Shown: positions 1-64,000 of the stretch, piece after piece
Numbering within the stretch: position 1 is the stretch's first letter
Layout of the letters: every line of letters begins with the position of its first letter
NCBI GenBank assembly: GCA_028868825.1
Contig: JAGWTU010000019.1
Coordinates: 1-64,000, forward strand
Direction of reading: 5' to 3'
DNA length: 64,000 nucleotides
Source of the DNA: Burkholderiales bacterium
GTDB taxonomy: Bacteria; Pseudomonadota; Gammaproteobacteria; Burkholderiales; Burkholderiaceae_C
Translations under genes and position numbers: made by a program
Notes under the pieces: generated by a model
The model's input: the letters and a program-made list of their open reading frames with translations, nothing else
What the model was told of the DNA's origin: nothing
Databases searched by the model: none

Positions 1-28
1 CACGCTACTCAAGGGCAACTCAGCACCG

Positions 29-2098
29 GTGGCAGCTTGCAGGGTGGCCCCGGATCGGATGGCAAATAGCATGAATTCGTCAAAACGGGCAAAAAGGAAA
101 GCTTCGACAACTGTCGAAGCGCACAGTTCAATGGAGCGTGCACCAGATGAAATTCCTCCCGGATCGCCAAACGCACAAACCAATGTTCGCGCAATCGCAC
201 AAGCGACTGTGGCCAACTTGTCACAACCAAAGCGACCGCGCGCCCATGAATTGTTGGCCCGGCAACCACTCTCACTCGCGGGCTTGTCGTCGATTGAGCG
301 GGACAGGATCGTCGTTACCGCTGTGTGCGACGCCGATGGGAATGAACATCCCCTCACGCACTTTGGAGATATGGTGTGGGACATGGCCCCTGACATTGAC
401 GTCAAGAACCTGTCCAGCTTCAACTGTCGAATCACATGGGCTAGAGACGTCCCGAAGGCGCTGACCGACGACGCAAAGGCCGTTCTTTACTGCGCACTTC
501 GGCGTGGGCGACAGGATCGTAAGCCATGGTCTGGAAGCGCCGTTCTAAGGACAGGGCGCGACTCGGCGCTTCTGCTTCGACATATCGCAAGTCTGGGAAT
601 CAAGAACTTTGGCCAAATCCGCGCCCTTCACATGTCGGATCACATTGCGGAATTGCGGCGCAGGTTGAAGCCGAAATCGGTATGCAATAGACTGACCGTG
701 ATCGATCTCGTATGGCACTTTCCGCTAGAAGTCGGCTTCCCATTGCCTCAGGACCCATGGTCAGGGCAGTCGCTGCCGCAAGCGTGCGGTTGCAATGACG
801 ATGATGGTGGACCTTCCGGCCGCACTGGAAAGACACCGGTAATTCCGCGCGCCATACAGCGCCAGATCTTTGAGCACTGCGAAGCCCAGCTTGCTGAGGC
901 GGGAGAACTGCTGCGCGCGCGAGATGCCGGTAAGATTTCCGCTGGCGCATACGCTCTGACTGCTGTTCGCGACGCGGTACTTTTCCTCCTGCAAATTACG
1001 TCGGGCATGCGGAATAGCGAAAGTACCGGCACTACGAACAACTGCTGGCGGAGCGAGATCAAGGATGGAATTGCATACCATTGGGTTCGCACCAATGTGA
1101 TAAAGGGCGGTCGTGGATTATTGGATTTCTTGATTCCCCCGGAAGCCATTTCTTCGTTGGAATTTCTCCAGAAGTATGCGATGCCGCTGCAAGCGCGCCT
1201 TGCATCGGAGGCCCGATGGTTGGAGAAAGTGCTTGCCGAAGCGCCGGCTGGTTGCGAGGGAGGTCATCGCCTCAGCAACGGACTGACAACGGCCGAGGTC
1301 GTTTTGCGGTTGAACCGTGTCCGGGAAATTGGCACTTGCCTTTTCCTATGCATTAGCAAATCAGGTGTGTCGGACCACATGGGAAATGGCGAGAGAGTCG
1401 ATGTAATGACGGCAGCGTCCTGCAATAATCAGTTGAAGGCGCTTGCGAGGGCAGCTGGCACGGACTGGAAACTTGCCAATCACCAATGCCGGCGAACGTT
1501 CTCTTATAACGTGGCGAATTCTCGACTCGGTCGAATGGGGCTGGTATTCCTGAAGTGGCAGCTTAAGCACGCGTCACTCTCGTGGACTCAGCTCTATGCA
1601 TCGAATCCGTACCAAGATCACAGCCTGTACCGCGAGATGGAGGACGAACAAATCCAGGCCCGCATTGACCTGATGGAGGGCTGGCTCCAACCTGGCGCGC
1701 CGTTGAGCGGCGGCGCTGGCAAGAAGCTGATGCAGACCCGCGCTGTACCGGTGAAGGACATCAACGATCTGGTGGGCCATACCGCTGAAGCAGTCGATAT
1801 TCGCAGTACTGGACACGCGTGGTGCCTGAGCGGCACGCGAGGCTGCAATGGTCAAGGCGTGTACGACCCCTCCATGTGTGGAGGGTGCTCACAGGCGGTC
1901 ATCGATGCCGACCAAGGTGAAACTTGGCAGATGATCCACATGGACAATTTGCGCCTGGCAGCCATCGCCGATTGCGGCGACGCTGTTTCCCAGAAGGCAG
2001 AGCGCAGTATCCGGCGATCGGAGCAGGTGCTGCGAGACCTTGGAGTGCCTGTTCCTAGCCAGGCTCAGGCAGACGCATACATGGCTGCTTCATCGTAG
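29..2098 (+). CDS. Large site-specific tyrosine recombinase/integrase (Tn554 TnpB-like); the start may lie upstream or at the internal ATG at 59
   Basis: Single ORF. HxxR-type motif HQCRRTF (H at aa 485) and distal KHASLSWTQLY (Y at aa 523), in the order expected for tyrosine recombinases. Cys-rich C-terminal tail CLSGTRGCNGQGVYDPSMCGGC. No in-frame stop between base 2 and 29, so the true start is uncertain. Confidence 0.8.
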   Translation: MAACRVAPDRMANSMNSSKRAKRKASTTVEAHSSMERAPDEIPPGSPNAQTNVRAIAQATVANLSQPKRPRAHELLARQPLSLAGLSSIERDRIVVTAVCDADGNEHPLTHFGDMVWDMAPDIDVKNLSSFNCRITWARDVPKALTDDAKAVLYCALRRGRQDRKPWSGSAVLRTGRDSALLLRHIASLGIKNFGQIRALHMSDHIAELRRRLKPKSVCNRLTVIDLVWHFPLEVGFPLPQDPWSGQSLPQACGCNDDDGGPSGRTGKTPVIPRAIQRQIFEHCEAQLAEAGELLRARDAGKISAGAYALTAVRDAVLFLLQITSGMRNSESTGTTNNCWRSEIKDGIAYHWVRTNVIKGGRGLLDFLIPPEAISSLEFLQKYAMPLQARLASEARWLEKVLAEAPAGCEGGHRLSNGLTTAEVVLRLNRVREIGTCLFLCISKSGVSDHMGNGERVDVMTAASCNNQLKALARAAGTDWKLANHQCRRTFSYNVANSRLGRMGLVFLKWQLKHASLSWTQLYASNPYQDHSLYREMEDEQIQARIDLMEGWLQPGAPLSGGAGKKLMQTRAVPVKDINDLVGHTAEAVDIRSTGHAWCLSGTRGCNGQGVYDPSMCGGCSQAVIDADQGETWQMIHMDNLRLAAIADCGDAVSQKAERSIRRSEQVLRDLGVPVPSQAQADAYMAASS

Positions 2099-2100
2099 GC

Positions 2101-2532
2101 ATGAGAACGGTTCTGGGTAGCGATATTGCGGAAAAGTCTAGGCCTGCCGAGGCTGGCCCGACGCGGCCTCGCGATCGGAAGAAGACATCCGAGGAACTCG
2201 AAGCAGCAATACAAGAGATTCAGCAAAAGGGTTTACCGATTACGGTTGTCGCAGTAGCCAGGCACATTGGCGTGAGTCCAGGACTCATTCATAACACCTA
2301 CGGTGAAATAGCCGAGAAGATTCGTAAGTTGACCGGACGAACCGCCCGCGAAAAGATGAATCTCATGGCCGAAGAACTCAAGAAAATGGACAAGTCGCTA
2401 AAGGAGTTGCGTGTGAAGCTGAGTGCGACTCAAGATGACTTTAAGAAGATGGCTTCGATCAACGAAACGCTGCGGGACGAGCTTGCAACTGCAAGGGCAC
2501 AGGCAAGCGGCAAGGTTGCCGCTTTGAAGTAA
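2101..2532 (+). CDS. DUF6262-like / TnpC-like small integrase accessory protein (HTH plus coiled coil)
   Basis: Begins 2 nt after the integrase stop. HTH-like 'ITVVAVARHIGVSPGLIHNTYGEI' followed by a charged coiled coil, typical of the third gene of Tn554-type integrase modules. Confidence 0.7.
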   Translation: MRTVLGSDIAEKSRPAEAGPTRPRDRKKTSEELEAAIQEIQQKGLPITVVAVARHIGVSPGLIHNTYGEIAEKIRKLTGRTAREKMNLMAEELKKMDKSLKELRVKLSATQDDFKKMASINETLRDELATARAQASGKVAALK

Positions 2533-3047
2533 ATTCAAAGTCATGCCATCGATGCGAAGCCGGCGACGCCGCTGGAGAAGAAACTTGAAGCGGGCGAGAG
2601 ATCTGCTTAACCAGTTGAGGTCGGTTCTCGGCAGTCTTCCCGCCGGAAGTCAACAGCAGTTCTTCGCTAGTCCCAGGGGCAGCCTGGGAGGAGTGACTCC
2701 ACGCTTGGCGCTGCTTCAGGGACGAATAGTAGCGGTGTTGAAGTCGGCGAACGGATTCGTAGAGCGCTAACCGCAGGTGTCTTCGGCCTACCGTCTTGGA
2801 CTGACGCTCTTGGTCCGATCGACAGTGCCCCGGGTTTCCTCGGCTAGGCGTCGTCAGCGGCCTGGGTCCGGACGGTCAAGTGCCCCCCCGGTAGCAAGAA
2901 GTCGGCCAAGATGCCGAACCCTGGGCTCGCAGGAGGTCGTCTTGTCCTTGGGCAGCCCTGTTCACTCCGGCGAGAATATCGTCCCGCCGCATGTGATCAT
3001 GTGGCCAGATGCCCGATCCGGGCTGTTGCGAGACGACTCCCCCACCC

Positions 3048-4601
3048 ATGATCGAAGACCTCAAACGAACGCTCTGGGCCACCGCCGACAAGCTCCGCGC
3101 CAACATGGATGCCGCCGAGTACAAGCACCTGGTGCTCGGCCTGATCTTCCTCAAGTACATCTCTGACACGTTCCAGGCCAAACGCACCGAGCTGACCGTG
3201 CGCTTCGCTGACCCTACCGACGAGTACTTCTTGGCCGACAGCACGCCCGAACTGTTGGCTGCGGAGCTAGAGGATCGCGACTACTACCGTGAGGTGAACG
3301 TCTTCTGGGTGCCCGAGGCCGCCCGCTGGGAGGCGTTGCGTGCCGCAGCCAAGCAGCCCGACATCGGCAAGCGCATCGACGATGCCTTGTCGTTGATCGA
3401 GGCCGAGAACGCCAAGCTCAAGGGCATCCTGGACAAGCGCTTCGCGCGGGCCCAACTGCCTGACGGCAAGCTCGGCGAACTGGTCGACCTGGTGTCCACC
3501 ATCGGCTTCGGTTCGTCGGCGGCCGAGGCGCGCGACGTGCTGGGCCAGGTCTACGAGTACTTCCTGGGCATGTTCGCCAGTGCCGAAGGCAAGCGAGGCG
3601 GCCAGTTCTACACGCCACGCAGCATCGTCAAGACTCTGGTGGCCGTGCTGGCACCGCACCATGGCAAGGTGTACGACCCGTGCTGCGGCAGCGGCGGCAT
3701 GTTCGTACAGAGCGAAGAGTTCATCCTGTCGCACGGCGGTAAGCTCGGCGACGTGGCCATCTTCGGCCAGGAGGCCAACCCGACCACCTGGCGCTTGGCG
3801 GCGATGAACCTGGCCATTCGCGGGATCGACTTCAATCTCGGTCGCGAGCCGGCCGACACCTTCACGAAGAACCAGTTCCCCGACCTGCGCGCCGACTTCA
3901 TCCTGGCCAACCCGCCATTCAACATCAGCGACTGGTGGCACGCCAGCCTGACCGGCGACCCGCGCTGGGTGTACGGCGACCCGCCGCAAGGCAACGCCAA
4001 CACCGCCTGGCTGCAGCACATGCTGTGGCACCTGAAGCCCGGCGGCCGCGCCGGCATCGTGCTGGCCAACGGCAGCATGAGCAGCAGCCAGAACAACGAA
4101 GGCCAGATCCGCGCGGCGATGGTGGAAGCCGACGTGGTGGAAGTGATGATCGCGCTGCCCGGTCAGCTGTTCTTCAACACGCAGATCCCGGCCTGCCTGT
4201 GGTTCCTGGTCAAGGACAAGCCTCGGCGCAAGGGCGAGGTGCTCTTCATCGACGCGCGCAAGCTAGCCACCATGATCAGCCGCGTGCAGTGCGAGTTGAC
4301 GGACGAGGTGATTGCCCGGCTGGCCGGCACCGTGGCCGCGTGGCGCGGCGATGCGGGTGCCGGTGAGTACGCGGACGTGGCGGGCTACTGCCGCAGCGTG
4401 ACGCTGGCCGAGATTGCCGAGCACGGCAACGTGCTGACGCCGGGCCGCTACGTGGGCGCGGAAGCGGTGGACGACGACGACGAAGGCTTCGAGGCCAAGA
4501 TGCGGGCGCTGACGGAGAAGCTGGGCGAGCAGATGGCGAAGGGGGCGGAACTGGATGCGGTGATCCGCGCCAAGCTCGGGGGGCTGGGGTATGAGTGCTG
4601 A
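3048..4601 (+). CDS. hsdM: Type I restriction-modification system, methyltransferase subunit HsdM
   Basis: Start MIEDLKRTLWATADKLRANMDAAEYKHLVLGLIFLKYISD. Motif I 'DPCCGSGGMF' and motif IV 'NPPFN'. Confidence 0.96.
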   Translation: MIEDLKRTLWATADKLRANMDAAEYKHLVLGLIFLKYISDTFQAKRTELTVRFADPTDEYFLADSTPELLAAELEDRDYYREVNVFWVPEAARWEALRAAAKQPDIGKRIDDALSLIEAENAKLKGILDKRFARAQLPDGKLGELVDLVSTIGFGSSAAEARDVLGQVYEYFLGMFASAEGKRGGQFYTPRSIVKTLVAVLAPHHGKVYDPCCGSGGMFVQSEEFILSHGGKLGDVAIFGQEANPTTWRLAAMNLAIRGIDFNLGREPADTFTKNQFPDLRADFILANPPFNISDWWHASLTGDPRWVYGDPPQGNANTAWLQHMLWHLKPGGRAGIVLANGSMSSSQNNEGQIRAAMVEADVVEVMIALPGQLFFNTQIPACLWFLVKDKPRRKGEVLFIDARKLATMISRVQCELTDEVIARLAGTVAAWRGDAGAGEYADVAGYCRSVTLAEIAEHGNVLTPGRYVGAEAVDDDDEGFEAKMRALTEKLGEQMAKGAELDAVIRAKLGGLGYEC

Positions 4602-5946
4602 TTGGCCGCGGTTCACCGTCGCCGAACTGCAGGCCGCTCGTCACCTACTTGTCGAGGATGGCAATCACGGCGAATACCGGCCGCGATCGGAAGAGTTTGC
4701 GACTGCTGGCGTGTCGTTCATCCGTGCCGCAGATATGGATGACGGCCGAGTGCTTTTCGAGTCGGCCGCGTGCATCAACAACGTCGCGCGAGCGCGCATC
4801 CGAAAGGGCGTTGGTCGCCCGGGCGACGTGCTGCTTTCGCACAAAGGCACCGTTGGCAAGGTCGCGCTCGTGCCTGAGCGATGCCCGGACTACGTCTGCT
4901 CACCGCAGACCACCTTCTGGCGAGTTCTCGATGAATCGATCCTTGATCGTGCGTACCTGTTCGCGTACCTGCAGAGTCAAGAGTTCAAGGATCAGCTGGC
5001 GTCCCGCAAGGGCGAGACCGACATGGCTGACTATGTCAGTCTGACCGCTCAACGCCAACTCACTGTTCCGTTGCCGCCGCTCAAGATCCAGCGCTCGATC
5101 GGTGTGCATTTGTCGATGCTCAGCAACCGCATAGCCCTCCTGCGCGAAACCAACGCCACCCTCGAAGCCATCGCTCTGGCGCTATTTAAGTCATGGTTTG
5201 TCGACTTCGATCCCGTTCGCGCCAAGCAGCAGGGGTTGGTGCCACTAGGGATGGACGAGCCAACGGCGGCTTTGTTTCCAGCTACGTATGAAGAGTGGCA
5301 GGCGCAGGCTTCACGGCCAGCCGTGAGCGACATGATTGCGTCTGGCTGGCTCCTGATCGGCGACGGCTACAGAGCCAAGAACAACGAGTTAGGGCGACCA
5401 GGCGTGCCTTTCGTTCGTGCTGGCGATCTCGATGCAGGTCAAATTACGCCAACGAAGGACTACCTCGCGGAACCGGCAGTTAGGGCGGCGAGCACGAAGA
5501 TGGCCAAGCCTGGCGACACGGCGTTTACGTCAAAGGGCACAATCGGTCGATTCGCTTTTGTCGACACCGCTTCGGGCGAGGCGGTGTACTCGCCACAGGT
5601 CTGCTTTTGGCGCAGCCTGCGGACAGACATTGTCGAGCCTGCTTACCTTCACTACTGGATGAAGAGCGCGGCCTTCAAGGTTCAGGTCGATGCAGTAAGG
5701 GGGCAAGCGGCGATCATGGACTACGTGAGCCTGGCAGATCAGCGACGCATGCGCCTGGATATTCCGCCGATCCGAGTTCAAAAGCGCTTCGCTGAAATTG
5801 CTCAGGTGATTATCGAACAGATCTCGTGCAATCGGTCCCTTGCGACCTACTTGACGTCAGTCCGCGACTCCTTGCTCCCCCGACTGATCTCTGGCCAACT
5901 ACGACTGACAGAAGTCGCAACGCAAACCACCGACGTACTCACATGA
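4591..5946 (+). CDS. hsdS: Type I restriction-modification system, specificity subunit HsdS
   Basis: Two target-recognition-like halves, each ending in a conserved region (LPPLKIQRSIGVHLS..., IPPIRVQKRFAEI...). Overlaps hsdM by 11 nt. Confidence 0.93.
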   Translation: MSADWPRFTVAELQAARHLLVEDGNHGEYRPRSEEFATAGVSFIRAADMDDGRVLFESAACINNVARARIRKGVGRPGDVLLSHKGTVGKVALVPERCPDYVCSPQTTFWRVLDESILDRAYLFAYLQSQEFKDQLASRKGETDMADYVSLTAQRQLTVPLPPLKIQRSIGVHLSMLSNRIALLRETNATLEAIALALFKSWFVDFDPVRAKQQGLVPLGMDEPTAALFPATYEEWQAQASRPAVSDMIASGWLLIGDGYRAKNNELGRPGVPFVRAGDLDAGQITPTKDYLAEPAVRAASTKMAKPGDTAFTSKGTIGRFAFVDTASGEAVYSPQVCFWRSLRTDIVEPAYLHYWMKSAAFKVQVDAVRGQAAIMDYVSLADQRRMRLDIPPIRVQKRFAEIAQVIIEQISCNRSLATYLTSVRDSLLPRLISGQLRLTEVATQTTDVLT

Positions 5947-8489
5947 CGCCTTCTGTAACACAGCGCAATGCTTTGTGGGATACCTTTCTTCAGCGATGGC
6001 CCCTTGAGGTCCTGAGCCAGCTCACGCTGCCTCAATACACGGCAGCCGGTGACAAGGATTGCTTCACGCAATGGCTGGAATCCAAGACGGAAGGCCTGGG
6101 CTCAATTTGGGGCGGCTCGTCGTTCAAGTTCGGCGTGTATTCCCGCAAGGACCAATCCGATCAAGTTGACGGCGAGGGGCGGCGGTTCAGCGCGGAATAC
6201 GCCTGGATGGGCAAGTACGGCGATACGGCGGAAGCGGCGTTTGCCAAGGTTCACGGCATCATCCTCGGAATTGCCAAGGCTGCCAGAGCTGGTGATCTGG
6301 CCGCCGTCGAGGCCGCTGACCTGGGCACCGTGACGAAATGGAAGATCGCGTTCCTGTACCAGGACAGGGCGAAGCCGTCCGTGTTGCCGATCTACAAGCT
6401 GGACAGCTTGCGCAGCGTCGCTGGTGCTGTCGGCAAGCCGACATGTGCCGAGCTTCATGCCAAGCTGATGGCGCAGCGGGGCGAGGTGGACGTGCTGACC
6501 TACGGTGACAAAGTGTGGTCTGAGATTCAGGCCATCGAATCAGCAAAGCTGACCACGGATCAAGCGCACACGTACTTCAAGGGTTCGGATCGATTCAAGC
6601 CCATCAAGCCACCCACCGAAAGGATGGCTGGTTTCCGAAGCCTGAGCGGCGCCGAGATTGCTCTTGCCCTCGACAACAAGACACCCACGCTGTACCTCAG
6701 CCCCGGCGCATGGCTTGACGATGTCAAAAGCGTCCTCGGTGGTGTCGTTCCCTATGCGCCCGACAAACCTCGTTCCAGCAACATCGCGGCCAACGCGCCA
6801 GCGCTGGCTGTTGGCAACCCCATCGTCAAGCTGACGGTGCCGGACATGGCTGCGTTGCACAAACTATGCGACGCCTACGAGGGAGCCGTTTCACCATCGA
6901 TCGGCATTGCCCAGCCGGCGCCCGCAGCGAAGGAGCCCGAGTTGGACACGCCGCCTTTGAATCAGATCCTCTATGGGCCACCCGGCACAGGTAAGACCTT
7001 CGAGACGATCAACGCTGCACTTGCGATCCTTGATCCGATGTACCTGGCTGCGAACAAGGCCGATCGTGCGGCGTTGCGCCGCCGCTTCCTGGAGTTGGAA
7101 CGTGGGAAGCGCGTCCGCTTCACGACCTTTCACCAGAGCTTCAGCTACGAGGATTTCGTCGAAGGCATCCGGGCTAACGTGGACGACGATGCCGGGGCGC
7201 CCACGCAGGGCGTGAGTTACACGATCGAGAACGGCGTGTTCGCCGACCTGTGCCGAGACGCACGTCGCGACAAGCAGCTTGAAGAGCATGTCGGTATTCG
7301 CGAAGACGCCAAGGTTTGGAAGGTGTCCATCGAGGAGGCCAGCAGCTCTGGCGAGACGCGGAAGTACTGTTTGTCGCACGGCGAGGCGCGCATAGGCTGG
7401 CCGAAGGCTGGTGATCTCAACACGGCCGACCTGAACGAAGTCGGTCAGAAGCTCGGCACGAAGGTACAGAGTTCTCTCGACAACTTCAGCCAGCAGATCA
7501 CCATCGGCGACATCGTGGTGTGCTTGGCATCGACGACGACCATCAGTGCGGTGGGTGTTGTCACTGGTGACTACGAGTACACGCCCAAACCTCCAGCCGG
7601 CGTGCGAGAAGACTACGTGAATAGGCTACCGGTGCGATGGCTCGTCACGGGCATCAATTTCAACATCCTGGAAATCAACAAAGGCGTTCGGTTGACGCTG
7701 CAGACGGTCTACCGCCTATCCCGGTTCACATGGCCCGATCTTCTGCAAGCGCTCACATCTGCCGGCGTGAAGTTGAGCGTGCCGACGCAGCCGTCGGCGC
7801 CGACCCACGAGCCATACGTACTCATCATCGACGAGATCAACCGTGGGAACGTTTCGCGCATCTTCGGTGAGCTGATCACATTGATCGAGCCATCCAAGCG
7901 GGCCGGTGCCGACGAGGCACTGGAGGCGATCCTTCCCTATTCGAAGAAGCCCTTCAGCGTGCCAGCCAACGTCTACCTGGTCGGAACGATGAACACCGCT
8001 GATCGTTCTCTTGCCGGCCTTGATGTCGCACTGCGCAGGCGTTTTGTGTTTCGCGAAATGCCGCCGCGGCCCGAACTGCTGGACGGCGTCACGGTGAACG
8101 GAATCGACGTGAGCAAGCTGTTGATCGTGTTGAACCAGCGCATCGAGGCGCTTCTCGACAGGGAGCACTGCCTCGGACACGCCTACTTCATGCCGCTCGA
8201 AAGCGATGCCAGCCTGATGCGACTGGCCTCGATTTTTCGGGAGCAGGTGCTGCCCTTGTTGCAGGAATACTTCTTCGAGGACTGGCAGCGTATCCAATGG
8301 GTGCTCAACGACCACCGCAAGCCCAACCCTGAGCACCGCTTCGTTCGGGCCCAACCCTGGAACGTAAAGGAGCTGTTCGGCGCCGACGTGACGGCATCGG
8401 GCACCAGGCAGGCGTGGTCGGTCAACGAAGACGCGTTCGCGCTGCCCGAAAGCTATCTTGGCCTGATTGACCACGCGCTGCCGCCGTGA
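5943..8489 (+). CDS. mcrB: McrB-like AAA+ ATPase with a KFG-type N-terminal domain and an EVE-like insertion
   Basis: ATGA overlap with hsdS. Walker A 'LYGPPGTGKT', Walker B 'VLIIDEINRGNVSRIFGEL', 'GTMNTADRSLAGLDVALRRRF' (McrB signature region). Confidence 0.92.
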   Translation: MTPSVTQRNALWDTFLQRWPLEVLSQLTLPQYTAAGDKDCFTQWLESKTEGLGSIWGGSSFKFGVYSRKDQSDQVDGEGRRFSAEYAWMGKYGDTAEAAFAKVHGIILGIAKAARAGDLAAVEAADLGTVTKWKIAFLYQDRAKPSVLPIYKLDSLRSVAGAVGKPTCAELHAKLMAQRGEVDVLTYGDKVWSEIQAIESAKLTTDQAHTYFKGSDRFKPIKPPTERMAGFRSLSGAEIALALDNKTPTLYLSPGAWLDDVKSVLGGVVPYAPDKPRSSNIAANAPALAVGNPIVKLTVPDMAALHKLCDAYEGAVSPSIGIAQPAPAAKEPELDTPPLNQILYGPPGTGKTFETINAALAILDPMYLAANKADRAALRRRFLELERGKRVRFTTFHQSFSYEDFVEGIRANVDDDAGAPTQGVSYTIENGVFADLCRDARRDKQLEEHVGIREDAKVWKVSIEEASSSGETRKYCLSHGEARIGWPKAGDLNTADLNEVGQKLGTKVQSSLDNFSQQITIGDIVVCLASTTTISAVGVVTGDYEYTPKPPAGVREDYVNRLPVRWLVTGINFNILEINKGVRLTLQTVYRLSRFTWPDLLQALTSAGVKLSVPTQPSAPTHEPYVLIIDEINRGNVSRIFGELITLIEPSKRAGADEALEAILPYSKKPFSVPANVYLVGTMNTADRSLAGLDVALRRRFVFREMPPRPELLDGVTVNGIDVSKLLIVLNQRIEALLDREHCLGHAYFMPLESDASLMRLASIFREQVLPLLQEYFFEDWQRIQWVLNDHRKPNPEHRFVRAQPWNVKELFGADVTASGTRQAWSVNEDAFALPESYLGLIDHALPP

Positions 8490-9793
8490 ACTCCGTAGTC
8501 AGCGTTCGCGAATACGCGTGGTTGACCACCGCGCCAGTCGAGCCGTCGCTCGACTGCGCCCAGGTGACTACCAGCGCGTTCGACTATCTCTGCAAACTGA
8601 GCGAATCGTTCTCGCGTTCCGGCGCCCGCCTGGTGCAAGTAGAGGGCCGCCAATCGCTGAGCCTCGACAGCTACGTCGGAGTCATTCAGACGCCGTGCGG
8701 CACTACGCTGGAGATCGTGCCGAAGCATCACGAAATCGGCGACAGCCTGCCAATGTGTCGCGCACTTCTGCGGAAGATGATCCAGGCCACGTTGGACCTG
8801 CCGACCCGCGAGGTCGGCATCGCCGCGCTGGAGCACTTCGACGCGCCGCTGTCCGAGTGGGTGATGCGCCGCTACCTTGCCGAACTCGACCAACTGGTCA
8901 AGCGGGGCCTGCGCTTTGACTACCATCGCGTTGGAGAGGAGCTTCCGTTCCTTCGCGGCCAGCTGAACATCATGGCGCAGTTGCGCCAGGCACCCGGCCG
9001 GGAACACCGCTTTCATGTGCGCCACGATGTCTTCCTACCCGACCGGCCAGAGAATCGATTGTTGAAGCTGGCACTCGACCGCGTTCGGTTGAGCACGAAA
9101 GACGCCGACAACTGGCGGTTGGCCCAGGAGCTGAGCTTCATGTTGGCCGAGGTGCCCGCGAGCCAGCAGGTACAGGCAGACCTGCGCGCATGGGGAACGG
9201 ATCGGCTGATGGCGCACTACCGCTCCGCAAAACCATGGTGTGAGCTGATCTTGAACCGCTGGATGCCGCTGGCCGTGCTCGGCGAGCAGCATGGCCTCAG
9301 CTTGCTGTTCCCCATGGAGAAGCTGTTCGAGAAGTACGTGGCCGTGTGGTTGCGCAGCAGAGTCAAGACAGAGACGCAGATTCGAACGCCGGCCGCCAGT
9401 GAATCGCTGTGTAGGCATGCGGACAACGACATGTTCAGGCTGGAGCCCGACGTGCTCATCAGCTCCGGCGCACAGCAGTGGGTGCTGGACATGAAGTGGA
9501 AGCGGATCGACTCGGCCGACGCGCAGAACAAGTACAAGCTCAGCCAAAGCGACTTCTACCAAATGTTCGCCTACGGCCACAAATACATGCAGGGGGCTGG
9601 CACCATGGCGCTGATCTACCCGAAGTCCGCGTTGTTCGCCGAGGCTCTCAAACCGTTCTATTTCAGCCCGGCGTTGCAGTTGCGGGTTTTGCCCTTCGAC
9701 CTCGACAGCGACACCCTGGTTGGATGGCAGGCGAGTGATCTCCCCCTGCGCCGCCCGGCTGCAGTGGAGAATGGGGTAGCCGTGCATTTCTGA
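8486..9793 (+). CDS. mcrC: McrC-like PD-(D/E)XK nuclease subunit
   Basis: GTGA overlap with mcrB. McrC-like 'RLEPDVLISSGAQQWVLDMKWKR' and 'SQSDFYQMFAYGHKYM'. Confidence 0.92.
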   Translation: MNSVVSVREYAWLTTAPVEPSLDCAQVTTSAFDYLCKLSESFSRSGARLVQVEGRQSLSLDSYVGVIQTPCGTTLEIVPKHHEIGDSLPMCRALLRKMIQATLDLPTREVGIAALEHFDAPLSEWVMRRYLAELDQLVKRGLRFDYHRVGEELPFLRGQLNIMAQLRQAPGREHRFHVRHDVFLPDRPENRLLKLALDRVRLSTKDADNWRLAQELSFMLAEVPASQQVQADLRAWGTDRLMAHYRSAKPWCELILNRWMPLAVLGEQHGLSLLFPMEKLFEKYVAVWLRSRVKTETQIRTPAASESLCRHADNDMFRLEPDVLISSGAQQWVLDMKWKRIDSADAQNKYKLSQSDFYQMFAYGHKYMQGAGTMALIYPKSALFAEALKPFYFSPALQLRVLPFDLDSDTLVGWQASDLPLRRPAAVENGVAVHF

Positions 9794-9832
9794 GAGGCCC
9801 GCAAAAGGGTTCAGACGGGAGGGTTTGTACCG

Positions 9833-12800
9833 GTGACTGAGGACCAGCTGGAACATGAAGCCCTTGGCTGGCTGGCCGATGTGGGCTGGCAGCACCGCTA
9901 CGGACCCGACTTGGCGCCCGACGGCGCCGCGCCTGAGCGCGACAACTACCGGCAGGTGCTGCTGATTGGGCGCCTGCGACAGGCCGTTGCGGCGCTGAAT
10001 CCGGCCGTGCCGCTGGCGGCGCGCAATGATGCCCTCAGGCAGGTGGTGGACTTGGGCACACCGGTGCTGCTGGCTGCCAACCGACAGTTCCATCAAATGC
10101 TGGTGAGCGGCGTGCCGGTGCAGTATCAGCGCGACGGCGAAACGCGGGGCGACTTCGTTCGCCTCGTCGACTGGGCCGATCCGACGCGCAACGAGTGGCT
10201 GGCCGTCAACCAGTTTTCCGTCGCCGGGGCGCACCACACGCGCCGGCCAGACATCATCCTGTTCGTCAACGGCCTGCCTCTGGTGCTGATCGAGCTGAAG
10301 AACCCAGCCGACCAGAATGCCGATGTGTGGAAGGCCTTCCATCAGATCCAGACCTACAAGGAGCAGATCGCCGACGCCTTCCAGTACAACGAAGTACTCG
10401 TGATTTCGGACGGCACCGATGCGCTGCTGGGGTCGCTCTCAGCCGACAGTGAGCGTTTCATGGCCTGGCGCACCATCGACGGCGTCGCGGTCGACCCGCT
10501 CGGGCCCTTCAACGAACTGCAGACGCTGGTGCGCGGCGTGTTGGCGCCGACCTACCTGCTGGACTACCTGCGCTTCTTCGTGCTGTTCGAGGATGACGGC
10601 GGCCTGGTCAAGAAGATCGCCGGCTACCACCAGTTCCATGCCGTGCGCGCTGCCATCTCCCAGGTAATAGCTGCGTCCCGCTCTGATGGTCTGCCCAGCG
10701 TGCGCGGCAAGGGCGGCGTGGTCTGGCACACGCAGGGCAGCGGCAAGAGCATCACCATGACCTGCTTCGCGGCGCGGGTGATGCGAGAGCCGCTGATGGA
10801 AAACCCGACCATTGTCGTCATCACCGACCGAAACGACCTTGACGGGCAGCTTTTTGGCGTCTTCTCCTTGGCGCAAGACCTGCTGCGCGAGAAACCGGTG
10901 CAGGCCAGCACGCGGCAAGAGCTGCGGGGATTGCTCGGCCAGCGCCCTTCCGGTGGCATCGTGTTCGCGACGATCCAAAAGTTCATGCCGGGCGAAGATG
11001 AGGATGCCTTCCCGCTCTTGTCGGATCGCCGCAACATTGTGGTGATCGCCGATGAGGCGCACCGTACGCAGTATGGTTTCGAGGCCAAGCTGAAGACGGT
11101 CAAGCAGCGGCCCGCTGGTTCCGCGTTCACGACAGTACTGACAACCGGTGCCGGCCAGCCTGCAGCGCACAAGGCCGAGTTTGCGCCGACGGTCGACCGC
11201 TACCAAGTTGGTTACGCCCAGCACCTGCGCAACGCGCTGCCCCATGCCACGTTCGTGGCCTTCACGGGCACCCCTGTGTCGGGCGAGGACCGCGATACTC
11301 GTGCCGTGTTTGGCGACTACATCAGCGTCTACGACATGCAGCAGGCCAAGGAGGATGGCGCGACAGTGGCCGTCTACTATGAGAGCCGGTTGGCCAAGCT
11401 GGGGTTGAAGGCAGACGAACTGGCCACCATCGACGACGAAGTCGACGAACTAGCCGAAGACGAGGAAGAGAGCCAGCGGGCCAAGCTCAAGAGTCGCTGG
11501 GCCGCACTGGAAAAGGTGGTCGGTGCCGAGCCACGCATTGCGAGCGTCGCAGCGGACCTGGTGGCGCACTTCGAGGAGCGCGGCAAGGCTCAGACCGGCA
11601 AGGCTATGGTGGTGGGCATGAGCCGCGAAATCTGTGTCCACCTCTACAACGAGATCATCAAGCTGCGGTCGACCTGGCACAGCGCTGACCCGGAGCAGGG
11701 TGCCATCAAGATCGTCATGACGGGCTCGGCGAGCGACAAGGCGCTCCTGCGCCCGCACATTTACAGCGCCCAGGTTAAGAAGCGCCTGGAGAAGCGATTC
11801 AAGAAGCCTGATGACCCGCTGCGCATGGTGATTGTGCGCGACATGTGGTTGACAGGGTTCGACGCGCCGTGCGTGCACACGCTGTACATCGACAAGCCGA
11901 TGAAGGGCCACAACCTCATGCAGGCCATCGCCCGTGTGAACCGGGTGTTCAAGGACAAGCAGGGCGGCTTGGTGGTGGACTACATCGGCATTGCCAACGA
12001 GCTGAAGTCGGCGCTGAAAGAGTACACCGCCAGCAAGGGTCGAGGCCGACCCACGGTGGACGCTCACGAAGCCTATAGCGTGTTGGCAGAGAAGCTCGAC
12101 GCGCTGCGCGGCATGCTGGCCGGCACGAACGGGCACGGCTTCGACTACAGCGGCTTCTTGACAGGTGGCCACAAGACGCTGGCAGGCGCCGCCAACTTCG
12201 TGTTGGGCATCAAGGACGGCAAGAAGCGCTTCGCCGACCTCGCACTGGCGATGAGCAAGGCCTTTACCCTTTGCTGCACGCTCGACGAAGCCAAGGTGGT
12301 GCGTGAGGAGGTGGCCTTCTTCCAGGCAGTGAAGGTCATCCTGACCAAGCGCGAGATCAGCGCGCAGAAGAAAACGGACGAACAACGTGAACTGGCCATC
12401 CGGCAGATCATCAGCTCGGCTGTCGTGTCGGAAGAGGTGGTCGACATCTTCGACGCCGTCGGACTGGACAAGCCCAACATTGGCATCCTCGACGACGCCT
12501 TCCTCGCCGAGGTGCGCAACCTGCCCGAGCGGAACTTGGCGGTCGAACTGCTGGAGCGGCTGCTCGAAGGCGAGATCAAGTCTCGCTTCGCCGGCAACGT
12601 GGTCCAAAACAAGAAGTTCTCGGACATGCTGACCGATGTCGTGCAGCGCTACCAGAACCGATCCATCGAAGCTGCGCAGGTGATGGAAGAGCTGGTGCAG
12701 ATGGCCAAGAAGTTCCGGGAAGCCGCCGCACGTGGAGAGCAGCTTGGTCTCAACGAAGACGAGGTGCGCTTCTACGACGCGCTTGCGAACAACGAGTCGG

Positions 12801-13030
12801 CCGTACGAGAGCTAACGGATGAAACTCTGAAGAAGATCGCACACGAACTGGCCGAGAACCTGCGTAAGAACCTGACAGTCGATTGGTCAGCCCGAGAAAG
12901 CGTGCAGGCCAAGCTTCGTCTCATGGTTAAGCGCATCCTTCGAAAATACAAGTACCCCCCGGATCAACAAGAGGCTGCTGTCGACCTTGTATTGCGCCAA
13001 GCTCAGTCCATGGCAGAGGCTTTGTCATGA
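9833..13030 (+). CDS. hsdR: Type I restriction enzyme, endonuclease/translocase subunit HsdR
   Basis: GTG start. '[20 protein letters not shown]' nuclease core, '[12 protein letters not shown]' Walker A, 'DEAHRTQYG' motif II, 'FTGTPV' motif III. Confidence 0.95.
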
Positions 13031-13058
13031 CAGGCAACATGCTCAATCAACGCCAAGT

Positions 13059-16000
13059 ATGAGCACTAGCCCTTCGGTCGGCGAACGCGCGGCGGTTTCT
13101 GGGTACACCCTCCAGTACCTCATCGCGGCCGACCTCATCTATGCGGAGATCTCTGCCGGAACGCTCGAATGGGTTGGTCTTGTTGATCCGGATGCGGGCC
13201 GTGTGGATGACGTGCTGATCGCTACTTCCGGCTGGATCGATGCCTACCAAGTAAAGTGGGCACAGCCGAAGTCAACCTACACATTTGCAGCGTTTACCAA
13301 TCCGACGGAAAAGAAACCGTCCTTATGGGTTCAACTGGCGGACGGGTGGAAGGCGCTTAGCAAGGGACATCCTGAAAGGCAGGCTAGGGTTAATTTCGTC
13401 ACGAACGAGATTGCCTCACCGAACGACAAATGTCCCGACACCGGTGGGTCGAAGCTTCCCTTTCAAGAGCTATGGAGTGAAGCACTACTTCCCTTAAGCA
13501 GCGGCTCGTCCGTGATCGGCTCTGTGCCGCCAAAGTACTCGGCTGGATTGGCGCGACTAGCGGATCTGAGCGGTCTCAGCACCACGGAGTTCCATGAATT
13601 TCTCTCGAAGTGCAGGCTGCAGTTCGACAGGCCAGACCCTCGCCAAATCCTGAGGGCCGACAAGAGACGCTCGGGAGAACTGGACGACATCGAGCGACTT
13701 GCCGCCTATCTTCAGTCACGAGTCGCCAGCTCAAGAGGCGGTGTCAGGATCGACCGCGAAGACATCCTCAGGGATCTTGGCTGGCAGTCTCGCCTAGCCC
13801 AGCGCTTCAAGCACTACTTTCACGTCGACGAGTCGCTCTACAAAGACATTCAGCCAACCGTCAGCGAACTTCGACAAGTAGTCCATGAACGCCGGTTCGG
13901 ATACGTCGCTCTGCTCGGAGGACCTGGGTCCGGGAAGTCAACCACTCTGACTCAGACCTTTCGTTACGCGAGTAGTGTTCGGCTAATTAGCTACTACGCA
14001 TTCATTCGCAATGATCTATCCACTGGGCGAGGTGAGGCATCCAGCTTCTGGCAGGACATTTATCTCGCTGTACGACAGAGAGGCATCTACTCCCCAGGAT
14101 CGATGCCTCGGTCCTCTAGCGAGTATCGACTGGGCGTAAGCGAGCAACTCGCATTGCTCGAAGAAGATTGGAGGAATCGACAAGTAGTGACGATATTGCT
14201 GATCGACGGACTCGATCACATCGATCGCGAGCAGCGGCCGACGGAATCCTTGATCAGTCAGTTGCCGCTACCCGAGCAGATTCCCTCCGGTGTCCTCGTC
14301 GTACTTGGCAGCCAGACCCTGAATCTGCAAGGGTTAGCACCTTCAATAGTCGCTCATTTGAGCGAACCAGGTCGGACTCTTCAGATGGGTAGACTGACTC
14401 GAGCAGACGTCTTCAGCATCGGCGATGCCGCCGCCACCGCACCGGCGCTATCGCATCAACAGAAGGAACTGCTGTATGGCCTGACGAATGGCTACCCGCT
14501 CGCGACGATGTATCTTCTCAGTCGCCTAAAGGGTCTTGCTCCAGCCGATATCGATTCACTGCTCGCTTCCGACAGCGGATTCTCAGGAAACATCGATACC
14601 ACCTACGCGTCGTACTGGAATGCCATCAACGATTCAGCAGTTCCTGTGCTCCTTGGACTGCTGTGTCGAATGCGCGTTGGGTTCGACATAAGGGAAGCAG
14701 TTACCTGGGTACCTCACCTGGACGCTGCCGCCTTCGTCCGGCAAACTAGGCATTTCTTTCAGACCAACGATGGGAATCGCTGGTCGTTCTTCCACAACAG
14801 CTTTCGGCAGTACCTGATCCGCCGCACATCGGAAGATCTACTTGGCAACTATTGCGAGTTGAAGGATCGGGCGCAACATTTGCGACTCGCTGAATTGGCA
14901 CAACGCAGCGAGCGTCGAAGCGCCTTTGAGAGAGAAGTCATCTACCATCTTTACGAGGCTGGCGAATTTAGACGTGTGCTGGACCAGGCCACGCAGAGTA
15001 TTTTCAGAGAGCAGTTCTTTGATCTACGCAGCTTCCGCCAGATCGCCGACGATATCGGCTTGGTGGTTAGGTCTGCCAAGAACGAGCTAAGCGGCATCGG
15101 CCTCCTTCGCGCATGGCTCATCGACAAGGAGCTGCACGAGCGGGAGTACTGCCTTGAGATCAGTTCCTTTCGTTCTTCGATCGACGCCTTCCTCGATACC
15201 GAGTCGCTACTCAGCTCCATCATCGACCATAGCGGACTACTGGTCCCTCGTGCGCAGGCGATGACATGCGCGCGCAGACTGCTGGATGCGGGGCTTGCAC
15301 AAGCTTCACGCAGAGTCTTCGATCTTGCTGAGCCACTTGATCTTCTTTCCGGCATTGAAAAGTCAAAGCCTCGGGATGGTGATCAAGATTTCCTGGAGGA
15401 TTGGGTCGACCTTGCTCACAGCATGCGCAGCCCGAATGCCATAGCAGATGCCATTGCCAACCTCAAGGTCGAGGCGTTTGACCAAGACGAGGAGGTACGT
15501 GCAACAGAACGGCTAAAGCGTGCGCTCTATGTTCGCCTCGCAAAGCAGGTCTATGTGCTGGACCAAGCAGAGTTCGCGCGGTTGATGGAGCACCCAGCCA
15601 TTCGATCGTTCGCAAGCGAAGTTCGCACAGAAGTCGATTGGTACCTACTTGGGGAGATCGCTCACCCACATCTCCGCTCATCTGCAATTTCGCGGATCCT
15701 CCAGTCGCCGGACCTCGACCAGTTAAATGAATCGGATCGACTCTATCTTGCGGAACAGATGCGTCGATGTGACTTTGAGAGGGAACGTGTCTTAGAACTC
15801 GTCAAGGACGTTAACCAGCCTGCGCTAGCAGACCCATCGAAGAATCTGTCATTGGAGGGTGATAGGCGATTTCATTTGTTCGCGGACCGCCTGCGATTCA
15901 ATCGCCTTCGCTCAGCGCTTGGACTTGCAGTCACTCCAGAGGCGGCAATTCCGTGGCCCGACGAACTTGGTTTGCGAAACGGTGCTCGCTTTGAGCGGAT

Positions 16001-19000
16001 GGTTGTCGTCGTAGCCAATCTTTGGGGCGCTGCGCTGAGCGGACGACTGTACGACTTTGACGTCATACGTCTCACTCTTCGAGATGCACTTCGTGTTTAC
16101 TACACCACGAGGGAGAACTCAGACCCGTCTTCGGGCTGGTACTTCTACCGTGCGGCTGCAAAGGAGTACTTTGAGTGTCTCGTTCTGGCAGTCGCTGCAC
16201 ATGGCCCTGCACAACTTGAGTCTCTTGGCCGAGAATTTGATGCGGTGTGGGATGCTCATGAGAGTCGGTCAACTTGGACTGCTGATATCCGTCGCAGCAT
16301 CGCCGTTGCATTGTTTCGGAGCGGAGACAGCGAGGACCGCTTGGTGGCGCGACTTGAGGGGATCGCTGAGTCCGAGACATTGCCAGACGACCTTCAAGAG
16401 AGGCTCGAAAGCCTCATTGAGACCGCTCGTAAGTGGCAACTGGCTGGAGAACCGGCACGGGCGAAGGCTCTGTTGGCGCCAACCATCAAGGCGTCATTCG
16501 GCATTCATCATCACAAGGATCGTCAGTTCCAGACCTGGGTTTCCTGGCTGGACAAGGCGTCAGCCGAGGGTGCAACAGACATCATCGCCGAATGCAATCA
16601 GTTCGCCTCCGCGCTGCGCGCCATTGTTGATCTTGGCAGGGGAAGAGGCTCGCAGGAGGCCGCCTCACATCTTCTTTCGATTGCGACCAGAGCAAGCCCT
16701 GCGTTTGCACTGCAGCTCCGCGAGTCCTTGTTCCAAACGGGCACTGTCTCGTACGGTGCTGCATGCCAGGGATTCATCGAAGGTGTGCTCGGCCGCCACG
16801 ATTGCGACCCATTGCCAGTCGTTGACTTCCTTGCGAATGTCGGCGTTGGTGCGGAGCTTCCTTCCGTCGAAGGTATCCTGCCGAAGCTTGTTCAGGCACT
16901 TGTGCGTCAGTCCGGCTCCGCCACCGTGCGCTCCACCCTCGAACCTCTAGTCGCGAGCGTTCTCGTGGATGAGTTCGAGTGTCAGAGAGGCACCTGGCTG
17001 CGCTTATTGCATCGCGAGGTGCAGAAGTTGGAAATCGCTTGGCCTGAGTTGGCGTCACTTGCTCAAGGGCGTCCCGAGATCGAGAGGGGCACCCCGATGA
17101 AGGTCAAGTTGCGTGATGGCAGCGAGATCCTTGAACGCGATTTCCGAAGGCAGATCGTTGATCTCGCGTCTCTCAAGACTGCCATCCAGCTATCCGAGCC
17201 GCAGTCGTTTTACGGGTGGGACAGAGCCACAGAAGTAGTCGTTCGATCCGCTACGCTGGAGCAACTTGAAACTCTGATGCCACTAATCGACCTGCTTGGA
17301 TCACGAGCTCATCTAGTCGCGGCGCAGATAGTCGATCGACTCGCTGAACTCGGTTCAGGAACGTTGGCACAAGGACTTGCCGACAGGTATCTTCAGTCGT
17401 CTACTCCTAGTGGTTGGATCGAGTACTTTGATGGTGGTACGCGTCTGCACATTGCGCGCGCACTGGTCCGCATAAGCCCGGGACGGCGACCAGACTTGTT
17501 CCGTCTTCTGGCAGACGACTATGTCAGCGGTCTGCGGAATCCTCGCGATCTAGTGATGGTCCTTGAGGATCTGCTTCCAATTGTGTTTGATGAAGTGCCG
17601 TGGATCGAAGTCTGGCACGAGCTTCGTGAGCACATAACCCAACTGTCTGAGTTCACTGAGCACGAGCCTGCGCCGCCGTCGACTCTGACCGAATTCGGTT
17701 CCACTCAGGCGCTCGTTGACTCGGCGGTCCTGGACTACCAACTTCCAGTCCCCGAGATGGAGACTCGGTTCATCCGGCTGATTACACTTTGGCTTGAGGA
17801 TTCACGAATGCGGGAACCGACTTTGGAATCGATTGGTCGGTCGATCGATGAGTACTTGCTTGACTCTCACGCGATTGTGCCCATCTACTTGGCGAGAAGA
17901 TCGCTTGATGTCGCTTCGCCAAAGCTTGCAGCCCTTTTGCAGCGACTCGATGCTTCACCGGACATCTCTGTTCGTGCCTACACCCGAGCGATCCTCCGTC
18001 GCAATGTTTCCTCTGACGATTTGCTGCGCTCAACGATGGGCGAAGCACCCGTGGTGTTTGGAATGGATCTTCAGAGCAGCGCTTCTGAGACCCCTATCGT
18101 TGGATTGACGCCTGAGTTTGTGCAACAGAACACCTCCAAGCCCCGCACTCCGGCTGAATTCTTCAGGGTGTGGTTGCCAGAACTGAAGTGGGTTTCCAGC
18201 GTGACTGATGTTCCAGTGGACAACTTGCTTGAGCGCGCGCACCAGATCGCTGAGGTGCTGTTGGGCCGATCGAGATGGGGGACCGATGCCGAGGAACGAC
18301 TTAGAAGCCATCTTGCCGGTATTGAGTGGAAGATTACCTTTCGCCGCCCATGGGCCGCAGTTGGTGAATCAGCGTTGTTTTGTCTTCTGTCGGAGTTGGT
18401 GGACTTTGGTTTGCTTCAGCCCGAACTCGTTCGAGCAACCGATTTTTGGATGTTCTTCGACGAGAGACTTTTGCGCTCTACCCCATCTGCCCGGCCTAAG
18501 GCATGGATTTCCGATCTTCCGGACAGGTCGCATGGCACACCGATTAAAGAGTGGGTGTCGGCGGCGGCACCCCATGTTTCACAGTCTTCGTTCTGCAAGG
18601 CCTTGAATGACGGGTTCGTTGTTGCGGCGGAGCACTCCAGGTTCGTTCGGCATGAATGGGAGATGCCAGAGGAACTTCGCACGGTGGTACTTCGAGCCCC
18701 TGGCTCCTCAGTTTTAGGAGCCATCGATCAGCTCAGTGATGTGCTGCCCGGATACTGCCGTAACCGGGCTGACCTCTATCCCCGAACCTCGGAGGCATTC
18801 GATGTGCAAGCGCCTGTTATCGGAGACAACCAATTCACATTGCGGGTCGGACCAAAACGCTGGCTTGCGATAAACCCTGCGTTCGCTGCGGCGCGGGGCT
18901 GGACCTTCTTAGGCCGGGATGATTTCGCGTGGTTGAATGAGAGCGGCGAAGTCGTTGCTCGGACAATTTACTGGCGCGACGGGCCCGGTCGGCGGTCCCC

Positions 19001-19190
19001 GCCGAAGCTTGACGAAGTGTTTGCTGAAGGCTGGATAGTGATCATCCGTCGGGACGCAATCGGGCTTGTTGGAAAGTCAGTGTCGCTTCAACTTGACGAG
19101 TACGTATCCAGAAGCGCAAGCGTTCGCGAGGAGACCGGACAAGAAAGGGCATCGGCTAGTGCACATTGGTCTGAGGTGGTCACCTTGTAG
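13059..19190 (+). CDS. Giant nuclease-STAND NTPase (Avs-like): N-terminal Cap4/DUF4297-like nuclease, NACHT/STAND NTPase, long C-terminal sensor-like region
   Basis: Intact 2043-aa ORF. N-terminus 'GYTLQYLIAADLIYAEI...VDDVLIATSGWIDAYQVKW' (D-x(n)-QxK). Walker A 'LLGGPGSGKSTTL' (from ~aa 287), Walker B 'VVTILLIDGLDHIDRE'. About 1500 aa of Leu-rich, largely helical-looking C-terminal sequence. Confidence 0.82.
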   Translation: MSTSPSVGERAAVSGYTLQYLIAADLIYAEISAGTLEWVGLVDPDAGRVDDVLIATSGWIDAYQVKWAQPKSTYTFAAFTNPTEKKPSLWVQLADGWKALSKGHPERQARVNFVTNEIASPNDKCPDTGGSKLPFQELWSEALLPLSSGSSVIGSVPPKYSAGLARLADLSGLSTTEFHEFLSKCRLQFDRPDPRQILRADKRRSGELDDIERLAAYLQSRVASSRGGVRIDREDILRDLGWQSRLAQRFKHYFHVDESLYKDIQPTVSELRQVVHERRFGYVALLGGPGSGKSTTLTQTFRYASSVRLISYYAFIRNDLSTGRGEASSFWQDIYLAVRQRGIYSPGSMPRSSSEYRLGVSEQLALLEEDWRNRQVVTILLIDGLDHIDREQRPTESLISQLPLPEQIPSGVLVVLGSQTLNLQGLAPSIVAHLSEPGRTLQMGRLTRADVFSIGDAAATAPALSHQQKELLYGLTNGYPLATMYLLSRLKGLAPADIDSLLASDSGFSGNIDTTYASYWNAINDSAVPVLLGLLCRMRVGFDIREAVTWVPHLDAAAFVRQTRHFFQTNDGNRWSFFHNSFRQYLIRRTSEDLLGNYCELKDRAQHLRLAELAQRSERRSAFEREVIYHLYEAGEFRRVLDQATQSIFREQFFDLRSFRQIADDIGLVVRSAKNELSGIGLLRAWLIDKELHEREYCLEISSFRSSIDAFLDTESLLSSIIDHSGLLVPRAQAMTCARRLLDAGLAQASRRVFDLAEPLDLLSGIEKSKPRDGDQDFLEDWVDLAHSMRSPNAIADAIANLKVEAFDQDEEVRATERLKRALYVRLAKQVYVLDQAEFARLMEHPAIRSFASEVRTEVDWYLLGEIAHPHLRSSAISRILQSPDLDQLNESDRLYLAEQMRRCDFERERVLELVKDVNQPALADPSKNLSLEGDRRFHLFADRLRFNRLRSALGLAVTPEAAIPWPDELGLRNGARFERMVVVVANLWGAALSGRLYDFDVIRLTLRDALRVYYTTRENSDPSSGWYFYRAAAKEYFECLVLAVAAHGPAQLESLGREFDAVWDAHESRSTWTADIRRSIAVALFRSGDSEDRLVARLEGIAESETLPDDLQERLESLIETARKWQLAGEPARAKALLAPTIKASFGIHHHKDRQFQTWVSWLDKASAEGATDIIAECNQFASALRAIVDLGRGRGSQEAASHLLSIATRASPAFALQLRESLFQTGTVSYGAACQGFIEGVLGRHDCDPLPVVDFLANVGVGAELPSVEGILPKLVQALVRQSGSATVRSTLEPLVASVLVDEFECQRGTWLRLLHREVQKLEIAWPELASLAQGRPEIERGTPMKVKLRDGSEILERDFRRQIVDLASLKTAIQLSEPQSFYGWDRATEVVVRSATLEQLETLMPLIDLLGSRAHLVAAQIVDRLAELGSGTLAQGLADRYLQSSTPSGWIEYFDGGTRLHIARALVRISPGRRPDLFRLLADDYVSGLRNPRDLVMVLEDLLPIVFDEVPWIEVWHELREHITQLSEFTEHEPAPPSTLTEFGSTQALVDSAVLDYQLPVPEMETRFIRLITLWLEDSRMREPTLESIGRSIDEYLLDSHAIVPIYLARRSLDVASPKLAALLQRLDASPDISVRAYTRAILRRNVSSDDLLRSTMGEAPVVFGMDLQSSASETPIVGLTPEFVQQNTSKPRTPAEFFRVWLPELKWVSSVTDVPVDNLLERAHQIAEVLLGRSRWGTDAEERLRSHLAGIEWKITFRRPWAAVGESALFCLLSELVDFGLLQPELVRATDFWMFFDERLLRSTPSARPKAWISDLPDRSHGTPIKEWVSAAAPHVSQSSFCKALNDGFVVAAEHSRFVRHEWEMPEELRTVVLRAPGSSVLGAIDQLSDVLPGYCRNRADLYPRTSEAFDVQAPVIGDNQFTLRVGPKRWLAINPAFAAARGWTFLGRDDFAWLNESGEVVARTIYWRDGPGRRSPPKLDEVFAEGWIVIIRRDAIGLVGKSVSLQLDEYVSRSASVREETGQERASASAHWSEVVTL

Positions 19191-19297
19191 CCGGCGGTTG
19201 TCGGGTGCATCCTTGCTCATGAAATCTGAAAAGTGCCATAGTATCCGGCACCCGACTCAGCCATGTTTTTTAGCAGTCGTTGTTTGATTTGGTAGAA

Positions 19298-19774
19298 ATG
19301 AGTGCAATCGACACCAACGCCATAGGGGAGCGGGGAGAGGCCATCTTCTTCACCCGCATGACGGCCTTGCATGGTCAATATCCGTTGTTCCGACCGGCCT
19401 TCCTTGGGGACAAATGGGCAGTGGCTGACTTTGCAGTTGAGTTGGTTGGTCGACCTGGTAAGTACTTCTTGGTTCAGGTCAAGTCCACGACTCGCGGCCT
19501 GAACGCAAGAAGTCGGCTGCGCGTTGGAGTCTCTACTGAGAGATACCAGCAACTCGTCAATGCTTGGATTCCGTCGTACGTCGTGGGCATCAATGACGCT
19601 ACGGAGGAAGCCTATATCTGGGCGGCTGGACCCCGTGCCGCTGGCCCAACCTCGCTCAAGACTCAGTACCCATTGCGGGATGCCGCAGTTCGACAACAAC
19701 TTCATGATGAAGTTCTAAGTTTCTGGCGCACGGTGAGCGCCCGCGTCAGGCCCTGGGTATCTCGCCTCTACTAG
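19298..19774 (+). CDS. DUF4365-like small putative nuclease
   Basis: 'GERGEAIFFTRMTAL...DKWAVADFAVELVGRPGKYFLVQVKSTT': D-x(n)-QxK core typical of DUF4365 proteins. Confidence 0.68.
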   Translation: MSAIDTNAIGERGEAIFFTRMTALHGQYPLFRPAFLGDKWAVADFAVELVGRPGKYFLVQVKSTTRGLNARSRLRVGVSTERYQQLVNAWIPSYVVGINDATEEAYIWAAGPRAAGPTSLKTQYPLRDAAVRQQLHDEVLSFWRTVSARVRPWVSRLY

Positions 19775-19783
19775 GAAATCAAC

Positions 19784-20236
19784 ATGGGCAGCAATCAACC
19801 TTGGTTTGTTGGTCAACGGGCGGAAAGCCTCGCGCTAATCTTCCTTACGCGCAGGCCCACACTGCACGTACAGAAGATGACAGCTGACTTGGGGATCGAT
19901 TACCTACTCGCTATCGGCGAGGCTCCGTCTCGGTACTTCGGACTTCAAGTTAAGGGGGCGGCTAAGATGTCGAACCTAGTGGGTAAATCTGGCCACCTGA
20001 TTAAGACTGTTGCCGAGCCACTTCAGCGATACGCTCGGGATTCTGCGTTTCCAATCGCGATTCTGGCTATCGACATTACTTCTGAGGCCATGCTCTTTGG
20101 ATGGATCAAGGCCCCAGCAAAGAGTCGCTTGGTCAGCAGCACCAGCCAGACTATTTCGATGCGACCGGCAACGGACAAAGAACTTGATCTCGCTGTTCAG
20201 CAAGTGAACGACTGGTACGACTCTGGCCCGAGATAA
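19784..20236 (+). CDS. DUF4365-like small putative nuclease (second copy, divergent)
   Basis: Starts 9 nt after the previous stop. 'GQRAESLALIFLTRR...ADLGIDYLLAIGEAPSRYFGLQVKGAA': same D-x(n)-QxK pattern. Confidence 0.65.
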   Translation: MGSNQPWFVGQRAESLALIFLTRRPTLHVQKMTADLGIDYLLAIGEAPSRYFGLQVKGAAKMSNLVGKSGHLIKTVAEPLQRYARDSAFPIAILAIDITSEAMLFGWIKAPAKSRLVSSTSQTISMRPATDKELDLAVQQVNDWYDSGPR

Positions 20237-20330
20237 ACCCGTGCCAAACGTGGGATTCCTGTACGTCTTTCTGCAGCCAGTCAGATTCACCTGCGCAGCA
20301 GGCCTAGCTTGAACCGAAGGAGTCATACGC

Positions 20331-22811
20331 ATGGACTTGCTCATTGTTACGGCGCTGACCGAGGAGCAGCAGGTAGTGGACGCTGTTTTAAGGGAAAGCG
20401 CCACCTTCCGGGGATTAGGTGATCACTATGTGAGCATTTTCGACTTTGATCGAGGGGACGGCAGGATCTACCGAATTGGCTCAGCGAGTGCTCACCAAAT
20501 GGGCGCGACCAAGATGGGTGCGTATTGCGCTCCCATATTCAAGGACTTGTCGCCCGAAGCCGCAGTGCTAGTTGGAATTGCGGCCTCTGCTGACCCTTCG
20601 ATAGCGAGCTTGGGCGACGTACCCTTCTCTAGTCACGTACTCAGCTTTGACGATATTGCGGTAGAGGCTGGCGTCCTCACTTTTCGAACCGAGGGCTACC
20701 CTACGCACCCTGAGATGCGCAAGGCTGTTGGCTCGCTGCGAACTTCGGTACACACATATGTGCCTTGGCGAAATGCATGCAAAGACACGATACCAAAGGT
20801 CGTCAAGTCGCTGAATGAATTGAGGCAGACGAAGATCACCCCTCCGGTTGACTACAGCCATCCGCACATCATCGTGGACGTGACAGCCGGGGGACCCTTT
20901 CTTATCCGAGATGCTGAGTTTAGGGACACGCTGAGCAAGAAGATGCCAGCGGCAACGAAGATTGCGATTTCAGCACCGGTCCATCCCAAACTGGTCTCGA
21001 TTGAAATGGAGTCACATGGCTTCATGAATGCTGCGCACGAGCAGGGGATTCAAGCCAGTGTACTCAAGGGTATAAGTGATGACGGCGACGCGAACAAGAG
21101 GCAGCTTGAGAAGCAGACTGGGGGGTTCTATCGCGCATATGCATGCTCAAACGCTGTGCTAGCAGTGCTGCATATGCTTCGCAGGGCACCCGTCGTTGAT
21201 TCCGATATGGTGCGAGAGCAGCGTACACAGGATGTCCGCGAAGTCATTCGTCAGCCCCAATCGCCCTCTCCCGCTCGTGTCATTTTGGATGGGGCCAAGC
21301 AGCAGATCTTGGCCTGTCCAGGAGTTATGGCAGTGGCAGTAAAGGAGGCGATTGTCGTGTTCGTTGAGGAGGGACATGATCCGCAACTGCCTGAATTGCC
21401 AGATGGCATCGCTATGGTCATTCGATACGTCCCACCAATCTCGCTTGCAGTTGGACCCTCAGCAATCGGAGGCATGCTAAGGGTAGCCGTAGGTACCGAT
21501 AAAGTCAGAAGCGGCCTAGGAGTTCGGGTCTCCGGTCGTGATGGACACTGCGAGGTGCTTACGACAAATCATGTGGTCAGTCGGTCCCTGCAGCAGCCTA
21601 CACCAATCCATGTGGCGCTTGGAGATCGACGGGTGCGAGCCGCGGTGTTGGAAACAGACCGCCTGCGTGACTTGGCCTTGCTGACAGTGGACCAGGCCCT
21701 GTGGGAGGCGGCACGCATTCGCTCGATCTCTCCTGGATTGCCTGAGCTTGGCGAGGAAGTGGTCATCCATCTTCCCGATGCGCTTGTCAGCGGGCGAATA
21801 AGCTCCGTTGACGGGGTCGCCAGTTTGCGCACGGATGCCTCTGCTGATGCCTCAATGTCTGTCGATGAGGTCTTCACGATTCAGACGGAGGGAAGTATTG
21901 AGTCCGGTCACTCTGGGGCATTGGTGACTACGGTGCTGGGGATTCCGATTGGCTTAGTTGTAGGCCAAGCTGCGTTGCACGACAGCGAGCAGCTTGTGCT
22001 CGGTGTTGCGATTTCTACCTTCCTGAGCACGAGGGAGTTGCGAGTGGACCTGCCACCGCTACGCGACAAGACACAAGTAGTTGTTGGCGTCCTGGTGGCT
22101 AGTGATCGAGATCTGAAGAGTCTGCTGCGACTGCTTCATGAGCCGGAAGTCCAACACGATTCGAGTGGTCGGACATATTGGGCGTCGCACGTGCCAAGCA
22201 CGAGCGAAACGACCGTGATCGTCACGCAGACTGGTGCAATGGGCAATGTAGCTGCGGCTCTTGGAGCCATGGCTCTCATTCTGCATGCTCGGCCTGATTG
22301 GATTCTCAGCGTGGGACTCGCAGGAGGCACTCGAACAGACGTTGGGCTTGGCGATGTTGTTGTCTCGGATAGCTTCGCTTCCCTTGAAGCGGGCAAGGGG
22401 ACCTTGGATGGCAAGGTGATTCGACGCTCAGTGACCCAACAAGGCTTAGCAATCGCGCGTTCGGTCGCTGGGCAAGCCTCGGCTCGTAGTCTCAGGCCAG
22501 ATGGCTCGGAAGACCGGTATGCAGTGCATGTCGGCCCTGTGGGATCTATTGACTCTTTGAATGAGAATTCGCGCCGCTTCTTTGCGGAACAGAGGAGAAC
22601 TCTTGCAGTTGAGATGGAGTCCGCAGGCGTTTTGGCAGCGGCCGAGCAGGAGCGTATCCCGTACTTGTCCGTCCGCGGAGTGGCGGACTTTGCCGATGAG
22701 GCGAAGCATGACGACTGGAGACCGTACGCCTCGGCAGCAGCGGCAAGTACGGCGATCGAAATCATTCGGCAAATCGCAGATGCGCCGCACGCCTCCCGAC
22801 GAACTCGCTGA
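20331..22811 (+). CDS. Three-domain protein: PNP/nucleosidase-like, trypsin-like serine protease, PNP/nucleosidase-like
   Basis: N-PNP: 'IVTALTEEQQVV', 'LVGIAASADPSIASLGDVPFSSHV', 'SIEMESHGF' (EMES from aa 225), 'LKGISDDGDANK'. Trypsin: 'TTNHVV' (H414), 'LRDLALL' (D447), 'ESGHSGAL' (S528). C-PNP: 'SVGLAGGTRTDVGLGDVVVSD', 'AVEMESAGV' (EMES from aa 761), 'VRGVADFADEAK'. Confidence 0.82.
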   Translation: MDLLIVTALTEEQQVVDAVLRESATFRGLGDHYVSIFDFDRGDGRIYRIGSASAHQMGATKMGAYCAPIFKDLSPEAAVLVGIAASADPSIASLGDVPFSSHVLSFDDIAVEAGVLTFRTEGYPTHPEMRKAVGSLRTSVHTYVPWRNACKDTIPKVVKSLNELRQTKITPPVDYSHPHIIVDVTAGGPFLIRDAEFRDTLSKKMPAATKIAISAPVHPKLVSIEMESHGFMNAAHEQGIQASVLKGISDDGDANKRQLEKQTGGFYRAYACSNAVLAVLHMLRRAPVVDSDMVREQRTQDVREVIRQPQSPSPARVILDGAKQQILACPGVMAVAVKEAIVVFVEEGHDPQLPELPDGIAMVIRYVPPISLAVGPSAIGGMLRVAVGTDKVRSGLGVRVSGRDGHCEVLTTNHVVSRSLQQPTPIHVALGDRRVRAAVLETDRLRDLALLTVDQALWEAARIRSISPGLPELGEEVVIHLPDALVSGRISSVDGVASLRTDASADASMSVDEVFTIQTEGSIESGHSGALVTTVLGIPIGLVVGQAALHDSEQLVLGVAISTFLSTRELRVDLPPLRDKTQVVVGVLVASDRDLKSLLRLLHEPEVQHDSSGRTYWASHVPSTSETTVIVTQTGAMGNVAAALGAMALILHARPDWILSVGLAGGTRTDVGLGDVVVSDSFASLEAGKGTLDGKVIRRSVTQQGLAIARSVAGQASARSLRPDGSEDRYAVHVGPVGSIDSLNENSRRFFAEQRRTLAVEMESAGVLAAAEQERIPYLSVRGVADFADEAKHDDWRPYASAAAASTAIEIIRQIADAPHASRRTR

Positions 22812-23189
22812 GTGCGCTGAGTGCGTTTGGTTCTGACGGGAGGCCACTTGACGACTACCAGGTCCGGCGCCAAAGGTTCAGCAGTGACGCCCAGCCACAA
22901 GGTTGCGCGCGTGGCTTCCGATGCGGCGGGCCCGCTCAGCCAGAAGTCGCGCGCCGTCCTGCAAGCGATCCATCGGCTATCTGCCGATTTGCTCTCGGTC
23001 GCGGTCTCTCTGTCGGGCACACGTAAAGTCCCGGTAGGGAGCTATGGGGCCGCGAGAACAGGATTGCGAACGCTCATTCAGGGTCGTCCAGAGTCCCTCG
23101 CCCCGCTGCACGAAAGCGGAACTGCCGGTCTCGTTAGTGCCCACTGCTGCGGCGTGATCTATAGGTACATAACAGAGCCGTTCGCCAGG

Positions 23190-23450
23190 TTAGGAACCGG
23201 GTCGCCCCCGCGCTAAGCGTTGATCCACTAGGGCGGCAAGTTCCGAGACAGTCAGCTCCAAACCACTCGCGACCCGCCAAAGCACGCTGATGCTTGGCTG
23301 CTTGGTCGCGGACTCCATCAGCGTGATGAAGGGTCGGTCAATCTCGATGCGGCCCGCCAAGTCTTCTTGGGTAAGACCAAGCTCTAGGCGCCTCGCCTTG
23401 ATCGCTGCGGCGAACGCGCTGATCAGGTCGGGGTCTCGGCTGGGCCTCAT
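23190..23450 (-). CDS. XRE-family HTH transcriptional regulator
   Basis: 'IKARRLELGLTQEDLAGRIEIDRPFITLMESATKQPSISVLWRVASGL', a canonical Cro/CI HTH. Confidence 0.88.
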   Translation of the reverse strand: MRPSRDPDLISAFAAAIKARRLELGLTQEDLAGRIEIDRPFITLMESATKQPSISVLWRVASGLELTVSELAALVDQRLARGRPGS

Positions 23451-23472
23451 ACCCGGCTACTGTTCCCGTATA

Positions 23473-23502
23473 GTTACCTAAAGACACGTGTCTATTGATA
23501 AC
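23473..23502. promoter_or_regulatory. Candidate XRE operator: 30-bp symmetric element GTTA-N5-AGACACGTGTCT-N5-TAAC
   Basis: Perfect 12-bp core palindrome AGACACGTGTCT at 23482-23493, flanked symmetrically by GTTA/TAAC arms; 23-52 bp upstream of the XRE start codon. Confidence 0.6.
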
Positions 23503-23648
23503 ATTCGGCCCTGCGCAGGTGCCGTCCGGGGTGAAGCATCCTTCAGGCGCGCGCGGTACCGGAGTCGCCTCATGCCTCACCGGCTGGATGCAATCGATCT
23601 CATGCTCGGCATGCGACGAAGGCCCTTGCTCATCGACAAGCGAGTTTT

Positions 23649-24344
23649 ATGGCAACAATGATTCCTCGACTGGTGGTTCCCAGTGATCTTCGGTACGACC
23701 AGGGAGAGGTGCTCGACGGAGGAGCGCTGTTCTATCGCTTCGACACCTTGGCCGAACTAAAGACGTTCTGGGCGCAGAAGCGCGCGGAACTGCCCTTCGC
23801 CTGCGTCGGGACTGGGTTCATGCACCCCGCGCGTTTCCTCGACCGTCACGAATGGATCTTCTCGCCAAGCAAGCAGGCACTTGTGAAGGCGGTGGTGCGC
23901 TGGGACGAATTTGGCGTTGCTCCTCGCTGGTGCGACCTCATGTCCGACGAGCGACCGGTTCGAATCGAGTTCCAGAGGCGTCGCGCTTCACGGCGAGATC
24001 TTGGGTTGGCGTTGGGCACATGGTCCCCACAAGACGAGGCCGCCTATCATTCCAATGTCCATCCAGTACGCGACGCCATGCGCCGAGGGTTCTGGCGCCT
24101 CGCGAAGCTCCCCTGCGGTCTGACCCACTTCGACTGGTTCTCGGAGCATGCTCGCATGCCAAATGATCCTGGGCTTCCAAGGGACCGGGTCGAACCTCTT
24201 CTGCAGAGCATGACCTACGACGACTGGAAGTCCCATCACACGTTGAACGACATCGAGATGTTGGATGCGCCTGGTGTAGATTCAGAGATTGCATATTGGG
24301 AGCAGGAGCGAGCTGAGGGGCGCGATCCGTACGAGGACTTCTAG
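23649..24344 (+). CDS. Hypothetical protein (orphan, 231 aa)
   Basis: Uninterrupted ORF with plausible soluble-protein composition, divergent from the XRE gene; no family recognised. Confidence 0.5.
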   Translation: MATMIPRLVVPSDLRYDQGEVLDGGALFYRFDTLAELKTFWAQKRAELPFACVGTGFMHPARFLDRHEWIFSPSKQALVKAVVRWDEFGVAPRWCDLMSDERPVRIEFQRRRASRRDLGLALGTWSPQDEAAYHSNVHPVRDAMRRGFWRLAKLPCGLTHFDWFSEHARMPNDPGLPRDRVEPLLQSMTYDDWKSHHTLNDIEMLDAPGVDSEIAYWEQERAEGRDPYEDF

Positions 24345-24462
24345 GCTTGATCACGGCGCCACGTCTCTTCCCGCCACGGGCCGTGCGAGCCCGCAGTCGG
24401 GCGATTGCGTGTCGATGGGTCCGCGCCGCAGTTTGTTCCTTCGCCGAGGGGTGTTAGTTGGC

Positions 24463-24516
24463 GAGAATCCTTAAAAATCAATGGCTTGCGGCACACTAAC
24501 TGTTAGTAGGATTCTG
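24463..24516. other. Candidate right-end/attachment region of the genomic island
   Basis: AGAATCCT (24464-24471) and its inverted copy AGGATTCT (24508-24515) flank the near-perfect palindrome ACTAAC-T-GTTAGT (24495-24507). Composition and codon usage change to high GC immediately to the right. Confidence 0.4.
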
Positions 24517-24557
24517 AATGACTGGATGCGCAACACGCCCGACGCCGGCGCCGCGCC

Positions 24558-24857
24558 ATGATGGGGCGCTTGCGCGCCGGCCTGGCGGGGCTCGTGTTCT
24601 CGACGCTGCTGACGGGCTGCATCGTCGTGCCGCAGACGCGCGAGGTCTACGACCCCGAGTGCAAGGTGGCGACGAAGGAGATCACGCTGCAGACCGCCGT
24701 CGTCGGCCAGCTCGCGGGCTGCCGCGGCGACGGCTGCCTGGCGATCCTGACGGCGGCCGGCATCGTCACCGCGGCCAGCGCCGTCGTCTCGGGCAGCATC
24801 GCCATCGTCGGCAACGTCGCCTACTGGATCGAGCGCCAGGGGCGCTGCCAGCGCTAG
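24558..24857 (+). CDS. Small putative lipoprotein
   Basis: Signal peptide with lipobox 'LLTGC'; 99 aa. Confidence 0.6.
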   Translation: MMGRLRAGLAGLVFSTLLTGCIVVPQTREVYDPECKVATKEITLQTAVVGQLAGCRGDGCLAILTAAGIVTAASAVVSGSIAIVGNVAYWIERQGRCQR

Positions 24858-24859
24858 GT

Positions 24860-25537
24860 TCAGCCGGGCGCGGGCGCCGCCGCCGGCCGCCGTTTGGCGC
24901 CGACGAGCAGCACGATCAGCGCGCCGGCACCGCCCTGCGGGCCGCAGGCCTGGGCGAAGGCGATGACCTCGGCGCTCTGGCCGAGCCAGCGCTGGACCTT
25001 CGCCTTGAGCACCGGCTCGCGCCCCGGCGAGCCGTGGCCCTTGCCGTGGACGACGCGCAGGCAGCGCAGTCCGCGCTGGGCGGCGTCGCGCACGAATCCG
25101 GCGAGCTGGTCGCGCGCCTCGTCGCGGCGCAGGCCGTGGAGGTCGATCTCGGCCTGGATGGACCAGTGGCCGCGCCGCAGCCGCGTCAGCACCTCGGCGC
25201 CGACGCCCTCGCGGCGGAAGCTCAGGCCGTCGTCGGTGAGCAGCAGCGATTCGACGTCGACCTCGTCGGACATCGCCTCGCGCAGCGCCAGCGCCTCGTC
25301 GCGCAGGCGCTGGCGCGGCTCGGGTGCCGGGCGCGGCCGCGCGGACGGCGTGCGGCCATGGTGCGGCAGCGGCGTCACCGCGCCGACGGTCTCGGCGAAC
25401 AGCCGCCGCTGGCGCTCGGCCGCGTGCTGCACGGCGCGTTCGCGCGCGACGCGCTCGGCCGCTTCGCGCTCGCGCCGGCGCAGCGCGTCGCGCATGGGGC
25501 CGAGGTCGGCGAGCGAGCGCGTTCGCGGCGGGCTCAC
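24860..25537 (-). CDS. Smr/MutS2-type endonuclease-domain protein
   Basis: '[20 protein letters not shown]...[14 protein letters not shown]...[10 protein letters not shown]' is a classic Smr domain. GTG start assigned next to the radC stop. Confidence 0.88.
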
Positions 25538-26202
25538 AGCATTCCCCGCTCGGCCATCGAGACGACCTCGCCGCAGCCGACGACGATGTGGTCGAGCACG
25601 CGCACGTCGACGAGCGCGAGCGCCGCCTTCAGGCTGCGCGTCAGGAACTCGTCGGCGCGCGACGGCTCGGCGACGCCCGAAGGGTGGTTGTGCGCGAGCA
25701 CGACCGCGCCGGCACCGAGCGCGAGCGCGCGCCGCACGACCTCGCGCGGATAGACGCTGGTCTGCGTCAGCGTGCCGTGGAACAGCTCCTCGAGCCGCAG
25801 CAGCCGGTGCTGGGCGTCGAGGAACATGACGGCGAAGGTCTCGCGCTCGCGGCCGCCGAGTTCGAGCGCGAGGTAGTCCTTGACGCGGGCCGGCGCGTCG
25901 AACACCGGCGCGGCGCGCAGCGGCTGCGCCAGCGCGCGCCGCGCCATCTCCATCACCGCCAGCAGCTCGGCGCGCTTGGCCGGGCCCAGGCCCTTGATCG
26001 GCCGCAGCGATTCCGGCGTGGCCGCGAGCAGACCGGCGTAGCCGCCGCAACGCTCGAGCACCTGCTCGGCGAGCAGGAAGACGCCGTGGCCGCGGTAGCC
26101 GGTGCGCAGCAGCAGCGCCAGCAGTTCGGTGTCGGCCAGCGCCGCGGCACCGCGGGCGAGCAGCTTCTCGCGCGGGCGCTGTTCGGCGGGGAGGTCTTTC
26201 AT
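25534..26202 (-). CDS. radC: RadC-family DNA repair/JAB-like protein
   Basis: 'LAHNHPSG' JAMM-like motif, '[22 protein letters not shown]', N-terminal HhH. Confidence 0.93.
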
Positions 26203-26285
26203 CGGCGGCGCGGCTCGACCCGACAGGGGTCGGACGGCGGCCAGTCTATGCCAGCGCGGTCCTCGCCGCGCTCGCCGAACCCCTT

Positions 26286-26810
26286 TCAGCCGCCCCAGCC
26301 GAAGGGCGACTGGCGGCTCGAGACCCGGCCCGCGTCGGTGAAGAAGACCGAACCGACACCCAGCCCGGGGTAGGTGTAGTACCAGACCGTCCTGCCGTCG
26401 ACCTTGAGCTTGCGCGTCGGCTCGCCGAGCAGCGCGAGCACGGCGTCCTGGTCCTGCGCGCGTTCGATCTTCGACCAGTTCAGCCGCAGCGCCGCTTCCG
26501 GCGTCATCTGACCGGCGGCCAGCGGTGCGGCAGCCAACGGTGCCGCAGCCAGCGGCGCGGCGGGGGCTGTGGCCACCGCCGCGGCCGGCGGCGTCGTGGC
26601 CGCTGCCGGTGCGCCGACGCGGCGCTCGAGCTCGTGCAGACGCGACTCGAGTTGCTGCACGCGCTGCGTCAGCGCCTCGACGGTCCTGGCCAGCGCCGCC
26701 TCGTCGGCCGTGGCCGCGCGCGCGCTGCCTGCGAGCGCGAGCAAGGCCATGCCGGCGAGCAACGCCGGCAACGACCGCGCGCGCCGTCCCACGCTAGCGC
26801 GACGCGGCAT
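26286..26810 (-). CDS. Periplasmic protein, coiled coil plus SmpA/BamE-like C-terminus
   Basis: Signal peptide; '[25 protein letters not shown]' coiled coil; C-terminus '[34 protein letters not shown]'. Confidence 0.6.
26518..26562. repeat. Three imperfect 15-bp tandem units encoding (A)APLA repeats
   Basis: GCCAGCGGTGCGGCA / GCCAACGGTGCCGCA / GCCAGCGGCGCGGCG read directly. Confidence 0.75.
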
Positions 26811-27390
26811 AGGCCGCCGCGGCCTTGATCTGCTCGGGGCTCATCGTGCGCACGACGGCGAGCATGATCGGCGCGTTCGACCGCAGTCCCGACTGGAATC
26901 CCAGCAATTGCGCCGTCAGGTATTCCACATGCTGTCCGGCCAGACGCGGGAACGCCGCCTGGCCTTCGGCGTTCGTGCCGTGGCAACTCGCGCAGGCCGG
27001 CACGCCCTGCGCAGGGATGCCGTCCTTGAAGATCTTCTCGCCTTCGGCGATCAGCGCCGGGTCGCCGATCTTTTCCTGCACCGGCTTCTGCGCCGCGTAG
27101 TAGTCGGCCAGCGCATTGATCGTCTCGTCGCTGAGTTGCGCTGCCATGCCCCACATATAGGCCTGGGCGTTGGGGTCGCCGCGCAGATGGCCGCGGAAGG
27201 CCTGCAACTGCAGCACCGTGTAGGCGGGCTGCTGGCCGGCCAGGCGCGGGAACACCGGCGAGACGCTGCGGCCGGCGGGGCCGTGGCATGCCGAGCAGAT
27301 GCCGTTGGCCAGCGCCCGCGGATCCTGCTGGGCCTGTGCTGCGCCGCCGGCGAGCAGGGACAGCGCCGTGATGGCTATGAGCTTGTTCAT
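26794..27390 (-). CDS. Diheme cytochrome c4-like protein
   Basis: Signal peptide; two CxxCH motifs ('CSACHGPAG', 'CASCHGTNA'), each followed by 'FPRLAGQ'. Confidence 0.92.
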   Translation of the reverse strand: MNKLIAITALSLLAGGAAQAQQDPRALANGICSACHGPAGRSVSPVFPRLAGQQPAYTVLQLQAFRGHLRGDPNAQAYMWGMAAQLSDETINALADYYAAQKPVQEKIGDPALIAEGEKIFKDGIPAQGVPACASCHGTNAEGQAAFPRLAGQHVEYLTAQLLGFQSGLRSNAPIMLAVVRTMSPEQIKAAAAYAASR

Positions 27391-27400
27391 GGTCGGTGGC

Positions 27401-28804
27401 CTAGTAGTTGATCCAGCCCAGCAGATAGAGCGTGTTGTTGTCCTTGGCATTGCGATTGCTGCCGTCGTAATTCGCGCTGCCGCCGTTGAACTTGCTGTAG
27501 GCCGTGTATTGCAGCGCCAGCTTGGTGTTCTCGTACGGCACCCAGTTCAGCTCCATGCGCCAGCCCTTGCTGTCGGGCGTGCCGCTGTTCGAGCCGCCCA
27601 GGCTGCCCGGCGCGTACATCAGGTCGTCGGCCGATCCGGTGGTCGAGAAGTAGCCGAGTGCGCCACCGTACTTGCGCAGGTAATAGTAGCTGGCGCCGAT
27701 GCGCGTCGTCTTCAGCGTGTTCGTCGGATTCGCGGCGGTGCCGGCCGCATACGATGCGTCCAGCGTCTGCTTCTCGCTGATGTAGGTGGCGATCACCGAG
27801 AACAGATGTTCGTCGCCGATGTATTGGTATTGCGTGTCGAACGCGGCGTCGCGATACCGGTTCGTCAAACCGGACAGCGCATTGCCGCCGCCCGGATAGA
27901 GATTGGCCTGGATGCCGTAGACGCCGGCTTCCCAGGAATTGCGGCCCCATTGGCGTTCGTAGGCGACGCGGAAATAAGGGGCCATGCCCTTGACGACGTT
28001 GCTCAGCGTGCTGTCGATCTGCGCCGCAGCCGGTGCCGAGCGATAGGCGCCGAATTCGGCGTAGACGAGGTTGTTCCACGACAGATAGGCCGTCAGACCG
28101 GCGACGCCGGAGCCGGCCAGGCCACCGTCGATCATCGTCGCCGCGGCCGGGCTCGGCGCGGTGGCACTCACCTGGTCGAACGGCGATTGCCAGGCCGGCG
28201 TCGAATTCCACAGGTCCTGGACCGTCGGATTGTTGTTGAAGCTCACGCCCAGCAACAGGTCATCGGTGACCGACTTCGCATAGCGGATGTCGGTGTTGTC
28301 CCAGCCGAAGGTGCCGCTGGTGCCGTCGTACGTCATCTGGACGAAGGCGCCGAAGTTGGGTGCGATCTGGCCGGCATAGAAAAGGCTTGCCTGCTGCGGG
28401 AACAGCACCTGACCGTTCTTGGCCAGCGCGTCGGCCGGCACGTTGCCGCCCGTGGCACCGGCCTGCGTATCGGGCACGGCCGACTTCGTCGACGTGTACG
28501 AGGTCTGGAACATGAACGACAGCGGCGGAATCTGGTTCAGCGCCAGCGTGCGGTCGCGATTCGCGCTGATGCCGCTGACCTGGGCCAGGTTGTCCAGCGT
28601 GTAGGCGTTCAACTTGAATTTGCGCCCGAAAGGCGTGAGTTCCGGGAACACCGTGTGACAGGCCTCGCAGGCCATGCCGGTCTGGCGCGCGAAGCTCGGC
28701 ACGGCGTTTGCGCCACCCGAGGCGAGCACGAGCAGACCGCCCGCTAACGCCGCAATGGATGCGGATGTCTTTTTGCTAATGACTGTCAACACTTGTATCT
28801 CCAT
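27401..28804 (-). CDS. Outer-membrane porin-like protein with N-terminal c-type heme motif
   Basis: Signal peptide, 'FARQTGMACEACHTVFPELTPFGRKFKLNAYTL', then repeated amphipathic beta-barrel-like strands ending in an aromatic/Tyr C-terminus (GWINY). Confidence 0.75.
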   Translation of the reverse strand: MEIQVLTVISKKTSASIAALAGGLLVLASGGANAVPSFARQTGMACEACHTVFPELTPFGRKFKLNAYTLDNLAQVSGISANRDRTLALNQIPPLSFMFQTSYTSTKSAVPDTQAGATGGNVPADALAKNGQVLFPQQASLFYAGQIAPNFGAFVQMTYDGTSGTFGWDNTDIRYAKSVTDDLLLGVSFNNNPTVQDLWNSTPAWQSPFDQVSATAPSPAAATMIDGGLAGSGVAGLTAYLSWNNLVYAEFGAYRSAPAAAQIDSTLSNVVKGMAPYFRVAYERQWGRNSWEAGVYGIQANLYPGGGNALSGLTNRYRDAAFDTQYQYIGDEHLFSVIATYISEKQTLDASYAAGTAANPTNTLKTTRIGASYYYLRKYGGALGYFSTTGSADDLMYAPGSLGGSNSGTPDSKGWRMELNWVPYENTKLALQYTAYSKFNGGSANYDGSNRNAKDNNTLYLLGWINY

Positions 28805-29025
28805 GAGTCTGCGACGTAGCCCGCGGGGCCGACGGCCCGGCGCGCGGACTCGGATCGAGTCTCGACACGTCGGGCCGGTACGGGATTGGGGCGCGGCGCG
28901 GTGCGTCTGCATTTGACAAAACTCAATTCGGGGCCAATGAATGACCAACGGCACCCGGGTTGTCGCGACGCGCCAACTAGCGCTGCCGCGCCCGAGGAGA
29001 CACTCAATGCGTAAGTCGCGTGCGG

Positions 29026-30186
29026 CTACAGGCCGCTCGCGGTCTGCAGGTTGGCCGCTTCCCAGGCCGGCATGCCGCCGCGGAACCAGTAGACCTTCTT
29101 GAAGCCGGCGCCGATCGCCGCCCGGGCGGCCTTGTAGCTCTTCCAGCATTCGGGGCCGTTGCACTGGAAGATCGTGGGCCGGTTCGGGTCGAGCGATTTC
29201 AGTCCCGCGAAGTCGTCGAGCGCGGCGTCGTAGGCGACATCCTTGAGGCTCTTCTCGCCATAGGGCACGAAGCGCGCCCCCGGGATATGGCGCTGCGCAT
29301 ATTCCTGCTGATTGCGCGTGTCGACGAGGATCACGCCCTGGCTCATCAGTCGCCGTACCTCGGCCACGCCGACGAGGGTCGCGCCGGCCAGGTCGGTGGG
29401 CGTGAAGGTCCCGAGCTGGGCGACCTTGCGGTAGCTGTCGAGCTCGGCATGCGCGGCCACCGGTCGGATGCCCGCATTGCGCAGCGGCGCCGCGAACCAC
29501 TTCGTGAGCTGGGCCCGTGCGCCGGCGTCGAGATCCTTCTTCACCACCACCGAGAACCCGCCCGGTACGCCCTCGTACTTCGCCAGCACCTTGGCCCCCG
29601 TGCGGCTGTCCTTGGACCATGGCTCCCAGTCCTCGCGCCGCACCAGGGTCGCGTCGGCCTGGTGCAGTTCGATCGCCGTCAGACCGGCCTGCGGGTAGCG
29701 CGCGTACTGCACCCGACCGAGATCCTTGAACGAGAGCGAACTCGCGTTCAGCAGCCCGCGCGCGAGGTAGGTGTAGAGCGAATCCTGCTGTGGCAGGTAG
29801 ATGCGGCGCCGGCGCAGGTCGGCGACGTCGCCGACCTCCTTGCTGCCGATGAGCAGGTATTCCTCCGCCGGGTCGGTCGAGCCGATCAGCTCGTAGCCAT
29901 GGCCGATCGCCGACGCGGCGACCTGTGCCGGCGCGATGAAGACGTCATAGCCACCGCTGCGGGTGGCGCGCATCGCGTCGGTGAGGTCGTCGCTGGTGGT
30001 GACCGTGACCGGCTCCGACATCAGCTTGCTCAGTCCCGACTCGAGGCCGGTACGCGAGACCATCAACCCGTCCTTGCGAGCCGTCGGCTCGATCGCCACC
30101 AGCACGCTGAGGTCGGCCCAAGCCGGTGCAGCGATCCCCAGCAGCATGGAGGCGGCGAGGACGAAGGCTTGGAATGAGCGGTGCAA
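29026..30186 (-). CDS. PhnD-like periplasmic substrate-binding domain fused to a rhodanese domain
   Basis: Signal peptide; 'YDVFIAPAQVAASAI...' PhnD-like lobe; C-terminal 'GVILVDTRNQQEYAQRHIPGARFVPYGEKS...FQCNGPECWKSYKAARA...VYWFRGGMPAWEA' rhodanese. Confidence 0.83.
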   Translation of the reverse strand: MHRSFQAFVLAASMLLGIAAPAWADLSVLVAIEPTARKDGLMVSRTGLESGLSKLMSEPVTVTTSDDLTDAMRATRSGGYDVFIAPAQVAASAIGHGYELIGSTDPAEEYLLIGSKEVGDVADLRRRRIYLPQQDSLYTYLARGLLNASSLSFKDLGRVQYARYPQAGLTAIELHQADATLVRREDWEPWSKDSRTGAKVLAKYEGVPGGFSVVVKKDLDAGARAQLTKWFAAPLRNAGIRPVAAHAELDSYRKVAQLGTFTPTDLAGATLVGVAEVRRLMSQGVILVDTRNQQEYAQRHIPGARFVPYGEKSLKDVAYDAALDDFAGLKSLDPNRPTIFQCNGPECWKSYKAARAAIGAGFKKVYWFRGGMPAWEAANLQTASGL

Positions 30187-30453
30187 GGGCTTCCCCGGTT
30201 CTTTCGAATTGAATCGAATCGCGACTACCGACAGCCGGCCCGGATCCCTTGCCCTGTTGCAGGCGCGAGGGTGCCGCCTGCTTGTTCTCCGTTGTCTCCA
30301 GCGAGGCCATTGTAGTCAGCGGCTCGATGCCCCGAGCCGACATCGACGGTGGGGGTCTGTCCTCGTGCGAGGCGCGAATTCCTCACCTAAACTGCGCCCC
30401 ACCTGATGGGTCCGGAAGCCATCCCGGCGCCGGCGTGAGTAGAGGAAGAACCG

Positions 30454-31665
30454 ATGGAAAGCAGTCCTCCCGCATCGCAGCAGCGTCGACGCCTGCTGCT
30501 GGCCGGTGCCCTGGCCGGCATCGGCGGCAGTGCCGCGCACGCCGCCACCGTCAATCTGCCGATGATCAATGGCCAGCGCAACCTGCTCGCCTTTCCCGAG
30601 AAGCGGCCGCTGATCGTGCTGACCTCGCGTCCGCCGCAGCTCGAGACGCCTTTCGAGATCTTCAACGACGGCCTCATCACGCCCAACGACGCCTTCTTCG
30701 TGCGCTATCACAACGCCGGTCTGCCGACCTCGATCGACGCCGACAAGCATGTGATCAGGATCGGCGGCAACGCCTGCGGCAAGCCGTTCGAATTGACGCT
30801 GGCCGCCTTGCGCAACGACTACAAGCCGGTCGAGCTGGTGGCCGTCAACCAATGTTCGGGCAACGGCCGCGGGCTGTTCGCGCCGCGCGTGCAGGGCGGC
30901 CAGCTCGCCAACGGCGCGATGGGCAATGCGCGCTGGGTCGGCGTGCCGCTGAAGGACGTGCTGGCGCGCGCCGAGCTCAAGAACACGGCGCGCCAGGTCA
31001 CCTTCGACGGTCTCGACGAGGCGATCCGCGGCGGCGGCGACTTCGTCAAGGCGCTCGAGGTCGGCCATGCGATGGACGGCGAGGTGATGATCGCCTACCA
31101 GATGAACGGCGCCGACATCCCCTTCCTCAACGGCTACCCGGTCAAGCTCATCGTGCCCGGCTACTACGGCACCTACTGGGTCAAGCACCTGAGCCAGATC
31201 GAGGTCATCGACCGCGAGTTCGACGGCTTCTGGATGAAGCCCGCGTACCGCATTCCCGACAACGACTGCGCCTGCATCGAACCCGGCACGGCGCCGGCGG
31301 CGACGAGGCCGATCGGGCGCTTCAACGTGCGCTCGTTCATCACCTCGCTGGCCGACGGCGCGCAGGTGCGTGCGGGCGCGCCGCTGGCCGTGCGCGGCAT
31401 CGCCTTCGACGGCGGCCAGGGCATCCGCGAGGTCGCCTATTCGACCGACGGCGGCCAGAGCTGGCGCGAGGCGACGCTGGGCGCCGACCTCGGCCGCTAT
31501 TCGTTCCGCGAATTCACCTTCGGCTTCGTCCCCGACAAGGGCGACCACGACCTGCAGGTGCGGGCCTGGAACCGCAGCGGCCAGAGCCAGGCGCGCACGG
31601 CGACCTGGAATCCCTCGGGCTATATGCGCAACGTCGTCGAATCGGTGAAGGTGAGGGCGGTATGA
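30454..31665 (+). CDS. Sulfite dehydrogenase, molybdopterin subunit (SorA/SoxC-like)
   Basis: Tat-like RRRLLLAG leader; sulfite-oxidase fold features ('VAVNQCSGNGRG', C-terminal Mo-Co dimerisation-like domain 'IREVAYSTDGGQSWREA'). Confidence 0.88.
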   Translation: MESSPPASQQRRRLLLAGALAGIGGSAAHAATVNLPMINGQRNLLAFPEKRPLIVLTSRPPQLETPFEIFNDGLITPNDAFFVRYHNAGLPTSIDADKHVIRIGGNACGKPFELTLAALRNDYKPVELVAVNQCSGNGRGLFAPRVQGGQLANGAMGNARWVGVPLKDVLARAELKNTARQVTFDGLDEAIRGGGDFVKALEVGHAMDGEVMIAYQMNGADIPFLNGYPVKLIVPGYYGTYWVKHLSQIEVIDREFDGFWMKPAYRIPDNDCACIEPGTAPAATRPIGRFNVRSFITSLADGAQVRAGAPLAVRGIAFDGGQGIREVAYSTDGGQSWREATLGADLGRYSFREFTFGFVPDKGDHDLQVRAWNRSGQSQARTATWNPSGYMRNVVESVKVRAV

Positions 31666-31991
31666 AGCAGCTGCGGATGAACATTGCGGCGACGGCGCTG
31701 ATCGCGCTCGCGCCGGTGGCGATGGCCGCGCCGAAGACGATCCAACTGCCCCCCGACGCCGTCTTCCTCACGGCGAGCCCGCTGCCGGGCTACGCGCTGG
31801 CGCAGGCCAACTGCGTGGGCTGCCATTCGGCCGAGTACATGCTCTACCAGCCGCCGACGGCGCCGCGCGCCTACTGGGAAGCGATGGTCAAGCGCATGAA
31901 GGCGGTGTTCAAGGCGCCGGTGGAAGACGCCGCCATGCCGGCCATCGTCGACTACCTGGCCAAGACCTACGGCGCGGAACGGGCCAGGTAG
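31662..31991 (+). CDS. Sulfite dehydrogenase cytochrome c subunit (SorB-like)
   Basis: Overlaps the preceding gene by 4 nt; signal peptide; 'CVGCHSAEYMLYQPP'. Confidence 0.85.
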   Translation: MKQLRMNIAATALIALAPVAMAAPKTIQLPPDAVFLTASPLPGYALAQANCVGCHSAEYMLYQPPTAPRAYWEAMVKRMKAVFKAPVEDAAMPAIVDYLAKTYGAERAR

Positions 31992-32094
31992 GGTCGCGCC
32001 CGGGGCGGCCGGGCCGAGGGTCACGCCGGCGCGGCCGCCGCCGCACGGGGTCGCGCCGCTAGAATTGCAGCTAGCTCCCGAGTAGCCGACCGCC

Positions 32095-32558
32095 TTGCAA
32101 AACGCACCTGCCCAGCCCGTCCCGACCGTCGCCGCCGGGTCGTTCCTGACCCTGCATTACCGGCTCGCGGGGCCCGACGGTGCGTCGGTCGTCGACACCT
32201 TCGACGGCCCGCCGGCCACGCTCTCGCTCGGCCAGGGCCAGCTCGCGCCGGCGATCGAGGCGCGGCTGATCGGTCTGGCCGAGGGCACGCGCGCGGCCTT
32301 CGACATGCCTGCCGGCGCCGCCTTCGGCATGCGCAACCCCGAGCTGATCCAGCGCGTCAAGCGCTCGCTGCTGCTCGAACTCGGCGACCCCGAGGCCGAC
32401 TATGCGGTCGGCGACGTCGTCGAGTTCCCGACCCCCGACGGCCAGGGCCGCTACGCCGGCGTCGTGCGCGAGGCCGCGGCCGAGAGCCTGCTGTTCGATT
32501 TCAACCACCCGCTGGCCGGCTTGCCGGTGCGCTTCGAGGTGCAACTGCTGGGGGTCTT

Positions 32559-32562
<4 letters not shown>
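32095..32562 (+). CDS. FKBP-type peptidyl-prolyl isomerase, SlpA-like
   Basis: TTG start; '[46 protein letters not shown]'; adjacent to ispH as in many proteobacteria. Confidence 0.85.
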
Positions 32563-34920
<2,358 letters not shown>

Positions 34921-34988
34921 AGCGGCGACCTGGCCGCGCCCGGCCTTGGGCTAGAATGCGCGGCTTCGCTGATCGCGAGACCACCTAC

Positions 34989-35080
34989 GGAGAGATGGCA
35001 GAGTGGTCGAATGCACCGGATTCGAAATCCGGCGTACGGGTCCTCCCGTACCGAGGGTTCGAATCCCTCTCTCTCCGCCA
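34989..35080 (+). tRNA. tRNA-Ser (anticodon CGA), CCA encoded
   Basis: Acceptor GGAGAGA pairs with TCTCTCC; anticodon stem-loop CCGGATTCGAAATCCGG; long variable arm; T-arm GAGGGTTCGAATCCCTC; 3' GCCA. Confidence 0.95.
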
Positions 35081-35223
35081 AGCTCGCCTATGAAAACTGG
35101 GTGATGTTTGAGTGAAACCCATCTCAAAGCCCACCATCCCGGAAATGCATCGGGGTCAGTTGCGGTGATGCGACGTAGATCCTGGCCTACCCTTTGAGCC
35201 ACCCGCCCGGCAGGATCGCCGGC

Positions 35224-35484
35224 ATGGGACAGATCAGCCACTCCACATCGATGGGTTACCGCGACCGGCCGTGCTCGTACTGCACGCGGTTCGTTGGCAT
35301 GACCCCTGACGGCAGCGCCGCGCGCTGCGGGCTGCCGAACGCGGCGCGCGTGCGGTCACAGCCGCAGTGGGGGTGCAGCGGCTTCGAGCGCGAGATCGGC
35401 GCCGACGATGAGCCCGGGCCGCCGGGAGGCCAGGTCAGGGCGGCCCCCCGCGTGCTGGCCGCGACGACGGCTAGGGGAGCGTGA
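35224..35484 (+). CDS. Small Cys-containing hypothetical protein
   Basis: 'RPCSYCTRFVGMTPDGSAARCGLPNAARVRSQPQWGCSGFEREIGADDE': regular C-x2-C...C...C spacing suggests zinc binding. Confidence 0.5.
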   Translation: MGQISHSTSMGYRDRPCSYCTRFVGMTPDGSAARCGLPNAARVRSQPQWGCSGFEREIGADDEPGPPGGQVRAAPRVLAATTARGA

Positions 35485-36200
35485 CCTTAGCTCGGCGGCC
35501 GGCCTCGCTCTCTGGGGGCCTTCCCGCCACGCGGCGTCCGGTCCCTTTCCTCGAAGGACGCTTGGTTTGATCGGCCGGCTTCGGAAGCGGTTTTGTATGG
35601 GTCGCTTGCGCTGGCGCAATCTCGCCCTTTCCGGTCAGCCTCAGGGCTCCTCCGTCCAGCGTCTTGCAATAGGCGAGAAAGAGCGGAGTTGGCGAGTCAC
35701 CGGCCGCAGCGCCGCGCGGCGAGCCGAGTCGGCCGTTCGCACGCTGGGCGGGCGTCGCCGAAATCAGGATGACGCTGACGGCCGGAGCCGCAATCCGATA
35801 CGACTTTCGCTTCATCGTGCGCTCGGATTAGCGCGGCGGGAGGTCGGTGCGGCGTTCCTCGCTCTCGCGCAGCAAGAACGCGTTGAAGTCAACGCGATGC
35901 GCAGGCCCTGCCTCGACGGTCTCAGGTCTGGCGGTGCCACCCATGATCCGGATCGCCCGGGCCGTTGCCTTGCGTGGAAACTCGACAGTCGCACCGGCTC
36001 CCCCTTGCCGAAGGGTGAAGGAGCAGACGGGGACCGGCACGGGCATTGGGCGAAGTTTGCCAGACCTCAGGCTGGTTCGTGGTTGACCCTTCGCGCTCTG
36101 AGGTCGGCGCGGCAACCGAGTCCGGTGGGCCCGGCGCTGTCGCCGCGCCGGTCAGGCTGCAGTGGGCGCCGTAGGTGGCGGCGGCGCCGTGAATGCGGCC

Positions 36201-36554
36201 CTAGAGGCCTGCCTCCTTCTTGAGTCCCAAGATGGCAGAGATCACGCTCGAAGACACCGTCGCGTAGGGCGAGCCGGCGTCGAGCATCTTCTCGGCCTTG
36301 GCGTAGTCCTTCCGATTGATCGTTGCAGCGACAGCTCCGGCTTCACGGTGAAACGCGGCATGTTGCGAGAGGCATGTCGAGTAGGCCTTGAGCTGGCTGT
36401 ATCGGGACTTCGCCTCGCCGTGCAGCCACTTGCCGAGGGCGCAGCAGTCATCCCGAGAAATCGTGGCTGCATCGGTGTCCTCGCGCTTGGCGATGGCCAT
36501 GCGCAGTTTGACCTTCCACTCGGTGTGCGCGCCAGATGCTTGTGCTAGATCCAT
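36201..36554 (-). CDS. Stand-alone CZB (chemoreceptor zinc-binding) domain protein
   Basis: 'HTEWKVKLRMAI...DDCCALGKWLHGEAKSRYSQLKAYSTCLSQHAAFHREAGAVA' fits the CZB H-C-H-H pattern. Confidence 0.75.
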   Translation of the reverse strand: MDLAQASGAHTEWKVKLRMAIAKREDTDAATISRDDCCALGKWLHGEAKSRYSQLKAYSTCLSQHAAFHREAGAVAATINRKDYAKAEKMLDAGSPYATVSSSVISAILGLKKEAGL

Positions 36555-36955
36555 GGTGTTCCTCGATCAAGAATTGACGCGCCCGGCCCCGGGCTGTCGT
36601 CTGCTCGACTCTTCGGCACAGCCTCATCAGACTTGAGGCCGATTGCATCGGCACGAGGAGCCCGGGCCGCCGGGCGGTGCCTCCCTCCGCGGTCGATGTG
36701 AGCAGCTTTCCGGTCGGCTTTCCGCCACGTCGGCGTGGGCGTCGCGGTGCACTCAGTCGCTGCACGCGCGCCAACGGGCGCCGTGGGTCCGGCCGCCGAG
36801 TCCGCGCGCCGGTCTGCTTGCCGGCAACGGCGGGCATCCCAGGCAACGACCCGTCAACTGCGTCACGGTTGAACCTGGCCCCCCCTTGAACGAGGGGCTT
36901 TGGGCGAGCCGCCGATGCCCTACGCTTGCGGCCCACCCATCGACCCCGGACCCGC

Positions 36956-37180
36956 ATGCGCTTCATCGTCTCAGACGTCACCGGACACGACATCGCCTTG
37001 CTCGACTCGGCCGGCCGGCGTCATGCGGCGCGTCTGCTGGAGACCTCGCTGAAGGTCGGTGTCGAAGTCCACGGCGGGCACCCGGTTCGCGGTTTCGCGA
37101 TCCTCACCGAGCCGGGCACCGGCCGCGCCTGCCCCGTCGTCTACGAATCCGTCGGCCGTCGCGCAGCCGGGTCGGCCTAA
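36956..37180 (+). CDS. Small hypothetical protein
   Basis: 'MRFIVSDVTGHDIALLDSAGRRHAARLLETSLKVGVEVHGGHPVRGFAILTEPGTGRACPVVYE'; coherent beta-rich ORF. Confidence 0.45.
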   Translation: MRFIVSDVTGHDIALLDSAGRRHAARLLETSLKVGVEVHGGHPVRGFAILTEPGTGRACPVVYESVGRRAAGSA

Positions 37181-37214
37181 TCCGCGGCCCATGCGCTAGC
37201 CGGTACCCGCAGGC

Positions 37215-37589
37215 TCAGGACCCGGGTCGCGACAGCCGCTCGACGATCTCGATGAGACGCAGCGGGCTGAACGGCTTGGAGAGGTAGTCGTCGGCGCCGG
37301 CGTCGCGGCCGATGCCGAGGTCGTTGCGATGGCCACGGGCGCTGACGAGAACGACCTTGGTCGCGCGTGTCGCAGCATCACCCTTGATGTGCTCGCACAG
37401 CTGCAGGCCGTCGATCGAGCCCGGCATCATGATGTCGAGCAGGACCAGATCGGGCCGCCATTCGAGCACCTGGAGCCAGCCGGCGTCGGCGTCGAAGGCC
37501 TCGCGCAGTTCGCGTCCCTCATCTTCGAGCGTGGCGCGCAGCAGGCGGCGGATGTCGGACTGGTCTTCGACGATCAGGATCTTCTTCAC
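37215..37589 (-). CDS. Single-domain response regulator (CheY-like)
   Basis: 'KKILIVEDQSDIRRLLRATLEDEG', 'DLVLLDIMMPG', 'DDYLSKPF'; GTG start. Confidence 0.92.
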   Translation of the reverse strand: MKKILIVEDQSDIRRLLRATLEDEGRELREAFDADAGWLQVLEWRPDLVLLDIMMPGSIDGLQLCEHIKGDAATRATKVVLVSARGHRNDLGIGRDAGADDYLSKPFSPLRLIEIVERLSRPGS

Positions 37590-37732
37590 GGTGCAACGCG
37601 TCCGGGTTCTGGTGTGGGGGGCGGGCAACTGTTCGATATACCGGTGCTGCACGGGTTATCGGCAGCGGCATCCCGGGCTTGAGCGGCGCCCGGGACATCG
37701 GCGTACGGGCTTGCAGGCACAATCGGTGCGAC

Positions 37733-38644
37733 ATGCCGACCCCATCCCGTGCGCTCGCCTTGTTGTTGGCCCTGGCCTGGCTCGGCGGCTGCTCGACGCG
37801 GTCCGCCAACGTCCAGCCGCTGCCGGCCAGCGCGGCCGAATTCGCCGCCTGGGACTGCGACCACATCGAGGACGAGATCGACATCGTGCAGCAGCGCGCC
37901 GCCGACGTCGCGTACGCGGTCGACGAGCGCTCGGGCAACAACATCGTCGCGCTGGGCGTCGGACTCACGCTGTTCTGGCCCGCCGTGCTGGCGATGCGTC
38001 CCAACGGGCTCGAGGCAGCCGAGCTGGCGCGCCTGAAGGGCCGCGACGAGGCGCTGCGCACGGCCCTGCGTGAGCAGCGCTGCCCCGCCCGCGACGAGAC
38101 CCTGCCGGCGGCGCGCGCCGCGGCGTTGCCGGTGGCCATCGGCGAGCGCCTGGTCTACGAGAACCGCACCGAAGCCCGCGGACCGGCGGGCGAATGGGCG
38201 CTGCGCGTCACGGCGCTGCGTCGCGGCGACATGGAATACCGCGTCGAAGGTCCCGGCGGCGGCGCGTGGAAGCAGGATCTGGCGGGCAATATCGTCGCCG
38301 CGCCGGCGGGCCAGCTGCAATGGCCGCACCTGTTGCGCCACGAGTTGGACCTCGGCGGCGTGACGGCGGGTGACATCGTGGTGGCCCAGGATCCGCTGCA
38401 GCGCGCGCGCATGCGCGGCCAGGTCGTCGCCGTCGGGCCGCAGACGATCGCCGGCCGGCGCTTCGATGTCGCCGTCATCGAACTCTTCGGCGACGCGCCC
38501 CGCGGCGACGCCTCGACGCGCGTCGAAGGCGTCATCGTCGTCGACCGCCACAGCGGCATCCTGTTGCGGCTCGACCTGCGCAGTGCGCAGGCGCCGTTCA
38601 ATCTGCAGCGTCGTCTGACGCGCATCGAGGCCGCGTCGCGCTGA
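37733..38644 (+). CDS. Putative lipoprotein
   Basis: Signal peptide with lipobox 'LAWLGGC'; uniform coding ORF. Confidence 0.7.
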   Translation: MPTPSRALALLLALAWLGGCSTRSANVQPLPASAAEFAAWDCDHIEDEIDIVQQRAADVAYAVDERSGNNIVALGVGLTLFWPAVLAMRPNGLEAAELARLKGRDEALRTALREQRCPARDETLPAARAAALPVAIGERLVYENRTEARGPAGEWALRVTALRRGDMEYRVEGPGGGAWKQDLAGNIVAAPAGQLQWPHLLRHELDLGGVTAGDIVVAQDPLQRARMRGQVVAVGPQTIAGRRFDVAVIELFGDAPRGDASTRVEGVIVVDRHSGILLRLDLRSAQAPFNLQRRLTRIEAASR

Positions 38645-38828
38645 TGCTCGAATGCCGTCAGACGACGGTTTCTCGGTTCCGCGATGCTCCGAAAACCGCC
38701 GTTTCATTGCGGATTCCGAGGGTCGTTCGCGAGCCCCAAAAGGCAACAATTATTTACCGCTGGCCCACTGCGGCGATACCGCCGGCGCTCAGCATGCGGC
38801 CATGCCTTTACGAACTCCTGGAGCACCG

Positions 38829-39476
38829 ATGAAGATCCATTCGATTCATCTGCATGCGCGCCTGCGGGCCCTGCAGGGCGTGGCATGCACCGGGGCGCTG
38901 CTGTCGGCGCTGACGTTGGGACTGGCCGGCACGGCGGCGGCGCAGCCCGCGCCGCCGATGGCCGACGCCGCGGGTGCCATGCACCCGGCCTGGGGTCACG
39001 ACGGTCACGACATGTCCCCGGGGATGGGTGGCGGCATGCACGAAGGCATGCACGAAGCCATGGGCGGTGGCATGCATGAAGGGATGATGCATCGCGGCAT
39101 GGACCCGCGCCGCATCCACCGCATGCTCGAAGTGATGAAGGCCACGCCCGAGCAGCATGCGCAGGTCAGGGCGATCATCGAGAAGGCGCATGCCGACATC
39201 CAGGCCCTGCGCCGGTCGTCGCAGGCCTCGCGCGGCCAGATGCACGCGCTGTTCGAGCAGCCGACCATCGACGCCAAGGCGGCCGAGTCGCTGCGTCAGC
39301 AGATGTCGGCCCAGCGCGACCAGATCGGCAAGCGCATGCTGCAGGCGCGCATCGACGTGGCCAACGTGTTCACGCCGGCGCAGCGTCAGGCGCTGATCTC
39401 GCGCGTCAAGGAACACCGGGCCCTGCTCGAGCGCCAGCGCGCCGAGCGCGAGGCGTTCGCCAAGCGCGCACCCTGA
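38829..39476 (+). CDS. Spy/CpxP-like periplasmic protein with Met/His-rich segment (copy 1)
   Basis: Signal peptide; 'SPGMGGGMHEGMHEAMGGGMHEGMMHRGMD'; 'ATPEQHAQVRAIIEKAHADIQALR...FTPAQRQAL' LTxxQ-like helices. Confidence 0.82.
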   Translation: MKIHSIHLHARLRALQGVACTGALLSALTLGLAGTAAAQPAPPMADAAGAMHPAWGHDGHDMSPGMGGGMHEGMHEAMGGGMHEGMMHRGMDPRRIHRMLEVMKATPEQHAQVRAIIEKAHADIQALRRSSQASRGQMHALFEQPTIDAKAAESLRQQMSAQRDQIGKRMLQARIDVANVFTPAQRQALISRVKEHRALLERQRAEREAFAKRAP

Positions 39477-39553
39477 TCGAGCCCGGCGCCGGCCGCGCGC
39501 TATGCTGTCGGCCTCGAGGGACCCGTCCCCGGCGGGCCCGGCACCGTCTCGAT

Positions 39554-39570
39554 GCCCCCGCAATGGGGGC
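39554..39570 (+). promoter_or_regulatory. Hairpin GCCCCC-GCAAT-GGGGGC in the leader of the response-regulator gene
   Basis: 6-bp perfect stem with 5-nt loop read directly, 26 nt upstream of the RR start codon; followed by GGTTTCATT rather than a run of T, so the function is uncertain. Confidence 0.4.
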
Positions 39571-39596
39571 GGTTTCATTCCCAAGCTAGCCAAGCC

Positions 39597-40304
39597 ATGA
39601 GCCACCTTCTGCTGATCGACGACGATGCGCGACTGACCGAGATGGTCAGCGGCTACCTGCGCAACAACGGCTACGAGGTCGACAGCGCACCGACGCTCGC
39701 CGCCGGGCGCGAGCAGCTCAAGCAGGGCAGCTACGACGCGCTCGTGCTCGACCTGATGCTGCCCGACGGCGACGGCCTGGACTTCACGCGCGAGCTGCGC
39801 AGCCAGCCGCGCACGCGCCGCCTGCCGCTGCTGATGCTGACGGCGCGCGGCGAGCCGACCGACCGCATCGTCGGCCTCGAGATCGGCGCCGACGACTACC
39901 TGCCCAAGCCCTTCGAGCCGCGCGAGCTGCTGGCGCGCGTGAAGGCACTGCTGCGGCGCTCGGCGATGGACCAGGAGACCGAGGAGGACGAGGTGCTGAA
40001 CTTCGGCCGCCTAGAGATCGACGTCGGCGCGCGCCAGGCGCGCCTGGACGGCGTGCCCTGCGATCTCACGAGCCATCAGTTCGAACTGCTGACCGTGCTC
40101 GCGCGCAGCCCCGGCCGCGTGCTCTCGCGCGACCAGATCATGGACCTGCTCAAGGGCCATCCGCTGGAGGCCTTCGACCGCAGCATCGATGTCCACATCT
40201 CGCGCATCCGCGCCCTCATCGAGGACGATCCGAAGGCACCCAAGCGCGTGCTCACGGTGCGCGGCGCCGGCTACGTGTTCGCCAAGAAGCAGGATTCCGA
40301 ATAA
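39597..40304 (+). CDS. OmpR-family response regulator (copy 1)
   Basis: 'HLLLIDDDARLTEMVSGYLRNNGYEV', 'DALVLDLMLPDGDG', 'DDYLPKPFEPRELLARV', C-terminal winged helix. Confidence 0.94.
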   Translation: MSHLLLIDDDARLTEMVSGYLRNNGYEVDSAPTLAAGREQLKQGSYDALVLDLMLPDGDGLDFTRELRSQPRTRRLPLLMLTARGEPTDRIVGLEIGADDYLPKPFEPRELLARVKALLRRSAMDQETEEDEVLNFGRLEIDVGARQARLDGVPCDLTSHQFELLTVLARSPGRVLSRDQIMDLLKGHPLEAFDRSIDVHISRIRALIEDDPKAPKRVLTVRGAGYVFAKKQDSE

Positions 40305-40310
40305 CGCCCG

Positions 40311-41651
40311 ATGCGCGCGCTGTACCTGCGCATCTACTTCACCATCGTCGCGGCGCTGGGGCTGTTCGCGCTGGTGTCGGGGTGGCTGGTGCACGGTCAT
40401 CTGGCCGAGCAGCGCGCGCGCATCGAAGCCGCGGCGCACGACCGCGCGGCGGCCTGGGGCGAGCTGATCGAGCATGCGTTGCCCGACGCCTCGGCGCCGG
40501 CGGCACGGCAGATCGAGGCGCTGCAGGAATGGTCGCTGCGGCTGCGGCTGCCGCTGGCGCTGGACGACGCGCAGGGCCATCGCCTGGGGGCCTCGGAATC
40601 GTTCACGCGGCGCCAGGAGGACCCGCGCAGCGATCACCTGATGATCCAGTCGTTCCGCTTCGAGGATGGGCGCGAGCTCTGGGTCGCGCGGCGTCCGATG
40701 GGGCGCGGCCCGCCGGTGGTGGCGCCGCGCGCGTTCTGGCCCGCGGCCTGGAACGGCACCGCCGCCTGGACCGGCGGCTTCGAGCTCGCGGCGCTGCTGG
40801 TCGTGCTTTTCATCGCCGTGGCCGCCGGTTCCTGGCCGGTGGTGCGCCGGCTGACGCGCCGGCTGGAACTGCTCAAGGCTGGCGTCGAGGCCTTCGGCGC
40901 CGGCGCGCTGCACCAGCGCGTGGTCGAGGAGGGGCGCGACGAGGTCGCCGCGGTCGCTGCCAGCTTCAATCGCGCGGCCAAGCACATCGAGACCCTCGTG
41001 CGCTCGCACCAGAGCCTGCTCGCCAACGCCAGCCACGAGCTGCGCTCGCCGCTGGCGCGGCTGAAGATGGCGGTGACGATGATGGACGAGGCCGGGCCCG
41101 ATCAGCGCGCGCGGCTGCGCGCCGAGATCGACACCGACATCTCGGAACTCGATGCGCTGGTCGAGGAGGTGCTGCTGGCCAGCCGGCTCGATGCCCCAAC
41201 GGTGGCGCTGGCGCAGGACCCGGTCGACCTGCTGGCGATGTCGGCCGAGGAGGCGGCGCGCGTGCAGGCCACCGCCAGTGGCGACCATGTGCAGCTGCGC
41301 GGCGAGGAGCGCCTGCTGCGGCGCGCCGTGCGCAACCTGCTCGAGAACGCGCGCCGCTACGGCGGCGGCGAGGTCGCGGTCGAGGTCTCGGCGCGGCCCG
41401 GTCGCGTCGAGATCGCCGTCGCCGACCGCGGGCCCGGCGTGCCGCCCGAATACCGCGAGCGCATCTTCGAGGCCTTCTTCCGCCTGCCCGGGCACGCCGA
41501 GACGGCGGGCGGCGTCGGGCTCGGGCTCTCGCTGGTGCGCCAGATCGCCGCGCGCCATGGCGGCGATGTGCGCTGCGAGGCGCGCGAGGGCGGCGGCAGC
41601 CGCTTCGTCATCGGCCTGCCGCTGGCCGCGGCGCCGCTCAGGCCGGCTTGA
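40311..41651 (+). CDS. Sensor histidine kinase, CpxA-like (copy 1)
   Basis: TM-periplasmic-TM-HAMP; H-box 'NASHELRSPLARLK'; 'NLLENARRYG' N-box; 'DRGPGVPPEYRERIFEAFFR'; 'GVGLGLSLV'. Confidence 0.94.
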   Translation: MRALYLRIYFTIVAALGLFALVSGWLVHGHLAEQRARIEAAAHDRAAAWGELIEHALPDASAPAARQIEALQEWSLRLRLPLALDDAQGHRLGASESFTRRQEDPRSDHLMIQSFRFEDGRELWVARRPMGRGPPVVAPRAFWPAAWNGTAAWTGGFELAALLVVLFIAVAAGSWPVVRRLTRRLELLKAGVEAFGAGALHQRVVEEGRDEVAAVAASFNRAAKHIETLVRSHQSLLANASHELRSPLARLKMAVTMMDEAGPDQRARLRAEIDTDISELDALVEEVLLASRLDAPTVALAQDPVDLLAMSAEEAARVQATASGDHVQLRGEERLLRRAVRNLLENARRYGGGEVAVEVSARPGRVEIAVADRGPGVPPEYRERIFEAFFRLPGHAETAGGVGLGLSLVRQIAARHGGDVRCEAREGGGSRFVIGLPLAAAPLRPA

Positions 41652-42093
41652 TCTCGAAGATCTCGGGCGGCGGATGGTCGGCGCCGCTGGCCAGCCGCGC
41701 GCGTTCGGCGTAGCGGTTGAAGCGCCAGGCGGTGTTCTCCATCGTGATGCGGCGCCAGACGGCGCGCTTGGCCGCCGGGCCCATCGAAGGCCAGTGCTGC
41801 ACCTCTTCGTGCGTGCGGCCGCAGCCCTTGCACACGGCGTCGCCCTGGCTCGTCGAGCAGATCGCGATGCAGGGCGCATCGGGCGTGCTCGCGTACCAGG
41901 CGAGCCAGGCGGCGCGCGCCTTTGCCGGCATCGTGGTCTCGTCGCAGCTCGATTCGCGGTAATAGACCATCAGCGCGTAGACCTCGGCGAGCGCGCGCAC
42001 CTCGCCGCAGGCGGTGACGCCGTCGGGCGAGGGGCTGCGTTCGCGCCACCAGTTGATGGCGGCCTCGATGTCGGTGATGTGGATGCCGGTCAT
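41638..42093 (-). CDS. DUF3717-DUF1289 fusion protein
   Basis: 'IHITDIEAAINWWRERSP...LMVYYRESS' then 'PCIAICSTSQGDAVCKGCGRTHEEVQHWPSMGPAAKRAVWRRI'. Confidence 0.8.
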   Translation of the reverse strand: MTGIHITDIEAAINWWRERSPSPDGVTACGEVRALAEVYALMVYYRESSCDETTMPAKARAAWLAWYASTPDAPCIAICSTSQGDAVCKGCGRTHEEVQHWPSMGPAAKRAVWRRITMENTAWRFNRYAERARLASGADHPPPEIFEIKPA

Positions 42094-43400
42094 GGCGGGG
42101 GCGGCATGGGGGCGTGGAGTGTACCCAAGGCCGCCGGCTCGGCGCGCCAAAGCGCGCAGACATCGAGCCCGGGGTCGGCGTCGCGGATGCGCAGCTCGCC
42201 GCCATGCGCCTGCGCGACGAGCCGGCACAGGTACAGGCCGAGGCCGACGCCGCCGACCTCGCGCGTGCGTGCGCTGTCGGGGCGGTAGAAGGGCTCGCCC
42301 AGGCGCGCGCGCTGCGCCTCGGGCAGGCCGGGGCCGTGGTCGCGCACGCCGAAGGCGACGCGGCCGTCGGCCTCGCGGCGCAGGAAGACCTCGGGCGGCC
42401 GCGGCGCCCCGTGGCCATGGCGCAGCGCGTTGGACAGCAGGTTGCGCAGCAGCAGCCGCATCCGCGTCGCGTCGACGCGCAGCGCCCCGAGGTCGGCCAG
42501 ATCCAGCGTCGGCGCGACCGCGCCCTCGCCGCCCTCGGCGACCGCCTCGGCGACGACCTCGCGCGCCAGCGCCGCGAGGTCGGTCGCCTCGCTGTGCAGC
42601 GCCGGGTCGCCGCGCGCCAGGCGTTCGCCCTCGAGCAGGCTGGCGATGAGGTCGCGCATCTCGCCGAGGTCGCGCAGCAGCGCCTCGCGCGCCTCGCCGC
42701 CTTCGACCAGCTCGGCATTCACGCGCGCCCGCGTCAGCGGGCTGCGCAGCTCGTGGCTGATCGCCAGCAGCAGCGCGCGCTGCGCCTCGAGCATGCCGGC
42801 GAGGTTCGATGCCATGCCGTTGACGCGCTCGGCCAGCAGCCCCAGTTCGTCGCGCCGGCGCACCGGGATCGGCGCGCCGAAGCGTCCCTGGCCGTAGGCC
42901 TGGACGCCGGCGACGATGTCGGCCAGCGGCGCGAGCTGGCGGCGCACGAAATGGTGGGCGACGGCGATCAGCGCCAGCAGCGCCGCCAGCGTCGCCCAGC
43001 CGAACAGGCGCGGCTCGGCGGCGTCGGGCGCGCGCGCCAGGCCGAAGGCGATGCGGTGGCCGTCGGCCGTCTCGCGCACGACGACCCAGGGCGTGGCGTT
43101 GCGCTCGCGCGGCAGCCCGGCGGCGCGGCGCGAATCCCAGTGCACGGTCGGGCCGTCGATGCGCACCGTCAGCGGCAGCCGCCGCGTCAGCGCCGCCGCG
43201 CGGTCGATGTCGGGCGGGCTGCCGATCTCGGCCGCCAGGCGGTCGGCGTAATCGGCGACCAGCGGCGCGGCATAGCTCTCCCAGCCGTTGTGGACGATGC
43301 GGTGCGTGCCGGCCATGAACACCGCCGCCATGGCCAGCGCCAGCGCCAGGAACAGCAGCAGGAAGCGGCCGCGGATCGAATGCAGGTGGTGCCGCATCAC
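42090..43400 (-). CDS. Sensor histidine kinase, CpxA-like (copy 2)
   Basis: 'AISHELRSPLTRARV' H-box; 'NLLSNALRHG'; 'DHGPGLPEAQRARLGEPFYR'; 'GVGLGLYLC'. Confidence 0.94.
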   Translation of the reverse strand: MMRHHLHSIRGRFLLLFLALALAMAAVFMAGTHRIVHNGWESYAAPLVADYADRLAAEIGSPPDIDRAAALTRRLPLTVRIDGPTVHWDSRRAAGLPRERNATPWVVVRETADGHRIAFGLARAPDAAEPRLFGWATLAALLALIAVAHHFVRRQLAPLADIVAGVQAYGQGRFGAPIPVRRRDELGLLAERVNGMASNLAGMLEAQRALLLAISHELRSPLTRARVNAELVEGGEAREALLRDLGEMRDLIASLLEGERLARGDPALHSEATDLAALAREVVAEAVAEGGEGAVAPTLDLADLGALRVDATRMRLLLRNLLSNALRHGHGAPRPPEVFLRREADGRVAFGVRDHGPGLPEAQRARLGEPFYRPDSARTREVGGVGLGLYLCRLVAQAHGGELRIRDADPGLDVCALWRAEPAALGTLHAPMPPPP

Positions 43401-44101
43401 GGCCGCTCGCCTGCGAAGACGTAGCCGGCGTTGCGCAGCGTGCGGATCGGGTCCAGCGGCTCGAGCTTGCGCCGCAGCCGGCTGACGAGGATGTCGACGG
43501 CGCGGCTGTGGATGTCCGGCGCCGCGTGGCCGCGCAGCCGGTTGAGGATCTCGTCGCGGCTGAAGACCTGGTTCGGGCGCGAGGCCAGCAGCGCCAGCAG
43601 TTCGAATTCGGTGCCGGTGAGTTCGAGCAGCTCGCCCTGGCGCTGCACGCTGCGCGCGCCGAGGTCGATCTCCAGCCCCGCGTAGCGCAGCCGCGGCGGC
43701 GGCGCGGCCGCCGGCTGGGCGGCCGTGCGCCGCAGCACGGTCTGCACGCGCGCGAGCAGCTCGCGCGGCTCGAAGGGCTTGGGCAGGTAGTCGTCGGCGC
43801 CGAGCTCGAGCCCGACGACGCGGTCCATGACGTCGCCGCGCGCGGTCAGCATGACGATCGGCAGCTGGCTCGTGCGGCGCAGCGTGCGGCAGACCTCGAA
43901 GCCGTCCATCTCGGGCAGCATGACGTCGAGGATGACGGCATCGAAGCCGCCGGCCTCGAGCAGCGCGAGGCCGGCGCTCGGCCGCGTGGCCTGCTGCAGT
44001 TCGTAGTCGTGGCGGCGGAAATAGGCCGCCAGCGGCGGACCCAGTCGTTCGTCGTCGTCGATCAGCAGCAGGCGGCGCATGGCCGGCATTGTCGCCATCA
44101 T
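43397..44101 (-). CDS. OmpR-family response regulator (copy 2)
   Basis: 'RRLLLIDDDERLGPPLAAYF', 'DAVILDVMLPEMDG', 'DDYLPKPFEPRELLARVQ', winged-helix C-terminus. Confidence 0.94.
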   Translation of the reverse strand: MMATMPAMRRLLLIDDDERLGPPLAAYFRRHDYELQQATRPSAGLALLEAGGFDAVILDVMLPEMDGFEVCRTLRRTSQLPIVMLTARGDVMDRVVGLELGADDYLPKPFEPRELLARVQTVLRRTAAQPAAAPPPRLRYAGLEIDLGARSVQRQGELLELTGTEFELLALLASRPNQVFSRDEILNRLRGHAAPDIHSRAVDILVSRLRRKLEPLDPIRTLRNAGYVFAGERP

Positions 44102-44167
44102 CGCGACCGTGGCGGCGCCGGGGGCGCCGGCGCCGCCGCCACCACCGCCGTCATCGCCGATGGGGGC

Positions 44168-44635
44168 TCAGCCGTGATGCCGGCGCTCGATAATGGCGCG
44201 CACCTGCGCCTGCTGCTCGGGCTTGAGGCTGTCGTAGAAATCGGCCATGGCGTCGATCACCGCCGGCGATCCGGTCTTGATCGCGTCGAGCTTGGCGGCG
44301 ACGAGCGCGCTGGCCTGCGTGCGATCGAAGGTCGTGCCGGCGACGAGGCCCTTGATCGCGGCGCCGGGCTCGGCAGCGCCGCCCAGCAGCGCCTGGTGCT
44401 GGGCGTGCATGCGCTCGGCGAGCGTCGCCAGCTTGGCCTTCTGCGCCGCGTCCAGCGCCAGGCGCTGCGCCATGCGGTCGACCATGCGCGTGCGCATCGC
44501 CGCGCTGTCGGTCTCGCCCATCGCGTGCCAGCCATGGCAGCCGCCACCGCGGTGGTTCGCGTAGGCGGCCAGGCCGCCGAAGAGCGCGGCGGCGCCGAAG
44601 ATGCCGACGAGGGTGCGTTTGATCCAGCGTTTCAT
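44168..44635 (-). CDS. Spy/CpxP-like periplasmic protein (copy 2)
   Basis: Signal/TM; 'RMAQRLALDAAQKAKLATLAERMHAQHQALL...FYDSLKPEQQAQVRAII'. Confidence 0.8.
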   Translation of the reverse strand: MKRWIKRTLVGIFGAAALFGGLAAYANHRGGGCHGWHAMGETDSAAMRTRMVDRMAQRLALDAAQKAKLATLAERMHAQHQALLGGAAEPGAAIKGLVAGTTFDRTQASALVAAKLDAIKTGSPAVIDAMADFYDSLKPEQQAQVRAIIERRHHG

Positions 44636-44759
44636 GGGTGGGTCCTGTGCCGGCGGTGACGCCGGTGTTGATGAGGACGCCATCGTCGGCGGCCGCGGCG
44701 CGGCCGTCCTTTCATCGCCGTATCGTCGCGTAACGTTTCTTGTCGCCCAGCCTTCTCGG

Positions 44760-45215
44760 CTACCAGCAAGCTGTCGCGGTGCCGCTGTTGCCCTGGGCGC
44801 CGGTCGAGCTCAGCGTGTAGCTGCCGCAGGCCGTGTCGTCGGCCTGTTTGCCGGACGGGGTCGCCGTGGCGAGGAAGCTGACGGCGTTGTTGCTGGCCGG
44901 ATCCGGCACCTGCACCGTCAGCGTGTAGCTCGTCGTGCCGCTGTTGACGACCGCCACCGAAGGCGTCGTCGCGTAGCCCAGCAGCGTCGTCGTCGCGGTG
45001 TAGGCGTTGTTCGTCGAGTAGTACTGCTGCTCGCGCGCGGCGAGGTCGAACAGCGCCGTCTTGGCGTCGGTGCGATGCGCCTTCTGGATCGACTGCCAGT
45101 ACACCGGCAGCGCCACGCGCAGCAGGATGCCGACGATGGCCACCGCGATCATCAGCTCGATCAGCGTGAAGCCGCGCCGGCGGCTGCGTTTCGTCTTCAA
45201 CATCGCGGGCCTCAT
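44760..45215 (-). CDS. pilE: Type IV pilin PilE-like
   Basis: 'RRRGFTLIELMIAVAIVGIL' class III signal; C-terminal Cys pair (CGSYTL...ATACW). Confidence 0.9.
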   Translation of the reverse strand: MRPAMLKTKRSRRRGFTLIELMIAVAIVGILLRVALPVYWQSIQKAHRTDAKTALFDLAAREQQYYSTNNAYTATTTLLGYATTPSVAVVNSGTTSYTLTVQVPDPASNNAVSFLATATPSGKQADDTACGSYTLSSTGAQGNSGTATACW

Positions 45216-48200
45216 CGCAGTTGCAGCCAGCTCGCGCGCTGGCCGACGCCGCTCGGGTTGAGCTGCTGCACGACGCCGCCGCCGCCGACCTTCTGGCTCA
45301 CCAGATACGGCCATTGCTTCGAACCGGTGCCGGCCGAGACGATCGTCGGCGTGCCGACGGCGTTCAGCAGCAGTCCGCTGGTGGCGGTGGTCGCCTGGCC
45401 GAAGAAGTTCTGCGCGCTCGTCACCGCGCCGCCGTTGGTCATGTTGATCGCCACGGTCCAGCCGGTGGGCGTCGCCGCGCTGCAGGAATAGACCGACAGC
45501 GACGGCGGCACCGTCGTGTTGACGACGAAGTTGCCGAGCAGCACGGCCGGGTCGTAGATGACCTGCTCGCCCGCGTCGGGCAGGTCGACCTCCCAGCCGT
45601 AGTTCTTGCCCGCGGCGGTGCAGCTGCTGGCGCCGTACCAGCACATCGTGATCGTCGTCAGGTTGCGCGTCGTCGTCGCGGCGACGTCGGTCAAGGTCTG
45701 CTGCACCAGGCTGGCCGGCGTGTCCGCCGCGGCGGGATTCGACGCCGAGGAGGTGAAGGATTTCCTGTTGATCGCGCTGGCGGCGAGCGCGTTCCACGAC
45801 GCCATGTTCCAGTCCCAGATCCCGTACAGGCTCTGACGGCCGGAGGCGTAGCTGGTCGCCGCGACATCGCTGAAGCTCGTCTCCTGGCCGGTGCCGAAGG
45901 CGATCACCCAGCGCAACAGGCCGCCATCGGCGGGGACGCCGACGACGGTCGGCGCGGTGGTGATCGGCTGCACGCTGGCGTTGGCGCCGGCGGTCGTGTT
46001 GAACAGCGGCGTGGCGGTGGCACCGCTGCCGTAGTTGCTGACGCCCCAGTCCGAGGCCGTCGCGCTCGTGAGGTCGAAGCGCCACAGGTTGCCGCGCAGG
46101 TCGCCGGCGTAGACGTAGTCGGTGATGTGGTCGCCGTCGAGGTCGGCGCTGCGCACGGCGGCGATGCCGTTGGGCGAGGCCGTGCTGCCGACGCCGGTGC
46201 CCAGGAAATAGGCGGTGCCGAGCGCGCCGGTGGCGGGGTCGATCTCGAGGATGAAGATGCCGGCGCGGCCGGTCGCGCTGGCCAGGCCGTTGCCGAAGAT
46301 GATCGCCCAATGACCGTCGTGCAGGCGCCGGATCAGCGGCTGGTCGAGCACCTGGCCGAGGTTCTGGCCGCAGTTCGCGTTGCCCGAGCAGGCCAGCGAA
46401 GTGCCCCATTCGCCGATCACCAGCGACGAGGCGTTGGCTTCGGAGAAACTGGCCGGATTGGTGATGTCGAGCGCGAACACCGCCGGCCCGCCGCGGCCCA
46501 GCCCCGAGACGAGCCAGGTATGCCAGGCACCGTTGTAGTAGAGGTCGCCGGTGCCTATCTGGCCATCGACGTAGAAGTTGTGGCCGTATTGGGTGTTGCT
46601 GTAGTTGAGCAGCGGGTTCGTGCTGTCGAGGCAGGTCACCGCGCCGCCGCTGCCGGGGGCCGCGGGGCAGTTCGGGGTCGCCGAGTCGCCGGTGGTCGGC
46701 GTGCCCGAACCGGCGATGTAGCCGGGCACGTAGGCGATCAACTCCTGGCCGTCGTTGGGCACGTCCGCGTTGGACGCCCCCGTGGCCGTCTGTGCGCCGG
46801 CGCGGAAGCCGTGCAGCATGCCGTCGTTGGCGCCGGCGTAGACGACGTTCGTGCGCGTCGCCGCGCCGCCGCTCTTGTACGCGAGATAGCTGCTCTCGCT
46901 GCCGGCCGTGTGGTACAGGTTGTCGACGAAGCTCGTGCCGTAGCTGAGCTGCGGCGGGCCGACCCACGACGGGCTCGAATGGACGATGTCGCCGAGCACG
47001 CCGTTGCGCACGCGCAGCGTGCCGTTGGCATTCGCCGAACTCGCCTCGTTGCTGCGGCCGCCGCGCAGGTAGTCGAGCTCGACCGCTTCGCTCGGCGACC
47101 AGCCGGCGTAGCCGGCGCCGCCGCCGAGCGCGTTGTATTCGTTGCCCGAAGCGATGTTCGAATTGAAGGCGATGCCGGCGCTGCCGTTCCAGCTCAGGAT
47201 CGTGCGGTTCGCCGAGCCCTGCGCCGTCATGCCCTTGGCGCCGGTGGACGCGCAGTCACCGCCGGTGAGCACGCAGGATGCATCCCAGGTCGGGGTCGAC
47301 TGGATCGAGACCTTGTTCGTGGTCGTGTTCAGCACCAGCGGGTTCGAGGTCAGCTGTCCCCACCAGCCGATCGGGTGATAGAAGGACAGGAAGGCCGCCG
47401 TGTTGATCTGCAGCTGGCCCGACTGCTGGGCGTTGAGGCTGGCCGAACCGGCGGCCTGCGCCATCGGCGCGGTCTTGAAGCACAGGATCTCGTGGATGTT
47501 GGTCGATCCGCCGGTCGCCCCCGAGAAACCGAAGCCGAAATTGGCCGGCAGCGAGCCGCCGTTGATCGAGGTGATCGAGACGCCGTTGATGATGTTGACG
47601 TGGGCGCCGTAGTTGTAGCTGTAGTCCAGGCTCAGCAGGCCGTTGGGCGTGATCGTGAGCTGGTAGTCGATCGGCACCGCGGCGCCGCGAGTCGTTGCGC
47701 TTTCCTTGGCCATCGGTTTCGTCGATGGCAGCACCGAATACGCACCGCTCACATAGGGATAGTCGAGCACGCTCACGGTCGAATTGCCGCGCTTGTAGGC
47801 CTTGCCGTTGGCGTAGTCCCAAAGCACCCCGTTCTTGCAGGTCGCGAGCACCGAGCTGTACTGGTTCGCGGTGCCGACCCAGTTGCTCGGATAGAGCGCC
47901 GGGTAATTTGCATTCAGCCAGTTCCAGTTCACATTGCCGCCGGCGCGGACGCCGATGCGCATGGCCTGGAAACCGTTGCCGGTGGCCGTGTTGTCGCTGG
48001 CATTGAGGAAGTTGCCGTACTCGTCGATGCCGACGCCGAGGTAGGCGCCGTAGACGCCGTCGGCCGACTTGGCGGCGCTGGCGTTGCCGCTGGCATTCGT
48101 GCAGCTGTAGCCCAGTGAGCCGCCGGTGGCGCCGACGGTAGGAATCGCATTGCCGGTGCCGGGCTTGGTCAACGAGGCGTCGGTGAGGAAGAACGAGATG

Positions 48201-48646
48201 CCGTCGGCGCCATCGACGTTGCCGCTGTCGCCGGCGTAGGCGATGGTGCGGAAAGTCACCGTCAGGCCGCTGCTGCTCGGGAACGAGAAGTTGGAGATGA
48301 TCGCGCCGCGCTGCTGGTAGATCCCCGAGCCGCCGTATTTCGCGCTCGTGAAGCGCAGCGCGCCGGCGCCGGTGGCGTCGGGCAGGCTCCCGGTGGCGCC
48401 GCCGACGCTGTGGCGGTAGGGGCTGGTCGTGGCGTCGTACTGGCTGTTGACCCAGCTGCACGAAGGAATCTGGCCGCCGACGTTGCCCGAGCTCGTGCCG
48501 GCGGTGAGGCAGGCGCCATACAGCGCGGTCCAGCTCAAGCTGTTGGTCGCGCCGTTGAAGTTGTCGGCGACGGGGCCCTGCTGCGCAAGGGCTCCGGCGC
48601 TGGCGAACACGGCGGCCGCGACGACGAGGGTGGCGTTGCGTGGCAT
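45212..48646 (-). CDS. pilY1: PilY1-family pilus tip protein with N-terminal L-type-lectin-like domain
   Basis: C-terminal PilY1 beta-propeller signatures ('VYAGANDGMLHGF', 'GNGLASATGRAGIFILEIDPATG', 'DLDGDHITDYVYAGDLRGNLWRFDL'); N-terminal lectin-like motifs. Confidence 0.92.
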   Translation of the reverse strand: MPRNATLVVAAAVFASAGALAQQGPVADNFNGATNSLSWTALYGACLTAGTSSGNVGGQIPSCSWVNSQYDATTSPYRHSVGGATGSLPDATGAGALRFTSAKYGGSGIYQQRGAIISNFSFPSSSGLTVTFRTIAYAGDSGNVDGADGISFFLTDASLTKPGTGNAIPTVGATGGSLGYSCTNASGNASAAKSADGVYGAYLGVGIDEYGNFLNASDNTATGNGFQAMRIGVRAGGNVNWNWLNANYPALYPSNWVGTANQYSSVLATCKNGVLWDYANGKAYKRGNSTVSVLDYPYVSGAYSVLPSTKPMAKESATTRGAAVPIDYQLTITPNGLLSLDYSYNYGAHVNIINGVSITSINGGSLPANFGFGFSGATGGSTNIHEILCFKTAPMAQAAGSASLNAQQSGQLQINTAAFLSFYHPIGWWGQLTSNPLVLNTTTNKVSIQSTPTWDASCVLTGGDCASTGAKGMTAQGSANRTILSWNGSAGIAFNSNIASGNEYNALGGGAGYAGWSPSEAVELDYLRGGRSNEASSANANGTLRVRNGVLGDIVHSSPSWVGPPQLSYGTSFVDNLYHTAGSESSYLAYKSGGAATRTNVVYAGANDGMLHGFRAGAQTATGASNADVPNDGQELIAYVPGYIAGSGTPTTGDSATPNCPAAPGSGGAVTCLDSTNPLLNYSNTQYGHNFYVDGQIGTGDLYYNGAWHTWLVSGLGRGGPAVFALDITNPASFSEANASSLVIGEWGTSLACSGNANCGQNLGQVLDQPLIRRLHDGHWAIIFGNGLASATGRAGIFILEIDPATGALGTAYFLGTGVGSTASPNGIAAVRSADLDGDHITDYVYAGDLRGNLWRFDLTSATASDWGVSNYGSGATATPLFNTTAGANASVQPITTAPTVVGVPADGGLLRWVIAFGTGQETSFSDVAATSYASGRQSLYGIWDWNMASWNALAASAINRKSFTSSASNPAAADTPASLVQQTLTDVAATTTRNLTTITMCWYGASSCTAAGKNYGWEVDLPDAGEQVIYDPAVLLGNFVVNTTVPPSLSVYSCSAATPTGWTVAINMTNGGAVTSAQNFFGQATTATSGLLLNAVGTPTIVSAGTGSKQWPYLVSQKVGGGGVVQQLNPSGVGQRASWLQLR

Positions 48647-48659
48647 GCTTCTGGGTCTC

Positions 48660-49229
48660 CTAGGGGTTGCCGGCGTCGACGTTGTTGTTGACGAGCACGT
48701 AGGTGCTCTGCACGACGCTGACTGCATTGGCATTGCCGCCCCAGCCGGCCGCGGTGACCTGGAACATCGGATTCATCTTGCCGTCCTGGGTCAGCCCGAT
48801 GTACTGGATGTAGACCTTCGGGTCGGCGTAGAAGGTGCCGACGCCGCCCGTGGTGCTGACCGTCATGCCGGCGAAGGCCACCGAGGAGCCGATGCTGCCG
48901 ATGTCGCTGGCCCAGGGCAGGGCGGTCGGGTTCGGCAGGGCGTCGCCGCAGATGCCGACGCCGGCCGTCGTCGTGAACGCCGGGTAGGCGACGCTGGTGC
49001 AGGGCACGCCGACGCCGACGATGCCCTGCTTGAGGAACCATTCGCCGTAGGCCAGCGCCGCCTGCGCCGATTCGAGCGAGCGCTGCTTCTCGCGCGCATT
49101 GCCCGAGATCAGCTGCAGCACGCCGAAGCTCTTGAACACGGTGATCGCGACCACCGTCAGCACGACGAGCAGGATCAGGCTCGTCGCCAGCACGACGCCG
49201 CGGGCCTTGTGTGCGCGAGGACTGTTCAT
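48660..49229 (-). CDS. pilX: Type IV pilus assembly protein PilX
   Basis: 'ARGVVLATSLILLVVLTVVAITVFKSFG...REKQRSLESAQAALAYGEWFL'. Confidence 0.85.
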   Translation of the reverse strand: MNSPRAHKARGVVLATSLILLVVLTVVAITVFKSFGVLQLISGNAREKQRSLESAQAALAYGEWFLKQGIVGVGVPCTSVAYPAFTTTAGVGICGDALPNPTALPWASDIGSIGSSVAFAGMTVSTTGGVGTFYADPKVYIQYIGLTQDGKMNPMFQVTAAGWGGNANAVSVVQSTYVLVNNNVDAGNP

Positions 49230-49969
49230 GCCGACCCCTGGATGCCTATGACGCGCGTCATGCTCAGCGTCGCCGGCTGCCCGGCATTGCCGGCCATCGG
49301 ATTGACGAAGGTGAGCGTGAGCTGGAGCGAGCGCACGAGGCCCCAGCTGCCCGCCGCCGCGACCTGGGTCGCGTTCATGTAGCGGCTCACCGAGCCGGTG
49401 CCGTTGACGTCGATGCCGTAGAGCACCTTCATCGTCTGCACGCCCGACACCAGCACCAGCGGCTGCGGGTTCGCGGCGAACGTGCTCGTGCAGGTGAGCT
49501 GGCCGCTGGCGTTGACGGTGAACATGTTCGTCACCGCGGCGGCGGCCGCGGCGGCGATCGGGTTGCCGTTGCAATCGGTCGTGGCGACGACCGACGAGGC
49601 GTTCACCGGGTCCTGGAAGAAGCGCAGCGCGACGCTGTCGCTGGCAGCGCCGGCGCCGTCGACGCCGGCGACGAATTCGGCGGCACCGAAGGTGCCCGCG
49701 AGCAGGTTGTTCGTGCCGCTGGGAAAGGCCGCGGCCAGCGAGCCGATCGTCGTCAACGGGTAATAGCCGGCGATGCCGACGATGTCCGAGATCGTGCTGA
49801 AGGCCATGCGCTCGGCGTCCTGCCAGTCGCGGAACTGGCCCTCGTCGCGGATCGACGATCGCGTGTTGACGACGATCAGCGCGTAGCCGGCGACGACGAA
49901 CAGGCCGACGGTGAGCGCGACCACGAGCTCGACGAGCGTGAGACCGCGTTGGCGTTTGCGGCTCTTCAT
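49226..49969 (-). CDS. pilW: Type IV pilus minor pilin PilW
   Basis: 'RQRGLTLVELVVALTVGLFVVAGYALIVVNTR' prepilin peptide; 4-nt overlap with pilX. Confidence 0.88.
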   Translation of the reverse strand: MKSRKRQRGLTLVELVVALTVGLFVVAGYALIVVNTRSSIRDEGQFRDWQDAERMAFSTISDIVGIAGYYPLTTIGSLAAAFPSGTNNLLAGTFGAAEFVAGVDGAGAASDSVALRFFQDPVNASSVVATTDCNGNPIAAAAAAAVTNMFTVNASGQLTCTSTFAANPQPLVLVSGVQTMKVLYGIDVNGTGSVSRYMNATQVAAAGSWGLVRSLQLTLTFVNPMAGNAGQPATLSMTRVIGIQGSA

Positions 49970-50520
49970 GGCTGCACCACCAGTGCATAGGACTGCGTGC
50001 CCTGGCTCTGCGCCAGCGCGCCGGTGCTGTTCGAGCCCAGGTACTGCTCGGACCAGGAGACGGTCAGCGTGCAGACGTTGGGGCTGGTGGCGAAGGGCGT
50101 CACCGCCTGCGCGCAGCGGATCGACACCGGTTTCGTGGCGTCCGCCAGCGGCGCCGGCAGCGCCGCCGCGAGCTGGGTGCCGAAGTTGGCGAGGTCGTAG
50201 GTCGCCAGCGCCGTCGGCGTGCAGGTCGCGGCGCTGCAGTCGGTGGTGGCGCCCAGGCTGACGACGGCGGCCCGGGTGACCGTGATCGGCGACGCGGCGA
50301 CGGCGGCGGCGCTTTGCCAGTAGTCGGGGTTGACATGCATCGCCGAGGCCATGCCTTCGGCCTCGGCGGCGGCGATCGAGCGCGAGCTCGCGACCTTGGC
50401 GCCCGAGAACGCGAGCGCCTGGAGCTTGGCCAGCCCGAGCAGTCCGAACGCGGTCACGGCGAGCGCGATCATCACCTCGACCAGCGTGAACCCCGACGCG
50501 GGGCGCGCGGCGCTCAGCAT
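49966..50520 (-). CDS. pilV: Type IV pilus modification protein PilV
   Basis: 'ASGFTLVEVMIALAVTAFGLLGLAKLQ' prepilin peptide; operon position. Confidence 0.88.
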   Translation of the reverse strand: MLSAARPASGFTLVEVMIALAVTAFGLLGLAKLQALAFSGAKVASSRSIAAAEAEGMASAMHVNPDYWQSAAAVAASPITVTRAAVVSLGATTDCSAATCTPTALATYDLANFGTQLAAALPAPLADATKPVSIRCAQAVTPFATSPNVCTLTVSWSEQYLGSNSTGALAQSQGTQSYALVVQP

Positions 50521-51092
50521 GTGCCCGCCGGCGTCGAGGCGCCGGCCGCGTAGGAGGTCGGGATGCCGACCGCGGTGACGACGACGCAGTTGCGCGCCGC
50601 TGCGTCCGTGCCGACGGCGAAGGTGAACATCACGCCAGCGCCCGCCGCGGGCGAGTAGCCCTGACGGTTGAAGGTCAGCGCCGGCGCGGCGGCCGCCAGC
50701 GTCGAAGTGAAATTGTCCGAACTCGCGTTGGGGTCGGCGCTGGCGCTGGCGACGATCGTCGAGGTCGCGGCGGTGAAGGCGATGCCCTGGTAGACGAGCC
50801 AGCCGTTGGTCCAGGAGGTGGCGTTGGCGGCGCAGGTCGACGTCGTCGCTGCCGCGCACAGCGTCACCGGCGCGCCGGTCTGGATCGCGGTCGACCGCGC
50901 GAGCTGGATGTCACGGACGAGCGCGCTGGCCCAGGCCTGGCTACGGCTCTGCCTGCCCAGGCTCTGGAAGCCGGGGGCAGCCAGGCCGAGCATGACGGCG
51001 GCGATGGCCAGAACGACCATCAGTTCGATCACCGTGAAGCCGGCGACGGCGACGCGACGGCGTGGGAAATGGTTCGGCAATAGGCGTGGCAT
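50514..51092 (-). CDS. fimT: FimT/GspH-family minor pseudopilin
   Basis: 'VAGFTVIELMVVLAIAAVMLGLAAPGFQSL'; GspH-like 'RDIQLARSTAIQTGAPVTLC'. Confidence 0.88.
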   Translation of the reverse strand: MPRLLPNHFPRRRVAVAGFTVIELMVVLAIAAVMLGLAAPGFQSLGRQSRSQAWASALVRDIQLARSTAIQTGAPVTLCAAATTSTCAANATSWTNGWLVYQGIAFTAATSTIVASASADPNASSDNFTSTLAAAAPALTFNRQGYSPAAGAGVMFTFAVGTDAAARNCVVVTAVGIPTSYAAGASTPAGTC

Positions 51093-51213
51093 GTTTGACT
51101 TCGAGCGCGGTCGTACCCGGCACGGCCCATCGGGGAGCGGTGCCATGGCACGACTTCGGCATAGAAATCAATACCTTTAACGCCTTTGGTATAGGTCGTG
51201 AGATCCTGACGGT

Positions 51214-51981
51214 TCAGGCCCTCCCCGGTACCGCCAGGCGGCGTCGCGCCGTGTCGAGCCGAGCCTCGACCTTCGCCGACTCGACCATGCTCGCGCGCAC
51301 GAACTCGATGTGCACGCCCGCGGCCGTGGCCGCCGCCTCGGGGTCGCGCGCATGCAGCGCCTGCCAGATGGCGCGATGCTGGACGCGGATCTGCCCCCAT
51401 TGCGCCGGCAGCGCGTGCAGATGGACGAGGTTGCCTTCGATATGGCCGTGGACGATGCGCATCAGGCTCGCGCTCAGATGCCCGATGAGCGCGTTGTGCG
51501 AGGCCTCGGCGATGGCCTGGTGGAAGGCGACATCCTGGTCGATGCAGGATTCGAGCTGGTCGCTGTCGTAGGCCGCTTCCATCGCCCCGTAGACCTGGTC
51601 GATGCGCGCGAGGTCGGCTTCGGTGGCGCGCTGCGCGGCGAGCAGCGCCGCCTCGCCCTCGAGCATGTGGCGGAACTCGAGGATGTCGGACTGCAGCGCC
51701 GGATGCGCGCGCAGCATGTCCTTCCAGGGATCGACGAAGGCCGATTCGAGCCGGTCGGTGACGAGCGTGCCGCCGCCGTGGCGCGTCACGAGCAGCCCCT
51801 TGGAGACCAGCTTCTGGATGGCCTCGCGCAGCGAAGGCCGCGAGACACCGAGCTCGGCGGCGAGCGCGCGTTCGGCAGGCAGGCGGTCGCCGGGCTTCAG
51901 CGAGCCCTCGAGGATGCGCGTCTCGAGGTCGCCGGCGACGATGTCGGCGAGCCGGGCGGGGGCGTTCAGGTTGCGGTTCAT
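51214..51981 (-). CDS. lldR: GntR/FadR-family regulator (LldR-like)
   Basis: 'LKPGDRLPAERALAAELGVSRPSLREAIQKLVSKGLLVTRHGGGTLV' wHTH plus FCD domain; divergent from lactate genes. Confidence 0.85.
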   Translation of the reverse strand: MNRNLNAPARLADIVAGDLETRILEGSLKPGDRLPAERALAAELGVSRPSLREAIQKLVSKGLLVTRHGGGTLVTDRLESAFVDPWKDMLRAHPALQSDILEFRHMLEGEAALLAAQRATEADLARIDQVYGAMEAAYDSDQLESCIDQDVAFHQAIAEASHNALIGHLSASLMRIVHGHIEGNLVHLHALPAQWGQIRVQHRAIWQALHARDPEAAATAAGVHIEFVRASMVESAKVEARLDTARRRLAVPGRA

Positions 51982-51991
51982 GCGTTCGGAT

Positions 51992-52006
51992 ACTGGTCAG
52001 ACCAGT
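51992..52006. promoter_or_regulatory. FadR-family operator O1: ACTGGT-CAG-ACCAGT
   Basis: Inverted repeat matching the TGGTNNNACCA consensus of LldR/PdhR-type regulators, 10 bp upstream of the lldR start codon. Confidence 0.8.
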
Positions 52007-52076
52007 TCTCATCATACGGAATCAGGGCCTCATCCAGAGGCGCCGAGTGGCATTGAAATTTAATTGTTACCAGCAA

Positions 52077-52105
52077 TTGACACGACCCTTCTGCGAAGGT
52101 AGATT
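52077..52105 (+). promoter_or_regulatory. Predicted sigma70 promoter for the lactate operon: TTGACA-N17-TAGATT
   Basis: Perfect -35 hexamer, 17-bp spacer, 4/6 -10 hexamer, read directly. Confidence 0.65.
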
Positions 52106-52114
52106 CTCGTCCCT

Positions 52115-52129
52115 AGTGGTCTTACCACT
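52115..52129. promoter_or_regulatory. FadR-family operator O2: AGTGGT-CTT-ACCACT
   Basis: Perfect TGGTNNNACCA inverted repeat just downstream of the predicted -10, i.e. near the transcription start. Confidence 0.8.
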
Positions 52130-52210
52130 TTACCAAGAACGCAAAACGATTCAGGAGACAACCGTGAAAGTCCGCGGCCTGAGAAATTCCCAGCTCCGTC
52201 GGAGCCGGTC

Positions 52211-55054
52211 ATGAGCGCGCCGGGCCGCTCCCAAGCGCCCATACCGGAGCCCTTCAAGGGCGAAGGTACCCCAGTCAGCGCGCTTGCCAGCGCCTTGGCG
52301 CGCGTGCTGCCGCCGGCGCGGCTCGTCACCGACGAGTTGCGGCGGCTGGCCTACGGCACCGACGCGAGCTTCTACCGGCTCGTGCCGCAGGCCGTCGCCA
52401 TCGTCGACGACGACGACGAACTGCGCGCCGTGCTTGCCGCGGCGCGCGCGCAGGGCGCCTCGGTGACCTTCCGCGCCGCCGGCACCAGCCTGTCGGGGCA
52501 GGCGATCACCGACGCGCTGCTCGTGCTCAGCGGCGAGGGCTATGCGCATTGCGAGATCGCGGACGGCGGCGCGCTGGTGCGCGTCGGGCCGTCGATGATC
52601 GGCGCGGCGGTCAACGCGCGGCTGGCGCCCTGGGGCCGCAAGATCGGTCCCGACCCGGCGTCGATCCACGCCTGCAAGATCGGCGGCATCGCCGCCAACA
52701 ACGCCTCCGGGATGTGCTGCGGCACGGCGCAGAACAGCTACCGCACGCTGGCCGGCATGCGCGTGATGCTCGCCGACGGCACGCTGCTCGACACCGAGGA
52801 CGCCGCCAGCCGCGCCGCCTTCGCGCGCAGCCATGGTCCGCTGCTCGACGCGCTCGCGGCGCTGGGCCGCGCGACGCGCGCCGACACGGCGCTGGCCGAG
52901 CGCATCCGGCGCAAGTACCGCATCAAGAACACGACCGGCTACAGCCTCAACGCGCTCGTCGATTTCGAGGACCCGATCGAGATCCTCGCGCACCTGATGA
53001 TCGGCAGCGAAGGCACGCTGGGCTTCATCTCGCGCATCAGCTACGCCACCGTCGCCGACGACCCCTGCAAGGCGAGCGCACTGGTCTTCTTCCCGCGTCT
53101 CGCCGAGGCCTGCGCGGCGGTGATGAAGTTGAAGCCCGAGCCGGTCTCGGCCGTCGAGCTGCTCGACCGGCCGGCGCTGCGGTCGGTCGAGAACCAGCCC
53201 GGGCTGCCGGCCTCGATGAAGACGCTGGGCGTCGACGCCGCGGCGCTGCTCGTCGAGGTGCGCGCGCAGACCGCGGCGGCGCTGGAGATCAAGATCGCCG
53301 CCGCGCTGGCCGCGATCGCCGCGATCGAGACGGTCCTGCCGCCGCAGTTCTCGACCGACCCCGACACTTGCGAGATGTACTGGAAGGTGCGCAAGGGCAC
53401 CTTCCCCTCGGTCGGCGCGATGCGCCGCACCGGCACGACGGTGATCATCGAGGACGTCGCGTTCCCGATCGAGTCGCTGGCCGCGGCGACGCTGGATCTG
53501 CAGGCGCTGCTGCGCGAGCATGGCTACGCCGAGGCGATCATCTTCGGCCATGCGCTCGAAGGCAATCTGCACTTCGTCTTCACGCAGGACTTCGGCAGCG
53601 CCGCCGAGGTCCAGCGCTACGCGCGCTTCATGGACGCCGTGGGCCGGCTCGTCATCGGCAAGTACGACGGCTCGCTCAAGGCCGAGCATGGCACCGGGCG
53701 CAACATGGCGCCCTACGTCGAGCTCGAATGGGGTCGCGACGCGATGGCGCTGATGCGGCGCATCAAGTCGCTGTTCGACCCCGAGGGGCTGCTGAACCCG
53801 GGCGTCATCCTCAACGACGACCCGCAGGCGCACCTGAAGAACCTCAAGCCGATGCCGGCGGCCGAGGCGATCGTCGACCGCTGCATCGAATGCGGCTTCT
53901 GCGAGCCGCTGTGCCCGTCGCATGGCCTGACGCTGTCGCCGCGCCAGCGCATCGTCGGCTGGCGCGAGGTCTCGCGGCGCACCGCCGCGGGCGAGGCCGC
54001 GGGCGAACTCGGCGATGCCTATGTCTACCAGGGCCTGGAGACCTGCGCCGGCTGCGGCCTGTGCTCGACGGCCTGCCCGGTCGGCATCAACACCGGCGAC
54101 CTCACGCGCTTGCTGCGCAGCCGCCGCCATGGCGACGGCGCGCGCGCCGTCGGCGGCGCCGTGCAGCGGCATTTCGGCGCCGTCGCGGGTGCGGCGCGGA
54201 TCGGCATCGCCGCCGGCCATCTCGCGGCCGCGGCGGTCGGCGGCGAGCGGCTGGCGCGGCTGACGGGCGGACTCTGGAAGCCGACGATGCCGCGCCCCGG
54301 CGCCAATGCCATGCAGCCCGCGACCGCGGCCGGTGATCCGGTGGTCTATTTCCCGACCTGCGCCGGCCGCATCTTCGGGCCCAACGAGCGCGGCGAACGC
54401 CAGCTCGCCGATGTCGTCGTCGAACTCATGCAGCGCGCCGGCTACGCGCCGCGCCTGCCCGCCGGTCACGAGCGGCTGTGCTGCGGGCTGATGATGGCCA
54501 GCAAGGGCCTGCCCGAACAGGCCGATGCGATGTCGGACGCGCTCGTTGCGGCGCTGCTCGCGGCGGCCGACGACGGCCGCGGCGGGAAGTTGACCGTGGT
54601 GATGGACGCCAGCTCGTGCACGGCGCGCATGCGCAAGCGCCTCGCCGGCCAGCTCGAAGTGCTCGACTTCCACGAGTTCGCGCTGCACCGCCTGTTGCCG
54701 CGGCTGCAAGTCCGGCGCCGGCCCGGGGCGCTGGCGCTGCACGTCAACTGCAGCGTGCGCCGCGACGCCACCGACGACGCGCTGCGTGCACTCGTCGCCG
54801 CCTGCGCCGAGCAGGTCATCGAGCCGGCCGGCGTCGGCTGCTGCGGCTTCGCCGGCGACCGCGGCTTCGTCGTCCCCGAACTCAACCACCATGCCCTGCG
54901 GCGACTGAACGACGAATTGCCGTCGGCCTGCTGCGCCGGCGTGTCGACGAATCGCACCTGCGAGATCGGCCTCACCGACCACAGCGGACGGCCATACCGC
55001 TCGGTGGCCTATCTGCTCGAGGAATGCAGCCGCGCGACAGCGGCTGCGCATTGA
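52211..55054 (+). CDS. FAD-linked D-lactate dehydrogenase with C-terminal Fe-S/CCG domains (Dld-II/GlpC-like fusion)
   Basis: FAD-binding PCMH region ('TFRAAGTSLSGQAI', 'KIGGIAANNASGMCCG'); two 4Fe-4S motifs ('CIECGFCEPLCPS', 'CAGCGLCSTACPVGINTG'); CCG motifs. Confidence 0.88.
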   Translation: MSAPGRSQAPIPEPFKGEGTPVSALASALARVLPPARLVTDELRRLAYGTDASFYRLVPQAVAIVDDDDELRAVLAAARAQGASVTFRAAGTSLSGQAITDALLVLSGEGYAHCEIADGGALVRVGPSMIGAAVNARLAPWGRKIGPDPASIHACKIGGIAANNASGMCCGTAQNSYRTLAGMRVMLADGTLLDTEDAASRAAFARSHGPLLDALAALGRATRADTALAERIRRKYRIKNTTGYSLNALVDFEDPIEILAHLMIGSEGTLGFISRISYATVADDPCKASALVFFPRLAEACAAVMKLKPEPVSAVELLDRPALRSVENQPGLPASMKTLGVDAAALLVEVRAQTAAALEIKIAAALAAIAAIETVLPPQFSTDPDTCEMYWKVRKGTFPSVGAMRRTGTTVIIEDVAFPIESLAAATLDLQALLREHGYAEAIIFGHALEGNLHFVFTQDFGSAAEVQRYARFMDAVGRLVIGKYDGSLKAEHGTGRNMAPYVELEWGRDAMALMRRIKSLFDPEGLLNPGVILNDDPQAHLKNLKPMPAAEAIVDRCIECGFCEPLCPSHGLTLSPRQRIVGWREVSRRTAAGEAAGELGDAYVYQGLETCAGCGLCSTACPVGINTGDLTRLLRSRRHGDGARAVGGAVQRHFGAVAGAARIGIAAGHLAAAAVGGERLARLTGGLWKPTMPRPGANAMQPATAAGDPVVYFPTCAGRIFGPNERGERQLADVVVELMQRAGYAPRLPAGHERLCCGLMMASKGLPEQADAMSDALVAALLAAADDGRGGKLTVVMDASSCTARMRKRLAGQLEVLDFHEFALHRLLPRLQVRRRPGALALHVNCSVRRDATDDALRALVAACAEQVIEPAGVGCCGFAGDRGFVVPELNHHALRRLNDELPSACCAGVSTNRTCEIGLTDHSGRPYRSVAYLLEECSRATAAAH

Positions 55055-55086
55055 TCACCCGTTCCACATACCCCCAGGAGACAACC

Positions 55087-56745
55087 ATGGTCTGGCAACA
55101 AGGTTACGACCCACTGCACAACATGCTGTTCTCGACCCTGCTCGCGGCGATACCCGTCGTCGTGATGCTGGTCGGGCTCGGCTTCCTGCACCTCAAGGCC
55201 CATATCGCCGCCGGCGCGGGCCTGCTGGCGGCGATCCTGATCGCCATCATCGGTTTCGGCATGCCGTCGGAGATGGCGCTCAAGGCCGCCTTCCTCGGCG
55301 GCCTCACCGGGCTGATGCCGATCGGCTGGATCGTGCTGAACATCATCTTCCTGCACCAGCTGACCGAGCAGAACGGTTCGTTCAAGGTGCTGCAGAACTC
55401 GATCGGCACGATCACGCGCGACCGCCGGCTGCAACTGCTGCTGATCGCCTTCGCCTTTGGCGCCTTCTTCGAGGGCGCGGCCGGCTTCGGCACGCCGGTG
55501 GCGGTGACGGCGGCGATCCTCATCGGCCTCGGTTTCTCGCCGCTGGCGGCCTCGGGGCTGACGCTGATCGCGAATACCGCGCCGGTGGCCTTCGGCGCGC
55601 TCGGCACGCCGGTGATCACGCTGGCCAAGGTGCATGGCTACGACGTCATGAAGCTCACGGCGATGATCGGCACCCAGCTCGCGTTCTTCTCGCTGCTGGT
55701 GCCGTTCTGGCTCGTCTGGGCCTTCGCCGGGCGCAAGGGCATGATGCAGGTCTGGCCGGCGATCCTCGTCACCGCCGTCAGCTTCGCGGTGCCCGAATAC
55801 CTGGTCTCGCATTACATGGGGCCCGAGCTCGTCGGCATCATCTCGGCGATCTGCTCGATGACGGCGCTGGTGGCGTTCCTGCGCGTGTGGCAGCCGGCCG
55901 AGGTCTGGACCTCCGTCTCGCTCAAGGGTCACAAGGAAGACGCACCGGCGCCGGTGGCCGCGCCGGCCGCCAGCTACGCCAGGCGCGAGATCGTCCTCGC
56001 CTGGATGCCCTGGCTCATCCTGACGCTGTTCGTCTTCATCTGGGGCCTGCCGCAGGTCAAGGCCTTCTGCAACGGCATCTTCGCGCCCTCGTTCCCGATC
56101 GCCGGCCTCGACAAGATGGTCGAGAAGGTCGCCCCCGCCGTGCACCAGCCGACCAAGGAGGGTGCGGTCTATGTCTTCGGCCTGCTGTCGGCCACCGGCA
56201 CCGGCATCTTCATCGCCGCGCTCGTCAGCGGGCTGGCGATGAAGGTCGGGCTGGGCAAGATCTTCGCGACCTACGGCCGCACGATCTGGCTCGTTCGCTA
56301 TTCGCTGGCGACGATCGTGCTGATGCTCGGATTGGGCACGCTGACGCGCTATTCGGGACTCGACACGACGCTGGGCCTGGCCTTCGCGACGACGGGCGTC
56401 TTCTATCCCTTCTTCGGCACCCTGATGGGCTGGCTGGGCGTCGCGCTGACCGGATCGGACACGGCGAGCAACGTGCTCTTCGGTGGCATGCAGAAGGTCG
56501 CCGCGGACCAGCTCGGACTCTCGCCCAACCTGATGGGCGCGGCCAACAGCTCGGGCGGCGTGATGGGCAAGATGATCGATGCGCAGTCCATCGTCGTCGC
56601 CTCGACGGCGACACGCTGGTTCAATCACGAGGGCGACATCCTGCGCTACGTGTTCTTCCATTCGATCGGATTGGCCGCGCTCGTCGGCATCCTGGTGACG
56701 CTGCAGGCCTATGTGTTCCCGTTCACGGAACTCGTGATCAAGTAG
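55087..56745 (+). CDS. lldP: L-lactate permease
   Basis: 'WQQGYDPLHNMLFSTLLAAIPVVVMLVGLGFLHLKAH...GAAGFGTPVAVTAAIL' LctP family. Confidence 0.94.
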   Translation: MVWQQGYDPLHNMLFSTLLAAIPVVVMLVGLGFLHLKAHIAAGAGLLAAILIAIIGFGMPSEMALKAAFLGGLTGLMPIGWIVLNIIFLHQLTEQNGSFKVLQNSIGTITRDRRLQLLLIAFAFGAFFEGAAGFGTPVAVTAAILIGLGFSPLAASGLTLIANTAPVAFGALGTPVITLAKVHGYDVMKLTAMIGTQLAFFSLLVPFWLVWAFAGRKGMMQVWPAILVTAVSFAVPEYLVSHYMGPELVGIISAICSMTALVAFLRVWQPAEVWTSVSLKGHKEDAPAPVAAPAASYARREIVLAWMPWLILTLFVFIWGLPQVKAFCNGIFAPSFPIAGLDKMVEKVAPAVHQPTKEGAVYVFGLLSATGTGIFIAALVSGLAMKVGLGKIFATYGRTIWLVRYSLATIVLMLGLGTLTRYSGLDTTLGLAFATTGVFYPFFGTLMGWLGVALTGSDTASNVLFGGMQKVAADQLGLSPNLMGAANSSGGVMGKMIDAQSIVVASTATRWFNHEGDILRYVFFHSIGLAALVGILVTLQAYVFPFTELVIK

Positions 56746-56830
56746 CCCTGCGACTGCCCGCCCCGGCGGGCGCCACCTACACTCATGCGATAGCGTGGCG
56801 TGCAGGAACGCGCCGGGGAGGCGGGTCTTG

Positions 56831-57178
56831 GTGAAGTGGGTTCTGGCCGGGGTCGTCCTGGCCCTGGTCGCCACCCTGGCGGTCTGGCGCTGGCACGGGT
56901 CGCCGCCTTGGCCGGCGGGGCTCGGCGCGTCGCTCGCGGCACAGTCGGCGGCGCTGCACAAATGCCTGGCCGCCGGCCGCCCCGTCCTCTACACCGCCGA
57001 CGCCTGCCCCGCCGGCAGCCGTGAGGCCGCGGTGCAGGGCGCCGTGACGGTCCTGCCGGCGGCGCCGCAGCCGGCGGCCGCGGCGGCGAGCGCGCCGCCC
57101 CATGTGCGCGATCGGCTCGTCGGCCCCGATCCGGGCGACCTGCGTGACAAGCGCATGGACGCGATCATCGGCCGATGA
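56831..57178 (+). CDS. Small hypothetical exported/membrane protein
   Basis: N-terminal TM; 'LHKCLAAGRPVLYTADACPAGSRE'. In-frame GTG start at 56831 preferred over the upstream start at 56795. Confidence 0.5.
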   Translation: MKWVLAGVVLALVATLAVWRWHGSPPWPAGLGASLAAQSAALHKCLAAGRPVLYTADACPAGSREAAVQGAVTVLPAAPQPAAAAASAPPHVRDRLVGPDPGDLRDKRMDAIIGR

Positions 57179-58707
57179 AGCGCGAAGACCCCGATCCGCG
57201 GCCGCCCGCGGCTTCCACGCGCGACGCGCTCGCGGCGCAATGGCGCGGCGCCTGGCCGCTGCGCGCGAGCCTTGTCGTGGCCTTCGGGTTGCCGGTCGTC
57301 CTGCTCGCGCTGTTCGTCGATGCGCTGGCCTGCTGGATCGAGATCGGCGGCGGCGGCCTGCGCGGGGCCGCTGCCTTGCTGCTGCTGGCCTGGCCGGCGC
57401 TCGCCGCGGTCGCCGTCTGGGGCGGCGTCGGTGCCTGGCGCGCGGCCGCCGCGCACCCCGAGCGCATCGGCGCCGGGCTGCGCAAGGCGCTGGCGCGGGG
57501 TGCGATCGCGGTCGCCGGCTGCACGTTGCTGGTGGCCGCGGCGGCGACCTTCGTGCCGCGGCTGGGCGGCTATTTCGGGCTGCTCGCGGGGCACGATCCG
57601 CGAGGCCGCGTCGACGCGGCGATGTCCGAGGGCGGCCGCATCCTGCGCCTGCACGGGCACCTGGGCCAGGGCGACGCCGACCGCGTCGCATCGCTGCTCG
57701 CCGCCAACCCGGCGGTCTACCTGGTCGAACTCGACATGCCCGGGGCTCGCCACGGCGAGGCGCTGCGGGTTGCCGACGCCGTGCGGTCGCACCGCCTGCA
57801 GACGCGCGTCGTCGGCTTCTGCGCCGAGGCCTGCGTCATCGTCTTCCTCGCCGGCCAGGAGCGGCAGGCGATGCCGGGCGCGAAGCTCGGCCTGCACCGG
57901 CTCGCCAGCGGCGCGGCCAATCCGCTCTTCGAGCTCGCGCTGCGGCGCTGGCAGGCTTCGGCCTACGGCAGCGCCGGCTTGCCGCCGCGCTTCGTCGCCA
58001 ATATGCAGGGCACCTCGCCGCGCGCGATCTGGCGGCCCGAGACCGATGAACTGGCCGAAGCGGGGCTGATCGGCGTCGCCGGGCTGCCCTACGACATCGC
58101 GCTGCCGCCTGCGCCGGGGGCGCGCGGCGACGAGTACCTCGCCGCGCTGACGGCGACGCCGGCCTGGCGCGCGATCGACCGGCGCTACCCGGGCTCGATC
58201 GCCGAGGCCGCTGCGCGCATGGCGGCGGCCGCGGCCGGCGGTGCCGACGCGGCGGCGGTGCAGGTCGCCGGCCAGCGTGTCGTCGAGACGCTGCTGCCGC
58301 GCCTGCTACACGATGCCGGTGAACCGCTGCGCAGCCGCTACGTCGACCTGCTGGCCGACCAGCTGGCCGCCGCGGCCGATCCCGCGCCCTGCCGTGCCGT
58401 GCTCGCCGGCGACGCCGCGGCGCGGCGCGCGCTGCCGCCGGCGCTGACCGCAGGCGAGGCCGCCTGGCTGGCCGAGGCGGCGCGCTTGAACCCGCCCGAA
58501 CCGCCGCGTCCGCTCAGGCCGATCGAGCGCGAGGTGCTCGGCCATGCGCTGAGTCCGCGCGCGGCGGCCGAACTGCCGGCGCTGCGCCGGCTCGCCGGCG
58601 GCGACGCCGCCGTCTGCGCCAGGGCGCGGCGCGTGCTGGCCGCCGTCCAGGCGCTGTTGCCCGGCGAGCGGCGCCTGGCGGTGCGCGCGCTGTTCGAGGG
58701 CGGCTGA
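57175..58707 (+). CDS. Membrane protein with ClpP-like/COG3904-like domain
   Basis: 4-nt overlap with the previous ORF; N-terminal TM segments; 'GRILRLHGHLGQGDADRVASLLAANPAVYLVELDMPG...TRVVGFCAEACVIVFLAGQERQAMPGAKLGLHR'. Confidence 0.65.
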   Translation: MKREDPDPRPPAASTRDALAAQWRGAWPLRASLVVAFGLPVVLLALFVDALACWIEIGGGGLRGAAALLLLAWPALAAVAVWGGVGAWRAAAAHPERIGAGLRKALARGAIAVAGCTLLVAAAATFVPRLGGYFGLLAGHDPRGRVDAAMSEGGRILRLHGHLGQGDADRVASLLAANPAVYLVELDMPGARHGEALRVADAVRSHRLQTRVVGFCAEACVIVFLAGQERQAMPGAKLGLHRLASGAANPLFELALRRWQASAYGSAGLPPRFVANMQGTSPRAIWRPETDELAEAGLIGVAGLPYDIALPPAPGARGDEYLAALTATPAWRAIDRRYPGSIAEAAARMAAAAAGGADAAAVQVAGQRVVETLLPRLLHDAGEPLRSRYVDLLADQLAAAADPAPCRAVLAGDAAARRALPPALTAGEAAWLAEAARLNPPEPPRPLRPIEREVLGHALSPRAAAELPALRRLAGGDAAVCARARRVLAAVQALLPGERRLAVRALFEGG

Positions 58708-58826
58708 CCGGCGACTTGGGGGGCGCGCCGATCAGCGGGTTGTTGCGCATGCGCGGGCCGCCCGGGGTCGCCTACAGTGCGAGGACGACGCCGCGACGGC
58801 GCTGCAGCACCCGGATGGAGGATGCC

Positions 58827-59864
58827 ATGACGCTCACGACCCTGATGACCCGCGCGTTCGGCGCGCTCGCGCTGACGGCCGCCTGCAGCTGTGCCCCGGC
58901 CCTGGCCGGGCCCTACAGCTCGCTCTATGCCTTCGGCGACAGCCTGTCCGATGTCGGCAACGACGCGCTGCTCACCGGCGGCGCGATACCGAATGCGGCG
59001 ATCTACACCGACGGCACGACCAGCGGCCGTTTCACCAACGGGCGGAACTACATCGACCTGCTCGGCGCCGACCTCGGCGTCGGCATCGCGCCGTCGGTGA
59101 GCGGCGGCACCGTCTACGCCTATGGCGGCGCACGCACGGACTCGATCCAGCCCGGCCTGGCGGCGCTCGGCGGCCTGAGCTTCAACCAGCAGATCGCCCA
59201 GTTCGACAGCACGCATGCCGCGGCCGACCCGAACGCGCTGTACCTGATCTGGATCGGCGCCAACGACATGTCGGACGCGATCACGGCCGCCGCGCTCGGC
59301 AACCCGGGCGCGATCGGCAGCGCGATCACGGGCGCGATGTCGAGCATCGGCGCGGCGATCGGCAACCTGGCGAGCAAGGGCGCGACTCATTTCCTGATTC
59401 CGAACCTGCCCGACCTGTCCCTGACGCCGGCGATCAACGGCTACGGCAATCCCGGCCTGAGTGCGCTCGCGCATGGCGCCAGCATCGGCTTCGACCAGGC
59501 CTTGGCCGCGCTGCTGCAGTCGTTCGGCGGGCTCGACATCCGCGGTCTCGACATCTTCGACGATTTGAACGCCGTCGTCGCCGACCCCGCGACCTACGGT
59601 TTCACGAACACGACCCAGTCCTGCTACACCGGCGACGTCACCGGCGCGCCGCTGCCCGGCGGCCCGCCGCCGACGGTGTGCGCCCATCCGGACCAGTACC
59701 TGTTCTGGGACTACGAACATCCGACCGCGGCGCTCGACGCGATCATCGCGGCCAAGGCCTACGCGGTGGCGATCCCCGAGCCGGCGGCGATCTGGGTCGT
59801 GGTGGCGCTGGCGGCGGCCTGGGCGACGCGGCGCCGGCGCCGCGTGCCGTTCGTCGCTCAATAG
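58827..59864 (+). CDS. GDSL-family lipase/esterase with PEP-CTERM sorting signal
   Basis: '[12 protein letters not shown]' block I, '[10 protein letters not shown]' block III, '[16 protein letters not shown]' block V; C-terminus '[24 protein letters not shown]'. Confidence 0.9.
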
Positions 59865-61141
59865 GTCTCGAGGTGCAGCCGCCCCTGTGACTTCAGCGCC
59901 GCGCCGACGGCGTCCCAGTTCTGCCCGGCCTGCTGCGCGATGTCGCGCAGCGCCAGCATCACGCCCTGCTCCATCGCCTTGAGCCCGCAGACGTAGAAGC
60001 AGGCATGCGCGTCGGCGAGCAGCGGCGCGAGGTCGGCGGCGCGCTCGCGCATCAGGTCCTGCACATAGCGCTTGGGTGCGCCGCTCGTGCGCGAGAACGC
60101 GAAATTGATGTCGATGAAGTCCTTGGGCAGGTTCTGCAGCGGACCGAAGTACGGCAGTTCCTCCTTCGTGCGCGCGCCGAAGAACAGCAGCAGCTTGCCG
60201 CCCTCGAACTTGCCCGAGGCGCGCAGCCGGCGCCGCCATTCGGTCATCGCCCGCATCGGCGCGCTGCCGGTGCCGGTGCAGATCATCACGATGTGGCTGC
60301 GCGGGTGGTTGGGCATCAGGAAGCTGGTGCCGAAGGGGCCGATCACCTGCACCTTGTCACCCACCTGCAGGTCGCACAGGTAGTTGCTGGCGACGCCGCG
60401 CACGGGCCGGCCCTGATGATCCTCGAGCACGCGCTTGATCGTCAGCGAGACGTTGTTGTAGCCCGGCCGCTCGCCGTTGCGCGGACTGGCGATCGAGTAT
60501 TGGCGCGCATGGTGCGGCCGACCCGCATCGTCGCTGCCCGGTGGCACGATGCCGATCGACTGGCCTTCGAGCACCGGGAAGGGCATGGCGCCGAAATCGA
60601 GCACGAGGTGGTGCGTGTCGTATTCGCGCCCGACCTCGGTGACGCGGACATTGCCGACCACCGTCGCGGTGATCGTCTTCTCGGCCGCCTTGGGGCCGTA
60701 GAGATTCGTGTAGGCATGCGCCGCCGACCAGGGTGGCAGCGTCGCGTTGTAGCGACCGCTGTCGAAGTCGGCCTGGCCGGCGGGGTCGGCGACGGCAGGC
60801 TCAACGGCCGGCGCCGCCTCGACCGCCGCCTCGGCATTCGCCCCCGCTTCGGCCAGTTGCGCCGGCGTCAGCTCGGCCGGCAGGCTGTCCCAGAGCAGTT
60901 GCTCCTCGACGCTGTAGGCCTGCAGCCGTGGCATGCGGCGGTAGTTGTCGATGCTGCCGGTGGGGCAGGGCGAGATGCAGTCGTTGCACCAGTTGCATTT
61001 CGCCGCGTCGACGACGTAATTGCGCGAGTCGTGTGTGATCGCGCCCTGCGGGCACATCGTCTCGCAGGTGTTGCAGCGGATGCAGATCTCGGGGTCGATC
61101 AAATGCTGCCGGATGACCTCCGAGGCGACGGGCGCGTCCAT
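59858..61141 (-). CDS. boxA: Benzoyl-CoA 2,3-epoxidase reductase subunit BoxA
   Basis: Two N-terminal 4Fe-4S motifs ('[14 protein letters not shown]', '[14 protein letters not shown]') plus FNR-like reductase; next to boxB. Confidence 0.93.
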
Positions 61142-61146
61142 GGCGT

Positions 61147-62574
<1,428 letters not shown>

Positions 62575-62600
62575 TCGGTTCTGCTCCAGGAGATGTTCGT

Positions 62601-64000
62601 TCAGACGCGATGCCAGTCGAAGGCGGCCTTGTCGCCTTTTCCATAGACTTTCAATGCACCCTTTTCGCCGACCGCGTTGGGGCGCTGGAAGATCCAGTTC
62701 TGCCAGGCGGTGAGGCGGCCGAAGACGCGCGTGACCATGTTCTCGGGGCCGTTGAAGCGCAGGTTTGCCTCCATGCCGGTGAGCGCGTCGGGGCTCATCG
62801 CGACGCGTTCCTCGACGGCGATGCGCACCTCGTCGGCCCAGTCGATGTCGTCGGGGTTGCTCGTCACGAGGCCCAGTGCCAGCGCCGCGTCGGCGTCCAG
62901 CGGCTCGCCGATCTTCGCGCGCAGGGCGGCCAGCGGAAGCGCCTCGTCGTAATAGCGGCGCTGCAGACGGCTCTGGCCGGTGGCCATCGGATAGAGACCG
63001 AAATTCACGTCGCCGACAGTGAGCTTGGGGCTGCGCGCCGCATCGTCGGGCAGCATCAGTTGGTAGCTGCGGTCGCAGACCAGGGCGAGCTCGAGGAAGC
63101 TGCCGGCAAAGCAGGAGCCCGGCTCGATGAGCGCGAACAGGCTGCGCGAGCTGACGTCGAAGCGGCTCAGCGTGCGGCGCAGCATGCCGGTCGTCTCGCG
63201 CACCAGCCAATGGTCCTTGTGCGCGAGCAGCGTCGCGTCCATCGCCAGCACGGCGGCGGCGTCGCCCGCGGTCTTGATCAGCCAGGTGCCGATCTCGAGC
63301 TCGTTCGTGCGCATCGACAGGATCGCGTCGTCGAGTTCGCGCGCCAGCGCCAGCGGATACCAGGCGGCGCCGGCCGCCTCGATGTCGGCGACAGTGGTCG
63401 GCAGCGCCGCAGAAGGGCCGCGCACGGTCCAGGTCGCGGTGCGGCGGGCGCGGTCGATCTCGACCGAGACGTTGGGGTAATGCAGTCCGTCGGCCTCGAT
63501 GCGCCGCGAGATCGGCGTCAGCGCGACGCCGCGCGCGCTGCTCGGGCGGTCGCTTTGCGCGGCGAGTTCGAGCGCGCGCTCCTGCACCTTGGCGGCGAAG
63601 ACCGCCGGCTTGGCGATGGCGTCGACGAGGCGCCAGTCCTTGGCCTTCTGGCCGCGCACACCCTCGGTCGTCGTGCAGAAGATGTCGGCGAGGTCGTGGC
63701 GCACATGGCGCTTGTCGGTGACGCGGGTCAGGCCGCCGGTGCCCGGCAGCACGCCCAGCAGCGGCACCTCGGGCAGGCTGACGGCGCTGCTGCGGTCGTC
63801 GACGAGGATGATCTCGTCGCAGGCCAGTGCCAGCTCGTAGCCGCCACCGGCGCAGGCGCCGTTGACGGCGGCGAGGAACTTCAGCCCGCTGTGCGCCGAC
63901 GAGTCCTCGAGGCCGTTGCGCGTCTCGTTCGTGAACTTGCAGAAGTTCACCTTCCAGGCATGGCTGCTGACGCCGAGCATGAAGATGTTGGCGCCCGAGC
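62601..64000 (-). CDS. boxC: 2,3-epoxybenzoyl-CoA dihydrolase BoxC (5' end beyond the window)
   Basis: Two crotonase-like halves ('AAVNGACAGGGYELALACDEIILVDD', 'LIEPGSCFAGSFLELALVCDRSYQL'); open at the right edge. Confidence 0.92.
   Translation of the reverse strand, partial: SGANIFMLGVSSHAWKVNFCKFTNETRNGLEDSSAHSGLKFLAAVNGACAGGGYELALACDEIILVDDRSSAVSLPEVPLLGVLPGTGGLTRVTDKRHVRHDLADIFCTTTEGVRGQKAKDWRLVDAIAKPAVFAAKVQERALELAAQSDRPSSARGVALTPISRRIEADGLHYPNVSVEIDRARRTATWTVRGPSAALPTTVADIEAAGAAWYPLALARELDDAILSMRTNELEIGTWLIKTAGDAAAVLAMDATLLAHKDHWLVRETTGMLRRTLSRFDVSSRSLFALIEPGSCFAGSFLELALVCDRSYQLMLPDDAARSPKLTVGDVNFGLYPMATGQSRLQRRYYDEALPLAALRAKIGEPLDADAALALGLVTSNPDDIDWADEVRIAVEERVAMSPDALTGMEANLRFNGPENMVTRVFGRLTAWQNWIFQRPNAVGEKGALKVYGKGDKAAFDWHRV

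Follow-up and report, generated by a model that had tools for sequence, protein, structure and literature searches.

Avs1 (AVAST type 1) consists of the MBL nuclease Avs1a, the trypsin-STAND protein Avs1b, and Avs1c. Avs2 and Avs3 carry a Cap4-like nuclease at the N-terminus, followed by a STAND NTPase and a long C-terminal sensor. Nuclease/trypsin-protease pairs are known for Hachiman, AVAST, Lamassu, and DRT (Tuck et al. 2025, PMC12799240). Genes for MBL pro-nucleases lie directly 5′ of trypsin-fusion defence genes in these pairs, and the protease cuts gating loops and thereby activates the nuclease; a related fused protease was activated by forced dimerisation (PMC12799240). A DUF4365 protein degrades DNA nonspecifically once its short-Argonaute partner has been triggered, and the QxK motif of TmuRE (Q62/K64) is its predicted active site (PMC10810196). 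PNP domains employed in defence degrade (d)ATP (PMC10952713, PMC11249213). In the available portions of PMC7159879 and PMC8195603, PNPase and trypsin are given as effector or signalling domains, with no PNP-trypsin fusion there, and a literature search for a named PNP-trypsin defence system found none.

The locus described here contains four genes, P1–P4, which had been proposed in an earlier note to form one defence system. Their role in defence holds up as likely. Nevertheless, the relatives of P1 lead us to a different grouping: the stretch probably comprises two neighbouring defence modules in a mobile island, with P1 acting autonomously and P2, P3, and P4 standing apart from it.

Genomic Context

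The window is the whole stretch of DNA analysed, 64,000 nucleotides in length. Its GC content is 55–63% from position 1 to ~23–24.5 kb against ~70% beyond, and the core sequence match in 31 congeneric genomes begins only at ~24.6 kb. A tyrosine recombinase of 689 aa, the island integrase, is encoded at the contig edge (29..2098, + strand; Phage_integrase, 2.5e-5; PHROG 216 integrase, 3.8e-6). These observations bear out the placement of the genes in a mobile island. The island also carries a type I restriction-modification (R-M) system with McrBC genes. The genes hsdM, hsdS, mcrB, and mcrC occupy 3009..9793 on the + strand (Pfam N6_Mtase, Methylase_S, AAA_5, and McrBC), and hsdR (9833..13030, + strand; TIGR00348, 2.9e-174) lies directly 5′ of P1, outside both modules.

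All four open reading frames, P1–P4, are intact, have a single stop, and lie on the + strand with gaps of 107, 9, and 94 nt. The earlier description of four intact, co-directional genes downstream of hsdR was thus confirmed by the ORF check. As the distance from the hsdR stop to the P1 start is only 28 nt, adjacency does not single out P1–P4, and the operon boundary drawn at P1 is arbitrary. The GC3 values of P1–P4 (0.58–0.62) are similar to each other and to that of the integrase (0.61), and they differ from those of the hsdM-S-mcrBC-hsdR genes (0.68–0.90). This suggests that P1–P4 may have arrived together or from similar sources, which is a weak sign of shared origin and not of shared function. 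No further copy of P1, P2, P3, or P4 was found in the genome (G000).

P1 and Its Relationship to Avs Proteins

P1 (13059..19190, + strand) is an Avs-like protein of 2043 aa. It contains a Cap4-like PD-(D/E)xK nuclease domain (residues ~1–265) with D50, D51, Q64, and K66, a STAND NTPase (residues ~270–760) with the Walker A motif GGPGSGKST at 287–295 and the Walker B motif DGLDH at 383–387, and a C-terminal putative sensor (residues ~780–2043). Pfam revealed just a weak AAA domain (AAA_22). PADLOC matched the Avs1b NTPase region at residues 271–756 (3.6e-19), the SAVED3 PDDEXK model at the N-terminus (4.3e-7), and LmuA (0.0015). Searches of the PDB with P1 by sequence or profile returned generic P-loop and chance ZapA matches only, with no nuclease or STAND match, and the profile search by sequence with the N-terminal nuclease found no nuclease at E ≤ 1.

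The relatives of P1 were obtained by tblastn of 72,556 plasmids, which provided full-length ones, and by an order-level genome search, which added two more. They are proteins of 1944–2065 aa with 23–32% identity over their length, and ten full-length ones (2015–2065 aa) could be aligned from one end to the other. The nuclease residues D50, D51, Q64, and K66, the Walker A motif GxxGSGKST, and the Walker B motif DGLDH are invariant in the ten aligned homologs, and conservation is densest in residues 1–780. Two overlapping ORFs encode the relative in the Vibrio cholerae plasmid pW6G (L030:7995-14142), through either a frameshift or a two-subunit organisation, whereas a single ORF encodes it in pW7G (L024).

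The PADLOC Avs1b model matched all ten members of the P1 family (best 2e-38). Comparison of the family by hhalign with a profile of four Avs1b proteins aligned the NTPase with a probability of 100% (E = 1.6e-39). The C-terminal region gave a weak collinear match (76%, E = 2.3e-5; reversed control, E = 0.7), and residues 1–265 gave no alignment (0.1%). The NTPase matches and the nuclease domain does not; P1 is therefore taken as a relative of Avs1b in which a fused nuclease replaces the protease. The lengths of the two proteins are 2043 and ~1916 aa. The differences from Avs1 are that P1 has a PD-(D/E)xK nuclease at the place of the Avs1b trypsin and that neither Avs1a nor Avs1c is encoded beside it; the upstream gene is hsdR, and P2 and P3 match no PADLOC model. 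Membership in Avs1 was rejected on these grounds and on the score of 66 bits against the NCBIfam Avs1b model, far under its equivalog cut-off of 1500. P1 shares its overall layout with Avs2 and Avs3, but PADLOC lists no Avs match for it other than Avs1b at E ≤ 0.1.

The neighbourhood conservation check proposed in the earlier note was carried out for P1. Each of the 11 distinct loci inspected holds its P1 relative as a solo gene: seven on plasmids (Nitrosococcus, V. cholerae, Sinorhizobium, Agrobacterium, Rhizobium, Rhodococcus, and E. coli), two in genomes of the same order, and two on distinct viral contigs, with L111 and L112 counted as one locus. No relative of P2, P3, or any domain of P4 was found by phmmer and tblastn in the fetched flanks of the 11 loci. 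These flanks mostly span 6–9 kb, and less where some contigs end, and strongly diverged DUF4365 genes could escape. For P1, this is the outcome that the earlier note had named as refuting a single system. The solo occurrence of the relatives argues for P1 working alone, and the single four-gene operon was rejected on this basis. The reading that suits P1 best is that of an Avs-like defence gene acting by itself, with a Cap4-like nuclease where Avs1b has its protease, and its relatives form a clear Avs-like family without a name. If P1 is as it appears, the family is a widespread solo one in which the sensor/NTPase platform of Avs1b has swapped its protease/MBL-nuclease output for one fused nuclease, and effector swapping on a single sensor becomes directly testable. 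This means, moreover, that adjacency in a defence island should not be taken as one system before relatives are checked.

The DUF4365-Like Proteins P2 and P3

P2 (19298..19774, + strand; 158 aa) and P3 (19784..20236, + strand; 150 aa) are putative PD-(D/E)xK nucleases. The candidate active-site residues are D44 and Q60-x-K62 in P2 and D39 and Q55-x-K57 in P3. They are diverged relatives of each other, with 29% identity in BLASTP (E = 3e-5). The sole Pfam family to match them was DUF4365 (PF14280), at 1.3e-4 (22.5 bits) for P2 and 5.2e-3 (17.3 bits) for P3. As both scores are below the gathering score of 24.3, the proteins are named DUF4365-like and not DUF4365 members, and the assignment is a weak one that combines these profile matches with the QxK motif. 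An AlphaFold model of P2 (with P3) had a pLDDT of ~34 and was uninformative. No close relatives of P2 or P3 were found in the 72,556 plasmids or in viral contigs, and marginal matches only were found in 300 genomes of the order.

The PNP-Trypsin-PNP Protein P4

P4 (20331..22811, + strand) is a protein of 826 aa in which two PNP_UDP_1 stretches (Pfam, 3.6e-31) flank a Trypsin_2 domain. The N-terminal PNP-superfamily domain (20331..21215, + strand, residues ~1–295) contains E12, E225/E227, and D250 and is matched over residues 2–257 by the PADLOC PN-superfamily effector model (3.1e-33). The central trypsin-like protease (21216..22055, + strand, residues ~296–575) is matched by Trypsin_2 at 396–537 (2.2e-8), and its catalytic triad, H414, D447, and S528, looks intact. 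The C-terminal PNP/MTAN-like domain (22056..22811, + strand, residues ~576–826) contains E761/E763 and D786 and is matched by PNP_UDP_1 (3.6e-31). Against MTA/SAH nucleosidases of the PDB, the C-terminal domain gave 8e-13, with D594 aligned at their E12. The AlphaFold model of P4, with a pLDDT of ~34, was likewise uninformative. Taken together, the Pfam and PADLOC matches and the motifs uphold the earlier readings of P1 as nuclease-STAND, of P2 and P3 as DUF4365-like (below the curated cut-off), and of P4 as PNP-trypsin-PNP.

The full architecture of P4 was not found in ~1,990 look-ups of genomes made with several queries on overlapping samples, in 72,556 plasmids, in 50,697 phages, in a pattern scan of 84,980 species genomes, or in IMG/VR. 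Genomes of the order, family, and phylum contained just separate PNP-type or trypsin-type matches and no trypsin-PNP fusion, nor was such a fusion found in plasmids or phages. Scans of viral contigs found no relatives of P2, P3, P4, or the N-terminal PNP domain.

The closest relative of P4 in the collections searched is a planctomycete PNP-nSTAND5 protein (L013:9932-12787), with 56% identity in the N-terminal PNP domain. It differs from P4 in that its PNP is fused to a STAND NTPase, not to trypsin-PNP, and no DUF4365 gene neighbours it. The N-terminal PNP domain is regarded as a mobile module because it recurs in this fusion. The planctomycete protein is apparently a PNP-STAND defence protein without a name. 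In proteobacteria, PNP conflict proteins were seen as PNP-TPR with a double-PIN-associated HTH (2052 aa, L084:5748-11906), HNH-PNP-EAD7 (L086:5817-7241), and PNP-bDLD3 (L082:5642-7633). The partners in these other PNP conflict proteins are EAD7, bDLD3, TPR, or HNH, not trypsin.

P4 resembles defence PNP effectors (Cap17; those of Detocs, CBASS, and others) in having PNP-superfamily domains with conserved catalytic acids, but it has two such domains around a protease and no TPALS SLOG domain (Pfam). Assignment as a Detocs or CBASS effector was rejected, the partner genes being absent: P4 has DUF4365-like genes on its upstream side and, on its downstream side, an HTH gene and an ORF without a match, and not the two-component partners of Detocs. 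Descent of the P4 trypsin from a transplanted Avs1b protease was also considered. The profile comparison was weak (hhalign 22%, E = 1e-3), so the kinship is taken at the superfamily level only. PNP domains of defence proteins break down (d)ATP, so the most probable task of those in P4 is to deplete nucleotides.

P2, P3, and P4 as a Possible Unit

The three genes may form a unit. SD-like sequences precede both P3 (AGGAAA ahead of the ATG) and P4 (AAGGAG). As in the pairs of Tuck et al. 2025, a trypsin-like protein with the triad H414, D447, and S528 is encoded, here 94 nt downstream of the nuclease-like P3, and the existence of the published pairs makes a functional link between P2–P3 and P4 plausible (PMC12799240). 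The differences are that P2 and P3 are DUF4365-like and paired, not MBL-fold, and that the trypsin of P4 lies between two PNP domains and not N-terminally on HamA, Avs, or LmuA. The collections in which the P4 architecture was sought (the ~1,990 genome look-ups, the 72,556 plasmids, the 50,697 phages, the 84,980 species genomes by pattern scan, and IMG/VR) also gave no second copy of the trio. New here is the architecture of P4 together with the P2-P3-P4 combination.

By analogy with these pairs, P2–P4 could be a cassette in which protease-gated nucleases and nucleotide depletion are coupled, but this is less likely than not. The full proposition, that the trio is a new three-gene defence system whose inter-PNP trypsin activates a PD-(D/E)xK pro-nuclease pair as the PNP domains deplete nucleotides, is somewhat more doubtful. 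The sub-cut-off DUF4365 scores, the uninformative models (pLDDT 34), the replacement of E12 by Asp in the C-terminal PNP, the lack of a second trio, and the nuclease fold and protease partner that differ from those of the published pairs count against a coupled module. If P2–P4 do form a unit, protease-gated nucleases would extend from MBL-fold to PD-(D/E)xK enzymes and would be tied to nucleotide depletion.

Proposed Mechanism and Alternative Explanations

With P1 as a module of its own, its C-terminal region would bind a conserved phage protein, and the relation to Avs1b makes the large terminase the first candidate. The NTPase would then oligomerise and the Cap4-like PD-(D/E)xK nuclease would cut DNA indiscriminately, which would halt the phage but sacrifice the cell. 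In the second module, the P4 trypsin might be switched on by a signal of infection or by a nucleotide that binds to the PNP domains, and it would process the co-encoded DUF4365-like putative pro-nucleases P2 and P3. One or both PNP domains would split off the base of (d)ATP or of a similar nucleotide, and DNA cleavage and nucleotide depletion would act jointly.

It is also possible, with less probability than the two-module arrangement, that the locus holds three independent neighbours: P1, a DUF4365 pair P2–P3 of nuclease or restriction-like function, and P4, which would serve by itself in abortive infection as a protease/nucleosidase. Unrelated systems pile up in defence islands, and type I R-M plus McrBC are present in this one. 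The N-terminal PNP of P4 occurs elsewhere without DUF4365 or trypsin, as in the planctomycete protein, and DUF4365 genes were seen in four genomes of the order without recognisable PNP or trypsin neighbours. The 9-nt gap between P2 and P3 and the 94 nt to a strong SD before P4, on the other hand, suggest co-expression, and there is a published functional logic for nuclease genes directly 5′ of trypsin fusions (PMC12799240).

An unlikely variant of the second module would make P4 a sensor and not an effector: its PNP domains would bind a nucleotide that the phage has altered and so control the trypsin, P2 and P3 would supply the sole killing activity, and the C-terminal PNP would perhaps be catalytically weakened. 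Consistent with this, D594 of the C-terminal domain aligns with E12 of MTA/SAH nucleosidase, and a related fused protease is activated by forced dimerisation (PMC12799240). The replacement of Glu by Asp is conservative, however, all three motif acids are kept in the N-terminal PNP, and the defence PNP domains of known activity are effectors (PMC10952713).

Least probable of all is the single four-gene system of the earlier note, in which P1 would sense the phage and drive P2, P3, and P4 as effectors of a joint response: the co-directional genes, their short gaps without a consensus promoter or terminator (including the 107 nt between P1 and P2), and the similar GC3, which fits co-arrival of all four, speak for it, and the GC3 and the 107-nt gap also count against the two-module split. 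P1, however, has its own fused nuclease, its relatives stand solo in the 11 loci, and hsdR, only 28 nt away, is an adjacent gene too.

Other Genes of the Island

At the right side of the island, a small XRE/HTH_3 regulator of 82 aa (window 23204-23450, − strand) is convergent with P4; it is possibly an island regulator or a leftover of another module. An ORF of 231 aa (window 23649-24344) lies near the right edge, has no Pfam match, and is outside the genus-conserved sequence. In the type I R-M locus (window 3009-13030), mcrB and mcrC sit between hsdS and hsdR, and in the program-made list of ORFs hsdS runs ~120 nt into mcrB.

Follow-up and report, generated by a model that had tools for sequence, protein, structure and literature searches.

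Avs1 and Avs3 are regarded as separate types of Avs receptor. Published work reports that Avs1 is activated by the viral terminase (PMC12799240), that Avs1 to Avs4 recognize the terminase large subunit, the portal or Ksap1 and act as nucleases, with Avs5 recognizing an early protein of jumbo phages (PMC12931631), and that the nuclease of SeAvs3 is of the DUF4297/Cap4 kind and is seen as a tetramer (PMC11291478). The locus studied here lies in a stretch of 64,000 nucleotides from a Burkholderiales bacterium (GCA_028868825.1 JAGWTU010000019.1:1-64000), referred to below as the window. Our analysis shows that its receptor protein belongs to a new, widespread, single-gene Avs-type lineage without a name in the curated libraries we searched. 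We consider it likely that the window protein is a stand-alone, NLR-like STAND receptor directed against phages, which is triggered by the terminase, cuts DNA and aborts the infection; a role in defense as such appears highly probable, and the terminase as its trigger, which we take from homology, has about an even chance.

The described system most similar in overall build is Avs3. Avs3a proteins, at about 2040–2190 residues, are close to the window protein in length and have the same domain order (Cap4-like nuclease, STAND NTPase, array, and C-terminal domain) at near-equal residue numbers, whereas the Walker B region reads IDAADN in Avs3 and IDGLDH in the window protein, the partner avs3b is absent from the loci of the family, and the family NTPase is nearer to Avs1b than to Avs3a. 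Avs1b has the closest NTPase and is, reciprocally, the next-best relative among plasmids; its array is homologous to that of the family, and the FH-x-SF and DGLD motifs are common to both. However, the N-terminus is trypsin-like in Avs1b and nuclease-like in our family, and Avs1b is encoded with Avs1a and Avs1c, whereas the family is found without Avs1c and with no consistent Avs1a. Avs2 (about 1400–1500 residues) shares only the general STAND layout, and Avs4, a shorter chain of 1541 residues, gives a much weaker fold match than Avs3. The nuclease domain family is also common to the Cap4 and HerA-DUF4297 nucleases, from which the window protein differs in having neither a SAVED domain nor a HerA partner and in its fusion to a STAND receptor. 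The features of the gene and of the restriction genes preceding it are collected in Table 1.

Table 1. Features of the receptor gene and of the upstream restriction genes, by position in the window (aa, residues of the window protein)
Feature	Position	Strand	Basis or remark
hsdM	3009-4601	+	profile searches
hsdS	4591-5946	+	profile searches
mcrB-like	5943 (likely ATG)-8489	+	likely start overlaps hsdS stop
mcrC	8486-9793	+	profile searches
hsdR	9833-13030	+	profile searches; receptor ATG 28 bp downstream
Avs-type STAND receptor-nuclease, 2043 aa, single ORF	13059..19190	+	translation, plasmid relatives, conserved motifs
N-terminal Cap4/DUF4297-like PD-(D/E)xK nuclease domain (predicted), ~aa 1-245	13059..13793	+	profiles, AlphaFold2, Avs3a N-terminus match
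Putative active-site motif D50-D51 ... Q64-x-K66	13206..13256	+	conservation
STAND NTPase and winged helix, ~aa 264-640	13848..14978	+	AAA_22 below cut-off, Avs1b profile, AlphaFold2, Foldseek
Walker A GGPGSGKST, aa 287-295	13917..13943	+	K293 and S294 invariant
Walker B LLIDGLDH, aa 380-387	14196..14219	+	D383-GLDH-387 invariant
FFHNSFR motif, aa 577-583, in winged helix	14787..14807	+	H579 in 72/72; AlphaFold2
Helical-repeat array, ~aa 641-1750, predicted sensor	14979..18308	+	AlphaFold2 from aa 1150; Avs1b/Avs3a array homology
C-terminal beta-containing domain, ~aa 1820-2020	18516..19118	+	AlphaFold2, conservation, Avs3a C-terminus alignment

Curated profiles identify little of the window protein. 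An AAA_22 match on the NTPase fell below the cut-off, and at the N-terminus Cap4_nuclease reached E 1e-3, under the Pfam cut-off, alongside a PADLOC SAVED_PDDEXK (Cap4) match at residues 11–125 (4e-7); beyond this nuclease part, profile search gave no match to a SAVED domain. Comparison of profiles also matched the N-terminus of the family to that of Avs3a (96.4%). Structural modeling with AlphaFold2 used 48 relatives and covered residues 1–640 and 1150–2043. The first model (pLDDT 91.2, pTM 0.85) has the NTPase and then the winged helix C-terminal to a nuclease domain composed of a helix (5–33), three strands (36–41, 52–56, and 59–66), a further helix (89–103), and a strand (108–115), in which D50-D51 stands right before the second strand and Q64-x-K66 closes the third; this order of elements and placement of the motif fit a PD-(D/E)xK core. 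The second model (pLDDT 84, pTM 0.87) consists of a helical array and a terminal domain containing strands, the latter marked in sequence by W1832, E1858, LAxNP, and GW.

When these models were compared with the PDB using Foldseek, the best match of residues 1–640 was 8dgc, a structure of Avs3 with the terminase of phage PhiV-1 (E 6.7e-21), followed by plant NLRs and Avs4 (8dgf, E 1e-9), with APAF-1 and MalT also among the matches. For residues 1150–2043, 8dgc was the sole entry at E <= 0.001 (E 1.9e-8, 982 columns), the other matches being generic repeat proteins. The TM-scores to Avs3 are moderate (0.43–0.51), as expected for long flexible arrays. Sequence searches of the PDB, whether by the protein itself or by profiles, returned P-loop and repeat noise, a weak STAND match and no Avs; Avs3 in the PDB was reached by the fold search alone.

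Across 72 full-length relatives, D50, D51, K66, K293, S294, D383, D386, H387, and H579 are invariant, Q64 is kept in 70, and W1832 is invariant or nearly so. The FFHNSFR motif, flanked by strands and a helix in the model and represented by an FHSSF-like motif in Avs1b, occupies a position that appears comparable to the MHD motif of NLRs, and any corresponding role is suggested by that analogy. An earlier note on this DNA had described a 2043-residue protein, had quoted the motifs VDDVLI...DAYQVKW (residues 49–67), GGPGSGKST, and LLIDGLDH, and had proposed a STAND layout resembling that of Avs proteins, in which a Cap4/DUF4297-like N-terminus of PD-(D/E)xK-like fold is combined with a long C-terminal sensor-like region; translation bears out the length and all of the motifs, and the Cap4 profile matches, the predicted structure, and the fold match to Avs3 agree with the rest.

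The same note could not assign the protein to Avs1 to Avs4 by eye and thought a new clade possible; a clade outside these four is supported at the level tested. The sole Avs profile matched was that of Avs1b, and this match was partial, its 66 bits lying far under the NCBIfam cut-off of 1500; an Avs1b profile match spans residues 271–756, the rest of the protein lying outside it. NCBIfam gave no Avs3 match for the window protein, and in PADLOC the Avs3 models matched neither family members nor the consensus of a part at E <= 10, the Avs3 model confirmed there being Avs3b. Avs2 showed no significant match along the protein in PADLOC or in profile–profile comparison; Avs4, which was compared by fold and by profile alone, had no PADLOC match.

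Profile–profile comparison drew on 4 sequences of Avs1b and 11 of Avs3a, the latter reached through an Avs3b match and plasmid relatives; as hhalign E-values here are those of single comparisons, we place weight on the scores relative to controls. The family aligns from position 7 to 2022 with positions 5–2049 of Avs3a, over 1837 columns, with a score of 363 (99.9%), column-shuffled controls scoring 27 at most; by part, the scores are 69 for the nuclease, 131 for the NTPase, and 188 for the C-terminal part. A single Avs3a sequence gave weak collinear pieces, and the full-length match needed the Avs3a profile. With Avs1b, family positions 264–1742 align with 207–1685 at a score of 490, the NTPase part reaching 397 as opposed to the 131 seen with Avs3a, and the C-terminal part alone scores 98 against 27 or less for reversed, shuffled, and Avs2 controls; the C-terminal tip of Avs1b has no similarity to the family that profile–profile comparison detects. 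Compared directly, Avs1b and Avs3a score about 61 in the NTPase and at the level of noise in the array. Since the two scarcely match each other and the family matches both, the family bridges Avs1b and Avs3a, as judged from these profiles. An assignment of the protein as a relative of Avs1b alone was dropped after the fold search and the Avs3a profile gave end-to-end similarity to Avs3.

Trees of the NTPase support the family as a clade at 0.88 without Avs3, and at 0.70 when rooted on Avs3 with two partial sequences included; the Avs1b clade is supported at 0.98–0.997, and the family and Avs1b are grouped at 0.96. By its NTPase sequence the family is thus placed as a clade adjoining Avs1b, in trees whose branches are long and in which the family node is moderately supported. 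Two partial relatives (L130 and L131), from two genomes of one phylum, pair with each other within the family clade of the second tree. A 615-residue protein on a Leptospira plasmid (L013:5869-7713), which has a D...QxK-like N-terminus, a related NTPase and no long array, lies outside the group formed by the family and Avs1b in the Avs3-rooted tree.

Alignment of one large family with both types would link the sensor of Avs1 to that of Avs3, and predicts a common ancestry of terminase sensing. We tentatively propose, with somewhat less than even confidence, that the family is the surviving link between the two, a single-protein receptor-nuclease that senses terminase, and that Avs1 descends from this stock, its nuclease having been replaced by a trypsin which activates a separate MBL nuclease. 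If so, the family merits an Avs type of its own. That the nuclease is common to Avs3 and the family suggests that Avs1, with its trypsin, represents the derived state, a reading that falls short of proof because Cap4-like domains move between systems. Exchange of effectors between relatives is found in the family itself: two Chloroflexi members (L062 and L071) that nest inside the family tree have N-termini unrelated to the nuclease, one helical and one with apparent membrane segments.

By analogy with the described receptors, the NTPase and winged helix would keep the window protein off at rest. On infection, the C-terminal array of about 1400 residues and the terminal domain would bind a phage protein that is conserved, the likeliest being the large subunit of the terminase; an exchange of nucleotide would then lead to oligomerization (to a tetramer in Avs3), which would pair the N-terminal Cap4-like nuclease domains for cutting of double-stranded DNA, so that the infection would be aborted. 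Oligomerization, nuclease activity, and an outcome of cell suicide are all carried over from these analogs, and the mechanism may differ in detail since the partner genes of Avs3 and Avs1 are missing. In 92 family loci we found neither Avs3b nor Avs1c, using models that recovered their own controls (8 control loci). A conserved partner gene was rejected, no neighbor occurring in more than 8 loci, and three weak matches to Avs1a (MBL) in L008, L037, and L081 look incidental.

As to the trigger, the earlier note had hinted at a new one. This is possible for the family and is not supported by our results: the sensor shares homology with its counterparts in Avs3 and Avs1b, each of which is reported to sense terminase, and this would make the terminase the likelier trigger. 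An appreciable possibility, though one well short of even, is that the architecture and the role in phage defense are as described and the array recognizes another phage protein, such as a portal, a capsid, or an early protein. The portal, Ksap1, and the Avs5 ligand are precedents among other Avs types, homology between arrays does not require a common ligand, and within the family it is the array whose sequence is conserved least; the C-terminal part is 14–27% identical to that of the window protein within the family, and triggers could therefore differ between members. However, the only significant structural neighbor of the sensor is the terminase-bound Avs3, and profile homology ties it to two terminase sensors.

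A genome scan with the single window sequence found no relatives. An alignment-based scan of one genome per species found 133, the best 80 of which were kept, and the 72 full-length relatives used for conservation represent about ten phyla; as relatives were selected by peptides of the NTPase and winged helix and limited to these 80, members with other effectors are possibly under-sampled. The relatives come from Pseudomonadota, Bacteroidota, Actinomycetota, Chloroflexota, Planctomycetota, Cyanobacteria, Nitrospirota, Verrucomicrobiota, and further phyla, the phylum of short metagenome contigs being uncertain. In a draw from the class of the window, 3 of 387 genomes matched. Relatives on plasmids occur in Nitrosococcus, Vibrio cholerae, Rhizobiaceae, Rhodococcus, Sphingobium, and Enterobacterales, some of the last being clinical, and are annotated as "ATP-binding protein", as hypothetical protein, or not at all; plasmid relatives of full length show 28–32% identity across about 98% of the protein. 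Protein length is near-constant across the family. Two plasmid copies, from V. cholerae (L014) and K. pneumoniae (L015), end early, at about 1025 and 1083 residues, near insertion sequences. Three viral contigs from IMG/VR (L114, L115, and L116) carry a member that is long or full-length. In L114 and L116, the two in which the integrase was identified, it is a large serine integrase close to the receptor gene, and one of the three contigs has a Sak4-like gene; this fits prophage cargo. The family is not named in PADLOC 2.0.0 or NCBIfam 2026, and defense surveys relying on these would miss it. Searches by the accessions of relatives, a locus tag, and Avs type names found no paper describing it; it may be present, without a label, in large Avs trees already published.

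Around the receptor gene, G+C is 0.55–0.64 at positions 1–24000 of the window, against 0.67–0.76 further on. Contig 17 starts at position 1 of the window, and the low G+C together with an integrase-like gene fits an acquired island that continues to the left beyond the end of the contig. At this contig end, 29–2532 (+) encodes an integrase-like protein of 689 residues (29–2098) and then a KfrA/DUF6262-like coiled coil, probably the island edge. A Type I restriction operon, in which mcrB-like and mcrC genes separate hsdS from hsdR, follows at 3009–13030 (+). The position of the receptor gene directly behind hsdR, on the same strand, and the many plasmid-borne relatives would suit a guard against plasmids or other mobile DNA, or a regulator of the adjoining restriction operon, in place of a phage sensor. 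We hold this to be improbable: restriction genes are mostly absent beside the relatives (hsdM-like neighbors in 4 loci, hsdR-like in 3), and the structure points to phage-protein sensors. The upstream restriction genes are context and no required part of the phage receptor that we favor. Beside the relatives, dsr1, a Lit-family protein, and an AbiE pair are annotated, and further neighbors are integrases and several defense-type genes, with matches to YhcG, SIR2/ThsA, LmuA, QatC, and restriction models; we report all of these as occurrences and claim no enrichment.

The reading frame of 2043 codons has 0 internal stops, and it remains open 5' of the ATG at 13059 as far as a TTG at 12987, with the homology of the family starting at the ATG. 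The ORF is real and intact, a chance ORF being ruled out by the relatives of full length that are encoded on plasmids. A degenerate or inactive copy might be suspected of a gene present once, on a contig of an incomplete assembly (5.84 Mb), and is very unlikely given the full-length frame and the retention of every family-invariant residue.

Downstream of the receptor gene, two adjacent small proteins (19280–19774 and 19784–20236, +), each with a weak DUF4365 match, have no PADLOC match and no similarity to Avs3b; they lie between the receptor and a gene at 20331–22811 (+). The latter encodes 826 residues with a nucleoside-phosphorylase domain, in two PNP_UDP_1 stretches, and a trypsin-like protease in the middle of the protein, an unusual fusion reminiscent of the proteins of conflict systems.
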